NCBI GenBank assembly: GCA_023151255.1
Contig: JAKLJG010000002.1
Coordinates: 340,489 to 393,248 of the forward strand
DNA length: 52,760 nt
Direction: 5' to 3'
DNA from: Cyclobacteriaceae bacterium
Lineage (GTDB): Bacteria; Bacteroidota; Bacteroidia; Cytophagales; Cyclobacteriaceae
Of the stretch, positions 1 to 52,760 are shown piece after piece; position 1 is the first letter of the stretch, and every line of letters starts with the position of its first letter. The notes beneath the pieces are model-generated. The model had not been told where the DNA came from and did not search any database. It saw only the letters and a program-made list of their open reading frames with translations. Made by a program: the position numbers and the translations under genes.

Positions 1-126
1 GATAATGACCGAATTAGCGAAAGTACCGTGATTTTCAATGAGTTGTTGACAAAGGCGGCTTATGGTAATGTCCAGCAGATCGGAATCCAGGATGAGTTTT
101 TTCTGCATAAGCCATGGCAAATATAA
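1..126 (+). CDS. C-terminal end of a truncated gene, family unknown
   Basis: An open frame runs in from the left edge for 41 codons and ends at TAA 124-126. The visible tail reads ...AAYGNVQQIGIQDEFFLHKPWQI. It faces the minus-strand gene whose stop lies at 143, so the two genes converge with a 16-bp gap, a normal arrangement for real gene ends. The stretch GIQDEFFLHK vaguely recalls the C-terminal strand of transketolase/DXP-synthase-type proteins, but too little is visible to assign a family. The reading frame itself is the only evidence. Confidence 0.55.
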   Translation, partial: DNDRISESTVIFNELLTKAAYGNVQQIGIQDEFFLHKPWQI

Positions 127-142
127 GGGATTAGTCTGACAG

Positions 143-1633
143 TTACCGGTATGTTACTTTGTTTATAAAGAATATCCGTTGCCGTGATCGGCTCATTGAC
201 CGGCTTGGCGGGCGCTCAACACCATAAGCCAGGAAGGTGCCGTCATACCAATAATCAAGCTTTCGGATGTCGGTATCTTCTTCTCCACTGTCTTCGGGCT
301 GGTAATCAAGTTTAAGCGGGTTATAATTTTTCCCTTCCAGAATTTTACTGCCCTGCAATATTTTGGTACGAATACGGTTATCAAACAAATAAAGCAAGGC
401 AATTTTATCGGATTGTGCATCCATTTTTACAAACTGCTCAAGGGTAAACGTTTTGACGTCATTAATCTCAAAACTGTTGTCCCATTGTAATTTCCCTTGT
501 TGGTTGAAGCTAATAACGATAGCGTGTGTGTACCGATATCCATCGAAGATATAGGGTATTGCAAGTGAAGTAGCCAAGCCATAATTATAACGGTCATCAC
601 GTTTGTACACGGGGTAAAATGCTTCTCCAAGCAACAAGTATTGATTATTCTGAGGCACTAACTCGTGCACCAAAATGCGGTATTGTAATCTTATTTTTTT
701 TCCTTTGATTTTTCTTCTCTCAATTTTCTCTTTAATTCTTTTTTGCCTGCTTGCTTTCATGTAGCTGAAAAAATTCTCCAAATCAGTGAAAGGGTAAAGA
801 TATTGGACTTGGTCGCCCTGATTATTTGTTGTTACAATAAACAACCCTTTTGAATATTCTGAAGTACGGTTTCCGTATGTGCCGGCTATAACCAGGTTAT
901 CGTTTTCAGTTTCAATGACTTTACCAAACAGCAGGCTTGAGTTTTCAGGAGGTTGAATTGAAGTATTTTGTTTTAGTGTGCCATCCGGGTTGTACCGCTT
1001 GATCCAAATGGTTTTTTGTTTCATAAAATTTTTTGCTCCAATAAGGACTTGAAAGCTGTCATCAGCGCTTACCCGGATTTGTATTAACTCGCCTGTTTCG
1101 TTAACCAAGCCGGGTAGCACGTTGGTTTTGAGCGTAGTAAAACTAAAGTATAAAACTACTGGCACGTGACCGATGTAATAGCCCCCAATTAGTGCACCTT
1201 TTGAAGTTACTTCGAGGTGAGTAGGCACAAAGGGGATGTAGTTTTCTATAAGGTATTTTGTCAGCGCACCATCTTTCAGGCGTATAGAATAGATATAAAA
1301 ATTTAAAGTTGTGAATTCGCGATGATAAAAAAGCATGTATTGGCGATCCCCAAGTGTACGCTGATGCGCCAGTATAAATTTTTTTTCCAGTTCAAGTTGG
1401 TTTTTCCATAGTTCATTAAAAGTTGTATCAAGATGGATCAGGTCGAGGAAATCGTTGCGCTTGGTGGAACTGTACCGGTAAATAAGCGCGCCATTGGTTT
1501 TGGCTGAGGCAACATGGTACTCCGTTTCTTTATCGGAAACGGGTATTTCATACCGTTTACTTTGTTGGAGTTGGCCAGAAGCTGCGTAGGAGAGGATGAA
1601 AAACACGCTACCGGATAACAACCTTATTGACAT
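143..1633 (-). CDS. secreted protein of unknown function, paralogue of the next gene
   Basis: The protein is 496 residues from the ATG at 1633. That start was chosen because it gives a clean signal peptide (MSIRLLSGSVFFILSYAASG, then QLQQ). The frame is open further upstream, but that part has no signal sequence. The body is rich in beta strands, with repeated hydrophobic/aromatic strands and turns, and it contains a lysine/arginine-rich helix (KRIKEKIERRKIKGKK). It aligns along its length with the product of 1608-3197: both share a G-Y-x(3)-P-V-V-L-Y pattern, an L/I-P-G-x(3)-N-E-T motif and a C-terminus of the form F-[IY]-[IV]-N-K-V-x-x-R. I do not recognise the family. The start lies 26 bp inside the upstream gene in another frame, so the pair is probably translationally coupled. 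Likely periplasmic or surface-associated. Confidence 0.8.
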   Translation of the reverse strand: MSIRLLSGSVFFILSYAASGQLQQSKRYEIPVSDKETEYHVASAKTNGALIYRYSSTKRNDFLDLIHLDTTFNELWKNQLELEKKFILAHQRTLGDRQYMLFYHREFTTLNFYIYSIRLKDGALTKYLIENYIPFVPTHLEVTSKGALIGGYYIGHVPVVLYFSFTTLKTNVLPGLVNETGELIQIRVSADDSFQVLIGAKNFMKQKTIWIKRYNPDGTLKQNTSIQPPENSSLLFGKVIETENDNLVIAGTYGNRTSEYSKGLFIVTTNNQGDQVQYLYPFTDLENFFSYMKASRQKRIKEKIERRKIKGKKIRLQYRILVHELVPQNNQYLLLGEAFYPVYKRDDRYNYGLATSLAIPYIFDGYRYTHAIVISFNQQGKLQWDNSFEINDVKTFTLEQFVKMDAQSDKIALLYLFDNRIRTKILQGSKILEGKNYNPLKLDYQPEDSGEEDTDIRKLDYWYDGTFLAYGVERPPSRSMSRSRQRIFFINKVTYR

Positions 1634-3197
1634 AAAAAACACGTTTCGTCCCATCTTCCTTATTAGCCGTATTGCGCACGGTTTGAATGCCCCAAACATA
1701 AAAACCGGTATTGTACCAGTACCGTACAGATCCACGCTGGTCATGTTCAGTACGTAACTCATCCGTTTCGGATTTTAAGCGGATGCGTTCAGTTAGTTCG
1801 CTGACCTGACCGTTTTCAAGGTTTATTTTTTTTAAACGTAAATCCGACTCTTTTTTATATAAGAAATACAATTCGTTTGAAATCAGGCAAAAGTCACTGA
1901 CCTGCTCCAAGGCAGTTAATCTGATATTATCAAGTTCCAGCGCCTGATCCCACACTACTTCACCTTTTGGTGTGAATGATACAAGAATAGATCGCGTGAT
2001 TTTTATGTCTTCTGCCGGTCTCATATTACTATCCGCGTAAAATGGATTATACATGCGGTTATAATAAGAAGGATAGTTGCCAAAGTAAGGACCGTAATAG
2101 GAGTAGGGGGTTGGATAGGGTGTATAATACGGATAATTATCTCTGAATGGTGCGGTTGATGAAGCAGGAACAAATACTTCAGCCAGGAGCAGAAAACCTT
2201 TATCGTATTCGGTAATTCTAACCGGTCGTATATAGTTTATGAAGTCGGGTATTCTACCCGCCTGTAGTGCAACTTTTGTTTTTTCACTAATTCTTTTCCG
2301 TTTACTTTCTTTTATATTTCCCAGATAATTTTCCATCTCGGCAAAGGCTGTATAACTAATGGCCTGATCTGCAAAGGGATCAACCGGCACTCCATAAAAA
2401 CCAGCCGATTGTTTGGAGTTCATTCCCCCCCATGTGCCCAGTAAAATCAAATCATCGCGAACCAGCGAGCTAACAATAGCTGTTTGTAGTGACCGTTTAC
2501 CTTCAATGGTTATGATGTCTTCCAGCAACTCTTTGCCTTGTGAATCAAATATTTTAAACATAAGCTTGCGGTTATCGCGCTGGCTCCGATCGATTAGTAT
2601 AACACTAAAGGTGTTGTTCTTGTTTCCGCGTAACTCTACCAATTCAGTTTCATTTTGAAAGAAACCTGGTATTATTTTCATGTTCTGCTGGTCTGAAACA
2701 TACAGTATAACAGTGGGTTCATTGTTAACATATCCGCCAAAAACAAAGTTGTTCGCTACTTTGCTGAAGTGAGTAAGGTTTACTGTAAGTTCGGGTTTAA
2801 TTTCAATGTGCTTAACCTCGGCTGTCCGTATATTTACTTCCACCAAGTCGAGAATCGCTTTCAGGCTCTCGCCTGATTTAAATAATAAATAAAAATGCGC
2901 TGCGTCATACTCGTACCCGATGAATGACTTACGCTGGTCAATTTCCAGTTCCAGGTTTTGCCGTTCGTTCAGAACAGTGTCCAGCAGGATCAGCTCCCAT
3001 GTTCTATTGCCTGCTTTGTAGCGTCTGGTTTCGCGCACTAGAGCGAGGCCGTTTTCTTCCAGAGATATTACCGTAAAGTCCTCATCACCAAATTTTTTTT
3101 CTTTTTCGTACCGGTAAGGTTGGTATACCTGAGCCGGGAGGCTATTCAAAAATGAGCATGTGAGAAGTAATACAGTAAAAGTAATTATAAACCTCAT
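1608..3197 (-). CDS. secreted protein of unknown function with a Tyr/Pro-rich insert
   Basis: A 529-residue protein with a signal peptide (MRFIITFTVLLLTCSFLNSL, cleavage probably after PAQ). It is a tandem paralogue of the downstream gene ending at 143, with the same strand pattern and the same C-terminal F-Y-V-N-K-V-V-I-R type ending. Residues about 351-389 form a low-complexity Tyr/Pro/Asn stretch (NYPYYTPYPTPYSYYGPYFG and on) that the paralogue largely lacks. This is probably a flexible surface loop. The ATG overlaps the stop of the EVE-domain gene by 4 nt (ATGA), so the three genes form one operon. No catalytic motif is visible and no function is assigned. Confidence 0.82.
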   Translation of the reverse strand: MRFIITFTVLLLTCSFLNSLPAQVYQPYRYEKEKKFGDEDFTVISLEENGLALVRETRRYKAGNRTWELILLDTVLNERQNLELEIDQRKSFIGYEYDAAHFYLLFKSGESLKAILDLVEVNIRTAEVKHIEIKPELTVNLTHFSKVANNFVFGGYVNNEPTVILYVSDQQNMKIIPGFFQNETELVELRGNKNNTFSVILIDRSQRDNRKLMFKIFDSQGKELLEDIITIEGKRSLQTAIVSSLVRDDLILLGTWGGMNSKQSAGFYGVPVDPFADQAISYTAFAEMENYLGNIKESKRKRISEKTKVALQAGRIPDFINYIRPVRITEYDKGFLLLAEVFVPASSTAPFRDNYPYYTPYPTPYSYYGPYFGNYPSYYNRMYNPFYADSNMRPAEDIKITRSILVSFTPKGEVVWDQALELDNIRLTALEQVSDFCLISNELYFLYKKESDLRLKKINLENGQVSELTERIRLKSETDELRTEHDQRGSVRYWYNTGFYVWGIQTVRNTANKEDGTKRVFYVNKVVIR

Positions 3198-3598
3198 TTG
3201 GTTTCACTCATTTTAAGAAGCTCATCGAATTCATCGGTTGAAACGGGTTGAACAGACAGGCGGGCAATGCGCACCAATGCCATGGTTGATAACCGTTTGT
3301 TTGACTTAACTTCTGTTAAGGTTACCGGGCGCTTAAGTTTTTTTTGAGGAGCGAGTTCAACCGCTGCCCAATTACCATCATTAGGGTCAGGAAATGCTTC
3401 GCGTGTAACTTTGGCCAGGCCAATAATTGCTTTTTCATCGCCAGTATGGTAAATAAAAACCAAGTCGCCCTTGGCCATTTTTTTTAGGTTGCTTCTTGCC
3501 CGGAAGTTGCGAACGCCATCCCATGTTGTTTTTTTATCGCGCACCAGGTCGTCCCAGGAGAACGTTTCAGGTTCGGTTTTAACCAGCCAGTAATTCAT
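3194..3598 (-). CDS. EVE domain-containing protein (thymocyte nuclear protein 1-like)
   Basis: A 134-residue single-domain protein. The N-terminus NYWLVKTEPETFSWDDL and the block WDGVRNFRARSNLKKMAKGD followed by VFIYHTG are typical of the EVE/PUA-like fold (DUF55). This fold is known to read modified bases in DNA or RNA. The length matches stand-alone bacterial members. It is the first gene of an operon with the two secreted paralogues (4-nt ATGA overlap), but no functional link is obvious. The cellular role of bacterial EVE proteins is mostly unknown. The family call is secure; the ligand is not. Confidence 0.92.
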   Translation of the reverse strand: MNYWLVKTEPETFSWDDLVRDKKTTWDGVRNFRARSNLKKMAKGDLVFIYHTGDEKAIIGLAKVTREAFPDPNDGNWAAVELAPQKKLKRPVTLTEVKSNKRLSTMALVRIARLSVQPVSTDEFDELLKMSETK

Positions 3599-3613
3599 AA
3601 AGAAAGCTTTTGG

Positions 3614-3631
3614 CTAAGTTAATAAACTTAG
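3614..3631. other. perfect AT-rich palindrome CTAAGTT-AATA-AACTTAG
   Basis: Seven-base arms with a 4-nt loop, lying between the stop of the PurF-like gene (3675) and the ATG of the EVE gene (3598). It could be a weak terminator for the first or an operator for the second. There is no T-run directly after it on the minus strand, so termination is not well supported. Confidence 0.3.
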
Positions 3632-3674
3632 ATTAAGAGCAAACCGGGTGTTTTAAGGACAGTGGGTTAAATGT

Positions 3675-5558
3675 TTAGTAAGCGCGCACCAACTTGCCTT
3701 CCATAAAATTGGCGTAGGCGCGGTTGGCTACTTTATGACCACCGGGTGTAGGATAGTTGCCGGTAAAATACCAGTCGCCCAGATGACGCGGACAAGCTTT
3801 GTGCAGGTTGTCGACCGTTTGGAAGACTACCTCCAGTTCAGCATTCATGTTGGCCGGTTTAATGATTTCGGCAATCTTTTGGCTAACACGCTCGTATTCA
3901 AATTGTGCGTACAGTTGTTTCACATGGTTTTCCGGATGTGCCTCACCGGCTGCCCGGATGCATTTTTCATATACTTCGCCCAGCAGGTACTCTTTACCGG
4001 ATTCCTTCAGCAGGTCAATGATTGCCCGGAAAGCCACAAAGTCGCTCATCCGGCTCATATCAATGCCATAGCAGTCGGGGAAGCGTATTTGAGGTGCTGA
4101 AGAAACAACCACAATTTTTTTTGGTTCCAGTCGATCGAGCATTTTCAGGATACTTTTCTCCAGCGTAGTTCCACGCACAATGGAGTCATCAATAACCACC
4201 AGCGTATCCTTGCCCTTGTTCACCACTTCATACGTTGTATCATATACATGGGCTACCAGGTCATCGCGGTGTTCGTCATCGGTAATGAAGGTGCGTAGTT
4301 TTACATCCTTTACTACAATCTTTTCGATTCTCGGCCTGAACGACAGCACATCGTCAATCGGGTCAATTGATGGTTTGCCTTCGATGATTACTTCTTTTTG
4401 TTTTTTGATCAGGTAATCTTCAATGCCCTCCATCATGCCATAGAAGGCTGTTTCAGCCGTATTGGGTATATAGGAGAAAATGGTGTTTTTTAAATCAAAA
4501 TTAATGGCTCGGAGTACCTGCGGAACCAATAAACGCCCCAGTTGTTTGCGCTCCTGGTAGATATCGGGGTCGTTGCCACGCGAGAAATAAATTCGTTCAA
4601 AACTGCAGGATTTTTTTTCACCTTGCGGCAGCACCGGGTAGAGTCCGGGTTCTCCGCTCTTAGTAATAATTAAAGCATGGCCTGGTGTGATTTCTTCTAT
4701 CTGGTTGTAATTGATGTTAAAGGCTGTTTTGATGGCTGGTTTTTCTGAAGCCACCACCACCACTTCATCATCGGCATAAAAATATGCCGGTCGAATGCCG
4801 TTAGGATCACGCATCACAAAGGCCGAACCGGAGCCGGTTAACCCCGCCATAGCATACCCTCCGTCAAAATCTTTGCAAGCACGTTTAAGAACGCGCTGGA
4901 GATCAATTTCATTTTCAATGATTTCGGAAATCTCCGGGTTGGAATACTGGTTTTTGTATTTTTCGAACAGCGCCTGCACTTCTTCATCCAAAAAGTGACC
5001 GATTTTTTCCATGACGGTAACGGTATCCACTTTTTCTTTCGGGTGTTGCCCAAGATTCACCAAAATGTCGAACAGTTCATCTACGTTGGTCATGTTAAAG
5101 TTGCCGGCCATGACCAGGTTACGACTGCGCCAGTTATTTTGCCGTAAAAAGGGGTGCACACTTTCAATACTGTTTTGGCCGTGGGTGCCGTAGCGGAGGT
5201 GACCCAGCCACAACTCACCAGTAAAGGCCACGTTTTCCTTGAGCCACTTTTCATCCCTGAATTTTTCTTTTCCTTCCTTCTGAGCTTTTTTATACTTTTT
5301 GCTGATCTTTTTAAACAGGGCAGCAATGGGCTGTTGTTTCATGGAACGATACCGGCTGATGTACCTGCGGCCGGCTTCCAGGTCAATTTTAATGTTGGCA
5401 ATACCGGCCCCGTCCTGCCCGCGGTTATGCTGTTTTTCCATCAGGATGTACATTTTGTTCATCCCATAGGTCGGGCCATACTTTTCAATGTAGTAGGAAA
5501 GCGGTTTTCGCAAGCGGATTAGGGCAATTCCGCATTCGTGTAATACCTGGTCGCTCAT
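3675..5558 (-). CDS. PurF-type amidophosphoribosyltransferase, long Bacteroidetes form
   Basis: A 627-residue protein with an N-terminal class II (Ntn) glutamine amidotransferase domain joined to a type I phosphoribosyltransferase domain. PurF-type enzymes make 5-phosphoribosylamine from PRPP and glutamine, the first step of purine synthesis. The start at 5558 (MSDQVLHEC) leaves an 8-residue propeptide before Cys9, the likely N-terminal nucleophile. The frame is open upstream only from a TTG that would bury this cysteine. Other marks are the RGQDGAG and LGHLRYGTHG glutaminase motifs, FVMRDPNGIRPAYF, and the PRPP loop VVIDDSIVRGTT near residues 454-465. It is roughly 120-130 residues longer than ordinary PurF. 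The extra residues include a Lys-rich region after the first motifs (FKKISKKYKKAQKEGKEKF). Such long forms may coexist with a standard PurF, so the exact role is uncertain. Confidence 0.85.
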   Translation of the reverse strand: MSDQVLHECGIALIRLRKPLSYYIEKYGPTYGMNKMYILMEKQHNRGQDGAGIANIKIDLEAGRRYISRYRSMKQQPIAALFKKISKKYKKAQKEGKEKFRDEKWLKENVAFTGELWLGHLRYGTHGQNSIESVHPFLRQNNWRSRNLVMAGNFNMTNVDELFDILVNLGQHPKEKVDTVTVMEKIGHFLDEEVQALFEKYKNQYSNPEISEIIENEIDLQRVLKRACKDFDGGYAMAGLTGSGSAFVMRDPNGIRPAYFYADDEVVVVASEKPAIKTAFNINYNQIEEITPGHALIITKSGEPGLYPVLPQGEKKSCSFERIYFSRGNDPDIYQERKQLGRLLVPQVLRAINFDLKNTIFSYIPNTAETAFYGMMEGIEDYLIKKQKEVIIEGKPSIDPIDDVLSFRPRIEKIVVKDVKLRTFITDDEHRDDLVAHVYDTTYEVVNKGKDTLVVIDDSIVRGTTLEKSILKMLDRLEPKKIVVVSSAPQIRFPDCYGIDMSRMSDFVAFRAIIDLLKESGKEYLLGEVYEKCIRAAGEAHPENHVKQLYAQFEYERVSQKIAEIIKPANMNAELEVVFQTVDNLHKACPRHLGDWYFTGNYPTPGGHKVANRAYANFMEGKLVRAY

Positions 5559-5626
5559 GAGGGGTAAATCAAGTGCAAAGGTAACCTTATTCGGTAAACC
5601 CATCAAGACAGGAGAAGGTTCCGGTT

Positions 5627-7687
5627 TTAAGCTTTTGGCAGCGAGAACCAAAAGGTACTGCCTTTGCCTTCTTCGCTATCTACCCAGATGCGGCCGTTAT
5701 TTTTCTCAACAAATTCCTTACATAGAATAAGGCCCAGGCCGGTGCCTTTTTCGTTTGCAGTACCCCGCGTGCTGTAGGGATTGATTTTGTCGAACAGCAT
5801 TTTACGTACTTCAGCCGACATGCCTATACCGTTATCTTTTATGGAAACAACCCACTCGTTATTTTTTTCTTCAGCCCCGATAACGATTTCTCCGCCATCG
5901 TTGGTGAACTTTAATGCGTTGGTGAGCAGGTTCCGGATAACCAGGTTAATGGTGTTGCTGTCCGCCAGGGCATAGGCTACCGGTGAAACGTTGTTGATTA
6001 GTTTAATATTTTTTTGATGTAATGAAGTGAGCAGGGCAATGTTTTCTTCGACCAAGCCGTGTAAGCTTATTCTAGTAGCCTGAAGGTTAAGTTTGTCCAT
6101 CTGCAGCAGGGTCCAGTCAAGCAGGTTGTTGAGCAGGGTGCGGGTATGGTTAAACCGTGTGCGCAGTTCTTTCAGCGCCATGGGCAATTCATCCGGTTTA
6201 ATAGCGCCTTTGTCCAGCAAATCCAACAAGCCGGCCAGGGCATTAACCGGTGATCGAAGATCATGCGAAATGATGGAGAAGAACTTATCCTTTACTTTAT
6301 TAAGTTGTTCCAGTTCTTGGCTTCGCTTTTCCATTTCTTCCTGGTGTTGCAGCAGCAGGGAGTTAATGCGTTTCCTGCGTTGGCCGCTGCGGTAGACGGT
6401 TATTAATAAAATGGCGGTTAAAGCCACAACCACTACCAGTATATTCCGGATGATTTCCTGTTTACGGATTTCTGAAGCACGCATTTGTTCAATGCGCATC
6501 AGCGAGGCAATCTGGTCGTCTTTGGCTTCGGTTTCAAAGCGCAACTGATCGCGGAAAAATTTTTGCTGCATACCCTGACTAAAGATGCTGTCTTTGAGTT
6601 GTTGGTGCTGCCGGTTATGGTAAAGGGCTTTCTGAAATTCACTTCGTTTCTCGTACAAAACTGAGAGTTGATCATGGCATTTTATCTGAAGCAGGCGAGC
6701 ATTAATGGATTCAGCAATAGCCAGTGCTTTCGCCATCAGACGTTCGGCTTCGGTAAAATTTCCCTGCCGGCCAAATACCATTCCACGGCCAAGTTCCACC
6801 TCGGCAATACCAAACTGGTTACTGGTGGCCTGATGAATATTCATGGCTGAATCATAATACGCCAGCGCTGTTTCGTACTGCTGCTTATACAAATAGGCTA
6901 AAGCAATTTTTGAAAGCGATTTCGGGAGCACTTCAACAACAATATTGCCGGGTTCGGCTTGTAATAATTTCTTGGCTTCGTGGGTAGCTTTCAACAGGTA
7001 ATGTACGGCTGAGTCATACTCGTGGATACGAAGTTTAACATCGCCCACCTCGTCCAGAAAGTATGCGTAGCCGGCTTTATCGTTTAATAAGTTGCTTATT
7101 TTATTGGAGATCCGGAGATGCCCTAAGGCCGTTTCATACTGCCCCAATTCTTTAAACACCCGGCCAAGGTTGTGCAAGGCAATGTTCATGTAAAGCGAAT
7201 CGCTGGCATTTTTGTTGCCTTGCTGCAGGATGCGGTAGGAACGGGTCAGGTAAAAATAGGCTTCATCATATACGCCCATTTCGTGGTAGTAATTGCCAAT
7301 GTTGCTGTAAGCCAGGCCAATGCTGGTGGTATCGGCCAACCCAATAGCTATCTCGAGGGCCTCTGTTTCGTTTTTGATGGCTGTTGTAAAATCACCTCCC
7401 AAACTTTTTATAAGTGCGTAGTTTTGAAGGGACTTATAGCGAAATCCTGGGATTGCTATTTTATCCGCTAACTGGATACCTTCAAGGGCGTAGGTTTCGG
7501 CTTTCTTAAAGTTGCTTAAGGCATACAGCTGAGAAAGCTCCAGTAACGTTTTAATCCTCACAGTATCATGCAGCTTATCGTTAAGGCTTTTTTCCAGGCT
7601 ATCGGTAAGCGGGTGCTGTTGGGTATAGCCGATGGTTCCGGTTACCAGTATGAGCAATAAAGTTGTATAGTACTTAAAAGGCTTCAT
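5627..7687 (-). CDS. TPR-containing sensor histidine kinase
   Basis: A 686-residue protein from the ATG at 7687 (MKPFKYYTTLLLILVTG, an exported N-terminus). Residues about 40-390 are TPR helices with typical A..Y...A patterns (SNIGNYYHEMGVYDEAYFYL, LAYLYKQQYETALAYYDSA). One membrane helix lies near 412-432, followed by a coiled coil. The HisKA domain has H475 in FFSIISHDLRSPVNALAG, and the HATPase has NLLTNALKF, DNGIGM and GTGLGL. There is no receiver domain and no regulator gene next to it, so it is an orphan kinase. The TPRs should lie outside the cytoplasmic membrane and sense a protein or peptide ligand. It precedes the PurF-like gene by 68 bp, perhaps cotranscribed. The ligand is unknown. 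Confidence 0.9.
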   Translation of the reverse strand: MKPFKYYTTLLLILVTGTIGYTQQHPLTDSLEKSLNDKLHDTVRIKTLLELSQLYALSNFKKAETYALEGIQLADKIAIPGFRYKSLQNYALIKSLGGDFTTAIKNETEALEIAIGLADTTSIGLAYSNIGNYYHEMGVYDEAYFYLTRSYRILQQGNKNASDSLYMNIALHNLGRVFKELGQYETALGHLRISNKISNLLNDKAGYAYFLDEVGDVKLRIHEYDSAVHYLLKATHEAKKLLQAEPGNIVVEVLPKSLSKIALAYLYKQQYETALAYYDSAMNIHQATSNQFGIAEVELGRGMVFGRQGNFTEAERLMAKALAIAESINARLLQIKCHDQLSVLYEKRSEFQKALYHNRQHQQLKDSIFSQGMQQKFFRDQLRFETEAKDDQIASLMRIEQMRASEIRKQEIIRNILVVVVALTAILLITVYRSGQRRKRINSLLLQHQEEMEKRSQELEQLNKVKDKFFSIISHDLRSPVNALAGLLDLLDKGAIKPDELPMALKELRTRFNHTRTLLNNLLDWTLLQMDKLNLQATRISLHGLVEENIALLTSLHQKNIKLINNVSPVAYALADSNTINLVIRNLLTNALKFTNDGGEIVIGAEEKNNEWVVSIKDNGIGMSAEVRKMLFDKINPYSTRGTANEKGTGLGLILCKEFVEKNNGRIWVDSEEGKGSTFWFSLPKA

Positions 7688-7849
7688 AACGAGGCCATTA
7701 ATCTCTAAATTCCTGGACACATAACCAATAACCTATGACATAGTTTAAAGTAATCCTACATCACCGATAGGCCCACAAATTAAACTTAATTAAATTAGCA
7801 GAGCCTTAGTTATGTAATCAGCGTTTCAAGATGGGCAAATGCAGCGGTT

Positions 7850-7865
7850 GAAATTGTTCAATTTC
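7850..7865. other. short inverted repeat GAAATTG-TT-CAATTTC downstream of murI
   Basis: Seven-base arms with a 2-nt loop, in the 207-bp gap between murI and the TPR kinase, about 30 nt past the murI stop. No T-run follows on the minus strand, so a terminator is only possible. The rest of the gap shows nothing I can name. Confidence 0.25.
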
Positions 7866-7894
7866 CAAGAAAACAATACATAGCTTTTATTTCT

Positions 7895-8707
7895 TTAATG
7901 CCATAGGGGGTGCTCCTGCAGGTGTACCTGCTGCCCGAAAAACAGGCGGGTGGAGGCTTCAAATGATGCGGTGTAGTCCGACACCAGAAACTGGTCGGCT
8001 CCGTTTACCCGGCTATTGAGCAGGCCTGCGGATAAAAGGTACTCCTTCACCGCCAGGGCAACCACTTCTGAGGAGTCCAGGATGGCAACCGGCTGATGGT
8101 TGTAATATTCCTCTATTTCTTTGCGGATAAGCGGGTAGTGGGTACAAGCCAAAATGAGGGCGCTAATACCTTTGAGTTCGGGTGCTGATAAATACTGCGC
8201 GATTATTTCGTGGCTAATCTGATTATTGAAAAAACCTTCCTCAATCATTGGGGCCAGCAACGGGGTGGCCAGTTGATGCAGGGCAATGCCCTTGTTGGCT
8301 TCATCAATCTTGCGTAAATACACACCGGATTGCACCGTGCGCTTTGTTCCGATAAGGCCAATGGCTGCCTTAGTAAAAGTTGAAGCAACCCGGTTAATCA
8401 TCGGGTCAATTACGTTGATGATTTTTACCCCGCGTACATATTCTTTAAGCAGTTCATAGGCAGCCGAACTGGCCGAGTTACAGGCAATCACAATGAGCTT
8501 ACAATCTTTTTTGAGCAGTACATCGGCAATGCGAACCGAGTAGGCCTGGATGGCTGCTTCGGATTTATCGCCATAGGGTAGATGTGCAGTATCTCCGAAG
8601 TAAATTAACTGTTCGTTGGGAAGCAGCTCTTTAATGGCATGGGCAACGGTCAGGCCTCCGATACCACTGTCAAAAATACCAATTGGGTTGTTGGGTGAAA
8701 CGGACAT
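7895..8707 (-). CDS. murI: glutamate racemase
   Basis: A 270-residue cytoplasmic enzyme that interconverts L- and D-glutamate, supplying D-Glu for the peptidoglycan stem peptide. Visible motifs are IGIFDSGIGGLTVAHAI at the N-terminus, the first catalytic cysteine C76 in IACNSAS, and the second, C188, in LACTHYPLI. Length is normal for the family. The ATG at 8707 sits directly after the T-run of a terminator-like hairpin belonging to the upstream gene. The region where a ribosome-binding site should lie is therefore the hairpin stem. No separate murI promoter was identified. Confidence 0.97.
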   Translation of the reverse strand: MSVSPNNPIGIFDSGIGGLTVAHAIKELLPNEQLIYFGDTAHLPYGDKSEAAIQAYSVRIADVLLKKDCKLIVIACNSASSAAYELLKEYVRGVKIINVIDPMINRVASTFTKAAIGLIGTKRTVQSGVYLRKIDEANKGIALHQLATPLLAPMIEEGFFNNQISHEIIAQYLSAPELKGISALILACTHYPLIRKEIEEYYNHQPVAILDSSEVVALAVKEYLLSAGLLNSRVNGADQFLVSDYTASFEASTRLFFGQQVHLQEHPLWH

Positions 8708-8747
8708 AAAAAAACTTCGGCAAGTTTAATACAATCTTGCCGAAGTT
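8708..8747 (-). terminator. rho-independent terminator between the zinc-ribbon membrane protein and murI
   Basis: On the minus strand a perfect 12-bp stem (AACTTCGGCAAG with CTTGCCGAAGTT, arms 8713-8724 and 8736-8747) with an 11-nt loop is followed by seven T residues (8708-8714). It starts about 20 nt after the stop at 8767 and ends at the base before the murI ATG. It is a textbook intrinsic terminator by form. Confidence 0.8.
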
Positions 8748-8766
8748 GATTTATTAGCGGTAAACC

Positions 8767-9501
8767 TTAAGCGTTTGTTGACAATTTAGCCAGCACCTGT
8801 TCGCGGGCTTCGCGGTGGCCGCAATAGCTGCATTTAAAGTGTTTGATGAACAACCCGGTTTCATCCGCAGTGGGCGCTTTCTCCAGTTCTTCGCGTTCAA
8901 TTTTCAGAGTGAAATAACCGCACTCCGGGCATTCTTCAGAATGCTGGTAGGCCATGTATTTTTCAATTTTCTTATAACCCGTCTTATCGTCAATCCACAC
9001 ATCGTAATCCACCGAGTGGAACTGCTCTTCATGTATTTGACTTTCTTCCAAATGGGCATCTTCTTCAACCTCACTGAGTTTACGCATTATATTGCCTTCA
9101 GGCGATTTGCGCGGTTTGTTTCGGATTTTGCGCAGGCGCTTCTCAACCGAGCGCGGGTAGTAAATGCGGATAACACTGTAAAAAATAAAATAGCTGATTA
9201 TAGCAAAACTCACAGTAATAAACAACCGCACGTAAAACCAAGTCATACCTTTTTCGTGGATCATCTCGGTGAACAACGTATTAAAGAACAAGAACCCCGC
9301 GGCTATAAAAGCGATGACAGCATACCAGAAGTACCGGATTTCGTGCAGGTTTACGTAGTCGTATTTTTCTTTCAGATCCTTTATCATAAAAATACGGAAT
9401 TCGTGGTACAGCAGAATTAAAAAACCAATGGCGATAAAAGCCACCGTTCCTTGCAGCATGTAAGTGTTCCAGGCATTTAAAAATTCGTAAGGTACTTCCA
9501 T
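8767..9501 (-). CDS. three-helix membrane protein with a C-terminal zinc ribbon
   Basis: A 244-residue protein from the ATG at 9501 (MEVPYEFLNAWNTYMLQG). An in-frame TTG 12 codons upstream is less likely. Three hydrophobic segments are seen (VAFIAIGFLILL, YFWYAVIAFIAAGFLFF, LFITVSFAIISYFIFYSVI), then a basic loop, an acidic linker and a four-cysteine ribbon ECPECGYFTLK ... CSYCGHRE. The ribbon should be cytoplasmic and bind zinc. I do not recognise the family. It precedes murI but is separated from it by a strong terminator. Function unknown; the ribbon suggests nucleic-acid or protein contact at the membrane. Confidence 0.8.
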   Translation of the reverse strand: MEVPYEFLNAWNTYMLQGTVAFIAIGFLILLYHEFRIFMIKDLKEKYDYVNLHEIRYFWYAVIAFIAAGFLFFNTLFTEMIHEKGMTWFYVRLFITVSFAIISYFIFYSVIRIYYPRSVEKRLRKIRNKPRKSPEGNIMRKLSEVEEDAHLEESQIHEEQFHSVDYDVWIDDKTGYKKIEKYMAYQHSEECPECGYFTLKIEREELEKAPTADETGLFIKHFKCSYCGHREAREQVLAKLSTNA

Positions 9502-9600
9502 AATCGAGGGTTGTTTAGGTTTATTGTTGCTCCCCAAATTAAGAAAGAATTTGAAAGGTTAACACGCCCGCAGCCCGATTTTACCCGGATAATCTGAAAT

Positions 9601-9631
9601 TTTGCCTGAACCACAGATTTCCAATACTTTT
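9601..9631 (+). promoter_or_regulatory. candidate promoter of fabI
   Basis: TTTG at 9601-9604, a 20-nt spacer, then TACTTTT at 9625-9631, matching the Bacteroidetes TTTG / TAnnTTTG pattern except for the last base. The fabI ATG is 17 nt downstream. Confidence 0.4.
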
Positions 9632-9647
9632 AGCAAAAATTAACCCT

Positions 9648-10460
9648 ATGGCTCACAATCTTCTTAAAGGCAAACGCGGTATTATTTTTGGCGCCCTTGA
9701 TGAAAACTCCATCGCCTGGAAAACGGCCTTGGCCGTCAAGGCCGAGGGAGGTTTTTTTACCCTTACCAATGCCCCTATCGCCTTGCGCATGGGAAAGATT
9801 AATGAGTTGGCGAAAGCCTGCGATGCAGAAGTTATTCCGGCTGATGCCACCTCGGAGGCCGATCTTCAAAACCTGTTTACCAAGTCGCTTGATGTACTGG
9901 GGGGCAAGCTCGACTTTGTGCTGCACTCAATTGGCATGAGCCCCAATGTACGGAAGGACAGGCCCTATGGGGATTTAAATTATGAATGGTTTTTAAAAAC
10001 ACTCGATATCTCGGGATTATCCTTTCATAAGATGATGCAAACAGCCGAGAAAACCGATGCGATGAATGAGTGGGGTTCCATTGTAGCACTCTCGTACATA
10101 GCTGCTCAGCGTACCTTCCCCGATTACTCAGATATGGCTCAGGCCAAGGCCGTGCTGGAGTCTATCGCACGAAGCTACGGCTACCGTTTCGGTAAACTGA
10201 AAAAAGTGCGGGTAAACACCATTTCGCAGTCGCCAACCAAAACAACAGCCGGTGCTGGCATTTCGGGCTTTGATGTATTTTTTGATTATGCACAGATGAT
10301 GTCACCGCTGGGTAACGCTTCGGCTGAAGATTGTGCCAACTATATTGTGGCGCTCTTCTCCGACTATACCCGTATGGTAACCATGCAAAACCTGATGCAC
10401 GATGGCGGCTTCTCATCAACCGGAATTACTGAAGATTTGATTGAGCGTCTGACAAAATAG
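9648..10460 (+). CDS. fabI: enoyl-[acyl-carrier-protein] reductase (NADH), FabI type
   Basis: A 270-residue short-chain reductase that carries out the last reduction of each fatty-acid elongation cycle. It has the divergent FabI nucleotide site (KGKRGIIFGALDENSIAW, the variant of GxxxxxSIA). The FabI active-site spacing is present: Y150, then Y160 and K167 in YSDMAQAK (Y-x6-K). SPTKTTAGAGISGF forms the substrate-loop region. Length fits. It stands first in a plus-strand pair with ispE (17-nt gap) and has its own promoter-like site. FabI is the known target of triclosan-type inhibitors in other bacteria; nothing here speaks for or against resistance. Confidence 0.97.
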   Translation: MAHNLLKGKRGIIFGALDENSIAWKTALAVKAEGGFFTLTNAPIALRMGKINELAKACDAEVIPADATSEADLQNLFTKSLDVLGGKLDFVLHSIGMSPNVRKDRPYGDLNYEWFLKTLDISGLSFHKMMQTAEKTDAMNEWGSIVALSYIAAQRTFPDYSDMAQAKAVLESIARSYGYRFGKLKKVRVNTISQSPTKTTAGAGISGFDVFFDYAQMMSPLGNASAEDCANYIVALFSDYTRMVTMQNLMHDGGFSSTGITEDLIERLTK

Positions 10461-10477
10461 TATCCGGATAAGGCAGC

Positions 10478-11284
10478 ATGATTGTTTTTCCTCCTTGTAA
10501 GATCAATCTTGGCCTTCATATTATTTCAAAACGCCCAGATGGTTATCATGAAATTGAAACATGTTTTTATCCGATACCGCTTACTGATGTTTTAGAGATA
10601 ATCCCATCGAAGGAATTCTCCTTTTCTCAAACCGGAGTTAAACTGGAAGGAAGACCAACCGATAACCTGGTAGTTCAAGCTTATCAATTACTGAGCAAGG
10701 ATTATGTAATTCCGCCTGCTTCCATACACCTGCACAAACTTATTCCGGCAGGGGCAGGGCTGGGGGGTGGATCATCGGATGCTGCCCATACCCTGAACCT
10801 GCTCAATGAAATTTTTGAACTTGGCATTTCAGGCGCCACATTACAACACTATGCAATCCGCCTGGGAAGCGACTGTTCTTACTTTTTAAATACGGGCCCA
10901 ATGCTTGGCAAAGGTAAGGGCGAAATGCTGTCTCCGGTTATACTTGATTTAAAGGGCTATACGCTGATTCTGGTCAAACCTCCTGTTCACATATCAACTG
11001 CCGATGCTTATCGGGGCGTAACACCCAAGCAACCGGCCGAGTCGTTGAAAGTGGTTTTAGAATCTGGTATTGAACAGTGGAAAAACCGCTTAGTGAATGA
11101 TTTTGAATTTTCTGTTTTTGCCAGGCACCCTGAAATCAGACAAATTGAAGAAGTGCTTTATGCGCATGGTGCTGTTTATGCCAGTATGAGCGGATCAGGC
11201 TCATCGGTATACGGAATTTTTAAGCAGCCAATCGATCTATCGGGATTGTTTAGCGGATATTTTTACTGGTCAGGGATGCTTTAA
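10478..11284 (+). CDS. ispE: 4-diphosphocytidyl-2-C-methyl-D-erythritol kinase
   Basis: A 268-residue GHMP-family kinase of the non-mevalonate isoprenoid pathway that phosphorylates CDP-methylerythritol. The N-terminal FPPCKINLGLHIISKRPDGYHEIET block is characteristic. The ATP loop PAGAGLGGGSSDAA lies at residues 90-103, and a C-terminal SGSGSSVYGIF block follows. It lies 17 nt behind fabI, probably in the same transcript. Another gene of the same pathway (dxr) lies at about 35 kb. The 3' end overlaps the convergent transporter gene by 15 bp. Confidence 0.96.
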   Translation: MIVFPPCKINLGLHIISKRPDGYHEIETCFYPIPLTDVLEIIPSKEFSFSQTGVKLEGRPTDNLVVQAYQLLSKDYVIPPASIHLHKLIPAGAGLGGGSSDAAHTLNLLNEIFELGISGATLQHYAIRLGSDCSYFLNTGPMLGKGKGEMLSPVILDLKGYTLILVKPPVHISTADAYRGVTPKQPAESLKVVLESGIEQWKNRLVNDFEFSVFARHPEIRQIEEVLYAHGAVYASMSGSGSSVYGIFKQPIDLSGLFSGYFYWSGML

Positions 11285-12169
11285 CGGAGTCACTCTTTCA
11301 AACCGGCTTTTTAATTTCGGATAGGCCATAACCGCGGTAAGAATGATGGCTGTTCCGATATAGAAATTTGGTCCCATTTTCTCGCGTTCGCCAAAGATGA
11401 TAACAGCCATGATTATTCCATACAATGGCTCCAGGTTAAGTGTTAACTGAATAAAGAAAACGGAAAGTTTTTTCATCAGGTGGATGGCGGTGGCATAGGC
11501 ATACACCGAGCAGGCCCAGGCCAGTAATGCAATGTAAAGCCAATCGGGTAATGTGGGTGTTAGTTGCAGGGTTCCGGCCCAGAACTGTTTGTAAACCGGA
11601 AGGAAAAGCGCGGTACCAAGGAAGGCCCCAATCATTTCATAAAAGGTAATTGTATTGGGTTCAATTCGCTTAACCAGTTTGGCATTCAATACGGAGAACA
11701 GCGCGGCCGTAAAGCCGGAAACGATACCCAGCAGCAACCCCAGGTAGTAAGTAAAGTTGAACGAAAAAATAATGTAAAGCCCGGCCAGTACCAGCAGGCC
11801 GAGGAGCAACTCAAATTTTTTTACCTGGCGGCCGTTCAGCCAAGGCTCCAGCAATGCCGCCCACACTGAATTGGTGGCAAACCCAACCAAACTAACCGAA
11901 GCGTTTGATACACGGGCCGAAGCAAAAAAACTTAGCCAGTGGATGCACACAATAAAACCTATCAGCAACAGGCGACCTGCGTCTGAATGACTTACTTTGA
12001 ATGAGCCTTTTAATACAACGATAACTGCGCCCATGCCCAAGGCAGCCAGCAGTGTGCGGTAAAAAACCATTTCTACAGCCGGTATGGAAATAAGTAAACC
12101 GAGTACGGCCGTAAAGCCCCACAGAAAAACTATGAAGTGCAGTTTAAGGTAATCGGTAACCGTGGCCAT
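11270..12169 (-). CDS. EamA/DMT-family transporter
   Basis: A 299-residue protein with ten predicted membrane helices in two EamA repeats (the first starts KLHFIVFLWGFTAVLGLLI, the second after a VKRIEPNTITFYEMIGAFLG block). Families of this type export amino acids, sugars or other metabolites. The substrate cannot be read from sequence. The ATG shares one base with the stop of the LptF/G gene (TAATG), so the two are translationally coupled. The 3' end overlaps ispE. Confidence 0.9.
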   Translation of the reverse strand: MATVTDYLKLHFIVFLWGFTAVLGLLISIPAVEMVFYRTLLAALGMGAVIVVLKGSFKVSHSDAGRLLLIGFIVCIHWLSFFASARVSNASVSLVGFATNSVWAALLEPWLNGRQVKKFELLLGLLVLAGLYIIFSFNFTYYLGLLLGIVSGFTAALFSVLNAKLVKRIEPNTITFYEMIGAFLGTALFLPVYKQFWAGTLQLTPTLPDWLYIALLAWACSVYAYATAIHLMKKLSVFFIQLTLNLEPLYGIIMAVIIFGEREKMGPNFYIGTAIILTAVMAYPKLKSRFERVTPLKHP

Positions 12170-13269
12170 TACCGTGGAACGTATTTATACATAAAGGCCG
12201 AGATGATTCCGAAGATGGCTGTGGGTATCCAAACCGAAATGGCGGGCGGCAATGAACCGGCTTCGGCAAAGGTGCGGAACATCATGAAGAACAGAATAAA
12301 AACAAACGACAAGGCAAACCCGATGGCTATCTGAAGGCCGGTGCCACCCCGGCTTTTCCGTGATGACACAATAACTCCCATAAAGGTGAGGATGAAAATA
12401 GAAAAGGGGGAGGCAAACCGGGTGTACAACTCTACTTCATACACTTCAATACCGGCAATGCTTCGTGTTCGCAGCGTTTGTATGTACTCGGTCAGCTCAT
12501 TAATGGTGAGTCCATCAAATTTGCGGTAATCGTTTTTAAATTCTTTCGGGTGGATAACCAGCGCGGTGTCCAGGCTTATGCCTGATGTAATTAGTTTTTC
12601 TTTTGCCGGCATGCCTACCGTTTGGAAAATGGTGTCGATGCGTTTGATGCTCCAGTCGCGCAACGTCCAGGTATGTTTGGCGGTATCCCACTCTATCCGG
12701 CTGGCATACAGTTTTTCAACCAGTCTCATGTTTTCAAACCGTTCCAGGGTAAAGTGGTAGCCCCTGTCGCTCAGGTTATTGTAATTCTGAATGTACAGAA
12801 AAACATTTTCGGACACCTGTAAATGTATATTTCGTTGGCTGCCACCTGTATTCTTTTTCAGGTACTGCATTTCAAAGGCCAGCCGGGTTTTGTTTGAGTT
12901 CGGTATAACCCACCCGTTCAGATAAAAACTTATTGCCGCAATAACGGCAGCTCCGATTAAGTAGGGAAGCAACAGCCTTCTGAAGCTCACCCCGCTGCTG
13001 AGCGTGGCAATAATTTCAGTCCGCCCGGCCAGGCGGGCGGTAACGTATACGGTGGCAATGAAAACGGTTATGGGTGTAACCAGGCCGGCAATCCAGGGCA
13101 GGAAATCGCCATAATAATCGGCAATTTGCAGTAAGGTTAAGTTAGCCTTGGCATACTTATCGGTTTTTTCGGTAAAGTCGATTACCGTAATCACGGCAAG
13201 CAGGATGAGCACCACAAAAATGAACGTGCTTAAAAACTGCTTCAGGATATACCGATCAAGTAGTTTCAT
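12169..13269 (-). CDS. LptF/LptG-family permease (LPS export)
   Basis: A 366-residue YjgP/YjgQ-family membrane protein. The N-terminus MKLLDRYILKQFLSTFIFVVLI is typical. Three helices come before and three after a periplasmic beta-rich domain (about residues 130-265). LptF and LptG form the membrane part of the ABC transporter that pulls LPS from the inner membrane. With only one copy here, F and G cannot be told apart. It is followed by the EamA gene with a 1-nt overlap and preceded by tgt with 18 nt, which suggests a tgt-lptF-eamA operon. Confidence 0.92.
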   Translation of the reverse strand: MKLLDRYILKQFLSTFIFVVLILLAVITVIDFTEKTDKYAKANLTLLQIADYYGDFLPWIAGLVTPITVFIATVYVTARLAGRTEIIATLSSGVSFRRLLLPYLIGAAVIAAISFYLNGWVIPNSNKTRLAFEMQYLKKNTGGSQRNIHLQVSENVFLYIQNYNNLSDRGYHFTLERFENMRLVEKLYASRIEWDTAKHTWTLRDWSIKRIDTIFQTVGMPAKEKLITSGISLDTALVIHPKEFKNDYRKFDGLTINELTEYIQTLRTRSIAGIEVYEVELYTRFASPFSIFILTFMGVIVSSRKSRGGTGLQIAIGFALSFVFILFFMMFRTFAEAGSLPPAISVWIPTAIFGIISAFMYKYVPR

Positions 13270-13287
13270 GAATCGTGGTTCCGCTTG

Positions 13288-14418
13288 CTAAAGCCGTGTT
13301 GAAATTCTTTTTGCCATAGTGTTTTTCCAGCTAACAAATGTTCCGGCCTCAATGTGTTTGCGGGCTTCCTTCACCAGCCAAAGGTAGAAAGTCAGGTTGT
13401 GAATAGAAGCAATTTGCGAGCCCAATATTTCTTTATTGATGATAAGGTGTCGTAAATAAGCCTTTGAGTAAAACCGGCTGACGTAGCTCTCCAGGCCGCT
13501 ATCAATAGGCGATAAGTCGTCTTTCCATTTTTCGTTGCGGATGTTTAAAATGCCCTGCGTGGTAAACAGCATGCCGTTGCGTGCATTACGGGTAGGCATT
13601 ACACAGTCGAACATATCCACGCCCAAAGCAATACACTCCAGTATATTTTCGGGGGTGCCAACGCCCATCAGGTAGCGCGGTTTATTTTTTGGAAGGATGC
13701 CGCATACCAGGTCGGTCATGGCATACATTTCTTCGTGGGGTTCGCCTACCGACAAACCACCAATGGCATTACCGGGCAATTCCTGTTCGGCAATAAAGGT
13801 GGCAGATTCTTTTCGTAAATCAGCGAACGTGCTGCCTTGTACAATAGGAAACAGGAATTGCTCATAGCCGTATTTCGGAGGAGTGTCTTTCATCCGGGTG
13901 ATGCACCGTGTTAGCCAGGCATGAGTTAAGGCCATCGATTTTTTGGCGTACCGATACTCACAGGGGTAAGGGGTACACTCATCAAAAGCCATTACAATAT
14001 CAGCTCCGATGGAACGCTGGATGTCCATTACATTTTCGGGTGAGAAAAAATGTTTTGAGCCATCAATGTGTGATTTAAAGGTTACCCCCTCGTCATGAAT
14101 TTTCCGGTTGTCGCTCAACGAATAAACCTGGTAGCCCCCGCTGTCGGTCAGCAGCGGCCGTGGCCATCCGGTAAAAGCATGCAGGCCTCCTGCTTTCTCA
14201 AGCAGCTCAATACCCGGGCGCAGGTACAGGTGGTACGTGTTGCCCAGTATGATTTCGGCACCGATGTCATGGAGCAGTTCGCGCTGATGAACGGCTTTCA
14301 CTGAACCGGCTGTGCCCACCGGCATAAAGATCGGGGTGTGTATTTCACCATGAAACGTTTTGATAATTCCTGCCCGTGCAGAGGATTGCGGGTCGGTGGC
14401 GGTAATGGTAAACTGCAT
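13288..14418 (-). CDS. tgt: queuine/preQ1 tRNA-guanine transglycosylase lacking the zinc cysteines
   Basis: A 376-residue enzyme that swaps G34 of certain tRNAs for preQ1. The ATG at 14418 (MQFTITATDPQSSARAG) was chosen; an upstream TTG would add a non-conserved tail. The motifs LTDSGGYQVYSL, IVQGSTFADLR and GGLSVGEPHEEMY are seen. MGVGTPENILECIALGVDMF leads into the nucleophile D271, followed by CVMPTRNARNG. In the zinc region, where the family has C-x-C-x2-C followed 26 residues later by His, this protein has L309, S311 and S314. The His (H340 in SIHNL) is kept. It is probably an active but zinc-poor variant, perhaps shared by relatives. First gene of the tgt-lptF-eamA operon. Confidence 0.95.
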   Translation of the reverse strand: MQFTITATDPQSSARAGIIKTFHGEIHTPIFMPVGTAGSVKAVHQRELLHDIGAEIILGNTYHLYLRPGIELLEKAGGLHAFTGWPRPLLTDSGGYQVYSLSDNRKIHDEGVTFKSHIDGSKHFFSPENVMDIQRSIGADIVMAFDECTPYPCEYRYAKKSMALTHAWLTRCITRMKDTPPKYGYEQFLFPIVQGSTFADLRKESATFIAEQELPGNAIGGLSVGEPHEEMYAMTDLVCGILPKNKPRYLMGVGTPENILECIALGVDMFDCVMPTRNARNGMLFTTQGILNIRNEKWKDDLSPIDSGLESYVSRFYSKAYLRHLIINKEILGSQIASIHNLTFYLWLVKEARKHIEAGTFVSWKNTMAKRISTRL

Positions 14419-14443
14419 CTGAACAAAGGGCCTGGTGGCCGTG

Positions 14444-14474
14444 CAAAAATACCGCAATTCCGCTCAACGGGAAA
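14444..14474 (-). promoter_or_regulatory. candidate promoter of tgt
   Basis: On the minus strand TTTC (14474-14471), a 19-nt spacer and TATTTTTG (14451-14444) match the Bacteroidetes consensus. The predicted leader to the tgt ATG at 14418 is about 20 nt. Confidence 0.5.
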
Positions 14475-14498
14475 TCAGTCCATGTAAAGCAGAAAATC

Positions 14499-14528
14499 TT
14501 TCACGAACAAAAAGCACCGTTATCTTTG
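14499..14528 (+). promoter_or_regulatory. candidate promoter of the glycosyltransferase-sigma-rsmG operon
   Basis: TTTC (14499-14502), an 18-nt spacer, then TATCTTTG (14521-14528), a full match to TAnnTTTG. Its -7 box covers the first possible TTG codon (14526), so translation more likely begins at the TTG at 14547. It is divergent from the tgt promoter 25 bp away. Confidence 0.5.
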
Positions 14529-14546
14529 CGCCATAACCCTTCGACT

Positions 14547-15650
14547 TTGTCTGTTTTACTTTACGTTTTCATTGCTTCAATCGCTGTTCAACTTATTTAC
14601 CTTATTTTATTTTTTATCGGCATAAGCCGAAAGTCGGCACCAACATGCGAAGCAGGCAGCCAGCCTGTTACGGTGCTGATTTGTGCACATGATGAAGAGC
14701 AGAACCTGCGTAACCTCATACCCATGTTGCTTCAGCAGGATTACCCGGTATTTGAAGTAGTGGTTGTGGATGATCGATCCAATGACGGCACCTACGATTA
14801 CCTGCTTGGATTGTCGGTTTCGGATAATCGCTTGCGTATTGTTAAGGTTGATCATTTACCTGACCATGTTAATGCAAAAAAATATGGCATTACATTGGGC
14901 ATAAAGGCGGCTTCGCATGAGTGGATCCTGTTAACCGATGCCGATTGTATGCCGGGGTCTTCCGGATGGATAACAGTCATGAGTCGGTATATGGATGACA
15001 ATGCCCGTTTTGTACTTGGATTTTCGCCTTATGAAAAGCAACCTGGTTTGCTTAACCTGTTTATCCGGTACGAAACGTTGTTTACGGCCATCCAGTACAT
15101 TGGCTTTGCCAACCTGGACATGCCTTACATGGGTGTTGGAAGAAACCTGGCTTATCGAAAATCGTATTTCCTTGCTAACAAAGGATTTAATAACCTGATG
15201 CCAATGACTGGAGGCGATGATGATTTGTATGTGAACCGGCATGCTACAGCTTCAACAACACGCACGTGCATTGAACGTAACTCCCTGGTTTATTCAAAGC
15301 CGAAACAAACCTGGGCCGGTTTTTTTTCCCAGAAAAAGCGTCATCTTTTTGCCGGAAAAAAATACCGGTTTGGGCATAAGGTGGTTTTAGGATTACTAAT
15401 GAGTTCGCAGGTTGCCGGCTGGTTAGCAGCACTTGTGTTGCTGGGTGTCGGCATACAACCGGTAGCTGTTGGCGCTATGCTGTTGGTGCGGTTGTTAATG
15501 CTCGGATTGCTTGTACACCGTGCAGGGCTGCGTTTCGGAGACCCGTTTCCGGGTTATGCAGTTGCAATTTTAGATATTCTTTTTGCCTTTTATTATCTTT
15601 CAACGGCACCGGTTGCATTGATTTCAAAACGTGTAAAATGGACGAATTAG
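14547..15650 (+). CDS. membrane-bound family 2 glycosyltransferase
   Basis: A protein of about 367 residues with no ATG before the catalytic domain. The TTG at 14547 gives MSVLLYVFIASIAVQLIYLI, a proper first membrane helix; a TTG at 14526 would lie inside the promoter. The GT-A domain follows with VTVLICAHDEEQNL, VVVVDDRSNDGTYD and the DAD motif LLTDADC, and then GGDDDLYVNRHA. Two or more C-terminal helices follow (GLLMSSQVAGWLAALVLLGV, VAILDILFAFYYLST). Such enzymes add sugars from nucleotide donors to lipid-linked or surface polysaccharides; donor and acceptor are unknown. It overlaps the sigma-factor gene by 13 nt. Confidence 0.88.
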   Translation: MSVLLYVFIASIAVQLIYLILFFIGISRKSAPTCEAGSQPVTVLICAHDEEQNLRNLIPMLLQQDYPVFEVVVVDDRSNDGTYDYLLGLSVSDNRLRIVKVDHLPDHVNAKKYGITLGIKAASHEWILLTDADCMPGSSGWITVMSRYMDDNARFVLGFSPYEKQPGLLNLFIRYETLFTAIQYIGFANLDMPYMGVGRNLAYRKSYFLANKGFNNLMPMTGGDDDLYVNRHATASTTRTCIERNSLVYSKPKQTWAGFFSQKKRHLFAGKKYRFGHKVVLGLLMSSQVAGWLAALVLLGVGIQPVAVGAMLLVRLLMLGLLVHRAGLRFGDPFPGYAVAILDILFAFYYLSTAPVALISKRVKWTN

Positions 15651-16252
15651 ACGAAGGCCGATTTTCTTCGAAGGCGCTGGAAGATTTCCGTTTGATTGAC
15701 GAGGCGGTGAATAATAATGACGACCAGGCCTTTGCTAAGCTGATGCAACGCTATAAACGCCCGGTGTACCACATGATTTTAAAGATGGTACGCAATGTTG
15801 ACGATGCCGAAGACCTTACCATTGAGTCGTTTGCCAAAGCATTCCGCAGCCTGCACCGGTTTAAGAAAGATTTTACCTTTTCTACCTGGCTGTTTCGTAT
15901 TGCTACCAATAATACCATTGACTACATCCGAAAAAAAAGACTCAATACGCTGAGCATTGACAACACGTATACCGACAGCGATGGCGATTCGGTTTCGCTT
16001 GATGTGGAAGACGAAAACCTGAATCCACAGGAAGTAACCATTAAAGCGCAGAAAGAAGAATTGATGCAGGTGTTTGTGGATAAACTTCCACCCAAGTACC
16101 AAAAGTTGGTACGCATGCGGTATTTTCATGAATTGTCATACGAAGAAATTGCCAAAGAGCTGGAAGCGCCCCTCGGCACGGTGAAGGCACAATTGCACCG
16201 TGCCCGCGAACTGATGTACGAGATGGTTAAAAACAAGCGCGACCATATTTAA
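15638..16252 (+). CDS. ECF-family RNA polymerase sigma factor
   Basis: A 204-residue sigma-70 family regulator. Region 2 has AFAKLMQRYKRPVYHMILKM, VRNVDDAEDLTIESFAKAF and FSTWLFRIATNNTIDYIRKKR. An acidic linker follows (about residues 110-130), then region 4 with LPPKYQKLVRMRYFHELSYE and IAKELEAPLGTVKAQLHRAR. No anti-sigma gene follows. It is sandwiched between the glycosyltransferase (13-nt overlap) and rsmG (TAATG overlap), so it appears to be expressed as part of a housekeeping-like operon. Its target promoters are unknown. Confidence 0.93.
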   Translation: MDELDEGRFSSKALEDFRLIDEAVNNNDDQAFAKLMQRYKRPVYHMILKMVRNVDDAEDLTIESFAKAFRSLHRFKKDFTFSTWLFRIATNNTIDYIRKKRLNTLSIDNTYTDSDGDSVSLDVEDENLNPQEVTIKAQKEELMQVFVDKLPPKYQKLVRMRYFHELSYEEIAKELEAPLGTVKAQLHRARELMYEMVKNKRDHI

Positions 16253-16902
16253 TGATCACTGAAATCCGTTTGCACAACGCGGCTATCATATTTCATTATT
16301 TCCCGGAACTTTCCGGAAATCAAAAGGCACAATTCAACAGCCTGTATGATTTGTATAAAGAGTGGAACGAAAAAATTAATGTTATTTCACGCAAGGATAT
16401 CGGTAACCTCTACACCCACCATGTGCTGCATTCGCTGGGTATTGCAAAAGTTATTTCGTTTAAACCGGGCGCCCGTATTCTGGATGTGGGTACCGGTGGC
16501 GGCTTTCCCGGCATACCGCTTGCCCTAATGTTTCCGCAGGTTCAATTTGATTTAATTGATTCCATCGGGAAAAAAATTACCGTGGTTAACGCGGTTGCAC
16601 AAGCCCTGGAGTTAAAAAATGTAAAGGCTATGCAAACACGGGCCGAGCAGGTAACAGGCCGTTATGATTTTGTGGTAAGTAGAGCGGTAACCCGGTTATC
16701 GGAGTTTTACGGATGGGTGCATGGAAAAATAAAACAGCAGTCGGTGCATGAACTGGAAAACGGTATACTTTACCTGAAGGGTGGCAACCTCGAAGATGAA
16801 CTAGCCGAGTTGAAAAGACCATATTCAGTTTATCAACTGCACGATTTCTTTAGCGAAGAGTTCTTTGAAACAAAAAAGGTGGTGCATATTCCGATGAAGT
16901 AA
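16252..16902 (+). CDS. rsmG: 16S rRNA (guanine-527-N7)-methyltransferase
   Basis: A 216-residue GidB/RsmG enzyme that methylates G527 of 16S rRNA using SAM. The N-terminal YKEWNEKINVISRKD block, HVLHSLGIAK, and the SAM loop ARILDVGTGGGFPGIPLAL are all diagnostic, as is VVSRAVTRL later on. Length is normal. The ATG overlaps the stop of the sigma gene by one base (TAATG). The stop is only 4 bp from the convergent stop of the secreted dehydrogenase gene. Confidence 0.96.
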   Translation: MITEIRLHNAAIIFHYFPELSGNQKAQFNSLYDLYKEWNEKINVISRKDIGNLYTHHVLHSLGIAKVISFKPGARILDVGTGGGFPGIPLALMFPQVQFDLIDSIGKKITVVNAVAQALELKNVKAMQTRAEQVTGRYDFVVSRAVTRLSEFYGWVHGKIKQQSVHELENGILYLKGGNLEDELAELKRPYSVYQLHDFFSEEFFETKKVVHIPMK

Positions 16903-16906
16903 AGCG

Positions 16907-19576
16907 CTACCTGGCTTTTACAAATCGTTTTGTTTCATTGCCCATTCTGAAGAGATATAAACCCGGTGACAGGCCGGCTATACCCTGTTCAATAACAAAA
17001 TTTTCCTGGCCAATTCCTGAACTCACCGGCTGACCGGTAAATGTACTGATGGTCCACCGGGTTGGTACTTGAAAACCGGATTGAACGGTAAGCTGGTTGG
17101 TAGTAATAGTAGGATAGATATTCAGATTTCCTCCGTGACCAGGCGTGCCCGGATTTTCAATACCCGTTATAGGAGCCGAATACAATTGCGATTGCGGTAT
17201 AATTTGTTTTGGTATCAATGATGATTTCCATAGCAACTTCATTACGGCATCACCGCCATCTTCAAAAAATTCGAGTTTTATCGGATATAGTTCGCCTGCC
17301 TGCAGGTTCATGGTACTGCTCCATTCGGTGGCAGCCTGGGGTACCCACCGGTCGATAATCAGAAAGTGATTTATCCATAACCGAACACCGTCATCACTCA
17401 GGGTATAAAAAGTGTAGGTGTCGGTAAACGGTGGTTGTATAAAGCCTTCCCAGCGGGCCGTGAAATTGTTGTTTTGAATGGTACCGGTAAGGGGCGAACC
17501 GGCTCCCCAATCAAAATTAATTACCGGGTCAATACGTGTTAAATCAGCCGGCAGAAAAAATGTGCGAAACTGGTTAAAGTACTGTCCCCGCAAGCCATCA
17601 CCACTTCCCAATGGCACCTGGGTGAATTGAGCAGTAAATGAAACAGGATCAGCCGGAGCATTAAAGCTAAAAGCCCGTTCCCGGGCCGGATCACTCCATT
17701 GAGTGAACGTGAAAAGGTCTGCACCTGCAAATTGCAGTACAGGCGCCTCCAAGGTGCGGGTAACGCCAATTACACTCAGCACCGATTGTGGAGCAGGCTT
17801 CGGCTGGCCGTCAACATAAACCGTAAGGCCGGGTGGCACCGTGTTTATGATGAAGGCTGTTAATTCGGGATGAACATCCTGATAAACTGTTTTGCTTAGT
17901 CCTTCGCTATCCGTGGCGGTAAGGTAAATACGGTACCATACGTTGTAGTCTGTTTCCCCAATCCGCGGCACTTCGTATGTGCCTGATGAAACACCGCTGA
18001 CAGGTTGCATTGCCGGATGGGTATGATCGTTGTGATGAAAATCAATTTTCCAGGCAAGCTGCAAAGCGGGAATTGGTCCGTCTTCCGCATCGTTGGCCAG
18101 CCCACTAAATAAAATCGATTCGCCCGCCCGATAAAGGATGCCTGCAGTTGGTATAAGTATCTGGGGTTGTGGGCGTGTGTTGGCGGTTACCTGCAAGGTT
18201 GCCAAGTTGCTGATGACTGTGCCGAAGGCATTGGTAATTGTGCAACGAAAGGTGGATCCGTTATCAGTAAGTTGGGCTGATGGAAATGTATAGGTGAGGT
18301 CCTCAGCGCCTGGAATAGCAACACCATCTTTTTGCCACTGCACGATCATGGGTGTAGCACCGGAAACGGAAACCGTAAACACAGCATCTTCCCCCACCGA
18401 GACCAACGTTGATTGCGGATGACTTCCGATAAAAGGTTCGCCACTGCCGGTGTACTCCACCTTCCATAACGATCCGTCTGGTGTACTGGTGTTGTCACCG
18501 GGTGAGCCGCCCCCAAAACCTGCCCGTTGCAGGTAATACAGGGCTCCGGTACGATCCACCGCCATGGCCAAGGGGCGGTTAATACCTGTTGCAAAAGGTA
18601 AGGGCAAACCGCCCGCGGGATCTATCTGCCGGATGTAACCGGCACAGTAATCGGCATAGAAAAATTTTCCAACATAGCCTGCAGGAAATTGCGGAGTTTG
18701 CGGATTGTAAAACGCTGCCCCTACTATAGAGCACCCGTCTGCGTGGCTATAGGCATAAAATGGGTCCTGGTAATTTGCAGGCGGGGTTTCGGTGGTACGA
18801 TATCCTTCAATCAGCGGCCAGCCGTAGTTTTTGCCAGCTTGTACATGGTTAATTTCTTCCCAGTTGCTGTTGCCCACATCGCACGCAAAAATTTTTCCGG
18901 TACCGGGCTGAATATCCATCGAAAATGGATTGCGAAAGCCCAATGCGTAGATCAATTTGTTTATTCCGGTATAGGTCGGATCATTAATAAATGGATTATC
19001 ATCAGGCACGGTACCATCCGGGTTCATGCGCAGTACTTTGCCAAGCAAACTGCTTTTTGATTGTGCCAGCGAGGCGTTGGCGCCATCGCCAGTGGAAATG
19101 TAGAGTTTACCATCGGGCCCGAACACCATGTCGCCACCGTTATGGATGCTTCCGGCCATCGGTTCAAGCTGAAGTAACACCACTTCGCTGCCGGGCAGCG
19201 TTGAGTTACCGTTGGCCGTGAACCGGCTTACGCGGTTGCGGTTTGAATTTTTTTCGGTGTAGTAAACATAGTAATAGTTGTTCAGTTCAAAGTCCGGGTC
19301 GAGCACCAGGTGGCCCAGGCCCCGCTCATTAAAGTTATCTACCTGGTTTTCGATGTTCAGCATTACCGAAGATGTTAACGCATCATTCTCAACAACCAGT
19401 ATTTTACCGCTTTTAATGGTAATTAAAACTCGCTGATCAGGTGTTACAACCAGATCGGTCGGGTCAAGGTTGGCAGCTACTTCCCGGTTGATGAACCCGG
19501 TTGGAAATTGCTGCGCCACGGCCTGCCATGAAACAAGCAATGAAATAATGAGCCAGTATTTTTTAAAGGCGTTCAT
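16907..19576 (-). CDS. secreted GSDH-family (PQQ sugar dehydrogenase-like) protein with Ig, PA14 and T9SS sorting domains
   Basis: An 889-residue multidomain protein. Signal peptide MNAFKKYWLIISLLVSWQAVAQ, then a glucose/sorbosone dehydrogenase-type six-bladed propeller (about 25-375; HNGGDMVFGPDGKLYISTGD, GFRNPFSMDIQPGTGKIFA). An Ig-like domain follows (about 385-465; VQWQKDGVAIPGAEDLTYTF), then a domain with a DAEDG motif (about 470-570). A PA14 domain lies at about 655-790 (GLRGQYFNQF, YTFYTLSDDGVRLWIN). Last comes a C-terminal sorting domain (about 815-889; NLNIYPTITTNQLTV to LSPGLYLFRMGNETKRFVKAR) of the type exported by the T9SS. It probably oxidises sugars or binds glycans at the cell surface; the cofactor is not proven. 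Its ATG overlaps the plsC stop by 4 nt. Confidence 0.9.
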   Translation of the reverse strand: MNAFKKYWLIISLLVSWQAVAQQFPTGFINREVAANLDPTDLVVTPDQRVLITIKSGKILVVENDALTSSVMLNIENQVDNFNERGLGHLVLDPDFELNNYYYVYYTEKNSNRNRVSRFTANGNSTLPGSEVVLLQLEPMAGSIHNGGDMVFGPDGKLYISTGDGANASLAQSKSSLLGKVLRMNPDGTVPDDNPFINDPTYTGINKLIYALGFRNPFSMDIQPGTGKIFACDVGNSNWEEINHVQAGKNYGWPLIEGYRTTETPPANYQDPFYAYSHADGCSIVGAAFYNPQTPQFPAGYVGKFFYADYCAGYIRQIDPAGGLPLPFATGINRPLAMAVDRTGALYYLQRAGFGGGSPGDNTSTPDGSLWKVEYTGSGEPFIGSHPQSTLVSVGEDAVFTVSVSGATPMIVQWQKDGVAIPGAEDLTYTFPSAQLTDNGSTFRCTITNAFGTVISNLATLQVTANTRPQPQILIPTAGILYRAGESILFSGLANDAEDGPIPALQLAWKIDFHHNDHTHPAMQPVSGVSSGTYEVPRIGETDYNVWYRIYLTATDSEGLSKTVYQDVHPELTAFIINTVPPGLTVYVDGQPKPAPQSVLSVIGVTRTLEAPVLQFAGADLFTFTQWSDPARERAFSFNAPADPVSFTAQFTQVPLGSGDGLRGQYFNQFRTFFLPADLTRIDPVINFDWGAGSPLTGTIQNNNFTARWEGFIQPPFTDTYTFYTLSDDGVRLWINHFLIIDRWVPQAATEWSSTMNLQAGELYPIKLEFFEDGGDAVMKLLWKSSLIPKQIIPQSQLYSAPITGIENPGTPGHGGNLNIYPTITTNQLTVQSGFQVPTRWTISTFTGQPVSSGIGQENFVIEQGIAGLSPGLYLFRMGNETKRFVKAR

Positions 19577-20328
19577 GACTTAACTGGTTGTAAATCCGTA
19601 ACATGCTCCTGCAGTAATCCAAGCATAGTTTGATAGCAATGTTCTTTCAATAGAGAAACATCACCGGGTTGGTACGTGTTTACTGCGATTTCGGTACCGG
19701 CAACAATTTTTATTATACCGGGGCGTATGCGCAGTTTACCCGGTGGCATTAGCTTGCCGGCACCAATAACCACCAGCGGTAAAATGGGTGTTTGGGTATC
19801 AATGGCAATGCGAAAAGCGCCATCTTTAAAGGGCTGCAGCATTTCATTGGTTCTGTTCTGCGTCCCTTCGGCAAAAATCAGCATCGAGATTCCTTTATTT
19901 AAAATTCGTTTGGCAAATTCTATACTCTTCTTCCTGCTTTCAGGATTACTCCGATCAACCACTACGGTAGCTGCTTTTACAATAAATCCGAAAACAGGAA
20001 TTTTCAACAACTCTTTCTTTGCAATCGGGCGAAACTCCCCGGGAATGATCAGGCGGATGCCCGGTATATCCAGGAAGGAAGTGTGGTTGCTTACGAAAAT
20101 ATATGCCTTACCGCGCTGGATGTTTTCCTTACCGTAAAGCTCATACCGGATAAACGTAAGCTGACTGAAAATCCACGACCACAGCCACAGAAAGTTGTAG
20201 CCAATCCACGTATACCGCACACCCATCAAAAAGGGCAACAAAATTCCCGGCAACAGGATGATCATAAACACACTGAATACCAGGATAACCCAGCCGGTGT
20301 AAATTTTCTGTACAATTTTGTTCAGCAT
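19573..20328 (-). CDS. plsC: 1-acyl-sn-glycerol-3-phosphate acyltransferase
   Basis: A 251-residue PlsC-family enzyme that acylates lysophosphatidic acid to phosphatidic acid on the inner membrane. Two N-terminal membrane segments (VILVFSVFMIILLPGILLPF, YNFLWLWSWIFSQLTFI), the H-x4-D motif in SNHTSFLD, and the FAEGTQNRT block are present, followed by PILPLVVIGAGKLMPPG. The gene is upstream of the secreted dehydrogenase and overlaps its start (ATGA), so the two share a transcript despite unrelated roles. Confidence 0.93.
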   Translation of the reverse strand: MLNKIVQKIYTGWVILVFSVFMIILLPGILLPFLMGVRYTWIGYNFLWLWSWIFSQLTFIRYELYGKENIQRGKAYIFVSNHTSFLDIPGIRLIIPGEFRPIAKKELLKIPVFGFIVKAATVVVDRSNPESRKKSIEFAKRILNKGISMLIFAEGTQNRTNEMLQPFKDGAFRIAIDTQTPILPLVVIGAGKLMPPGKLRIRPGIIKIVAGTEIAVNTYQPGDVSLLKEHCYQTMLGLLQEHVTDLQPVKS

Positions 20329-20367
20329 TTGGATAAACCTGAAAAGTAAAAAAAGTTACGGATAGTC

Positions 20368-20397
20368 TTTGTTGGCAGGGCGGGTTCTTCTAATTTG
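20368..20397 (+). promoter_or_regulatory. candidate promoter of the CHAT operon
   Basis: TTTG (20368-20371), a 19-nt spacer and TAATTTG (20391-20397). The -7 box is one base short of TAnnTTTG. The ATG is at 20419, giving a leader of about 15 nt. Confidence 0.4.
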
Positions 20398-20418
20398 GAC
20401 AATTAAACTCTCTTGTGT

Positions 20419-20928
20419 ATGAAAAAAATAACCGGCCTTTTCGTTTGCCTTTTCGCAGTTTCCGTGCTGGCTTCGGCCCAAAGCGAGGCCCCTCCCAAAC
20501 GACCTGACAACATCGGGGTTTCTGATTTTGACGGATTCAAAAACAACTCGTTCGACATTCTGGATGAATCCACCCGCCTGAAAAACGATGCTGCCCGCAT
20601 TGACAATGAAATTAAAGGGGGTGTACTGGCCTCGATGACCGTGGACAAAATCCGTCAGGATATTAAAGCCCTGCGCGGCATCAGCGAAGCTTCGCAGGCC
20701 CTCACACAAAAAATTGGTGACCTTGATGAACAAGGAAAAGCGCTGCTTTCGAATGCCAAAAATGTAAATCCCCGCACCAAAGCCCCTGCGGCTACCAACA
20801 ACACCAATAAATCAATCAAAGGATTGGAAGTAGCCCGCAAAAACCTGGATGCTACTGCATCGCTGGTTAAAGCCAATACCGATTTACTGGTTAACGAACT
20901 GAAGTCGCGCGGAGAAAGTATTGATTAA
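20419..20928 (+). CDS. small exported helical protein, partner of the TPR-CHAT protein
   Basis: 169 residues from the ATG at 20419. Signal peptide MKKITGLFVCLFAVSVLASA, then QSEAPPKRPDN. The mature part is almost wholly helical and coiled-coil-like (STRLKNDAARIDNEIKGG, RQDIKALRGISEASQALTQK, GLEVARKNLDATASLVKANT), interrupted near residues 115-130 by a Pro/Ala/Asn/Thr linker. There are no cysteines in the mature part and no enzyme motif. Its stop overlaps the ATG of the CHAT gene by one base (TAATG), so the two are made together. By analogy with other CHAT systems it could be a substrate, inhibitor or anchor of the protease; that is inference. I do not recognise the family. Confidence 0.8.
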   Translation: MKKITGLFVCLFAVSVLASAQSEAPPKRPDNIGVSDFDGFKNNSFDILDESTRLKNDAARIDNEIKGGVLASMTVDKIRQDIKALRGISEASQALTQKIGDLDEQGKALLSNAKNVNPRTKAPAATNNTNKSIKGLEVARKNLDATASLVKANTDLLVNELKSRGESID

Positions 20929-23750
20929 TGGCATCAATCATGCGATGTGCCGTATTGATTTTCCTGATTGGAATTTTGTCTGGCGGTTATGCGCAAGACA
21001 TCTGGGGCGAACTGGGTAAATCACTGGCAAAAGAAGGCGGTAAAGCCGGGGCTAAGCAAAAGCAGGCGCTTGATTCCATCGACTTTCAGTTTGCTATATC
21101 GGTAAACGAAAATGCCGGCTTCTTCGATATTGAGCAGAAGGGTGAAGGAACCTCACGGCTGTTGTATGCCCTGCGCGAAGAAGCGGATAAAACCCTCGTT
21201 GAGAAAGCGCGCGACTCCCTTCAAACCGCCATTTCGTTTTATGAACTGCGGCAGTATAAACTGGCGGAAGAAAATTTTATTGCGGCCAAAAATTTTATGG
21301 AGCGCAATGGCCTGACTAGTGAAATGGTGTACCTGCGTGCGCTCACCAACTTAGGTCTCGTTTATCTGGCTCAGGGTAAAATTTCGGAAGCTGAACAGTA
21401 CATTACACAATGCCTCAATTACAGTCAGCAAACACTTGGTAAGAAAAGTGCGGCCTATATAGCTAACCTCAACAACAAGGCCAAACTCGATCAATCGCAA
21501 GGAAAATACAACGAAGCCGAAAAACAGTTCGATGAAGCTCTTGCACTCAACGAAGGTGTATTTGGCGAGGGCATGCAAAAAGCCATTTTGCTCAACAACA
21601 AGGCCATGCTCCTGCAATCCATCGGCCGGTATGCCGAAGCAGCTGATTTGATGAAGAAGGCCATGGCCTCTTCAACTGTTGCCCCCAAAAAAGCTTTGCA
21701 GGGAAAAAAATCATTTGATAACCGGAAGTTTCAGGCAAACCTGGCGTTCATTTACCAACTGTCGGGTAAGTACACAGAAGCCGAGACCAACTTTCTTGAG
21801 ATCAAAAAGGTTTTTGACAACCGCAAGCAAACCGGGAACGCGGAGTATGCGGGCTTGTTGAACCAACTTGGCATTTTGTATATCCAGATGGGGAAGCCTG
21901 AAAAGGTGGAAGAGTTGCTGAAAAAGTCGCAGGAGGTTTACAAGAAACGGTTCACCGAGCAAAACATTTACTACGCCAAAGTAACCAACGACCTGGGTAA
22001 CTTTTACCGGATGAGCGGGCGCTACCCGGAGGCTGAAAAGCAGCTGGATAAAGCCTTGTCTGTTCGGGAATCGTTGCTGGGCATCAACCATCCGGATTAT
22101 GTAAACACAAAAGAAAACCTGGCTATCCTGTACTGGAAGTCCGGGCGCATTAACCAGGCCTACATGGCTTACCGGGATGTAATGGACAAAACCATTGACT
22201 TCATTAACCGGTACTTTCCACCCATGAGCGAAGCGGAGAAAACCAGTTACTGGGATGTAACCGCGCCCCGCTTCCAGCGCTTTTTCAATTTCGCCATCGA
22301 AGCCAGCGTAGAGCTGAACTATATAACCCAGGATTTTTTCGATTACCAGATGGCCACCAAGGCGCTGTTGCTCAACTCCACCAACAAGGTGAAGAACGCC
22401 ATCCTGGCCAGCAACGATAAGCAGTTGATTGACGATTACCTGCGCTGGCTGGATAAAAAAGAACAACTGGCCCGCCTGTATTCGTACTCCAAAGAGCAAC
22501 TAAAAGAACAGAAAATTGATCTGTCCTCGCTGGAGCGCGAAGCCAATGCTATGGAAAAATCCTTGTCGGAGCGTTCATCCGATTTCTCTTCGGGTTACTC
22601 AACCCAAAAAATCAGTTATAAGCAGATACGCGATCTGCTGGCCGACAATGAAGCCGTGGTGGATATTGTTCGGGTACGGGGCTTCAGCCAGGACTTTACA
22701 CCGGATGCCAAATACGCGGCCCTTGTGCTGTTGAAAAATCAGGAGTTGCCTAAACTGGTGGTGCTGGAGAATGGCGCACAACTGGAAACCCGGTATGCAA
22801 AGTATTACTCTACGGTTATCCAAAAGCGCATGCCCGATGAATTTTGTTACGACCAGTACTGGGCGCGCATCGACCCCGAACTGGCCGGTAAACGGATGAT
22901 CTACCTTTCGCCCGATGGCGTGTACAATCAGGTGAATTTAAACACACTAAAAAAGCCGGATGGGGACTACCTGGTTAACCGGTACGACTTTGTGCTGTTG
23001 GGTAATGCACGCGATTTGATTGAACTGAAGGCGCGTAAAGTTGCCGCCCTAAAAAAGGACGCGTTCTTACTGGGCTTCCCCGACTACCAGACAGATGATG
23101 TTCCTCCGTTACCCGGAACAAAGGTGGAGCTGGATGGCGTATCAAGAGTATTGAAGGCATCCGGCTACCAGGTTACGCAATACATGGAGCGCAGCGCCAC
23201 CGAAAGCAACATAAAAAAACTGAAGAGCCCGGCCCTCGTGCACATCGCTACGCACGGGTATTTTCTCAAAGATGTGGATGAATCGGGCGGTTCGGTGTTT
23301 GGCGTAAACGCGGAGAATGCTTCGAACAACCCCTTGTTACGGTCGGGCCTCATCCTGGCCGGAGCCGGGAAAGCCATTGAAGGAACAGGCGGTGTCGATA
23401 TGACCAGCAACGACAACGGCATATTAACCGCTTACGAAGCCATGAACCTGAACCTGGAGCGAACAGGTCTGGTTATTCTCAGCGCGTGCGAAACCGGCTT
23501 GGGCGATGTAAAATCAGGTGAGGGTGTGTACGGGTTGCAGCGCGCCTTTCTGGTTGCCGGTGCCGATGCGCTGATTATGAGTTTGTGGAAGGTGGATGAC
23601 GAAGCCACGCAATTGCTGATGACCAACTTTTACACCAACTGGATTAAACTCAATAACAAACAAAAAGCCTTTAAGCAGGCCCAGCTTCAGCTTATGGCCA
23701 AATACAAGGAACCCTACTACTGGGGTGCGTTTGTGATGATGGGGATGTAG
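20928..23750 (+). CDS. exported TPR-CHAT domain protein (caspase-like)
   Basis: A 940-residue protein with a signal peptide (MRCAVLIFLIGILSGGYAQ from the internal Met5). About 350 residues of Kinesin-light-chain-type TPRs follow (LTNLGLVYLAQGKISEAEQY, NNKAMLLQSIGRYAEAADLM, NDLGNFYRMSGRYPEAEKQL). A helical linker comes next, then a C-terminal CHAT domain from about residue 640. The expected dyad is intact: H776 in HIATHGYF and C854 in LSACETGLGD, followed by GVYGLQRAFLVAGADALIMS. CHAT domains are clan CD proteases related to caspases and separase. Export would place this protease in the periplasm or outside, unlike the cytoplasmic TPR-CHAT of CRISPR systems. It is coupled to the small helical protein upstream. 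Substrate and role are unknown. Confidence 0.9.
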   Translation: MASIMRCAVLIFLIGILSGGYAQDIWGELGKSLAKEGGKAGAKQKQALDSIDFQFAISVNENAGFFDIEQKGEGTSRLLYALREEADKTLVEKARDSLQTAISFYELRQYKLAEENFIAAKNFMERNGLTSEMVYLRALTNLGLVYLAQGKISEAEQYITQCLNYSQQTLGKKSAAYIANLNNKAKLDQSQGKYNEAEKQFDEALALNEGVFGEGMQKAILLNNKAMLLQSIGRYAEAADLMKKAMASSTVAPKKALQGKKSFDNRKFQANLAFIYQLSGKYTEAETNFLEIKKVFDNRKQTGNAEYAGLLNQLGILYIQMGKPEKVEELLKKSQEVYKKRFTEQNIYYAKVTNDLGNFYRMSGRYPEAEKQLDKALSVRESLLGINHPDYVNTKENLAILYWKSGRINQAYMAYRDVMDKTIDFINRYFPPMSEAEKTSYWDVTAPRFQRFFNFAIEASVELNYITQDFFDYQMATKALLLNSTNKVKNAILASNDKQLIDDYLRWLDKKEQLARLYSYSKEQLKEQKIDLSSLEREANAMEKSLSERSSDFSSGYSTQKISYKQIRDLLADNEAVVDIVRVRGFSQDFTPDAKYAALVLLKNQELPKLVVLENGAQLETRYAKYYSTVIQKRMPDEFCYDQYWARIDPELAGKRMIYLSPDGVYNQVNLNTLKKPDGDYLVNRYDFVLLGNARDLIELKARKVAALKKDAFLLGFPDYQTDDVPPLPGTKVELDGVSRVLKASGYQVTQYMERSATESNIKKLKSPALVHIATHGYFLKDVDESGGSVFGVNAENASNNPLLRSGLILAGAGKAIEGTGGVDMTSNDNGILTAYEAMNLNLERTGLVILSACETGLGDVKSGEGVYGLQRAFLVAGADALIMSLWKVDDEATQLLMTNFYTNWIKLNNKQKAFKQAQLQLMAKYKEPYYWGAFVMMGM

Positions 23751-23760
23751 GGCACCAGGC

Positions 23761-23904
23761 TATTGACAAAGGTTTTGCGCCTGGCGCAGTGGCGGATTTC
23801 GGAGCGCAAAAATTGTCAATACACCAAAAAAGTTGATGCGAGGTAGAATGTTCAATTAACCACGTCACCCGCTATTGAGCCAAACCCGTGTTAGCGGTTC
23901 GGGC
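23761..23904 (-). repeat. attC-like repeat, copy A
   Basis: Read on the minus strand it begins with CCGAACCGCTAACAC, 54 nt after the stop of the 128-aa ORF. It passes through CAATAGCGGGT, then GAAATCCGCCACTGCG and GGCGCAAAACC. The last two blocks match copy B (GAATTCCCGCCACTGC, TGCGCAAACC). Inside it, TATTGACAA+TTTTGCGC and GCGCAAAA+TTGTCAATA form a hairpin (23761-23821) that may also end transcription of the CHAT operon, whose stop is at 23750. The 14-mer GTGTTAGCGGTTCG (23888-23901) recurs exactly in copy C. Confidence 0.6.
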
Positions 23905-23957
23905 TTCTTCTATCGTGATTTTGTTTCGGTTTTTGTGATTGTCATTTTTATTGTCAA

Positions 23958-24344
23958 TTAGGCAAAATAGTCCACAAAATATTTGTGCTTGAATAATAAT
24001 GTTAATATAGCTGTGTATGTCACTAACTCTGCAATCATCGCAAAGTACTTTGTCGGGCTTGTCATAAAACCAAAGGTCTCAATGACACAGATTGTAAAAA
24101 GCATAGTATATGTTGCAAGCAGAAACTCAGGAGTTTTACTCCATTGCGTAAAATAACCAAGCAGAAATCCTGTCGAGGTAATAATTACAGAACCCCAATG
24201 AATTGGGAGTAACCATTTTGGAAAGTCAGGATTTGTGTATGAAGTCCAGGGAACTTTTGTAGAAATCAATTCTATCATGCCACCGGTCGACCAAACGAAT
24301 AGAAAAATGTGTAGTAAAACCAAAGCGTATCCAACGTATTGCAT
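23958..24344 (-). CDS. small four-helix membrane protein, cassette-borne, unknown function
   Basis: 128 residues with four hydrophobic segments (YVGYALVLLHIFLFVWSTGG, PIHWGSVIITSTGFLLGYF, LATYTMLFTICVIETFGF, IAELVTYTAILTLLF). I do not recognise the family. It lies in an AT-richer segment unlike the flanking core genes and is followed on its own strand by repeat copy A. This fits a mobile cassette gene. The ATG is at 24344. No promoter is evident. Confidence 0.7.
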   Translation of the reverse strand: MQYVGYALVLLHIFLFVWSTGGMIELISTKVPWTSYTNPDFPKWLLPIHWGSVIITSTGFLLGYFTQWSKTPEFLLATYTMLFTICVIETFGFMTSPTKYFAMIAELVTYTAILTLLFKHKYFVDYFA

Positions 24345-24473
24345 AGTGCGTTTATTTTAAGATTCCGATGTCATACCGATTAGCCACTTGTATATTGCCT
24401 GTTTGTCCAGGAGTTACATTTCTTTCGTTGCTGCCGAAAAGTTGTATTATAAAGTCCATTCGTTTCTGTTTAG

Positions 24474-24487
24474 GTGTTAGCGGTTCG
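24474..24487 (-). repeat. attC-like repeat, copy C (end only)
   Basis: The 14-mer GTGTTAGCGGTTCG is identical to the end of copy A at 23888-23901 and begins 7 nt past the stop of the DUF1905 ORF (reading minus). The rest of the 149-bp gap up to 24345 is not clearly alignable to A or B, so this copy is degenerate or truncated. Confidence 0.45.
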
Positions 24488-24493
24488 TTGTTT

Positions 24494-24793
24494 TTAAATC
24501 CACACAATAGTTTTAATGTTTTTGCCCGTTTTTATGTTTTCTCTTTTTCGTATGTCTGCCTTTAACGGAAGTAAATATGCTTTATGTTTTGTGTCATACC
24601 AAATGGCGGTTTCCCATTGACTGTTTCCGATTTTAGCAGTTGCTTTTAGTCGTCCCCAACCCTCTTCTTGCCACTTCAAATTTTCTCTTATTTCGGTCGA
24701 TATTTCTGTCGGAAGTGAAACAAAGTACCAACCATTAGGTGCTGCGTACTGCCACGTTTTTGCGGTAAATTCATATTTAATTTTGCCATTCAT
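24494..24793 (-). CDS. DUF1905 domain-containing protein
   Basis: 99 residues matching the DUF1905 pattern: KYEFTAKTWQYAAPNGWYFV, then LPTEISTEIRE, EEGWGRLKATAKIGNSQWET and IWYDTKHKAYLLPLKADIRK. The domain is small and beta-rich, and its role is unknown. This is a normal stand-alone length. The ORF begins at ATG 24793 and is followed by repeat copy C, the same layout as its neighbours, so it is probably cassette-borne. Confidence 0.85.
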   Translation of the reverse strand: MNGKIKYEFTAKTWQYAAPNGWYFVSLPTEISTEIRENLKWQEEGWGRLKATAKIGNSQWETAIWYDTKHKAYLLPLKADIRKRENIKTGKNIKTIVWI

Positions 24794-24890
24794 TTTTTAT
24801 TTGTCGGTTGGTTTGTCAAGCGGAAAGTGTTGCTATTCCCGTGATAACTGACTCTATTTTTATCTTATCCTTCATTGTACAAACAAATGC

Positions 24891-25071
24891 ATGTTAACGG
24901 TTTGCGCATAAGCAGTGGCGGGAATTCGAAGCGCCAAAAAATGTCCGTAGGGGAATGTTTAGCGCGACCAGTCGATCCTGTCCACCGTGACCAGACGTAA
25001 TTTGAAAACGAAACTACAAATAAACACGAAAACCCGCCATTGCAAATAGCTATTGTTGGCTGCTGTGCGCC
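24891..25071 (-). repeat. attC-like repeat, copy B (about 180 bp)
   Basis: This fills most of the 324-bp gap 24794-25117. Read on the minus strand it starts GCGCACAGCAGCCAACAATAGC, then GCAATGGCGGGT, a variable middle, GAATTCCCGCCACTGC and TGCGCAAACCGTTAACA. The GCAATGGCGGG/CCCGCCACTGC arms (25032-25042 and 24912-24922) form an imperfect inverted repeat. The outer ends carry GCCAAC and GTTAAC, reminiscent of the AAC...GTT ends of integron attC sites but not a strict match to RYYYAAC/GTTRRRY. It starts about 45 nt after the stop at 25118. Confidence 0.6.
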
Positions 25072-25117
25072 ATTCACAGTTCCATTCCATTTTTGCCGTC
25101 AATTGGGGAAATGAAAA

Positions 25118-25762
25118 TTATTTTGTCAAAATGTAATTCAAAGCTATCGTGTCCTTGAGTTGTTTCAAGTCGTATTCATTTAGTCCATAGCCAATGTAGT
25201 CTACCAGTGCTAACCACCAAGTTCCGTACTCTTGTCGGTAAGGGTCTATTTTTTTACTTTTTTCTTCAACGATGATTTTAAGACTTTCATAAATATTGTG
25301 AACGACAAATCCACCGTGTCCATCGTCAAGTGAACTTCCATAGTTAAACTGGTTTTCAAGTCTGTCAGTTGAGCGAAATATAGAAAGTTCAAGTGTGTCA
25401 CCTACTTTATATTTTTTTGAAGATGACATGTCGGCACTATGGATATCAAGAATTGAAATTACTTTATTAACCAAATCTTTGTCGACTTTGATAGGCCTAG
25501 AATAAGAAATATCAATCCATGCGGAGCTTGTATGTTTTTTGTCCCCGTAATTTTTAAATGTCTCAATTAATTTGGGTACCAATTTGTATTGCAAATCTTC
25601 AATTGGTTTTCCCTTGTCGAACTGATTCAATCGCCTTACTTCAACAGCAATTGATTCATCAATAAGTAAGTCTGGCGGTCGATTTCCTTTTGGTTCATAA
25701 CGAACTGTCCCGTAGCCGCGGTTTGAAAAATATTCAAATGCAAGTTCTTCCTCTCTCTTCAA
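25118..25762 (-). CDS. cassette-borne protein with a possible PD-(D/E)xK nuclease motif
   Basis: 214 residues beginning with TTG at 25762; a stop codon directly precedes it, so no longer form exists. The N-terminal part FSNRGYGTVRYEPKGNRPPD followed by LLIDESIAVEVRRL resembles the core of restriction-endonuclease-like folds: D31, nine residues, then E41-V-R43, with Arg where Lys is usual. The C-terminal part is helical and rich in Lys and Tyr. I do not recognise a named family. It is followed by repeat copy B on its own strand, so it is probably the first unit of the cassette array. The nuclease idea is only an inference from the motif. Confidence 0.7.
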   Translation of the reverse strand: MKREEELAFEYFSNRGYGTVRYEPKGNRPPDLLIDESIAVEVRRLNQFDKGKPIEDLQYKLVPKLIETFKNYGDKKHTSSAWIDISYSRPIKVDKDLVNKVISILDIHSADMSSSKKYKVGDTLELSIFRSTDRLENQFNYGSSLDDGHGGFVVHNIYESLKIIVEEKSKKIDPYRQEYGTWWLALVDYIGYGLNEYDLKQLKDTIALNYILTK

Positions 25763-25884
25763 TTATTTACTCTGTTGTCTCGAGGCGCATTGCCACTAAC
25801 ATCTTGCTACGTGCAGAGCATATACTCCATTATAAAATTAGCTAAATGCTTTTTTATCCGGCATACCCTTAGTCAGAGCAGCAC

Positions 25885-26616
25885 TTACCCAATTTTACCC
25901 ATCCTCAAAAAAACAGGAAACATAACCTCCAGCTTGTCTTTCCACAGCGGGCTGATTTTTTCCATAACTTCCAGTACAGGGTTAAATCCTTTCTTCTTAA
26001 TATACTGCTGCGTAGCCGACCAGGTGCCCAGGTAGCCGGCAAATTCTTCTACTGTCCAGTTTACTTTAATGGAAAATGCAGGCGACTTAACTTCCTCAAA
26101 AGGAAATGGAATGGGTTGGTACTGTTCTTCCACCAGTTTTCGCGCAGCATCCCAGTAAGGCCCAACGGTTTCGCGGTAAAATTTCAGAAAATGGAAATCA
26201 ATTTCCGGGTTAATGGAACAATGCGAATACCCCCACACGGCCAGCCACGCTCCGGGCTTTGAAGTACGGTTTACTTCCCGGTAAAATGCATCCAAATCAA
26301 ACCAATGCAATGCCTGGGCTACGGTTATCAGGTCAAACGTTTTATCGGGGAAATCATTTTTTTCGGCAGGCTGAACGGAATAAAGGATGTTGTCAGCTTT
26401 ATTGGCGTGTTCCAACTGCTGCGGGCTGATGTCGGTGGCAAAAACTTTTTCAAACTGTGTTGCCAATACGCGGGCTACCTGCCCGTTGCCGGTAGCACAA
26501 TCCCACGCGGCATCAAAGGTTTTTAAATGACCAAAAATAAACCGGTAAAGTTCATCCGGGTAGGTTGGCCGGAAGGTGGCGTACTGTTTGGAGTGGCCAG
26601 AAAAATAGTCTTTCAC
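25885..26616 (-). CDS. class I SAM-dependent methyltransferase
   Basis: A 243-residue protein with a Methyltransf_11-type fold: AWDCATGNGQVARVLATQF (SAM loop), ATDISPQQLEHA, and VAQALHWFDLDAFYREV. The N-terminus YFSGHSKQYATFRPTYPDEL is typical of the YcgJ/trans-aconitate methyltransferase-like group. The start is GTG at 26616, which overlaps the stop of the ureohydrolase gene by 4 nt (GTGA). The substrate is unknown. It marks the return to core-like sequence after the cassette segment. Confidence 0.88.
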   Translation of the reverse strand: MKDYFSGHSKQYATFRPTYPDELYRFIFGHLKTFDAAWDCATGNGQVARVLATQFEKVFATDISPQQLEHANKADNILYSVQPAEKNDFPDKTFDLITVAQALHWFDLDAFYREVNRTSKPGAWLAVWGYSHCSINPEIDFHFLKFYRETVGPYWDAARKLVEEQYQPIPFPFEEVKSPAFSIKVNWTVEEFAGYLGTWSATQQYIKKKGFNPVLEVMEKISPLWKDKLEVMFPVFLRMGKIG

Positions 26617-27422
26617 TTGCTGACTGAGTTGATATTGTTAATTAGCCTGGCCAGTAACTCCTTGAAAAATTTTGCCGCAACCATGGCGGTCATACCGTTA
26701 ATGTCGCGCACCGGGTTCAGTTCAACTATATCGGCACCAACTATATTTCCTTGTACCTGCTGAATGATGGAGATAACCTGTCGGGTGGTTAACCCTCCGG
26801 GCTCGTGGTGCGATACTCCGGGTGCAAAGGCCGGGTCGAGTACGTCCATATCGAGTGAAATGTAAACAGGTCCGTCAAAACTGAATTGCCGGCTGTCGGT
26901 CCGGTTTTTCATTTCGATAATCTCAACGCCAAATTTTTTTGCCTGTTTGCGCTGGTGCGGATTGAGCGTACGGATACCAACCTGAACCAGTCGCTTAGCC
27001 AATCCTTCTTCCATAATTCGGGCAAACGGGCAGGCATGGGAATACCGGTTGCCTTCAAAATCATCATACAAATCGCTGTGGGCATCGAGGTGAAGAATGT
27101 TCAGGCCGGGGTATTTCCCGGCAACTGCTTTTACAACCGGGTAACTCACCGAGTGATCTCCACCCAGGCATAAAACCCTGTTGTGCAATTGCAAAGCTGC
27201 TGAAACTTTCTTCATGATTTCCTGAATGGCAGGCGCACCGGCCGGCAGCGACAGGTCGCCCAGATCTTTCCAACGGGATGACTGGCTCAGATCAATTCCG
27301 TTTTCTGCGCAGTAGTTAGATGACGGACTGTTATACGCTTCACGGATTTTTGCAGGGGCCTGTGCGGCTCCTTGCAGGTACGATGAATTTTCATCGAGCG
27401 GTATGCCGATAACGGCCACCAT
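26613..27422 (-). CDS. arginase/agmatinase-family ureohydrolase
   Basis: A 269-residue binuclear manganese enzyme that hydrolyses a guanidino group to urea or a related product. Metal motifs are complete: GGDHSVS, LDAHSDLYD and SLDMDVLDPAFAPGVSHHEPGG. Arginase, agmatinase and formiminoglutamase share these, so the substrate cannot be fixed from sequence. There is no histidine-degradation or polyamine gene nearby to decide it. It is coupled to the methyltransferase downstream and lies 4 nt after the aspS stop. Confidence 0.88.
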   Translation of the reverse strand: MVAVIGIPLDENSSYLQGAAQAPAKIREAYNSPSSNYCAENGIDLSQSSRWKDLGDLSLPAGAPAIQEIMKKVSAALQLHNRVLCLGGDHSVSYPVVKAVAGKYPGLNILHLDAHSDLYDDFEGNRYSHACPFARIMEEGLAKRLVQVGIRTLNPHQRKQAKKFGVEIIEMKNRTDSRQFSFDGPVYISLDMDVLDPAFAPGVSHHEPGGLTTRQVISIIQQVQGNIVGADIVELNPVRDINGMTAMVAAKFFKELLARLINNINSVSK

Positions 27423-27426
27423 GCGC

Positions 27427-29238
27427 TTACGGTTTGATGATCAGGCCCAACTCCTTTAACTGTTCTTCCGAAATGGTGGAGGGGGTATCAATCATCGTAT
27501 CCCTGCCGGCATTGTTTTTCGGAAAAGCAATGAAATCGCGGATGGAGTCGGAGCCCCCGAACAACGCACACAGCCGGTCGAACCCGAAGGCAATGCCCCC
27601 GTGGGGTGGCGCCCCATACTCAAAGGCTTCCATCAAAAAGCCGAATTGTTTTTTCGCTTCTTCATCGGTAAAGCCAAGTTTACGAAACATGAGTTGCTGC
27701 GTGGCCCGGTCGTGAATCCGGATGGATCCACCGCCAATTTCGCTGCCGTTCAACACCATGTCGTACGCATTGGCGCGAACTTTTCCTGGTTCAGTTTCCA
27801 GCAGCGGAATGTCTTCCTGCTTGGGCGAAGTAAACGGATGGTGCATGGCATGGTATCGTTTGGTTTCTTCGTTCCACTCCAGCAACGGAAAATCCAAAAC
27901 CCAGAGGGCAGCAAATTTATTCTTATCGCGAAGGCCCAGTTTTTCACCCATCAGCAGGCGCAGCTCATTGAGTTGTTTTCGGGTGGCGGTTGCATCACCG
28001 GCCATAATCAGCATTAAATCACCGGGTTGTGCCTGAAAAGCTTCGGCCCATTTTTTCAACTCGTCAGCGGTATAAAATTTATCTACCGATGATTTGAATG
28101 TACCATCGCTCCGGTATTGCACGTACACCAGTCCTTTCGCCCCGACTTGCGGGCGTTTTACAAAGTCGGTCAGTTCATCCAGTTGCTTGCGGGTGTACTC
28201 GGCACAGCCTTTGGCGCAAATGCCCACCACCAGTTCGGCACTATCGAATACGTTGAAGTTTTTGCCGGAGGTTAAATCCAGCACCCTCGAGGAGAACACC
28301 TCCCTTACTCGCCCCTCCAGGGGGGAAGAGGGGGTGTTGTTTTTCAACTCAACAAACTTCATCTCAAAGCGCGTATCAGGTTTATCCGAGCCATAGAATT
28401 TCATGGCATCGGCATAGGTCATGCGTGACACCGAACTGAGTTCAATTCCTTTAACTGCTTTAAACAAGTGGCGCACCAGCCCTTCGAATGTGTTGAGTAT
28501 ATCTTCCTGGGTAACAAAGGCCATCTCGCAGTCGATTTGTGTAAACTCGGGCTGGCGGTCAGCGCGCAGGTCTTCATCGCGGAAGCATCGCACAATCTGG
28601 TAGTACCGGTCGAAGCCGGAAACCATCAGCAGTTGTTTGAAGGTTTGTGGCGATTGCGGCAAGGCGTAAAACTCGCCAGGGTGTATGCGCGAAGGAACGA
28701 CAAAATCGCGGGCACCTTCGGGTGTGGATTTGATCAGCACCGGGGTTTCTACCTCCACAAAATTCAAACTATCCAGGTAGGCGCGTGTTTGCCGGGCCAT
28801 TTTGTGGCGTAGCAACAGGTTTTCGCGCACGGGTGTTCTGCGCAAGTCGAGGTAGCGGTATTTCATGCGCAGCTCATCACCGCCATCCGATTCATCTTCA
28901 ATGGTGAAGGGCGGCACCTTGGCGCTGTTTAATATGTTCAGTTTGGTTACCCGCAATTCTACATCCCCGGTAGGCAGTTTATCATTTTTGGATAAACGTT
29001 CGGCCACCAATCCTTCAGCTTCAATCACAAACTCACGTCCAAGTGTTTTGGCGAGTAATATCAGTGCGCTGTCGGTTTTCCCCTCCTCAAATACCAGTTG
29101 GGTAATGCCGTAGCGATCGCGCAGGTCAATCCATAAAATGCTTCCCTTGTCGCGCAGGCGTTGCACCCACCCGGTAAGGGTTACTGTTTGATTAACGTGC
29201 GAAATCCGCAATTCACCGCAGGTATGAGTCCGTAACAT
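27427..29238 (-). CDS. aspS: aspartate-tRNA ligase with an in-frame palindromic insertion
   Basis: A 603-residue class II aminoacyl-tRNA synthetase charging tRNA-Asp. The ATG at 29238 ([17 protein letters not shown]) starts the conserved N-terminal OB-fold; an upstream in-frame codon adds only non-conserved residues. Class II motif 2 is [20 protein letters not shown] and motif 3 is [15 protein letters not shown]. In the GAD-type insertion domain, residues about 301-322 ([20 protein letters not shown] and two more) interrupt an expected VELKN...TSGKNFNVF sequence. They are encoded by a palindromic DNA element. The protein is about 20 residues longer than usual, matching the insertion. It is probably functional because the frame is kept and the catalytic motifs are intact. 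Confidence 0.95.
28295..28338. repeat. 44-bp palindromic element inside aspS
   Basis: Outer arms AACACCTCCCTT (28295-28306) and AAGAGGGGGTGTT (28326-28338) are near-complementary. The centre CCCCT-CC-AGGGG (28312-28323) is a perfect small hairpin. The element is G/C-homopolymer-rich, unlike the codon use around it, and codes for [10 protein letters not shown]. No second copy was found in this window. Confidence 0.65.
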
Positions 29239-29328
29239 GGGTTTTCGTAATTTTGTGCTGTTAATTGGCGGGGGCGAAGTTAGCAATAGTCTTTTATTCG
29301 GCCCGTTATGAATTAAATTTTAAGTGCC

Positions 29329-29877
29329 ATGCACAAACTGCTTATAATCCTCGTATCACTTGCCCTGTTTTCGTTCAATGAGCCCAGGCTGGTAAAGACA
29401 AAAATTGCCGAGGGGATGGTGGTGAGCCTGCCGAAAACGTTCAAGCCTATGGATGACATAGATTTTGTGCAGCGCTATCCTTCGGTACGGCAACCGATTG
29501 CTGCTTTTACCAACGAAGAGCGTGAAGTGGATTTCAGTGTAAACCTGTCGGCTACGCAATGGCCGGATGCCAACGTGGAACTTGCGCAGAAATTTTTTAA
29601 AGCAGGCATCTATAACCTGTTCGATGGTGTGGACATGATTGATGAAGGCATTAAGGAAATTCACGGCAAGGAATACATTTTTTTTGAGTTTGAATCACGC
29701 ATCAAAGGCGACAGGCGCGATATGGCGCTGCAGGAACCGGTGTTGCGCTATACCTACATTCAATACCTGGTTGAGCCGGGCCGTACGCTGGTGTTCTCCT
29801 TTAATTGTCCGCGCAGGCTGCGTGCCGACTGGCAGCCAACGGCTCATTCCATTATGAAGAGCATCCGGCTAAAGTAA
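29329..29877 (+). CDS. exported protein of unknown function
   Basis: 182 residues beginning MHKLLIILVSLALFSFNEPR, a probable signal sequence or lipid-free export signal. The mature part is a single alpha/beta domain with VDFSVNLSATQWPDANVELA, EIHGKEYIFFEFESRIKGDR and a C-terminal PTAHSIMKSIRLK helix, the general look of PsbP/DUF1795-like proteins. I cannot name the family firmly. It is divergent from aspS (90-bp gap) and lies 6 bp before tadA. TAAATTTT at 29314-29321 is a possible -7 box close to the ATG at 29329. Confidence 0.75.
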   Translation: MHKLLIILVSLALFSFNEPRLVKTKIAEGMVVSLPKTFKPMDDIDFVQRYPSVRQPIAAFTNEEREVDFSVNLSATQWPDANVELAQKFFKAGIYNLFDGVDMIDEGIKEIHGKEYIFFEFESRIKGDRRDMALQEPVLRYTYIQYLVEPGRTLVFSFNCPRRLRADWQPTAHSIMKSIRLK

Positions 29878-29883
29878 TCCTCC

Positions 29884-30330
29884 GTGGAATTATTCTCCGA
29901 TGAATATTTTATGCGCGAAGCGCTGAAGGAAGCACATAAAGCGCTGGCCATTGGCGAAGTGCCGGTAGGGGCAGTAGTGGTCAGCAACAACCGTATCATC
30001 GCCCGCGCCCACAACCAAACCGAAAAACTTACCGATGCCACGGCCCATGCCGAAATGCTGGCTACTACTGCCGCGGCCAACTACCTGGGCTCAAAGTACC
30101 TTGATGAATGCACGCTGTATGTTACGCTTGAACCCTGCGTGATGTGTGCCGGTGCACTCAACTGGGTACAATTGCAGCGGCTCGTGTTCGGGGCCACCGA
30201 TCCGCAACGGGGATACCGGTTGATAAAGGGTAAGGTGTTGCATCCGCGAACGGAAGTAACCGAAGGTATCTTTTCCGGAGAATCGAAGGAACTGATTGAC
30301 CAGTTTTTTAAACGAATCAGGGGAAAGTGA
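29884..30330 (+). CDS. tadA: tRNA-specific adenosine deaminase
   Basis: A 148-residue zinc-dependent deaminase converting A34 to inosine in tRNA-Arg. The family motifs are present: catalytic HAE in ATAHAEMLA and the zinc cysteines in LEPCVMCAGAL. The C-terminus has the usual FGATDPQRGYR region. GTG at 29884 was taken as the start because it keeps the conserved N-terminal helix (FMREALKEAHKALAIGEVPV). An ATG nine codons later would cut it. Confidence 0.92.
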   Translation: MELFSDEYFMREALKEAHKALAIGEVPVGAVVVSNNRIIARAHNQTEKLTDATAHAEMLATTAAANYLGSKYLDECTLYVTLEPCVMCAGALNWVQLQRLVFGATDPQRGYRLIKGKVLHPRTEVTEGIFSGESKELIDQFFKRIRGK

Positions 30331-30370
30331 ACGGGTTGCGGGGTGCGTGTTTCGGGTTACGCGTGTGCTT

Positions 30371-30438
30371 AAAGCTGCGAGTTTCGAGTTTCCAGCTTCG
30401 AGATGGCTCGAAGCTCATCACTCGTAGCTTGCAGCTTT
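30371..30438. repeat. nested inverted repeat between tadA and the SOD gene
   Basis: Outer arms AAAGCTGC (30371-30378) and GCAGCTTT (30431-30438) enclose a perfect inner hairpin AGCTTCGAG-ATGG-CTCGAAGCT (30394-30415). The flanks contain GTTTCGAGTTTCC, and just upstream GGGTTGCGGGGTGCG, low-complexity runs. No T-run follows the inner hairpin. It looks like an intergenic repeat element rather than a clean terminator. Confidence 0.5.
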
Positions 30439-30481
30439 TAAAAAGTTAACGAACTTAATTCCATCTCTCTTGTTTGAAGAG

Positions 30482-30489
30482 TATATTTG
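30482..30489 (+). promoter_or_regulatory. candidate -7 box of the SOD promoter
   Basis: TATATTTG matches TAnnTTTG fully and lies 36 nt before the ATG at 30526. A clear -33 element is lacking; TTCC at 30459-30462 is the best candidate. Confidence 0.35.
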
Positions 30490-30525
30490 AAATCTTTCAT
30501 GTTTAACCAATAAACAAATCCGATT

Positions 30526-31134
30526 ATGCCATTTACGTTACCGAATTTACCCTACGCTTTTAATGCACTGGAACCCCATATTGATGCCCGCACCATGGAA
30601 ATCCACCACGGTAAGCATCATAACGCTTACGTTACCAACCTTAACAACGCTATTGCCAACACCGATGCCGACAAGCTGAGTATTGAGGAGATTTGTAAAA
30701 ACATTTCGAAGTATCCGGTAGCTGTGCGTAACAACGGGGGCGGGCATTACAACCACAGTTTGTTCTGGACCATTATGGGCCCAAATGCAGGTGGTGCGCC
30801 AACCGGTGCGCTTGCCGATGCCATTAACTCGGCCTTCGGGAATTTTGATGAATTCAAAACCAAGTTTGCTGCTGCCGGTGCCGGCCGGTTTGGTTCAGGC
30901 TGGGCCTGGCTGATTGTGGATGGAAGTAAGAAACTTCAGATTACCTCAACACCTAATCAGGATAACCCGCTGATGGATATTGCCGAAGTAAAAGGAACGC
31001 CTGTTCTTGGCCTGGATGTGTGGGAGCATGCTTATTACCTGAACTACCAGAACCGAAGACCAGACTACATTGCCGCGTGGTGGAATGTGGTGAACTGGGC
31101 CGAGGTGGCTAAGCGTTTTGCGGCTGCACAATAA
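30526..31134 (+). CDS. sodA: Fe/Mn superoxide dismutase
   Basis: A 202-residue enzyme that dismutates superoxide. Metal ligands: H27 (MEIHHGKHH), H77 ([10 protein letters not shown]), and D164 and H168 (LDVWEHAYY). Gly at the HYNHS context and Gln145 in TPNQDNPL are the residue choices usual for the manganese form, though cambialistic use is possible. There is no signal peptide, so it is cytoplasmic. It has its own -7-like box and a good terminator. Confidence 0.95.
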
Positions 31135-31158
31135 ATCAACAAATCATTGTGAATGAAT

Positions 31159-31188
31159 AAAATCCCGACATAAGTCCGGGATTTTTTT
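31159..31188 (+). terminator. rho-independent terminator of the SOD gene
   Basis: AAAATCCCG (31159-31167) pairs with CGGGATTTT (31177-31185) across a 9-nt loop. The T-run extends to 31188. It starts 25 nt after the stop codon. Confidence 0.85.
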
Positions 31189-31248
31189 ATTGATAACTCA
31201 ATGTCCTGTTTTAAGGATACATGCCCAGACCTGTTGGTTAATAAATCC

Positions 31249-31671
31249 TTACCTCAATGGAATGATATACGCTAACCCGGTTCGAACGGCAAACTCTCCT
31301 TCAAAATAGAAGTCACCAATCAGTTCGAACCGCCAGTTATTTTTTAATGGTATAGCGCCCCCTGCACCTAATGAAAAATCATTCTGGCCAATCAGCCCGC
31401 GGCCCCTGGCAAAAAAGTGGTCAGTAAAGTAATACCGGCTGCCGAACACAAAACTCTCATCACGCTTTGTCCAGATTTCCACCCCGGCTGTTATCGTAAA
31501 CTTTCGCACAACAAAGTAGTTAACCTCAAAACCAAACTGGGCTTTATCAAACAGGTTATCGTTGTCGGTTTTCAGAAAGTCCATTGCTCCGCCAATCATT
31601 AAATCGTTGGAACTTTGGGAGTAGGACAGGGTAGCGCAAAAAATCAGACCTAGCGCAAAAAGTTTTCTCAT
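31249..31671 (-). CDS. small exported outer-membrane beta-barrel-like protein
   Basis: 140 residues with signal peptide MRKLFALGLIFCATLSYSQS. The mature part alternates aromatic/hydrophobic and polar residues in short strands (FGFEVNYFVVRKFTITAGVE, RYYFTDHFFARGRGLIGQND, WRFELIGDFYFEGEFAVRTG), and the protein ends in a strand with a basic/aromatic terminus. This is the pattern of an 8-strand-type outer-membrane barrel. No specific family is recognised. Confidence 0.8.
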   Translation of the reverse strand: MRKLFALGLIFCATLSYSQSSNDLMIGGAMDFLKTDNDNLFDKAQFGFEVNYFVVRKFTITAGVEIWTKRDESFVFGSRYYFTDHFFARGRGLIGQNDFSLGAGGAIPLKNNWRFELIGDFYFEGEFAVRTGLAYIIPLR

Positions 31672-31687
31672 CTATAAAAAGGTTTAA

Positions 31688-31695
31688 CAAATATA
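31688..31695 (-). promoter_or_regulatory. candidate -7 box before the small barrel gene
   Basis: TATATTTG on the minus strand, a full match, with the ATG (31671) 16 nt downstream. No clear -33 box is visible. The 176-bp gap also has a 7-bp inverted repeat CTTTCGC...GCGAAAG (31748-31772), of unknown meaning. Confidence 0.35.
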
Positions 31696-31847
31696 CGGAT
31701 TGAACACTATTTAAGCTTGTTGATGAGTTTTTGCATGGCGAGACCTCCTTTCGCGTACGGCATAAGCGAAAGCCTCCAAACGGATAAATTTTGGCGTGAT
31801 TAGCTGAAAAATTACCGGTAAAGGTAACAGAACAATGCACTAAAGAT

Positions 31848-33281
31848 TTACCGTATTATAAACGGAATTTCCACCTGCTGTTTGGCACTGTTAACCCCGT
31901 AGATGTAGCCACGGCCTTTAAATTTTTCAAAAAACTCAATTACATCTTCCGGCTCTTTAACGCGTACGCGGTTAATGGCAATGATGGTAAAGTTTTCGGG
32001 TACCCCGATTTGCTTTAGCACGCTTTTGTCTTTCAGCTTAAAAACTTTTATGCCGTAATCGGTGGCCTCCAGTTCGGCACCCAGCGAGGCGGAGGAATAA
32101 ATTTTCCGTTTTACAATTTCGGTGGTGCCCGATTTGTTTACCAGCGTAACCGAGGCTGTTGATGGTTTATTATCGCGCAGGTAGGTAACTGAAATCTTAT
32201 CGCCCGGATACCGATAGGCCAGTTCCTCCTCAAAAGCGCTTTGGCTGTTTACTTCTGCATTATTGATTCGTATAATCACATCGCCCGGTTTAAGCCCGGC
32301 TTTAACTGCGGGCCCTTCTTTATCCAGGCTTTCTACCAATACGCCTTTAAAATCAACACCTTCCGTTTTTAAATCGTACTTCCTCGCATTTTGAAAATTG
32401 TATTCAATCACGTTGCCACCAAACAATGCTTTTTGTACCACGCCAAATTTTACCAGGTCATCAAAAACTTTTTTGGCGATATCCACCGGCACGGCAAACG
32501 CATAACCGGTATAGCTGCCCGTTCGCGAGAGGATGGCCGTGTTGATGCCCACCAGCGCTCCGGCCTTGTTTACCAAGGCGCCACCGCTGTTGCCGGGGTT
32601 AATGGCCGCATCGGTCTGGATAAACGATTCAATCGGGAACTTGCCTTCCAGAATTCCGATTCTTCTTCCTTTGGCGCTAACAATCCCAACTGTTACGGTT
32701 GACGAAAGCGAGAACGGATTACCTACCGCCACCACCCATTCGCCTACCTGAACATCTTTGGACGAGCCCAGTGTGATGGCCGGCAGGTTGGTTTCTTCAA
32801 TTTTCAATACAGCTAAATCAGTGGATGGATCGGTTCCAATCAGTTCGGCCGGATATACCTTTTTATTGTAGTTTACTTCAATCCGCTCGGCCGACTCGAT
32901 AACGTGGTTGTTGGTAATGATATAGCCATCACGCGTGAAAATAACACCCGAACCGCTGCTTACCTGAGTTTGCGTGGTGCCACCACCAAAAAACCAGTCG
33001 AACGGTGAGTATGAAGTTCCTTTAAAAATGCTGTTAATGTACACCACGCTTGGAATGGCTTTGTTGGCTGCCATGCTGAAGTCGGTTAGTTCTGTGGGGT
33101 TTGCCGGACTGGAAATTTCAGGAACTGTTACCGGGTAAGCGGGCGAATCGTAATGCACATTGGTAAATACCGTATCGGGTAAAGGCTTTGTATCTGTGTC
33201 TTTTATAAAGAGGTGAAAACCCATAAAGGCGCCTGCCAGTCCGGCCAGGAAACCCACAACAATAACTTTAAGTGTATTCAT
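31848..33281 (-). CDS. HtrA/DegP-family periplasmic serine protease
   Basis: A 477-residue trypsin-like protease with PDZ domains, for envelope protein quality control. One N-terminal membrane anchor or signal (VIVVGFLAGLAGAFMGFHLF). The triad is H126 (ITNNHVIESA), D155 (DPSTDLAVLK) and S232 (NPGNSGGALVN). The first PDZ domain is clear around 290-370 (KGVLVESLDKEGPAVKAGLK); the region after about 385 resembles a second, degenerate PDZ. It is divergent from the GH3-family gene. Degradosome-type relatives in this window are RseP, Lon and HslU. Confidence 0.93.
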   Translation of the reverse strand: MNTLKVIVVGFLAGLAGAFMGFHLFIKDTDTKPLPDTVFTNVHYDSPAYPVTVPEISSPANPTELTDFSMAANKAIPSVVYINSIFKGTSYSPFDWFFGGGTTQTQVSSGSGVIFTRDGYIITNNHVIESAERIEVNYNKKVYPAELIGTDPSTDLAVLKIEETNLPAITLGSSKDVQVGEWVVAVGNPFSLSSTVTVGIVSAKGRRIGILEGKFPIESFIQTDAAINPGNSGGALVNKAGALVGINTAILSRTGSYTGYAFAVPVDIAKKVFDDLVKFGVVQKALFGGNVIEYNFQNARKYDLKTEGVDFKGVLVESLDKEGPAVKAGLKPGDVIIRINNAEVNSQSAFEEELAYRYPGDKISVTYLRDNKPSTASVTLVNKSGTTEIVKRKIYSSASLGAELEATDYGIKVFKLKDKSVLKQIGVPENFTIIAINRVRVKEPEDVIEFFEKFKGRGYIYGVNSAKQQVEIPFIIR

Positions 33282-33381
33282 AACGCTACTAACCGGTTTG
33301 ATGCTTAACAGAGAGCAAAAGTTGATCCGCTCCGCTATTTATTTTGGCGTAAATATAATCTGCCGTACGGTTATCTGGCTT

Positions 33382-33413
33382 TTTCGGTTGCGCGGGCAAA
33401 ATATTTACTTTTG
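33382..33413 (+). promoter_or_regulatory. candidate promoter of the GH3-family gene
   Basis: TTTC (33382-33385), a 20-nt spacer, and TACTTTTG (33406-33413), a full match to TAnnTTTG. The ATG is only 6 nt beyond the box, so the transcript would be leaderless or nearly so. Confidence 0.5.
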
Positions 33414-33419
33414 GCCTCT

Positions 33420-34919
33420 ATGGGAATCCGCTCAGTACTCGCCAAACCGGTTGCCGCCTATGTGGCAGCACAAACCCGTAAGTGGGCCAGCCAGCCCGGT
33501 TATGTTCAGTTGCAAACACTTAGAAAAATAATCCGACAGGCAGACCGCACGGCTTTCGGAAGGGATCACGGGTTCACATCTATACAGTCTTACAAAGACT
33601 TTAAAAAGCAAGTGCCGGTTCGTGATTATGAACAGCTAAAGCCGTACATCGACCGGATTTTACGAGGCGAAGCCGATGTGTTATGGAAGGGAAAGCCGGC
33701 CTACCTGGCCAAGACTTCAGGCACCACATCGGGCACCAAGTATATCCCCATTTCGCACGAGTCGAAGTACAGCCATTTTATCAGTGCCCGCAATGCAACG
33801 CTGGCTTATGTGCACGAAACCGGCAATGCCTCCTTCCTGGATGGCAACCTGATTTTTCTTTCGGGCAGCCCTGAACTGGAGGAAATTGCCGGCATTAAAA
33901 CCGGCCGGCTATCGGGTATCTCCAATCACCTGGTGCCGGGTTACCTGCGCACCAACCAGAAACCATCGTATGCTACCAATTGCATTGACGACTGGGAGGA
34001 AAAACTGGAGCGTATAATTGATGAAACGCTGCATGCCAACATGACGCTGATATCGGGCATACCGCCCTGGGTACAGATGTATTTTGATCGGATTTATGCG
34101 CGTACCGGAAAAAAGATCAAGGATGTGTTTCTTAATTTCTCGGTGTTTGTTTATGGGGGTGTGAATTTTGAGCCGTATCGCGCCAGGCTGGAAGAATCCA
34201 TCGGCAAGAAAGTTGACTCCATCGAAACCTACCCGGCATCCGAAGGATTCATCGCTTACCAGGATTCGCAGCATGAACCGGGCTTGCTGTTACTGCTTAA
34301 CAACGGCATGTTTTATGAGTTTATACCGGCCGAGGAATACTTTAATGAAAACCCGACACGACTCAGCATTGACGAAGTTGAATTGGGTAAAAACTACGCA
34401 CTCATTATTAACAGCAATGCCGGACTGTGGGGGTATTCCATAGGCGATACGGTAAAGTTTGTTTCAAAAAATCCATACCGGTTGTTGGTTACCGGTCGAA
34501 TTAAACATTTTATATCGGCTTTTGGTGAACACGTAATCGGTGAAGAAGTAGAGAAAGCCATGAAAATCACCATGCAGAAATTTCCGGAAGTTGACCTTAC
34601 GGAATTTACCGTGGCCCCCCAGGTTACACCCGCTGATGGGCTTCCTCACCACGAATGGTTGATTGAATTTGGTAAAACGCCAGCCGACCTTGCTGCCTTT
34701 GCCCTTGAGCTGGATAACCAACTGCGAGGATTAAATGTTTATTACGATGACCTGATTACCGGAAGTATCTTGCAGCCGCTGAAGATAACCTTGTTAAAAC
34801 CGAATGCCTTCGTGGAGTATATGAAATCGCAGGGTAAATTGGGCGGGCAAAACAAAGTGCCCCGGCTTTCGAATGATCGGAAAATTGCTGGAGATTTAAC
34901 TAAATTTGTTCTTCATTAA
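33420..34919 (+). CDS. GH3-family (auxin-responsive promoter type) acyl-acid-amido synthetase
   Basis: A 499-residue ANL-superfamily enzyme. GH3 proteins activate a carboxylic acid as an adenylate and join it to an amine. The ATP loop is YLAKTSGTTSGTKYIPISHE and later parts include VFVYGGVNFEPYRARLE, YPASEGFIAYQDSQHEPGLL, GYSIGDTVKFVSKNP and VTGRIKHFISAFGEHVIGEE. ATG 33420 was chosen; the frame is open three codons upstream only from TTG. Bacterial GH3 proteins are common in Bacteroidota, but their substrates are mostly unknown. Confidence 0.9.
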   Translation: MGIRSVLAKPVAAYVAAQTRKWASQPGYVQLQTLRKIIRQADRTAFGRDHGFTSIQSYKDFKKQVPVRDYEQLKPYIDRILRGEADVLWKGKPAYLAKTSGTTSGTKYIPISHESKYSHFISARNATLAYVHETGNASFLDGNLIFLSGSPELEEIAGIKTGRLSGISNHLVPGYLRTNQKPSYATNCIDDWEEKLERIIDETLHANMTLISGIPPWVQMYFDRIYARTGKKIKDVFLNFSVFVYGGVNFEPYRARLEESIGKKVDSIETYPASEGFIAYQDSQHEPGLLLLLNNGMFYEFIPAEEYFNENPTRLSIDEVELGKNYALIINSNAGLWGYSIGDTVKFVSKNPYRLLVTGRIKHFISAFGEHVIGEEVEKAMKITMQKFPEVDLTEFTVAPQVTPADGLPHHEWLIEFGKTPADLAAFALELDNQLRGLNVYYDDLITGSILQPLKITLLKPNAFVEYMKSQGKLGGQNKVPRLSNDRKIAGDLTKFVLH

Positions 34920-34928
34920 CGAAAATGA

Positions 34929-35063
34929 AAAGGACTTGGAGTCAATCAGGGATTGACTGATGCGGAGGTCTTAAAAATTGCTTTTTCGCCAAAAAGGACT
35001 CTGATAACAGTCGGCAGGGATTTTGGAGAATCAGCTTTCAGAAGCAGGCAACCATCCAGCTGA
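34929..35063 (+). pseudogene. remnant of a DUF5615 (PIN-like, VapC-type toxin) gene
   Basis: In the 198-bp gap between the GH3 gene and dxr, one frame without a start reads KGLGVNQGLTDAEVLKIAFS, then PKRTLITVGRDFGESAFRSR and a few more residues before TGA at 35061-35063. The block D/E-A-E-V-L...R-T-L-I-T-x-x-x-D-F-G-E-x-A-F fits the C-terminal half of the DUF5615 family, usually about 110-120 residues. The N-terminal half with the first acidic residues is missing and an in-frame TGA lies directly upstream, so it is a dead fragment. Confidence 0.5.
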
Positions 35064-35117
35064 TAGAACAACCACTACGTAAACAAAATGTAAGGCCAAT
35101 CGGTAGTTTTACTTTAA

Positions 35118-36326
35118 TTGGAAAAAATCAGGCCAGGATTCGGAAACTTATATTTTAGAAATACACTGAAATCCTCCAAAAAACATATCGCCATTCTCGG
35201 CTCCACCGGTTCCATCGGCACGCAGGCGCTTGATGTGGTTCGTGCTCACCCGGATGCATTTGAAGTGGAAGTGCTTACGGCACAGAACAACGCTGATTCA
35301 CTCATCCGGCAGGCCATTGAATTTAAGCCCAATGCGGTTGTAATCGGATCGGAAGAGCACTACGCAAAAGTAAAATCGGCATTGCAGCAACATCCTGTAA
35401 AAGTATTTGCCGGTGACGATGCGCTGGCATCGGTAGTGCAGATGGATAGCATCGACCTGGTGCTTACCGCGCTGGTAGGCTACTCCGGTCTGCGGCCAAC
35501 CATTAAAGCTATTGAAGCCGGTAAGACCATCGCGCTGGCAAACAAAGAAACGCTGGTTGTTGCCGGAGCGCTCATCACCAGCCTGGCGCGTGAAAAGGGA
35601 GTGAACATTTACCCGGTTGATTCAGAGCACTCGGCCATCTTTCAATGCCTGGTGGGCGAGTTTCACAACCGCATCGAAAAAATTATCCTCACCGCATCCG
35701 GAGGTCCTTTTCGGGGAAAGAAGAAAAAAGATCTTGTAAACGTAACCCGCGCCCAGGCGCTGAAGCATCCCAACTGGAACATGGGCGCAAAAATCACCAT
35801 TGACTCGGCCACACTAATGAACAAAGGCCTTGAGGTTATTGAGGCCAAATGGCTTTTCGGGCTTGCGGCCGAACAGGTAGACGTTATTGTGCATCCGCAA
35901 TCCATCATTCACTCCATGGTGCAGTTTGAAGATGGCTCCATTAAAGCCCAAATGGGCCTGCCTGATATGCGCCTGCCCATCCAGTTTGCGCTTACCTACC
36001 CCGACCGGCTCCAGTCGGATTTTCCCCGGTTTAATTTTTCGGATTACCCAAACCTGACCTTCGAAAAACCCGATACCGAAACTTTTCGTAATCTTGCACT
36101 CGCTTTTGAGGCGCTGAGGCGGGGCGGAAACATGCCCTGTGTACTTAATGCCGCCAACGAAGTGGCCGTGGCGCAATTCCTGGGCGATAAAATCGGTTTT
36201 CTGAAAATGTCAGAAGTTGTGGAACGATGCCTCGAAAAAATTGCTTATATCGGTAATCCTGCTTACGCGGATTACGTTGAAACAGACAAAGAAACAAGAA
36301 CAAGAGCCTTAGAATTCTGCAAATAA
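35118..36326 (+). CDS. dxr: 1-deoxy-D-xylulose 5-phosphate reductoisomerase
   Basis: Up to 402 residues. The enzyme makes methylerythritol phosphate, the committed step to isoprenoids, upstream of IspE in the same pathway. NADPH loop HIAILGSTGSIGTQALDVV, the NKETLVVAGALI block, the metal/substrate site VDSEHSAIFQCL, and ASGGPFRGK, SATLMNKGLEVIEAKWLF and HPQSIIHSMVQF. No ATG exists before the conserved domain. The frame opens at TTG 35118. A CTG at 35166 would give MKSSKKHIAILG, the usual length, and sits 9 nt after TATATTTT (35149-35156). The true start is uncertain. The stop overlaps the rseP ATG by one base. Confidence 0.95.
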   Translation: MEKIRPGFGNLYFRNTLKSSKKHIAILGSTGSIGTQALDVVRAHPDAFEVEVLTAQNNADSLIRQAIEFKPNAVVIGSEEHYAKVKSALQQHPVKVFAGDDALASVVQMDSIDLVLTALVGYSGLRPTIKAIEAGKTIALANKETLVVAGALITSLAREKGVNIYPVDSEHSAIFQCLVGEFHNRIEKIILTASGGPFRGKKKKDLVNVTRAQALKHPNWNMGAKITIDSATLMNKGLEVIEAKWLFGLAAEQVDVIVHPQSIIHSMVQFEDGSIKAQMGLPDMRLPIQFALTYPDRLQSDFPRFNFSDYPNLTFEKPDTETFRNLALAFEALRRGGNMPCVLNAANEVAVAQFLGDKIGFLKMSEVVERCLEKIAYIGNPAYADYVETDKETRTRALEFCK

Positions 36327-37654
36327 TGGATTGGATGATTTCACTTGCCCAGCTGTTGCTGAGCATTTCAATTTTAGTAGCTGTGCACGAGATGGGCCAC
36401 TTGCTGGCCGCCAAATATTTCGGTATGCGGGTTGAACAATTCTCCATCGGGTTCCCGCCTAAAATCGTATCTTTTAAAAAAGGCGATACTGAATACGCCA
36501 TCAGCGCTATACCGCTGGGCGGTTATGTAAAAATTTCCGGTATGATTGATGAATCGCTGGATACCGAAGCAATGAAACGGGAACCCCAGCCCTGGGAGTT
36601 CCGCAGCAAGCCGGCCTGGCAGCGGCTGATAGTGATGCTTGGCGGCATTATTGTAAATGTATTGGTGGGTATTTTGATCTTCATCGGCATCACCTATTTC
36701 TATGGCGATTCGTACCTGTTAAAGGATAAAATCAATGAGAACGGGGGTTTTGTAGTGGGCGCAGCTGGTGAAAGCATTGGCCTGCAAACCGGTGACAGAA
36801 TTGTGAAAATTAACGGACGTGATTACCGCTACTTTCAGGAACTGGTTGACCCGAACAACCTGCTTGCCGACAACGCATCGTACACGGTTGCGCGCAACGG
36901 GCAGGAAATAGTAATCTCTATTCCGCCTGATTTCATTCAGAAGTTTAACCGGAAGGAAGGACTTGCTAATTTTCTGTGGTACCGCTTTCCTTCGGTTGTT
37001 GAAGAGGTTGTTCCTGGTTCAATAGCCGCACGGGTGGGTCTTGAAAAAGGCGATGTGCTGAAAATGGTTAACGGCAAGCCGGTTTATTACCACGATGAAG
37101 TAACCAAACTGGTTCGTTCCCGCACCGACTCGGTTTCGTTTACTGTTGAACGGAACGGTGAATTGCTCTCATTCCGCGAAAAATTTTCAGGACAGCCCGC
37201 TATCGGGTTTTATGCCCGCTTGCCCAAGGAGTTTTTAAGTGAGGCTGAAGAAAAAATTCAATACGGATTCTTTCAGTCTATTCCGTTGGGTACATCCCGA
37301 GCGTTTACTACGCTGGTGGTGCAGGTAAAAGCATTTGGAAAAATTATTTCGGGTGTGCTCTCTCCGAAAGAATCGCTTTCCGGCCCGATCGGCATTATGC
37401 AGGCGTTTGGCCGTACGTGGGAATGGGAACGTTTCTGGTCGTTAACGGGCGTACTCTCGCTGGTGCTGGCGTTTATGAACCTGCTGCCCATACCGGCTCT
37501 GGATGGCGGTCATGTGATGTTCCTCGGCTATGAAATTATTTCGCAGCGGAAACCATCCGATAAATTTCTTGAACGGGCGCAAAAAGTGGGCATGGTGTTT
37601 TTGCTTACGCTGATGGTACTGATTTTTGCCAACGACATCATCAAGTTGTTTTAG
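36326..37654 (+). CDS. rseP: RseP-type site-2 zinc metalloprotease
   Basis: A 442-residue inner-membrane protease that cuts membrane-spanning anti-sigma factors and leftover signal peptides. The zinc site H21-E-M-G-H25 lies in the first helix (VAVHEMGHLLAAKYFG). A helix follows (QRLIVMLGGIIVNVLVGILI), then two PDZ-like domains in the periplasm (GDRIVKINGRDYRY; GSIAARVGLEKGDVLKMVNG). The third zinc ligand motif NLLPIPALDGGH is near the end. It is translationally coupled to dxr (TAATG), the usual neighbour of rseP in many bacteria. Confidence 0.96.
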   Translation: MDWMISLAQLLLSISILVAVHEMGHLLAAKYFGMRVEQFSIGFPPKIVSFKKGDTEYAISAIPLGGYVKISGMIDESLDTEAMKREPQPWEFRSKPAWQRLIVMLGGIIVNVLVGILIFIGITYFYGDSYLLKDKINENGGFVVGAAGESIGLQTGDRIVKINGRDYRYFQELVDPNNLLADNASYTVARNGQEIVISIPPDFIQKFNRKEGLANFLWYRFPSVVEEVVPGSIAARVGLEKGDVLKMVNGKPVYYHDEVTKLVRSRTDSVSFTVERNGELLSFREKFSGQPAIGFYARLPKEFLSEAEEKIQYGFFQSIPLGTSRAFTTLVVQVKAFGKIISGVLSPKESLSGPIGIMQAFGRTWEWERFWSLTGVLSLVLAFMNLLPIPALDGGHVMFLGYEIISQRKPSDKFLERAQKVGMVFLLTLMVLIFANDIIKLF

Positions 37655-39621
37655 TTTCTTTCGTTTCTAATCTCAAATTCCACCCTGCGGTTTAGCCTGC
37701 GGTCGTCTTCGGTTTTTTCTTCCACAATTGGCTTGGAGCCGCCATACCCGATGGCGGTGATGCGTTTTGGGTCAATTTTAAATTCATACACCAGGTAGGC
37801 GCGGATGGCATCGGCCCGTGCCTGCGAAAGTCGCAGGTTGGCATCGGCCCGGCCTTCTGAATCGGTATGCCCGCTGATGGTCAGGTTCAGGTAGGGGTGG
37901 TCGGTCAGAAAGTTTCCGAGCCGGTTCAAATCCGGGTGCATGGCCGGCAGGATGTCGGCTTTGCCGCTCTCAAACTCCAGCGATTTAAATGCAATCTTGC
38001 TTTCCAATGGTTCGGTTTGCTTATTGATTTCCATATCGCCATCCATAAAGAAAATTTCTTCAATACGGAAGTAGTCATCTCCCTGAATGATGAGCAGGTA
38101 ATTGCGTTTGTTAATCAAACTGAAGTCGAAACTGCCATCGGGTCTTAAAAATTTCGGAGCCACCTCCACGCCATGATCAAGATCAATAATCGATACAATT
38201 CCCTTCATTGGGTTGCCGGTCTGGCTGTTGGTAAGTGTTCCTTTAAGTTGGGCGATGGCTTCGGGTTGTGCCTCCATGGGCACCGGAAACGAAAACAGAT
38301 CAAGGTTTTGCGGGTCATCGCTTTCGGAACGGGCGTAATACAATTCTTTCGACTGCGAATCGATGGTGAAGTAGTACTCACTGCCCGGCCCGTTTACCAG
38401 CGGCCCGATGTTTTTTGGTTCGGCCCACTGGTTGTTTTGTTTATACGATTTGTAAATATCAAAATCGCCAAAGTTGAGCGGGTGCCCGTTTGAACTGAAA
38501 TAGAGCACGTTGAACTTGTGATGAAAAAACGGACTCACTTCAGATTGCCTTGTATTAATAATCGGCCCGATGTTTTGCGCTTGCTGCCAGTTGCCGTTGC
38601 CATCTTTAACTGAATAGTAAATGTCGGTTTGTCCAAATCCGCCAATTCTGTCAGATGCAAAGAAAAGCGTATCACCTGAGTGAGACAGGGATGGATGTGA
38701 CTCCCAGTAGATGGAATTGATTGTTGGACCCAGGTTGCGCACATTACCCCAGGTGTTGTTTGCTTTTAATTCAGCAACAAAAATATCGCAATCGCCTTTG
38801 GGCTCGGTTTTGCACCGTGCAAAGTACAGGTGCCTTCCGTCATGGCTCAGGCAGGCGGAGCCTTCGTTGTCGCTGGTGTTGATGTCTTTATATTCCTGCG
38901 CGTCCATCCACAAGCCGAATTCGCGTATGCTGAAGAAAAGGTCCTCATCGTATTTTCGCTCGATTAAGCTGGCGTGCATATTTCGTTTGGAGGTAAACAA
39001 CAGCAGCGTATCCACGTTGCCAATGGTAGGGGCATAGTCTTCTTTGGGTGAGTTTATTCCAATGCCCATGTTAAGCAAAATGCCATGCGGGGGCCGCAGG
39101 GTATCAATTTCTTTACGGTACTCTACCAGTTGATAGTATTGTTCCAAGGGAACGTAGTAATCGCGCTGGTTTTCGGTAAGCACATCGTACTCTTGTTGAA
39201 TTTTACTGATATCGGAATGGGGCTGGTGGTGTTTCAGTACCAACTTATAAAGCAATACAGCTTCGCCTTTTGGGCCGTGTTTTTCCGAAAGTTTGGCCAG
39301 TTGCCAAAGCATTGAGGTGTTGAGTGAAAAATTTTGGATACCAAAGTGGCTAACGTAATCCTTAAGTGCATGGTACAGGGTTTCTCCGCCACCTGACGTC
39401 TCCAGTTGCCGGATGCGGTTCAGTTTATTGCGGTCGGTATAATAGGGAATTTTATTTACGTTGCGGAATCTGAAAATGTCAGATTGGCTGTAGGATGTCA
39501 GGCTATCATTGAGTTGTACTACACCTGCACTTTTAAGCTTTTCTTTTTTTTTCTGTGCTAGGGCGGGTAGTTGAACAAGCAGGCAAATGCCAATAATGCA
39601 GTTAAAAAAATAGGTTTTCAC
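37651..39621 (-). CDS. OmpA-family protein with PD40 beta-propeller repeats
   Basis: 656 residues. Signal peptide MKTYFFNCIIGICLLVQLPA. A helical/TPR-like part lies at about 60-180, then PD40/WD40-like repeats (about 240-440; GSACLSHDGRHLYFARCKTE, HPSLSHSGDTLFFASDRIGG, VSPFFHHKFNVLYFSSNGHP). A small beta-sandwich follows (ATPase-free CarboxypepD-like region, LTNSQTGNPMKGIVSIIDLD). The C-terminal OmpA domain binds peptidoglycan (about 545-650; ISGHTDSEGRADANLRLSQA, then GGSKPIVEEKTEDDRRLNRR). It is convergent with rseP (4-bp overlap). This architecture is typical of Bacteroidota envelope proteins, including T9SS-linked ones; the exact role is unknown. Confidence 0.92.
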   Translation of the reverse strand: MKTYFFNCIIGICLLVQLPALAQKKKEKLKSAGVVQLNDSLTSYSQSDIFRFRNVNKIPYYTDRNKLNRIRQLETSGGGETLYHALKDYVSHFGIQNFSLNTSMLWQLAKLSEKHGPKGEAVLLYKLVLKHHQPHSDISKIQQEYDVLTENQRDYYVPLEQYYQLVEYRKEIDTLRPPHGILLNMGIGINSPKEDYAPTIGNVDTLLLFTSKRNMHASLIERKYDEDLFFSIREFGLWMDAQEYKDINTSDNEGSACLSHDGRHLYFARCKTEPKGDCDIFVAELKANNTWGNVRNLGPTINSIYWESHPSLSHSGDTLFFASDRIGGFGQTDIYYSVKDGNGNWQQAQNIGPIINTRQSEVSPFFHHKFNVLYFSSNGHPLNFGDFDIYKSYKQNNQWAEPKNIGPLVNGPGSEYYFTIDSQSKELYYARSESDDPQNLDLFSFPVPMEAQPEAIAQLKGTLTNSQTGNPMKGIVSIIDLDHGVEVAPKFLRPDGSFDFSLINKRNYLLIIQGDDYFRIEEIFFMDGDMEINKQTEPLESKIAFKSLEFESGKADILPAMHPDLNRLGNFLTDHPYLNLTISGHTDSEGRADANLRLSQARADAIRAYLVYEFKIDPKRITAIGYGGSKPIVEEKTEDDRRLNRRVEFEIRNERN

Positions 39622-39776
39622 ATCAGCTTGTTTTAGCCAAACAAGAGGCCTTTCGTTAAAGTTGATACAATTTTGCTTCTTTTACAACGTGTTGGCATTG
39701 GTATTGTCAGGTTAATGGCCTTAAATCCGTTATCCGTATTACCGACTAACGGATGCCAATTTGACACAACTACAGC

Positions 39777-42233
39777 ATGTTTAAAGCGATGCCCATACAG
39801 CTTGTTCAGGATGATGGTGATGAACTTATCCAACTAATTAATCCTGAACAGGAGAGTGATTTAAAACCTGAGGACCTGGCTGATGAGCTGTCCATTCTGC
39901 CAATAAAAAATACGGTATTATTTCCGGGGGTGGTAATCCCGATAACGGTTGGCCGGCAAAAGTCAATTAAGCTGGTAAAAAAGGCTTACCAGGGCAACCG
40001 TATAATAGGAGTGATTGCCCAGAAGAATGCTCAGGCAGAAGAACCCTCAACCGAGGAATTATACCGCACCGGTACTGTGGCACGCATCATTAAAATGCTG
40101 GTACTGCCCGATGGGAACACCACCATTATTATCCAGGGTAAAAACCGGTTTCATGTAACTGATTTTGTGCAGGAAGATCCCTGGCTTACCGCCCGTGTTG
40201 CCCTGCAGCGCGAAGTGCCCATGGAAATGACCAAAGAAGCGAAGGCACTGGTACAATCGCTTAAAGAATCGGCATTTAAAATTTTAAAGTTAAATCCTGA
40301 AATCCCGCAGGAAGCGCAAATTGCGCTGGATAACATTCACAGCGTTCCGTTTCTAATTCATTTCCTGTCATCCAACCTGAATGTTGAAGTAGCCGATAAG
40401 CAGAAAATCCTGGAAACCGAAAACATTGTGGATCGCGGTACGCTGTTGCTGCAGTTTATGCTGCGCGAAATCCAGATGCTTGAAATAAAAAACGAAATTC
40501 AGAAAAAAGTACATACCGATATTGACCAACAGCAGCGCGACTATTTTCTGCGCCAACAAATAAAAGTGCTGCAGGATGAATTGGGTTATGATACCCCCGA
40601 TAAGGAAGTGGAGGCTTTGCGAAAGCGCGGTGAGCAGAAAAAATGGACCAAGCCTGTGGCTGATCATTTCAATAAGGAATTGGATAAACTGTTGCGTATA
40701 AACCCGCAGGCGGCCGAATATCCTGTGGTGATGAACTACGTGGAGTTTATGCTGGACCTGCCCTGGGGCGAATACACAGTGGATGATTTCGATCTGAAAA
40801 AAGCCCGGAAGATTCTGGATGCCGACCACTTTGGTTTGGAAAAAGTGAAAACCCGTATTTTAGAATACCTGGCTGTGCTTAAACTGAAGCAGGACATGAA
40901 GGGCCCCATCCTGTGCCTGTACGGTCCTCCGGGCGTAGGAAAAACCTCGCTCGGCCGGTCTATAGCAACAGCCCTTGGCCGAAAGTATGTGCGCATGTCG
41001 CTGGGTGGTGTGCACGATGAAGCCGAAATCCGTGGCCACCGGAAAACCTATGTCGGAGCCATGCCGGGTAAGATTTTGCAAAACATAAAAAAAGCCCACT
41101 CCTCTAATCCGGTATTTATCCTCGATGAAATTGATAAAGTGCGTTCGGATTTCCGAGGCGATCCATCATCGGCTTTACTGGAAGTGCTTGACCCCGAACA
41201 AAACAGCACCTTTGGCGATAATTATCTGGAAGTAGAATACGATCTCTCCAAGGTGCTCTTCATTGCAACAGCCAATTCGTTGGATACCATCCATCCTGCG
41301 TTGCGCGACCGGATGGAGATTATCGAAATAACGGGCTATACGCTTGAAGAGAAAACTGAAATAGCGTTGCGGCACCTGGTACCCAAGCAGCTGGCTGAAC
41401 ATGGCCTGAAAGAAACCGATTTCAGTTTTACCCGAAAGACGGTTGCCAAAATCATTGATCGGTACACCCGTGAATCGGGCGTGCGTAACCTGGAACGTAA
41501 AATCGGGTCTATCATCCGGCACATAGCCAAATCGGTAGCCATGGGTGAACCTTATTCGAAAACGGTGAATGACGAAGTTATCCGGAAGGCGTTAGGTCCT
41601 GAAGTTTTTGATGAAGAACTCTACCAGGGTAACGACATTGCCGGTGTAGTAACCGGCCTGGCGTGGACACAGGTGGGTGGAGAAATTTTGTTTGTTGAAT
41701 CGAGTTTGAGCAAGGGTAAAGGAGCCTTAACCTTGTCGGGTCAGTTAGGCGATGTAATGAAGGAATCGGCTATGGCGGCTCTTTCCTACCTGAAGTCGAA
41801 TGCCGAAGCATTGGGCATCGATCCGCGTGTATTTCAGCAGTACGATCTGCACATTCACGTTCCGGCCGGAGCCGTACCGAAAGACGGCCCCTCGGCAGGC
41901 ATCACCATGCTCACCTCGCTTGCTTCGATTTACACACAGCGAAAAGTAAAAGCCAAACTGGCTATGTCGGGTGAAATTACCTTGCGCGGAAAAGTGCTGC
42001 CTGTAGGCGGCATTAAGGAAAAGATACTGGCCGCTAAACGAAGCGGCATCAGCGAGATAATTCTGAGCGGTAAAAACAAGAAGGATATTGATGAAATTGA
42101 AAAGCAATACCTCAGGGGCTTGCGTTTTCATTATGTTGATACAGTTGATGATGTTCTGAAAATCGCCCTACTGAAAGAAAAAGTAAAGAACCCCGTGCGA
42201 TTTAGTTTTTCCGATCAGAAAAATCCAGCCTGA
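39777..42233 (+). CDS. lon: ATP-dependent protease Lon
   Basis: An 818-residue hexameric AAA+ protease that degrades misfolded and regulatory proteins in the cytoplasm. N-terminal substrate domain (LPIKNTVLFPGVVIPITVGR). AAA+ module with Walker A G383-PPGVGKT, Walker B PVFILDEIDKVRSD and an arginine region. C-terminal protease with the Ser706 (PKDGPSAGIT) and Lys747 (GGIKEKIL) dyad. Full length. A 155-bp gap separates it from the divergent OmpA gene. The N-terminal acidic tail before the domain (residues about 8-35) is variable in the family. Confidence 0.97.
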   Translation: MFKAMPIQLVQDDGDELIQLINPEQESDLKPEDLADELSILPIKNTVLFPGVVIPITVGRQKSIKLVKKAYQGNRIIGVIAQKNAQAEEPSTEELYRTGTVARIIKMLVLPDGNTTIIIQGKNRFHVTDFVQEDPWLTARVALQREVPMEMTKEAKALVQSLKESAFKILKLNPEIPQEAQIALDNIHSVPFLIHFLSSNLNVEVADKQKILETENIVDRGTLLLQFMLREIQMLEIKNEIQKKVHTDIDQQQRDYFLRQQIKVLQDELGYDTPDKEVEALRKRGEQKKWTKPVADHFNKELDKLLRINPQAAEYPVVMNYVEFMLDLPWGEYTVDDFDLKKARKILDADHFGLEKVKTRILEYLAVLKLKQDMKGPILCLYGPPGVGKTSLGRSIATALGRKYVRMSLGGVHDEAEIRGHRKTYVGAMPGKILQNIKKAHSSNPVFILDEIDKVRSDFRGDPSSALLEVLDPEQNSTFGDNYLEVEYDLSKVLFIATANSLDTIHPALRDRMEIIEITGYTLEEKTEIALRHLVPKQLAEHGLKETDFSFTRKTVAKIIDRYTRESGVRNLERKIGSIIRHIAKSVAMGEPYSKTVNDEVIRKALGPEVFDEELYQGNDIAGVVTGLAWTQVGGEILFVESSLSKGKGALTLSGQLGDVMKESAMAALSYLKSNAEALGIDPRVFQQYDLHIHVPAGAVPKDGPSAGITMLTSLASIYTQRKVKAKLAMSGEITLRGKVLPVGGIKEKILAAKRSGISEIILSGKNKKDIDEIEKQYLRGLRFHYVDTVDDVLKIALLKEKVKNPVRFSFSDQKNPA

Positions 42234-42265
42234 AAATCCGGTTAATTTTCAGTAGCCTTGCAGGG

Positions 42266-43255
42266 TTGAAGAAAGTAGTTATCATAGCGTTGGTGCACAG
42301 TGTTGCGGTAACCTGGGGGCAGTCGGGAGGAAATAAATCGTTTCAGTTTTTAAACGTACCGGCACATGCCCGGCTGGCGGCCCTTGGTGGTGTAAATACA
42401 TCGCTGGCCGATCAGGACGTTAATTTTGCTTTTAATAATCCGGCATTAGTAAGCGATACACTGGCGGGCACTGCTTCGGCAGGCTATCTTTTTTACCTTG
42501 CCGATATCGGTCAGGCCACCTTTTCGTACGCACATAATTTCGCTAATGCAGGCACAGTAACTTTTGGTATCCGGCACCTGAACTATGGCGAAGTGGCCGG
42601 CTATGATGCCTCGGGTATGGAAACAGGCATGTTCCAATCAGGTGAAACAGAACTACTGATTGGTAAAAGCCACCAGGTTGGCGTTTTCCGACTGGGTGCA
42701 AGCATTAAAGGTGTTTTCTCGAATTTAGCCGGCTTTCGAGGGGCGGCCCTGCTCACCGATGTCGGTGGAATTTTTATTCATCCGCAAAAGCAACTGGTGG
42801 TGGGCATGGTGTTTCGCAACCTGGGGTTTATGCTCAACGAATTTTCTGAAACCAGTAATTCGGATTTGCCTTTTGATATTCAAATAGGCGTCACCGGCAA
42901 GCCCCAGCACATGCCGGTGCGGTTTTCTACTGCTTTATTTAACCTGGCCAACCTGGGCAAGGCCTACCGCGATCAGTCGCTGGTAACGGAATTTTTCCGG
43001 CATCTTAACGTAGGGGCTGAACTGCTCATTCATAAAAACGTAAACGTATTAGTCGGCTATAACGGCTTGCGGCAGCAGGAGTTGCAGGTGCAAGACGGCT
43101 CGGGTATGCGGGGTTTTACAGTTGGATTTTTGGTGCGAGTAAAACATTTTGAATGCGCCCTTAGTAGGGCAAGTTATAGCGTGGGCAACGCGGCTTATGC
43201 TTTTACGCTGAACGTTAATACAAAATCAATACTGACGAAACGAACGGAATTATGA
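42266..43255 (+). CDS. porQ: type IX secretion system protein PorQ
   Basis: A 329-residue exported beta-barrel-like protein. It starts with TTG at 42266 ([19 protein letters not shown], a signal peptide); no ATG is available. The motifs [20 protein letters not shown] and [20 protein letters not shown], with [10 protein letters not shown] after, are characteristic of PorQ. PorQ works in the T9SS, tied to lipid attachment of cargo. The window also holds a T9SS-type cargo (16907-19576). It overlaps hslU by 4 nt (ATGA). TAGCCTTG at 42253-42260 resembles a -7 box 5 nt from the TTG. Confidence 0.9.
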
Positions 43256-44655
43256 TGACGAAAAATTATTTAACTCCCCGGCAGATTGTTGAAGAACTGG
43301 ATAAATACATCGTAGGCCAGGCCGAAGCCAAACGCAACGTAGCCATAGCCTTGCGCAACCGGTGGCGTAGGATGAATGTGCAATCCGATTTACGAACGGA
43401 AATTATCCCGAACAATATTCTGATGATTGGAGCAACCGGGGTGGGTAAAACCGAAATTGCCCGCAGACTGGCCAAGCTGGCCGATGCTCCGTTTGTAAAA
43501 GTAGAAGCCTCCAAGTTTACCGAAGTGGGTTATGTGGGGCGCGATGTGGAGAGCATGGTGCGCGACCTGGTGGAGCAGTCGGTGAACATGGTAAAGGCCC
43601 GCAAAAAGGAAGAAGTACGCGACAAGGCAGCGCAGGCAGTGGAAGATATTATTCTGGATGCACTTATACCGCCCCTTCGGCAGCAACCGGTACGCACCGG
43701 CTTTTTGGGGCAAACAGAAACCGCAGCCGATGACATTCCAACCAACGACATCGAACTCAATGAACGAACACGCCACCTGTTCAGGGAAAAACTGAAAAAT
43801 GGTGAACTGGAAGAACGAAAAATTGAAATCAACATCAAGCCATCGGGTAACCCAAACATTGGCATGATTGGTGCCGGCATGATGGACGAAGTTTCGATGA
43901 TGAACCTGCAGGAGATGCTGAGCGGCATGCTGCCAAAAAAAGCCAGAAAGAAAAAAGTTACCGTTGCCGAAGCCAGGCGCATTTTACTGGAAGAAGAAGC
44001 CGCCCGCCTTATTGATATGGATGAAGTAAAGGAAGAGGCCATCCGGCTGGCCGAAAATTCAGGAATTATTTTTATTGATGAGATTGATAAGGTTGCTTCC
44101 GGCTACAAAAAGGGTGGAGGCGGACCTGACGTAAGCCGGGAGGGCGTGCAACGCGACTTGCTGCCGATTGTGGAAGGAAGCACGGTAAACACAAAGTATG
44201 GTGTTATCAAAACCGACCACGTATTGTTTATAGCGGCCGGTGCTTTTCACATCAGTAAGCCGTCTGATTTGATTCCGGAGTTGCAAGGCCGTTTCCCGAT
44301 TCGTGTTGAGCTCAGTAACCTTACCCAGGAAGATTTTGTGCGCATATTAAAAGAGCCGCGCAACGCCCTTACCCGGCAGTACCAGGCTTTATTTGAAGCG
44401 GAGGGCGTTTCCGTTTCATTTACCGATGAGGCTATACAGGAACTCGCCCGCACGGCCTTCACGCTGAATGCCGAAGTGGAAAACATCGGTGCCCGCAGGT
44501 TACAAACCGTAATGAGCAAGTTGCTTAATGAATTTCTGTACGATGTACCTGATAATATAAAATCAGGCTCCACCATTAGCATTGATGCTGCGCTGGTAAA
44601 AGAAAAACTTAGTGCGCTGGCAAAAAATAAAGATCTTAGCGAGTACATACTTTGA
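43252..44655 (+). CDS. hslU: ATP-dependent protease ATPase subunit HslU (ClpY)
   Basis: A 467-residue AAA+ unfoldase that feeds the HslV peptidase. N-terminus [20 protein letters not shown], Walker [15 protein letters not shown], the [14 protein letters not shown] pore region, Walker [13 protein letters not shown] and a SerDVS-like [14 protein letters not shown]. The long I-domain between them has a [14 protein letters not shown] stretch. No hslV gene is adjacent, so the partner must lie elsewhere. It overlaps porQ at its start and the DUF4421 gene at its end. Confidence 0.97.
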
Positions 44656-45677
44656 GAATATTTCTTTTTCTGGCGGTTATATTCTATGGAGTTTATCCGG
44701 TTGGTGGGCAGCCGGTGGATTCCCTGCGGGCTTATTATATACAGGAGTACCCCGACCATTTTTTTATTTGGCCGGTATTAAAACAGCGTTCCCTCACATT
44801 TGACATCCAGGATAAACAGGAAGAAGAACGCAGAATTGAATTTACGCCCAACAACAGGTTTACAATGGGTGCCGGCTTTTATGTTTTTGATTTGGCCTTT
44901 GAGCTTGCGTTTGCAATACCACTAGCCGAAAACAGCAAATTTATTTATGGGGAGTCTTCCGCGCGCGATATTCAACTTAATATTCTTTCAAAAAAGTGGG
45001 GAGCCGATGTGTATTACCAGAAGTACACCGGCTTTTATATACAAGACAGCGATAATCCCGTGCCAAAGGGCCAACCCTATCCGCAACGCCCCGATTTAGC
45101 AACCCGCAATTTTGGCCTTTCGGGAGTTTACATTTTTAACCACCGCAAGTTTTCCCTGCGGTCTTCATTTACCTATGCCGAAAGGCAGTTGCGAAGCAAA
45201 GGATCTTTTCTGCTTTATGGAACAATAAACTCGTTTAAAGTTACGGCCGATTCGGCTCTACTTGAGCCGGCTGTACAGGATGTAGTGGGTACTGGTTCGG
45301 ATTTCAGGTTGCTTCGGTATACTACGGTTAGCGTGGCGCCTGGATATTCATACAACCTGGTGTGGCGAAAATTCTTTATTAATGGCACAGTGGCGCTAGG
45401 CCCGGCTCATCATTGGATAACTTATGAAGAAGAATCCGGGCTGAAGCGTGATGATATTAGTATAAACAGTACCGGTATCGCCCGGTTTGCCTTGGGTTAC
45501 AGCAGCGATCGGTTTTTTGGCGGAGTGGGTTTCTCGGCTCAGGCACGTATTGTAAAGTTTGAAGATGTGCGGGTATCAAATTCAACGAACTTGTTTAAGC
45601 TACTCGTAGGGTATCGGTTCAGGGAATTCGGTGTTCTTAGAAAAAGAGTATGGGATATTAACCCGTTGAAGTTTTAA
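44652..45677 (+). CDS. DUF4421-family exported protein
   Basis: 341 residues starting at TTG 44652, overlapping the hslU stop by 4 nt (TTGA). [20 protein letters not shown] is a signal peptide. The mature part is a transmembrane beta-barrel-like series of strands with [36 protein letters not shown] and [20 protein letters not shown], ending in VWDINPLKF. It resembles DUF4421 proteins of Bacteroidota, probably outer-membrane barrels. Function unknown. The start codon is uncertain because no ATG is near. Confidence 0.8.
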
Positions 45678-46168
45678 TCAGCATTTTTTGGAAAATCGAT
45701 AAACAGCAGTTCGCTGTTGCCGGCTTCAATTTTTTTCCAATCATCAATAAAGAAACGGGCTGCAACGATGCCGCATGTGGGTAGGTTATCCATGCTGGCG
45801 TGCATCACTTCGTTTACAAAATCAGTAAGCCCCGGATTGTGCCCAAACAACATAACGGTGCTGTATTTATTGTTAAGATGTTGAACGGTGTCCAAAATCG
45901 TTTCCGAATCGGCATGGTAAAGCCGGTTGTCTGTTTTAATTTTTTCTTCAGCATAGCCGATCTCCCTGCTGATTCGTTTAGCTGTAGCATAGGCCCGTTT
46001 TGCCGGGCTGGTCAGCAGCAGGTCGGGGTTTATGCCGCGTTCCCTCAGGCGCTTGCCCATAAGGGGAGCATCTTTTTTTCCACGTTCATTCAGCGGCCTG
46101 TCAAAATCGCTTTGGCCAGGATTATCCCAGCTGGACTTGGCATGGCGAACAATGTAGAGTGTTTTCAT
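45674..46168 (-). CDS. sixA: SixA-type phosphohistidine phosphatase
   Basis: A 164-residue histidine-phosphatase superfamily member from the ATG at 46168 (MKTLYIVRHAKSSWDNPGQS). The catalytic RHA motif and the second histidine, in FGHNPGLTDFVNEVM, are present. SixA removes phosphate from phosphohistidine residues, for example on PTS/phosphorelay proteins. This is a short SixA-like version. It is divergent from the LpxL-like gene (53 bp between starts) and convergent with the DUF4421 gene. Confidence 0.88.
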   Translation of the reverse strand: MKTLYIVRHAKSSWDNPGQSDFDRPLNERGKKDAPLMGKRLRERGINPDLLLTSPAKRAYATAKRISREIGYAEEKIKTDNRLYHADSETILDTVQHLNNKYSTVMLFGHNPGLTDFVNEVMHASMDNLPTCGIVAARFFIDDWKKIEAGNSELLFIDFPKNAD

Positions 46169-46206
46169 CACCTCACTCAAAGGTAATTACCTGGTCGCAA
46201 TTCTGC

Positions 46207-46214
46207 TATCTTTG
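46207..46214 (+). promoter_or_regulatory. candidate -7 box of the LpxL-like gene
   Basis: TATCTTTG, a full match to TAnnTTTG, 7 nt before the ATG at 46222. No -33 element is obvious. It would produce a leaderless or very short-leader transcript. Confidence 0.45.
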
Positions 46215-46221
46215 CCGCGTC

Positions 46222-47145
46222 ATGAAGCGTTGGAAGAAAATACGGAGGAAAATCCGATACACTACCATCTACCTGCTCGTTCGGTTTTTGATTGTCATCT
46301 CGGCTGTGGTACCCCGTAAAGTATGGTTGGCCGTATTTGGTTTCCTCGGAGGGCTTTCGTTCTACCTGGCTACCCGGTCGCGCAGGATTGCCATCGCCAA
46401 TTTAACCATAGCCTACGGCCGTGAAAAAAGCAAAACCGAAATTCACCGACTGGCGCGTAATGTTTTTGTTATGGTAGGAAAAAATGGAGCAGACATCATC
46501 CGTTCTTACCGAATAACAACACGCGACAGCTATGAAAAAATTCGGATGATTTATGGAGCTGAACATTTGGAACAAGCATATGCCAAAGGGAAAGGTGTTA
46601 TTTTTCTTACGGCTCACCTGGGAGCGTTTGAATTGTGCGCTACTGAAATGGCCGTGCGCGGATACAAGCCCTTGATTATCGGTACCGCCATGAAGGACAA
46701 ACGGCTTACTGAGTTACTCTGGCGCCAGCGAAGTAAATTAGGCGCAGCAGCCATTGAACGCGGTAAGGAAACCGTACGGTTAATCAAAAACTTAAAATCC
46801 GGTGGTACGGTAGCGATTTTGATTGATCAAGACACACGGGTTAAAAGTGTTTTTACTGATTTTTTCGGGAAACCATGTGCAACTCCTATTGGTGCTGCAG
46901 TATTGGCACTTAAAACCGGAGCCGCTGTAGTGCCGGTGTTTTTGCATTTACGCCAGGACACAATGCAGGTGGTAACCTGTTATCCCGAAGTTGAATTGCT
47001 ACGTACGGGAGTTGAAGAGCAGGATATCGCGCTCAACACGCAGAAATTTACCAATATTATTGAAGCGGAAATCCGAAAACACCCAGACCAGTGGTTGTGG
47101 ATGCATGAACGCTGGAAGACCCAACCCGGTGAAGAAATTACTTAA
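46222..47145 (+). CDS. lysophospholipid acyltransferase, LpxL/HtrB-type
   Basis: A 307-residue protein from the ATG at 46222 (MKRWKKIRRKIRYTTIYLLV). N-terminal membrane anchor, then FLTAHLGAFELCA, the H-x4-E active-site motif, and a conserved ILIDQDTRVKSVFTDFFGKP block. The family adds late acyl chains to lipid A. The C-terminus RKHPDQWLWMHERWKT is typical. Which acyl step it serves cannot be told. It is divergent from sixA, with a promoter-like box very near its start. Confidence 0.9.
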   Translation: MKRWKKIRRKIRYTTIYLLVRFLIVISAVVPRKVWLAVFGFLGGLSFYLATRSRRIAIANLTIAYGREKSKTEIHRLARNVFVMVGKNGADIIRSYRITTRDSYEKIRMIYGAEHLEQAYAKGKGVIFLTAHLGAFELCATEMAVRGYKPLIIGTAMKDKRLTELLWRQRSKLGAAAIERGKETVRLIKNLKSGGTVAILIDQDTRVKSVFTDFFGKPCATPIGAAVLALKTGAAVVPVFLHLRQDTMQVVTCYPEVELLRTGVEEQDIALNTQKFTNIIEAEIRKHPDQWLWMHERWKTQPGEEIT

Positions 47146-47148
47146 CAA

Positions 47149-48024
47149 CTAGCGTTTTTGAATTTTATGCCCAGGCTCCCATATGATCCGCATGAAGGAG
47201 CTGAAGCGCTGATTTTCGCGGTTTACGGGAATTCCTGTAACAATACCAATCAGAAAATTATCGGCAATACCCAATCGTATTTGTGGTCGTATCACCATAT
47301 CGAAATCAGATTTGTAAAGTTGTTTGTTGAGCTCAACGCCAACAAAATTGCGTGTACCGGTAATCATGTAGTGTAAACTGGTGTTAATTTCATAGTGGCT
47401 CCGCCAATGATTCATTTTAAACTCCTGTTCAATTTTTGGCCCGGTGTAAATCAGCGTATGGAAATTATTCCCAAACCGTTTGGCGGCAATAAAAAATGGA
47501 TTAAAGATGCTTCCGGTAAATAACGGATTGCCAAAATTTTGAAAGGAAGAGAACTCAAATTCGTGGATATACCCTAATGCCAGCGACAGGTTTTGTTTGT
47601 CTGAAACCAGAAACGTCCATTGTGCAGCCAGTTTTAAACTTTCAATCCGGCTGGGTGGTATCGAGTCCGCTTCAACACCGTTTTGCGGAGAGTAAATCAG
47701 AAAAGGCAGTTCAATTTCCAGTCCGAGCCGATCAACCGGAGCAAACTCATATTCAACCAGTCCTTCATAGGTATCAAATTGAAGGTTGTCTTTAATGCCC
47801 AGGCCGATGTTCCATTCTTTTTCACCCTTGTGGGCACCCAGGTCGCGGATCAGGTCAATGTATAAAGGTTCGGCATGGAGCACTTTCGGTTTTCCTTTTT
47901 TTGATTCTACTTCCAGTATGTACAGACTATCGAGTTGCTGATAAACCAACTTCAGGCTGTCGGTTTCCTGTGCAAGACTATTAAGGTGTTGAATAAGGGG
48001 GAGAAGCAGAAGAATTTTTTTCAT
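47149..48024 (-). CDS. exported outer-membrane beta-barrel protein, unknown function
   Basis: 291 residues. Signal peptide MKKILLLLPLIQHLNSLAQ. A short helical part with QLDSLYILEVESKKGKPKVL and a HAEPLYIDLIRDLGAHKGEK motif leads into a barrel-like strand series (EWNIGLGIKDNLQFDTYEG, LGLEIELPFLIYSPQNGVEA, MVIRPQIRLGIADNFLIGIV). The HAEPLYIDLIRDLGA box looks conserved in Bacteroidota hypothetical proteins but I cannot name the family. It is convergent with the LpxL-like gene, 3 bp apart. Confidence 0.8.
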   Translation of the reverse strand: MKKILLLLPLIQHLNSLAQETDSLKLVYQQLDSLYILEVESKKGKPKVLHAEPLYIDLIRDLGAHKGEKEWNIGLGIKDNLQFDTYEGLVEYEFAPVDRLGLEIELPFLIYSPQNGVEADSIPPSRIESLKLAAQWTFLVSDKQNLSLALGYIHEFEFSSFQNFGNPLFTGSIFNPFFIAAKRFGNNFHTLIYTGPKIEQEFKMNHWRSHYEINTSLHYMITGTRNFVGVELNKQLYKSDFDMVIRPQIRLGIADNFLIGIVTGIPVNRENQRFSSFMRIIWEPGHKIQKR

Positions 48025-48086
48025 GGAAAATAAAAATTACACGCCATGCCCTAGCCGGCCCCATGTTTAAACAAAAATCATTCCGC

Positions 48087-48455
48087 TTATTTTTTAAAGA
48101 TGAAATAAACGGCCAGGATAAGGAACACAAAACCAATCAGGTGGTTCCATCGGAACGTTTCATTTTTGAAAAGTAACAGCGAAAATCCAACAAAAACCAC
48201 CAGCGTAATAACCTCCTGAATAACCTTAAGTTGAACCAGCGAAAACGGGCCACCATACGCTTTGAACCCGATTCGGTTGGCCGGAACCTGCAACAGGTAC
48301 TCAAAAAAAGCAATACCCCAACTGATGAGGATAATGGTAAACAACGGCAGGCTCTGGCTCCACTTCATTTCCTTAAACTTCAGGTGGCCGTACCAGGCCA
48401 ACGTCATAAACGCATTCGATAGAATAAGTAACGCAATGGTGATGGTTCCTTTCAT
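48087..48455 (-). CDS. DMT-superfamily DUF486 membrane protein
   Basis: A 122-residue four-helix protein: ITIALLILSNAFMTLAWYGH, PLFTIILISWGIAFFEYLLQ, with VPANRIGF next, LKVIQEVITLVVFVGFSLL and LIGFVFLILAVYFIFK. The VPANRIGF...LKVIQEVITL pattern is the DUF486 signature. Members are thought to be small drug/metabolite-type transporters, but their substrates are unknown. Confidence 0.9.
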   Translation of the reverse strand: MKGTITIALLILSNAFMTLAWYGHLKFKEMKWSQSLPLFTIILISWGIAFFEYLLQVPANRIGFKAYGGPFSLVQLKVIQEVITLVVFVGFSLLLFKNETFRWNHLIGFVFLILAVYFIFKK

Positions 48456-48471
48456 AGTAGTTTAAACTATA

Positions 48472-48729
48472 TTACTTTTTATTTAACCTCCGGGCCCACG
48501 CCTGTGCTTCTTTAAGACGTGCAAGTTCTCCGTTTTTTATAAGCTGAGCCAGACGCTCATTCACCGGCCCTTTCGAGGTTAAATGGTACTGACCACAATC
48601 TTCGCATAAATAAAAAGTTACCGGACCGTTGGCTCGTTCAAATGTGAAGTGAATATGAGCCTCCAAAAGGGCCTCTTCCGCGAGGGCTGCTGTAGCGTAT
48701 GACCGTTTTCCGCTGGCACATTTTTGCAT
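48472..48729 (-). CDS. small CxxC (zinc-ribbon-like) protein
   Basis: 85 residues from the ATG at 48729 (MQKCASGKRSYATAALAEEA). An in-frame ATG eight codons upstream (48753) is also possible but would include the promoter-like box. Cysteines at KCASGK and YLCEDCGQYHLTSK, with a His after the second pair, suggest a small zinc finger. The acidic/amphipathic N-terminal helix and basic C-terminus could bind nucleic acid or protein. It lies just upstream of the DUF486 gene. No named family. Confidence 0.75.
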   Translation of the reverse strand: MQKCASGKRSYATAALAEEALLEAHIHFTFERANGPVTFYLCEDCGQYHLTSKGPVNERLAQLIKNGELARLKEAQAWARRLNKK

Positions 48730-48734
48730 CGGAG

Positions 48735-48742
48735 CGAAGGTA
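48735..48742 (-). promoter_or_regulatory. candidate -7 box of the small CxxC gene
   Basis: TACCTTCG on the minus strand, one mismatch from TAnnTTTG, with 5 nt to the ATG at 48729. It argues for the shorter start. Confidence 0.3.
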
Positions 48743-48840
48743 GTAAATACCATTTACCGATGGAATGGCCTGTTGCACAATCAATCCGTTAAACCTTATA
48801 CCATCTCGGCTATCTAAGAAACAAATTAACAAGAGGGGTT

Positions 48841-49245
48841 ATGAAAAATGTAGTAGCGGTAATCTTCATCGGGATGATGAGCATTGCCACCGGAGTCAGC
48901 GCCCAGTTAAGGCAGGGTATTGATCAACGTGAGGCTTTATTGATTGCGCAACAGGCCCGCTTACGTCAGGCTGTTGTAAATCCCCAGCGGGTTGAGCAAA
49001 TGCGCGTGAATCAGCAACGTGTTGAGCAATTCCGTATTAAACAAGCGCGAATCAAACATGAACGGATAAAAAAACATCGTGTTAAACATGCCCGGATAAA
49101 ACACGCCCGTATTAAAGCGGCCCGCGAAGATGCTGCTGATGAACTGGGAAATCAGCACCCCAGGCGCAGGTATTTTCATATGATGAAGAGAAAGCGCACG
49201 GCCGGGCAGTTTAATTCAGAAAATCCACCCCCCGGAAATCAGTAA
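48841..49245 (+). CDS. exported basic protein made of R-[IV]-x3 pentad repeats
   Basis: 134 residues: signal peptide MKNVVAVIFIGMMSIATGVS, then AQLRQGIDQREALLIAQQAR. Residues 50-94 consist of nine 5-residue units (RVEQM RVNQQ RVEQF RIKQA and so on to RIKAA), each starting Arg followed by Ile or Val. The DNA repeats with a 15-bp period at 48988-49122. The C-terminus is basic (RRRYFHMMKRKR) and ends in NPPPGNQ. There are no cysteines. I do not know the family. It has a strong Shine-Dalgarno-like AGAGGGGTT upstream and a good terminator after. Secreted or periplasmic, strongly positively charged. Confidence 0.8.
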   Translation: MKNVVAVIFIGMMSIATGVSAQLRQGIDQREALLIAQQARLRQAVVNPQRVEQMRVNQQRVEQFRIKQARIKHERIKKHRVKHARIKHARIKAAREDAADELGNQHPRRRYFHMMKRKRTAGQFNSENPPPGNQ

Positions 49246-49261
49246 TACCCGGGGCAACATA

Positions 49262-49288
49262 AAAAGCGGGCCTCCATGGTCCGCTTTT
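49262..49288 (+). terminator. rho-independent terminator of the pentad-repeat gene
   Basis: AAAAGCGG (49262-49269) pairs with CCGCTTTT (49281-49288), extended by GCC/GGT with one G-T pair, around a 5-nt loop. T-rich sequence follows. It ends 82 bp before the kinase start. Confidence 0.8.
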
Positions 49289-49369
49289 ATTTTAAGGAAT
49301 CTGCCTGCTTGAGATGATTGAGTCAATTGCTTAAAATTGCGCTTATCAGTAATTTACCCACTGGCTGGT

Positions 49370-51343
49370 ATGAGTTTTTTAATACGGGTAACAGGCTTTT
49401 TTTTAGTAATTTTTTTTCTGTTCTCCGGGGTTTCGGCACAGCCGTCAAAAACGGATAGTCTAAAACGCGTTGCAGAAACTGCTGCCAATGATTCGGTTAA
49501 AGTTAGTGCTTTGCTGCAACTGGCTTTTCAATCCATTTTTAATGATTCCAAAACGGCATGGCAACAGATGGAGCACGCGAATCGGGTGCTTGTAAAGACG
49601 AAATCCTATCCTTACCTGGAAACACACGCCCGGTATGTTAAAGCCGTGTATTATGATGTTACCGGAGCAGCCGATTCAGCCCGATTCTATTTCGAAAGCG
49701 GGCTTGAGCAAAGCCGTGTTTACGGCTTTACCGATTTGGAAGTAAAATTCCGTAACGGCCTGGGCTTGAATAACTGGAATCGCGGACATTATCAAACTGC
49801 TCTCGATTTATTTTTGCAGGTCGATCAACAAAACAAGCAACTTGAAAAATCCAAACAAATACCGCAGAGCACACCGCTTAATAACATCGGGCTGATTTAC
49901 CAGGAGTTGGGTCTCTACGAAAAGGCCCTTGAATATCACCGGCAGGCGTTGGAAATCCGGTTGGGCGACCCGGCCCTGCTGGCGCAGGCGGCCACTTCCT
50001 ATAATAACATCGGAATATGCTACTATCACCTTAAGAAATATAAAGAGGCCGAGGAAGTTTACCGCAATGGGCTGGCGCTTGCCCGCGAGCACAAGTTCTT
50101 GCGTCAGTATTACGATTTGGCTGGCAACATTGCCAATACATTGGCTGCCATGAACCGGTATGAAGAGGCACAACGGTATAATCTTGAGGTGCTCAACCAC
50201 GATCCTTCGGTTAAGTTGCCTGATAAATTTCTGATGAACATCAGCTCGGCTGCTGCCGGCATTTATTTGAATCTGGGAAAGCAGCATTTAGCGTTACCCC
50301 TGTTGCAAAAATGTTTTGCTTTAATTGAACAAAAGCCGGAACTGGAATTTTATGCTTCGGACGTTTACCGGTACGCTTCCGCTTACTATTACAGCAAGGG
50401 CGATTCCCGCAAGGGCAGGGCCTATGGTGATAAACACCAGGAGATACTGGAGCAGCGGTTTTCAAAACGCAATGCTGAAAGTTTAGCCGAGATGGAAATA
50501 AAATACCAAACCGCTGAAAAAGAGCGTAAGATACTTGATCAGCAACTGGTAATTGAACATGGCAACCTGCTGCTGGCCCGCCAGCGCAGCCAGAATATTA
50601 TGCTGGTTGCAGCACTGATTGTGCTGGCCCTGTTAACCGGTATCGGCTACATTTATTTTCGTGCACGGCAAAAGGTGCGTGAGCAACAGTTATTGGTTAA
50701 CGAAAAACAACAGCGCTTAACTGCAGTATTGCAGGCCACTGAAGAGGAGCGCCAGCGCATTGCCCGCGATTTACACGATGGGATTGGCCAGCAGCTAAGT
50801 GGCGCCATTTTACAGTTGGAGTCGGTATTACATAATAACGGTTCGGGAACACCACAAACACACATTGGCTTGCTGGTTGAAAATTTGCGTAAAACATCTT
50901 CTGAAGTACGTACGCTGTCTCACCAGATGATGCCCCGGTCGCTTACCGAACTGGGGTTGGTGCCGGCCATCAGCGATTTGCTGAACCGTACCTTTGCCGG
51001 TACGGCTGTGCAATGCTCGTTTCAACACCATCAGGTAGTTGGCCGCTTTGATGCCAACACGGAATTGACGCTGTTTCGGGTTGTGCAGGAGTTGCTGAAT
51101 AATATTATCCGACATGCATACGCAAGGCAGGTATCAGTTAATTTGCTGCACATGAAGGACAAACTGCGCCTAACGGTTGAAGATGACGGAATTGGCTTTG
51201 AGCCTGATATTGTAAATAAAGGTTACGGTTTGATGAACATCCGCAGTCGTGTAGAAGGGGTAAACGGTACTGTGCTTTTTGAACAAAACGGCCAGGCCGG
51301 CACCTTGGTTACAGTTACTGTTCCTGTTAATGAGAACCTATGA
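49370..51343 (+). CDS. TPR sensor histidine kinase, NarL-partner type
   Basis: 657 residues from the ATG at 49370 (MSFLIRVTGFFLVIFFLFSG, an export signal). TPR helices fill about 60-400 (NNIGLIYQELGLYEKALEYH, YNNIGICYYHLKKYKEAEEV). A membrane helix lies near 411-432, then a coiled coil, a HisKA_3 domain with H469 (ERQRIARDLHDGIGQQLSGA), and a HATPase (LFRVVQELLNNIIRHAYARQ, TVEDDGIGFEPDIVNKGYGL). The kinase overlaps the response-regulator gene by 4 nt (ATGA), so they form a two-component pair. The signal is presumably extracytoplasmic and read by the TPRs. Confidence 0.93.
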   Translation: MSFLIRVTGFFLVIFFLFSGVSAQPSKTDSLKRVAETAANDSVKVSALLQLAFQSIFNDSKTAWQQMEHANRVLVKTKSYPYLETHARYVKAVYYDVTGAADSARFYFESGLEQSRVYGFTDLEVKFRNGLGLNNWNRGHYQTALDLFLQVDQQNKQLEKSKQIPQSTPLNNIGLIYQELGLYEKALEYHRQALEIRLGDPALLAQAATSYNNIGICYYHLKKYKEAEEVYRNGLALAREHKFLRQYYDLAGNIANTLAAMNRYEEAQRYNLEVLNHDPSVKLPDKFLMNISSAAAGIYLNLGKQHLALPLLQKCFALIEQKPELEFYASDVYRYASAYYYSKGDSRKGRAYGDKHQEILEQRFSKRNAESLAEMEIKYQTAEKERKILDQQLVIEHGNLLLARQRSQNIMLVAALIVLALLTGIGYIYFRARQKVREQQLLVNEKQQRLTAVLQATEEERQRIARDLHDGIGQQLSGAILQLESVLHNNGSGTPQTHIGLLVENLRKTSSEVRTLSHQMMPRSLTELGLVPAISDLLNRTFAGTAVQCSFQHHQVVGRFDANTELTLFRVVQELLNNIIRHAYARQVSVNLLHMKDKLRLTVEDDGIGFEPDIVNKGYGLMNIRSRVEGVNGTVLFEQNGQAGTLVTVTVPVNENL

Positions 51344-51990
51344 AAAAAGGAACACTGTACTTGGTAGATGATCATCAACTGGTTATTGATGGCATTATTG
51401 CACTGGTTGAAGGCAGTGGCGAATGGGAAGTAATCGGGTATGCCAACTCGGGCGAGGAAGCCCTTCAGAAAATTCCGATACTGAAACCGGATATTATTTT
51501 AATGGACCTGGAGATGCCCCGGATGAACGGCCTTCAGTGCACCGAAAAACTGCTGGAGCTAAATCCGAATGCTAAAGTTGTCATACTCACCTTTCACCAG
51601 GAAAAAGCGCTCGTGCAGAAGATGGTAAAATTGGGTGTGGCAGGGTATATCATGAAAAATGCACCGCGTCAGGAATTTCTTACCGGATTACAGTTGGTTA
51701 TGCAGGGTGCTAAATTTTATTCAAGTCAGCTTACCGAATCCATGCTGGAAGTCACCCCGCTTACCGTCCGGAAGGAGTCCAATGTAAAACTCCTGGCTTT
51801 GCTTAGTCAGCGTGAGCGCGAGGTGCTGCAACTGATTGCCGAAGGTATTTCAACCAAGGAAATAGCCGAAAAACTTCATCTTTCACCCGGCACGGTTGAA
51901 ACCCACCGAAAAAACTTACTTAAAAAGCTTAATGCCCGCAACTCGGCCGAGCTCATCCGCATGGCCATAACCGAAGGGCTTCTTAACTGA
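51340..51990 (+). CDS. LuxR/NarL-family response regulator
   Basis: 216 residues: receiver domain with acidic pocket D10-D11, phospho-acceptor D56 (DIILMDLEMP), T84 and K106, then a LuxR helix-turn-helix (LSQREREVLQLIAEGISTKE, then LHLSPGTVETHRKNLLKKLN). It is the partner of the TPR kinase directly upstream (ATGA overlap). Target genes are unknown. The palindrome at 52035-52048 before the next gene is a possible binding site, but that is inference. Confidence 0.95.
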   Translation: MKKGTLYLVDDHQLVIDGIIALVEGSGEWEVIGYANSGEEALQKIPILKPDIILMDLEMPRMNGLQCTEKLLELNPNAKVVILTFHQEKALVQKMVKLGVAGYIMKNAPRQEFLTGLQLVMQGAKFYSSQLTESMLEVTPLTVRKESNVKLLALLSQREREVLQLIAEGISTKEIAEKLHLSPGTVETHRKNLLKKLNARNSAELIRMAITEGLLN

Positions 51991-52034
51991 TTTTACCGGA
52001 TTTCCTGTAGCATAATCCTTATTTTCAGGTAATG

Positions 52035-52048
52035 CCCTGCATGCAGGG
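52035..52048. promoter_or_regulatory. perfect 14-bp palindrome CCCTGCATGCAGGG
   Basis: It lies 45 nt past the response-regulator stop and 40 nt before the ATG of the next gene. No T-run follows, so it is not a typical terminator. It could be an operator for that gene. Confidence 0.35.
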
Positions 52049-52087
52049 TTGGCGGAAATTGGCTTTGGAAATTTAAACCTCAAAGCC

Positions 52088-52760
52088 ATGAAAAAACTAT
52101 TCTTATTATGGGTGCTTTGTTCCCCGGTGTGGGCACAGAACACCATCCAACCCAAGTACACGTACACGTTGCCCAACAAATGGGAAACCTGGACGCTTGC
52201 TCCCGGTGGTATTCTATTGGTCGGTCACTCCAAAGGCTTTACCGCCATCGAGGCACACAACAACCAGTTGTTGTACGATTACACCGAGTTAGGTAAAATC
52301 AAACCCAACGAAATGGATTTAATTGAGGACCTGCCTTGGGTCATGCTTAAAAATACAGCGGCTGGTAAAATGCCATCCTATGTACTGCTGGACTACTTTA
52401 CTGGAAAACCGGTTTTTGAAAGCCAGAAAAATGACTGGACCGGACCGGCAGGCTACTATTTTGTTACCGATGAAGCCAAACTGGTGATGTGGGGAGCAAA
52501 CAATAAACTAAAGTCAGCTAGCTGTATTGGTATGTATGATTTAGGAACAAACAAGGAAATTGCACTCATCGATCTGAAAGATAAAAAGCTAACTGGTGGG
52601 GGCTTACCGGTAAGCATGGTGGTAGAAGATGATCGGTTTATCATGACAACCACCAAGAGCGTAGTGGTCGTAAACCTGCGCACCAACAAGATAGAGTGGT
52701 TTACCACCAAACTCAATAATTCAAACGGTACATTGAAATACCTGTTTGATGAAGAGAACC
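52088..52760 (+). CDS. secreted beta-propeller-like protein, 3' end cut off
   Basis: An open frame from the ATG at 52088 to the right edge (224 codons, no stop). Signal peptide MKKLFLLWVLCSPVWAQ, then repeated beta-strand pieces of PQQ/WD40-type look (ETWTLAPGGILLVGHSKGFT, KMPSYVLLDYFTGKPVFESQ, LKSASCIGMYDLGTNKEIAL, MTTTKSVVVVNLRTNKIEWF). Probably a quinoprotein-like propeller with no visible enzyme motif. It starts 97 bp after the response regulator and may be one of its targets. Confidence 0.75.
   Translation, partial: MKKLFLLWVLCSPVWAQNTIQPKYTYTLPNKWETWTLAPGGILLVGHSKGFTAIEAHNNQLLYDYTELGKIKPNEMDLIEDLPWVMLKNTAAGKMPSYVLLDYFTGKPVFESQKNDWTGPAGYYFVTDEAKLVMWGANNKLKSASCIGMYDLGTNKEIALIDLKDKKLTGGGLPVSMVVEDDRFIMTTTKSVVVVNLRTNKIEWFTTKLNNSNGTLKYLFDEEN

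What the first reader, a model, noticed from the sequence alone, without database searches (positions are those of the whole stretch)
23751..25884. Cassette-like array: three minus-strand ORFs each followed by an attC-like repeat
Seen: three unrelated small ORFs (four-helix membrane protein, DUF1905, possible nuclease), all on the minus strand, each followed 7-54 nt past its stop by a related repeat. Copies A and C share the exact 14-mer GTGTTAGCGGTTCG. Copies A and B share TTTGCGC, GCAGTGGCGG and TTCG-AGCGC blocks in the same order. Copy B has an imperfect inverted repeat and AAC/GTT-like ends. Known: integron cassettes have ORF-then-attC units in one orientation. Inference: this is a cassette array sitting directly after a CHAT operon in otherwise core DNA, with no integrase in the window and sites that do not strictly fit RYYYAAC/GTTRRRY. 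It may be a distinct, undescribed recombination family of Bacteroidota.
Basis: partly seen in the sequence, partly recalled or inferred. Interest (0 to 1): 0.75.

Follow-up and report, generated by a model that had tools for sequence, protein, structure and literature searches.

The report
Relic of an unusual integron-like cassette array
This stretch is a worn remnant of a gene-cassette collection that relatives of this bacterium keep in arrays of dozens, next to a recombinase that resembles the known integron enzyme but lacks the part thought essential, so it looks like a second kind of integron.

Summary
Sites A and B belong to one family of attC-like sites (E 7.5e-36 and 2.3e-33 with profiles built without the window copies). 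"Copy C" is only a half-site. The window is an eroded three-gene cassette cluster, and its genome has no matching integrase.

Relatives carry long one-directional arrays; one has 79 filtered sites in 81 kb. Each unit's first bases are the reverse complement of its own end: 161 of 185 units match at 6 or 7 of 7 positions, mean 6.02 against 3.07 in shuffles. In 27 of 27 near-identical unit pairs the next unit differs, and identity breaks at G|TT. This is integron-type cassette structure.

Arrays lie downstream of a codirectional tyrosine recombinase: in 80 independently found loci, 42 of 42 site matches are downstream, none upstream. These recombinases form the sister group of IntI, lack its ~40-residue insertion, use sites mostly without extrahelical bases (188 of 261, against 0 of 31 classical sites), and carry a HARP-like N-terminal domain (moderate evidence). 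A sister species holds different cassettes at this locus; another relative is empty. Recombination is inferred, not shown.

The parts
24893..25060 (-). Site B: attC-like site (long type, about 165 nt) after the first cassette ORF; left box GCCAAC, right box GTTAAC
   Evidence: profile without the window copy E=2.3e-33
23763..23897 (-). Site A: attC-like site (about 123-nt type) after the third cassette ORF; left box CCGCTAAC, right box altered (CTT in place of GTT)
   Evidence: profile without the window copy E=7.5e-36
24476..24483 (-). Site C: left half-box only (CCGCTAAC); rest of the site missing
   Evidence: homology of the third unit with G005 begins a few bases beyond it
25798..25800 (-). 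Possible start (GTT) of the first cassette; weak, own-end match only 3/7
   Evidence: by eye
25118..25762 (-).
24494..24793 (-). Second cassette ORF, 99 aa, DUF1905
   Evidence: E=1.1e-20
23958..24344 (-). Third cassette ORF, 128 aa membrane-protein-like; 76-88% identical relatives at other loci near A-type sites in G003, G005, G007, G014
20928..23750 (+). Flank: TPR/CHAT gene, convergent with the cassettes
   Evidence: synteny
25885..26616 (-). Flank: methyltransferase gene
   Evidence: synteny

Best explanation
The window holds an eroded, integrase-less cluster of gene cassettes from an integron-like system of class Bacteroidia. The system most likely works as follows. A tyrosine recombinase, sister to IntI but without the IntI-specific insertion, excises one-gene units as circles and inserts them at G|TT, either between sites of an array or at an attI-like site just after its own stop codon. 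Each unit ends in an attC-like hairpin site whose two end boxes come from the same unit once it is circular. Because the enzyme lacks the I2 insertion and the sites mostly lack extrahelical bases, site recognition must use other cues; the best candidate is the HARP-like N-terminal domain, a fold found in fork-remodelling enzymes. Shown by sequence: array structure, unit boundaries, linkage, absence of the insertion, rarity of bulges. Inferred: catalysis by this enzyme, a folded single strand as substrate, the role of the HARP-like domain, attI.
For: Own-start/own-end complementarity: 161 of 185 distinct units match at 6 or 7 of 7 positions (mean 6.02; shuffled starts 3.07, sd 0.09, largest 3.37 in 2000 shuffles; next unit's start 3.13) (13 regions of 9 genomes). 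27 near-identical unit pairs, each with a different next unit: identity 0.97 and 0.99 inside, 0.54 and 0.39 outside, break at G|TT (a few pairs share the site before). Orientation: 262 of 263 filtered palindromic sites on one strand per array. Linkage: 42 of 42 R1 matches in 80 loci are downstream of the recombinase on its strand; a model-free finder gave 29 sites in 296 kb downstream and 0 in 485 kb upstream. Spacing from catalytic Lys to HxLRH: 65-70 in the 20 of 22 array-linked rows that my motif parsed, 107 in the 10 of 31 IntI rows parsed (IntI1 among them), 71-76 in 9 of 10 Xer rows; the IntI insertion is skipped in the alignment to 2a3v. Tree with the insertion columns dropped: I2-less clade 94/84, IntI clade 100/99, both together against Xer 100/99. 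Arm bulges: none in 188 of 261 sites, at least one in 31 of 31 classical sites by the same finder. N-terminal domain: profile finds 4o66 (SMARCAL1 HARP) first, E=3.8e-4; Pfam HARP in 8 of 52 proteins.
Against: No recombination was observed. 24 of 185 units score below 6/7 and 13 have their longest ORF on the other strand. No site was found in 57 of 80 loci nor near 27 of 49 I2-less rows; some end at a contig edge, some are other elements. Support for the I2-less clade is below the starred level (94/84), and the tree tool warned of long branches. Foldseek puts 4o66 second but at E=0.18, not significant. The window's own units fail the complementarity test, one unit in contig C11 of the own genome scores 2/7, and the own genome has no such integrase.
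Confidence: 0.8

Rival explanations
1. An ordinary CALIN (cluster of attC sites lacking an integrase): these are classical attC sites moved by a classical IntI acting in trans or formerly present, and the neighbouring recombinase is incidental.
For: R-box layout, G|TT boundary and one-ORF units match classical cassettes. Classical IntI is common elsewhere in the phylum: 105 of 395 genomes over the cut-off.
Against: 0 of 59 genomes (own included) carry an IntI above the cut-off although several hold large arrays; of the same-class genomes in the table only G095 has a best E below 1e-100. Sites lie only downstream of the I2-less recombinase. The sites mostly lack the bulges of classical sites.
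Confidence: 0.08
2. Host XerC/XerD, not the array-linked recombinase, moves the units, as in Xer-dependent mobile modules; the linked gene has another task.
For: XerC/D-like genes are present in the four genomes looked at, also where the linked enzyme is absent; the presumed attI is dif-like by eye.
Against: Sites sit only downstream of the linked recombinase in 80 loci; the linked enzyme keeps the pattern of catalytic residues in 20 of 22 rows by simple motifs; the units are bounded by G|TT as in integrons.
Confidence: 0.07
3. Dispersed palindromic repeats (REP- or MITE-like) that merely fall between genes and are not recombination sites.
For: Palindromic, repeated, intergenic; single scattered copies occur.
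Against: One orientation per array (262 of 263), own-start/own-end complementarity of the intervening unit, breaks at G|TT between copies of one unit, linkage to one side of a recombinase.
Confidence: 0.03

Closest known systems
Integrons with IntI and attC (chromosomal arrays; integrase structure 2a3v, Vibrio cholerae)
   Same: Arrays of mostly one-gene units in one orientation, hairpin sites with RYYYAAC/GTTRRRY-like boxes, G|TT boundary, tyrosine recombinase at one end; 2a3v is the best sequence and fold match in PDB
   Different: No IntI-specific insertion (spacing 65-70 against 107), few or no extrahelical bases in the arms, array downstream of and codirectional with the integrase, extra HARP-like N-terminal domain
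CALIN (clusters of attC sites lacking an integrase; term of IntegronFinder, PMC9024848)
   Same: The window: two sites, no integrase nearby or in the genome
   Different: Sites are of the I2-less type; I could not run IntegronFinder to see whether it would call them
attC-like 140-bp tail of aph(3')-IVb in Riemerella anatipestifer (PMC13148043, section 11 read)
   Same: Same phylum; gene with an attC-like folded tail that entered a chromosome without homology
   Different: No recombinase is named there (0 occurrences of recombinase or integrase); arrays and unit rule not described in the passages I saw
'Integron-like' tyrosine recombinases without a fully conserved insertion (PMC8138268, passages)
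   Different: No cassette arrays are tied to such enzymes in the passages I saw

Membership tests
Integron (IntI/attC) | Tyrosine recombinase with the IntI-specific insertion (I2) | tested here: not met
   Spacing 65-70 against 107; alignment to 2a3v jumps from chain residue 188 to 242; 0 of 59 genomes over the TIGR02249 cut-off
Integron (IntI/attC) | attC with extrahelical bases in the arms | tested here: not met
   0 bulges in 188 of 261 sites, 1 in 62, 2-3 in 11; classical 31 of 31 have at least 1
Integron (IntI/attC) | Imperfect inverted repeat with R-type end boxes around each site | tested here: met
   alignments of 31 and 24 copies; boxes fit RYYYAAC/GTTRRRY only loosely
Integron (IntI/attC) | Cassette bounded at G|TT, circular unit rebuilds its site | tested here: met
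Integron (IntI/attC) | attI next to the integrase | tested here: inconclusive
   dif-like repeat then G|TT after the stop in several loci, by eye
Integron (IntI/attC) | Integrase-catalysed recombination of the folded bottom strand | not testable with these tools
   Only folding was computed: bottom strand more stable in 120 of the first 150 I2-less sites, 13 of 31 classical
Integron (IntI/attC) | Common promoter Pc driving the array | not tested
   no call
CALIN (window) | At least two attC sites without an integrase | tested here: met
   sites A and B; no array-type integrase in the own genome; but the sites are of the I2-less type
HARP domain (PF07443) | Sequence and fold match of the N-terminal domain | tested here: inconclusive
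   4o66 first at 3.8e-4; Pfam HARP in 8 of 52, best 7.6e-5, DUF5710 in 7 of 52; predicted order strand-strand-helix-strand-strand-helix-strand; Foldseek E=0.18

The most novel reading that the evidence does not exclude
Bacteroidia carry a second kind of integron: a HARP-domain integrase, sister to IntI and without I2, moves cassettes with mostly bulge-free hairpin sites. It would be either the surviving form of the state before I2 and extrahelical bases arose together, or a separate solution to recombining folded DNA. It may be common (a recombinase matching this profile in 196 of 395 class genomes) and may be a source of tet(X)-type cassettes.
Probability: 0.6. Interest if true: 0.95.

Novelty: new variant of a known kind. 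Interest (0 to 1): 0.87.

Why it matters
I2 and extrahelical bases are held to be what lets IntI recombine folded single-stranded sites, and their joint origin has been called a chicken-egg paradox (PMC4792948 and PMC7790495, passages read). A living system with cassette arrays but mostly neither feature makes that question directly testable. It could also explain why a survey reports very few integrons in Bacteroidetes (PMC9024848, passages read), and it offers a candidate enzyme for the homology-independent gene uptake reported in that phylum (PMC13148043, section 11 read).

Tried and rejected
A strict pattern search of the own genome found nothing (0 of 1); homology searches replaced it. 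Rfam gave no match for 23000-26500. Site-finding by three rounds of blast drifted: of 399 candidates 56 were on the wrong strand, and a palindrome filter dropped 136 in all. After that filter only site B of the window is kept, because site A ends in CTT. The filter favours gap-free arms, so the bulge comparison was repeated with one gap-tolerant finder for both kinds of site, and with homology-picked sites (202 of the 259 scorable with none; 84 of 343 too weak to score). The GTT end was imposed when anchoring sites, so 261 of 262 GTT is no evidence; the complementarity test leaves those three bases out. The strict finder gave 0 sites in 125 kb of background (both strands), but that background contained the window, so it misses worn sites such as A and B. 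The first tree kept the insertion columns and was rebuilt without them. Strand folding gave only a mild bias for I2-less sites and none for the classical ones. Classical loci for one search were fetched on the 5' side of intI only, and 15 loci were scanned, not all of which gave sites, so nothing is claimed about their other side. In one search my motif failed or mis-hit in 21 of 31 IntI rows and 2 of 22 array-linked rows.

Searches for an existing description: (open-access PMC only, no preprints); two searches were on tet(X) and HARP. In the listings and passages I saw, none described an I2-less integron; that is not proof of absence.

Full report
WHAT IS THERE. On the minus strand, between a methyltransferase gene (25885-26616) and the convergent CHAT gene (20928-23750), lie three small ORFs. 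Sites B (about 25060-24893) and A (about 23897-23763) follow the first and third; after the second only a left half-box remains (24483-24476). Profiles built without the window copies find A at 7.5e-36 and B at 2.3e-33, and the A profile also finds B at 8.6e-7, so A and B are one family. The exact 14-mer shared by A and C is by itself close to chance.

RELATIVES. 23 of 59 genomes searched, the own one included, match the 2.1-kb stretch. Covariance models from 31 A-type and 24 B-type copies hit 45 and 36 of the 59 (lower bounds, since at most 54 and 45 candidates were scored per genome; training copies match by construction). The copies form long arrays: after a palindrome filter, 79 sites in 81 kb in G001 (median spacing 808 bp), 55 in 67 kb in one G003 array, 39 in 82 kb in G014; 262 of 263 filtered sites lie on one strand per array.

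UNIT TEST. For 185 distinct units between successive sites (at most 2.5 kb apart; 13 regions of 9 genomes), the bases after G|TT were compared with the reverse complement of the unit's own left box: mean 6.02 of 7 positions, 161 units at 6 or 7. Shuffled starts give 3.07 (sd 0.09, largest 3.37 in 2000); the next unit's start gives 3.13. So a circularised unit rebuilds its own site. Among 208 units there are 27 near-identical pairs, each with a different next unit; identity drops from 0.97/0.99 inside to 0.54/0.39 outside at G|TT. The longest ORF is on the array strand in 172 of 185. These are integron-type cassettes. Against: 24 of 185 units fall below 6/7 and 13 have the longest ORF reversed.

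RECOMBINASE. The IntI model TIGR02249 found no match above its cut-off in 59 genomes, but strong split matches beside arrays, in the array's orientation. The best solved relative by sequence is the V. cholerae integron integrase 2a3v, aligned with a jump from chain residue 188 to 242; it is also the best fold match of the AlphaFold model (pLDDT 86.7). Spacing from the catalytic Lys to HxLRH is 65-70 in 20 of 22 array-linked rows (2 not parsed), 107 in the 10 of 31 IntI rows that could be parsed, and 71-76 in 9 of 10 Xer rows. Catalytic motifs are complete in 20 of 22 by simple patterns. With the insertion columns dropped, 49 I2-less rows form one clade (94/84), 31 IntI rows another (100/99), and both together part from Xer (100/99).

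LINKAGE IN AN INDEPENDENT SET. One scan of named genomes with a recombinase profile gave 80 loci, none used in the site models. All 42 R1 matches are on the recombinase strand and downstream of it, in 19 loci. A model-free palindrome finder gave 29 sites in 296 kb downstream (15 loci) and 0 in 485 kb upstream. The union is 23 of 80 loci; others end at a contig edge or may use other site types. Named carriers with sites include Arundinibacter roseus, Flavobacterium aciduliphilum, Algoriphagus ornithinivorans and Winogradskyella ursingii. A Chryseobacterium plasmid also has the enzyme and three sites found by the model-free finder.

SITE STRUCTURE. With one gap-tolerant finder and own-complement validation, classical sites near IntI in the same phylum all have bulges in the arms (31 of 31, 21 with three), whereas I2-less sites have none in 188 of 261, one in 62, two or three in 11. 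I2 docks extrahelical bases in IntI (PMC7790495, PMC4792948, passages). Here the enzyme lacks I2 and most sites lack the bases.

N-TERMINAL DOMAIN. About 80 residues, predicted order strand-strand-helix-strand-strand-helix-strand. A profile of 29 such domains finds the SMARCAL1 HARP structure 4o66 first (E=3.8e-4); Pfam HARP matches 8 of 52 proteins (best 7.6e-5) and DUF5710 7 of 52. Foldseek ranks 4o66 second but at E=0.18. HARP is described as five strands and two helices, present in SMARCAL1 and T4 UvsW (PMC4666394, one passage). A role in recognising the folded site is my inference.

THE LOCUS. Distance between the CHAT and methyltransferase ends: 2134 bp in the window, about 140 bp in G003 (empty); other genes and no site matches in G001, G006, G007. 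In the sister G005 (CHAT 93% identical) the same place holds other units, among them a pair that looks like a PemK-type toxin and antitoxin, with start GTTGTGGCGCATGG and end complement GTTGTGGTGCGTGG, and an A-type site (read by eye). G005 is split across contigs here, so its far junction is not seen. Relatives of the window's third ORF sit at other loci near A-type sites. So the stretch did not arrive as one fixed block. The own genome has no enzyme of this type: best score 175 bits, an Xer-like gene, against 493-495 in G001 and G003. It does hold other site clusters; two units in contig C10 average 6.5/7 in the complementarity test, one in C11 scores 2/7.

DISTRIBUTION. The enzyme profile hits 196 of 395 sampled genomes of the class (112 of 196 genera) at E<=1e-75; not all need be array enzymes. 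Classical IntI is over the cut-off in 105 of 395 sampled phylum genomes, but of the same-class genomes in that table only G095 has a best E below 1e-100.

WHAT IS KNOWN. Seen as passages only: PMC9024848 (only In0 in an earlier survey, later a complete integron in Salinibacter), PMC2426708, PMC9668308, PMC8138268, PMC8352920, PMC8618304, PMC7530245. PMC13148043 (passages and section 11) reports homology-independent insertion of a gene with an attC-like 140-bp tail in Riemerella and leaves the mechanism open. Eight searches aimed at this system showed no description of it in what I saw.

VERDICT. It works like an integron. Two features that define the IntI/attC family were tested and not met, so I do not file it as a canonical integron but as a sister variant. 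The window is an eroded remnant of it.

Noticed in passing
L171 (NZ_CP041290.1) 6004-7950: On an Acinetobacter plasmid, tet(X3) sits directly after a truncated relative (called xerD in papers) of the I2-less integrases and is followed by what looks like the left half of an A-type site, cut short; tet(X3) may be a cassette of this system. Described only.
   Followed up: partly
L061:9938-11835: Three copies of one ~468-bp unit lie in tandem close to the G001 integrase, each with a short (~82-nt) site; possibly amplified cassettes.
   Followed up: no
L096, L097, L098, L087, L088, L192: Another clade of I2-less recombinases, without the N-terminal domain, is followed at once by what reads like an IS91-type transposase (annotated IS91 family in the Myroides record L192); probably a different element.
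   Followed up: no
L119:3300-7392: At the window's locus, sister genome G005 carries a cassette with a PemK-like toxin and antitoxin, next to a multicopper-oxidase-like gene (by eye).
   Followed up: partly
L132 and L134, after the membrane-protein gene: Collapsed sites reading GCCCGAAACCGTTAG look like deletions between short direct repeats inside a site: a possible decay route.
   Followed up: no
L091, L185, L201, L202, L205, L183, L184: Just after the recombinase stop there is a dif-like inverted repeat followed by G|TT, also in loci where no site of type A or B was found, hinting at further site types (by eye).
   Followed up: no
L168 (NZ_CP041688.1) 16100-21000: A long palindromic stretch recurs at several unit junctions of the Chryseobacterium plasmid array.
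   Followed up: no
L192 (NZ_CP037428.1) 5001-5123: The only plasmid records matching an A-type site in a distant blastn search were three from Myroides odoratimimus (3 of 72,556 records), beside a tyrosine recombinase and an IS91-family transposase.
   Followed up: no
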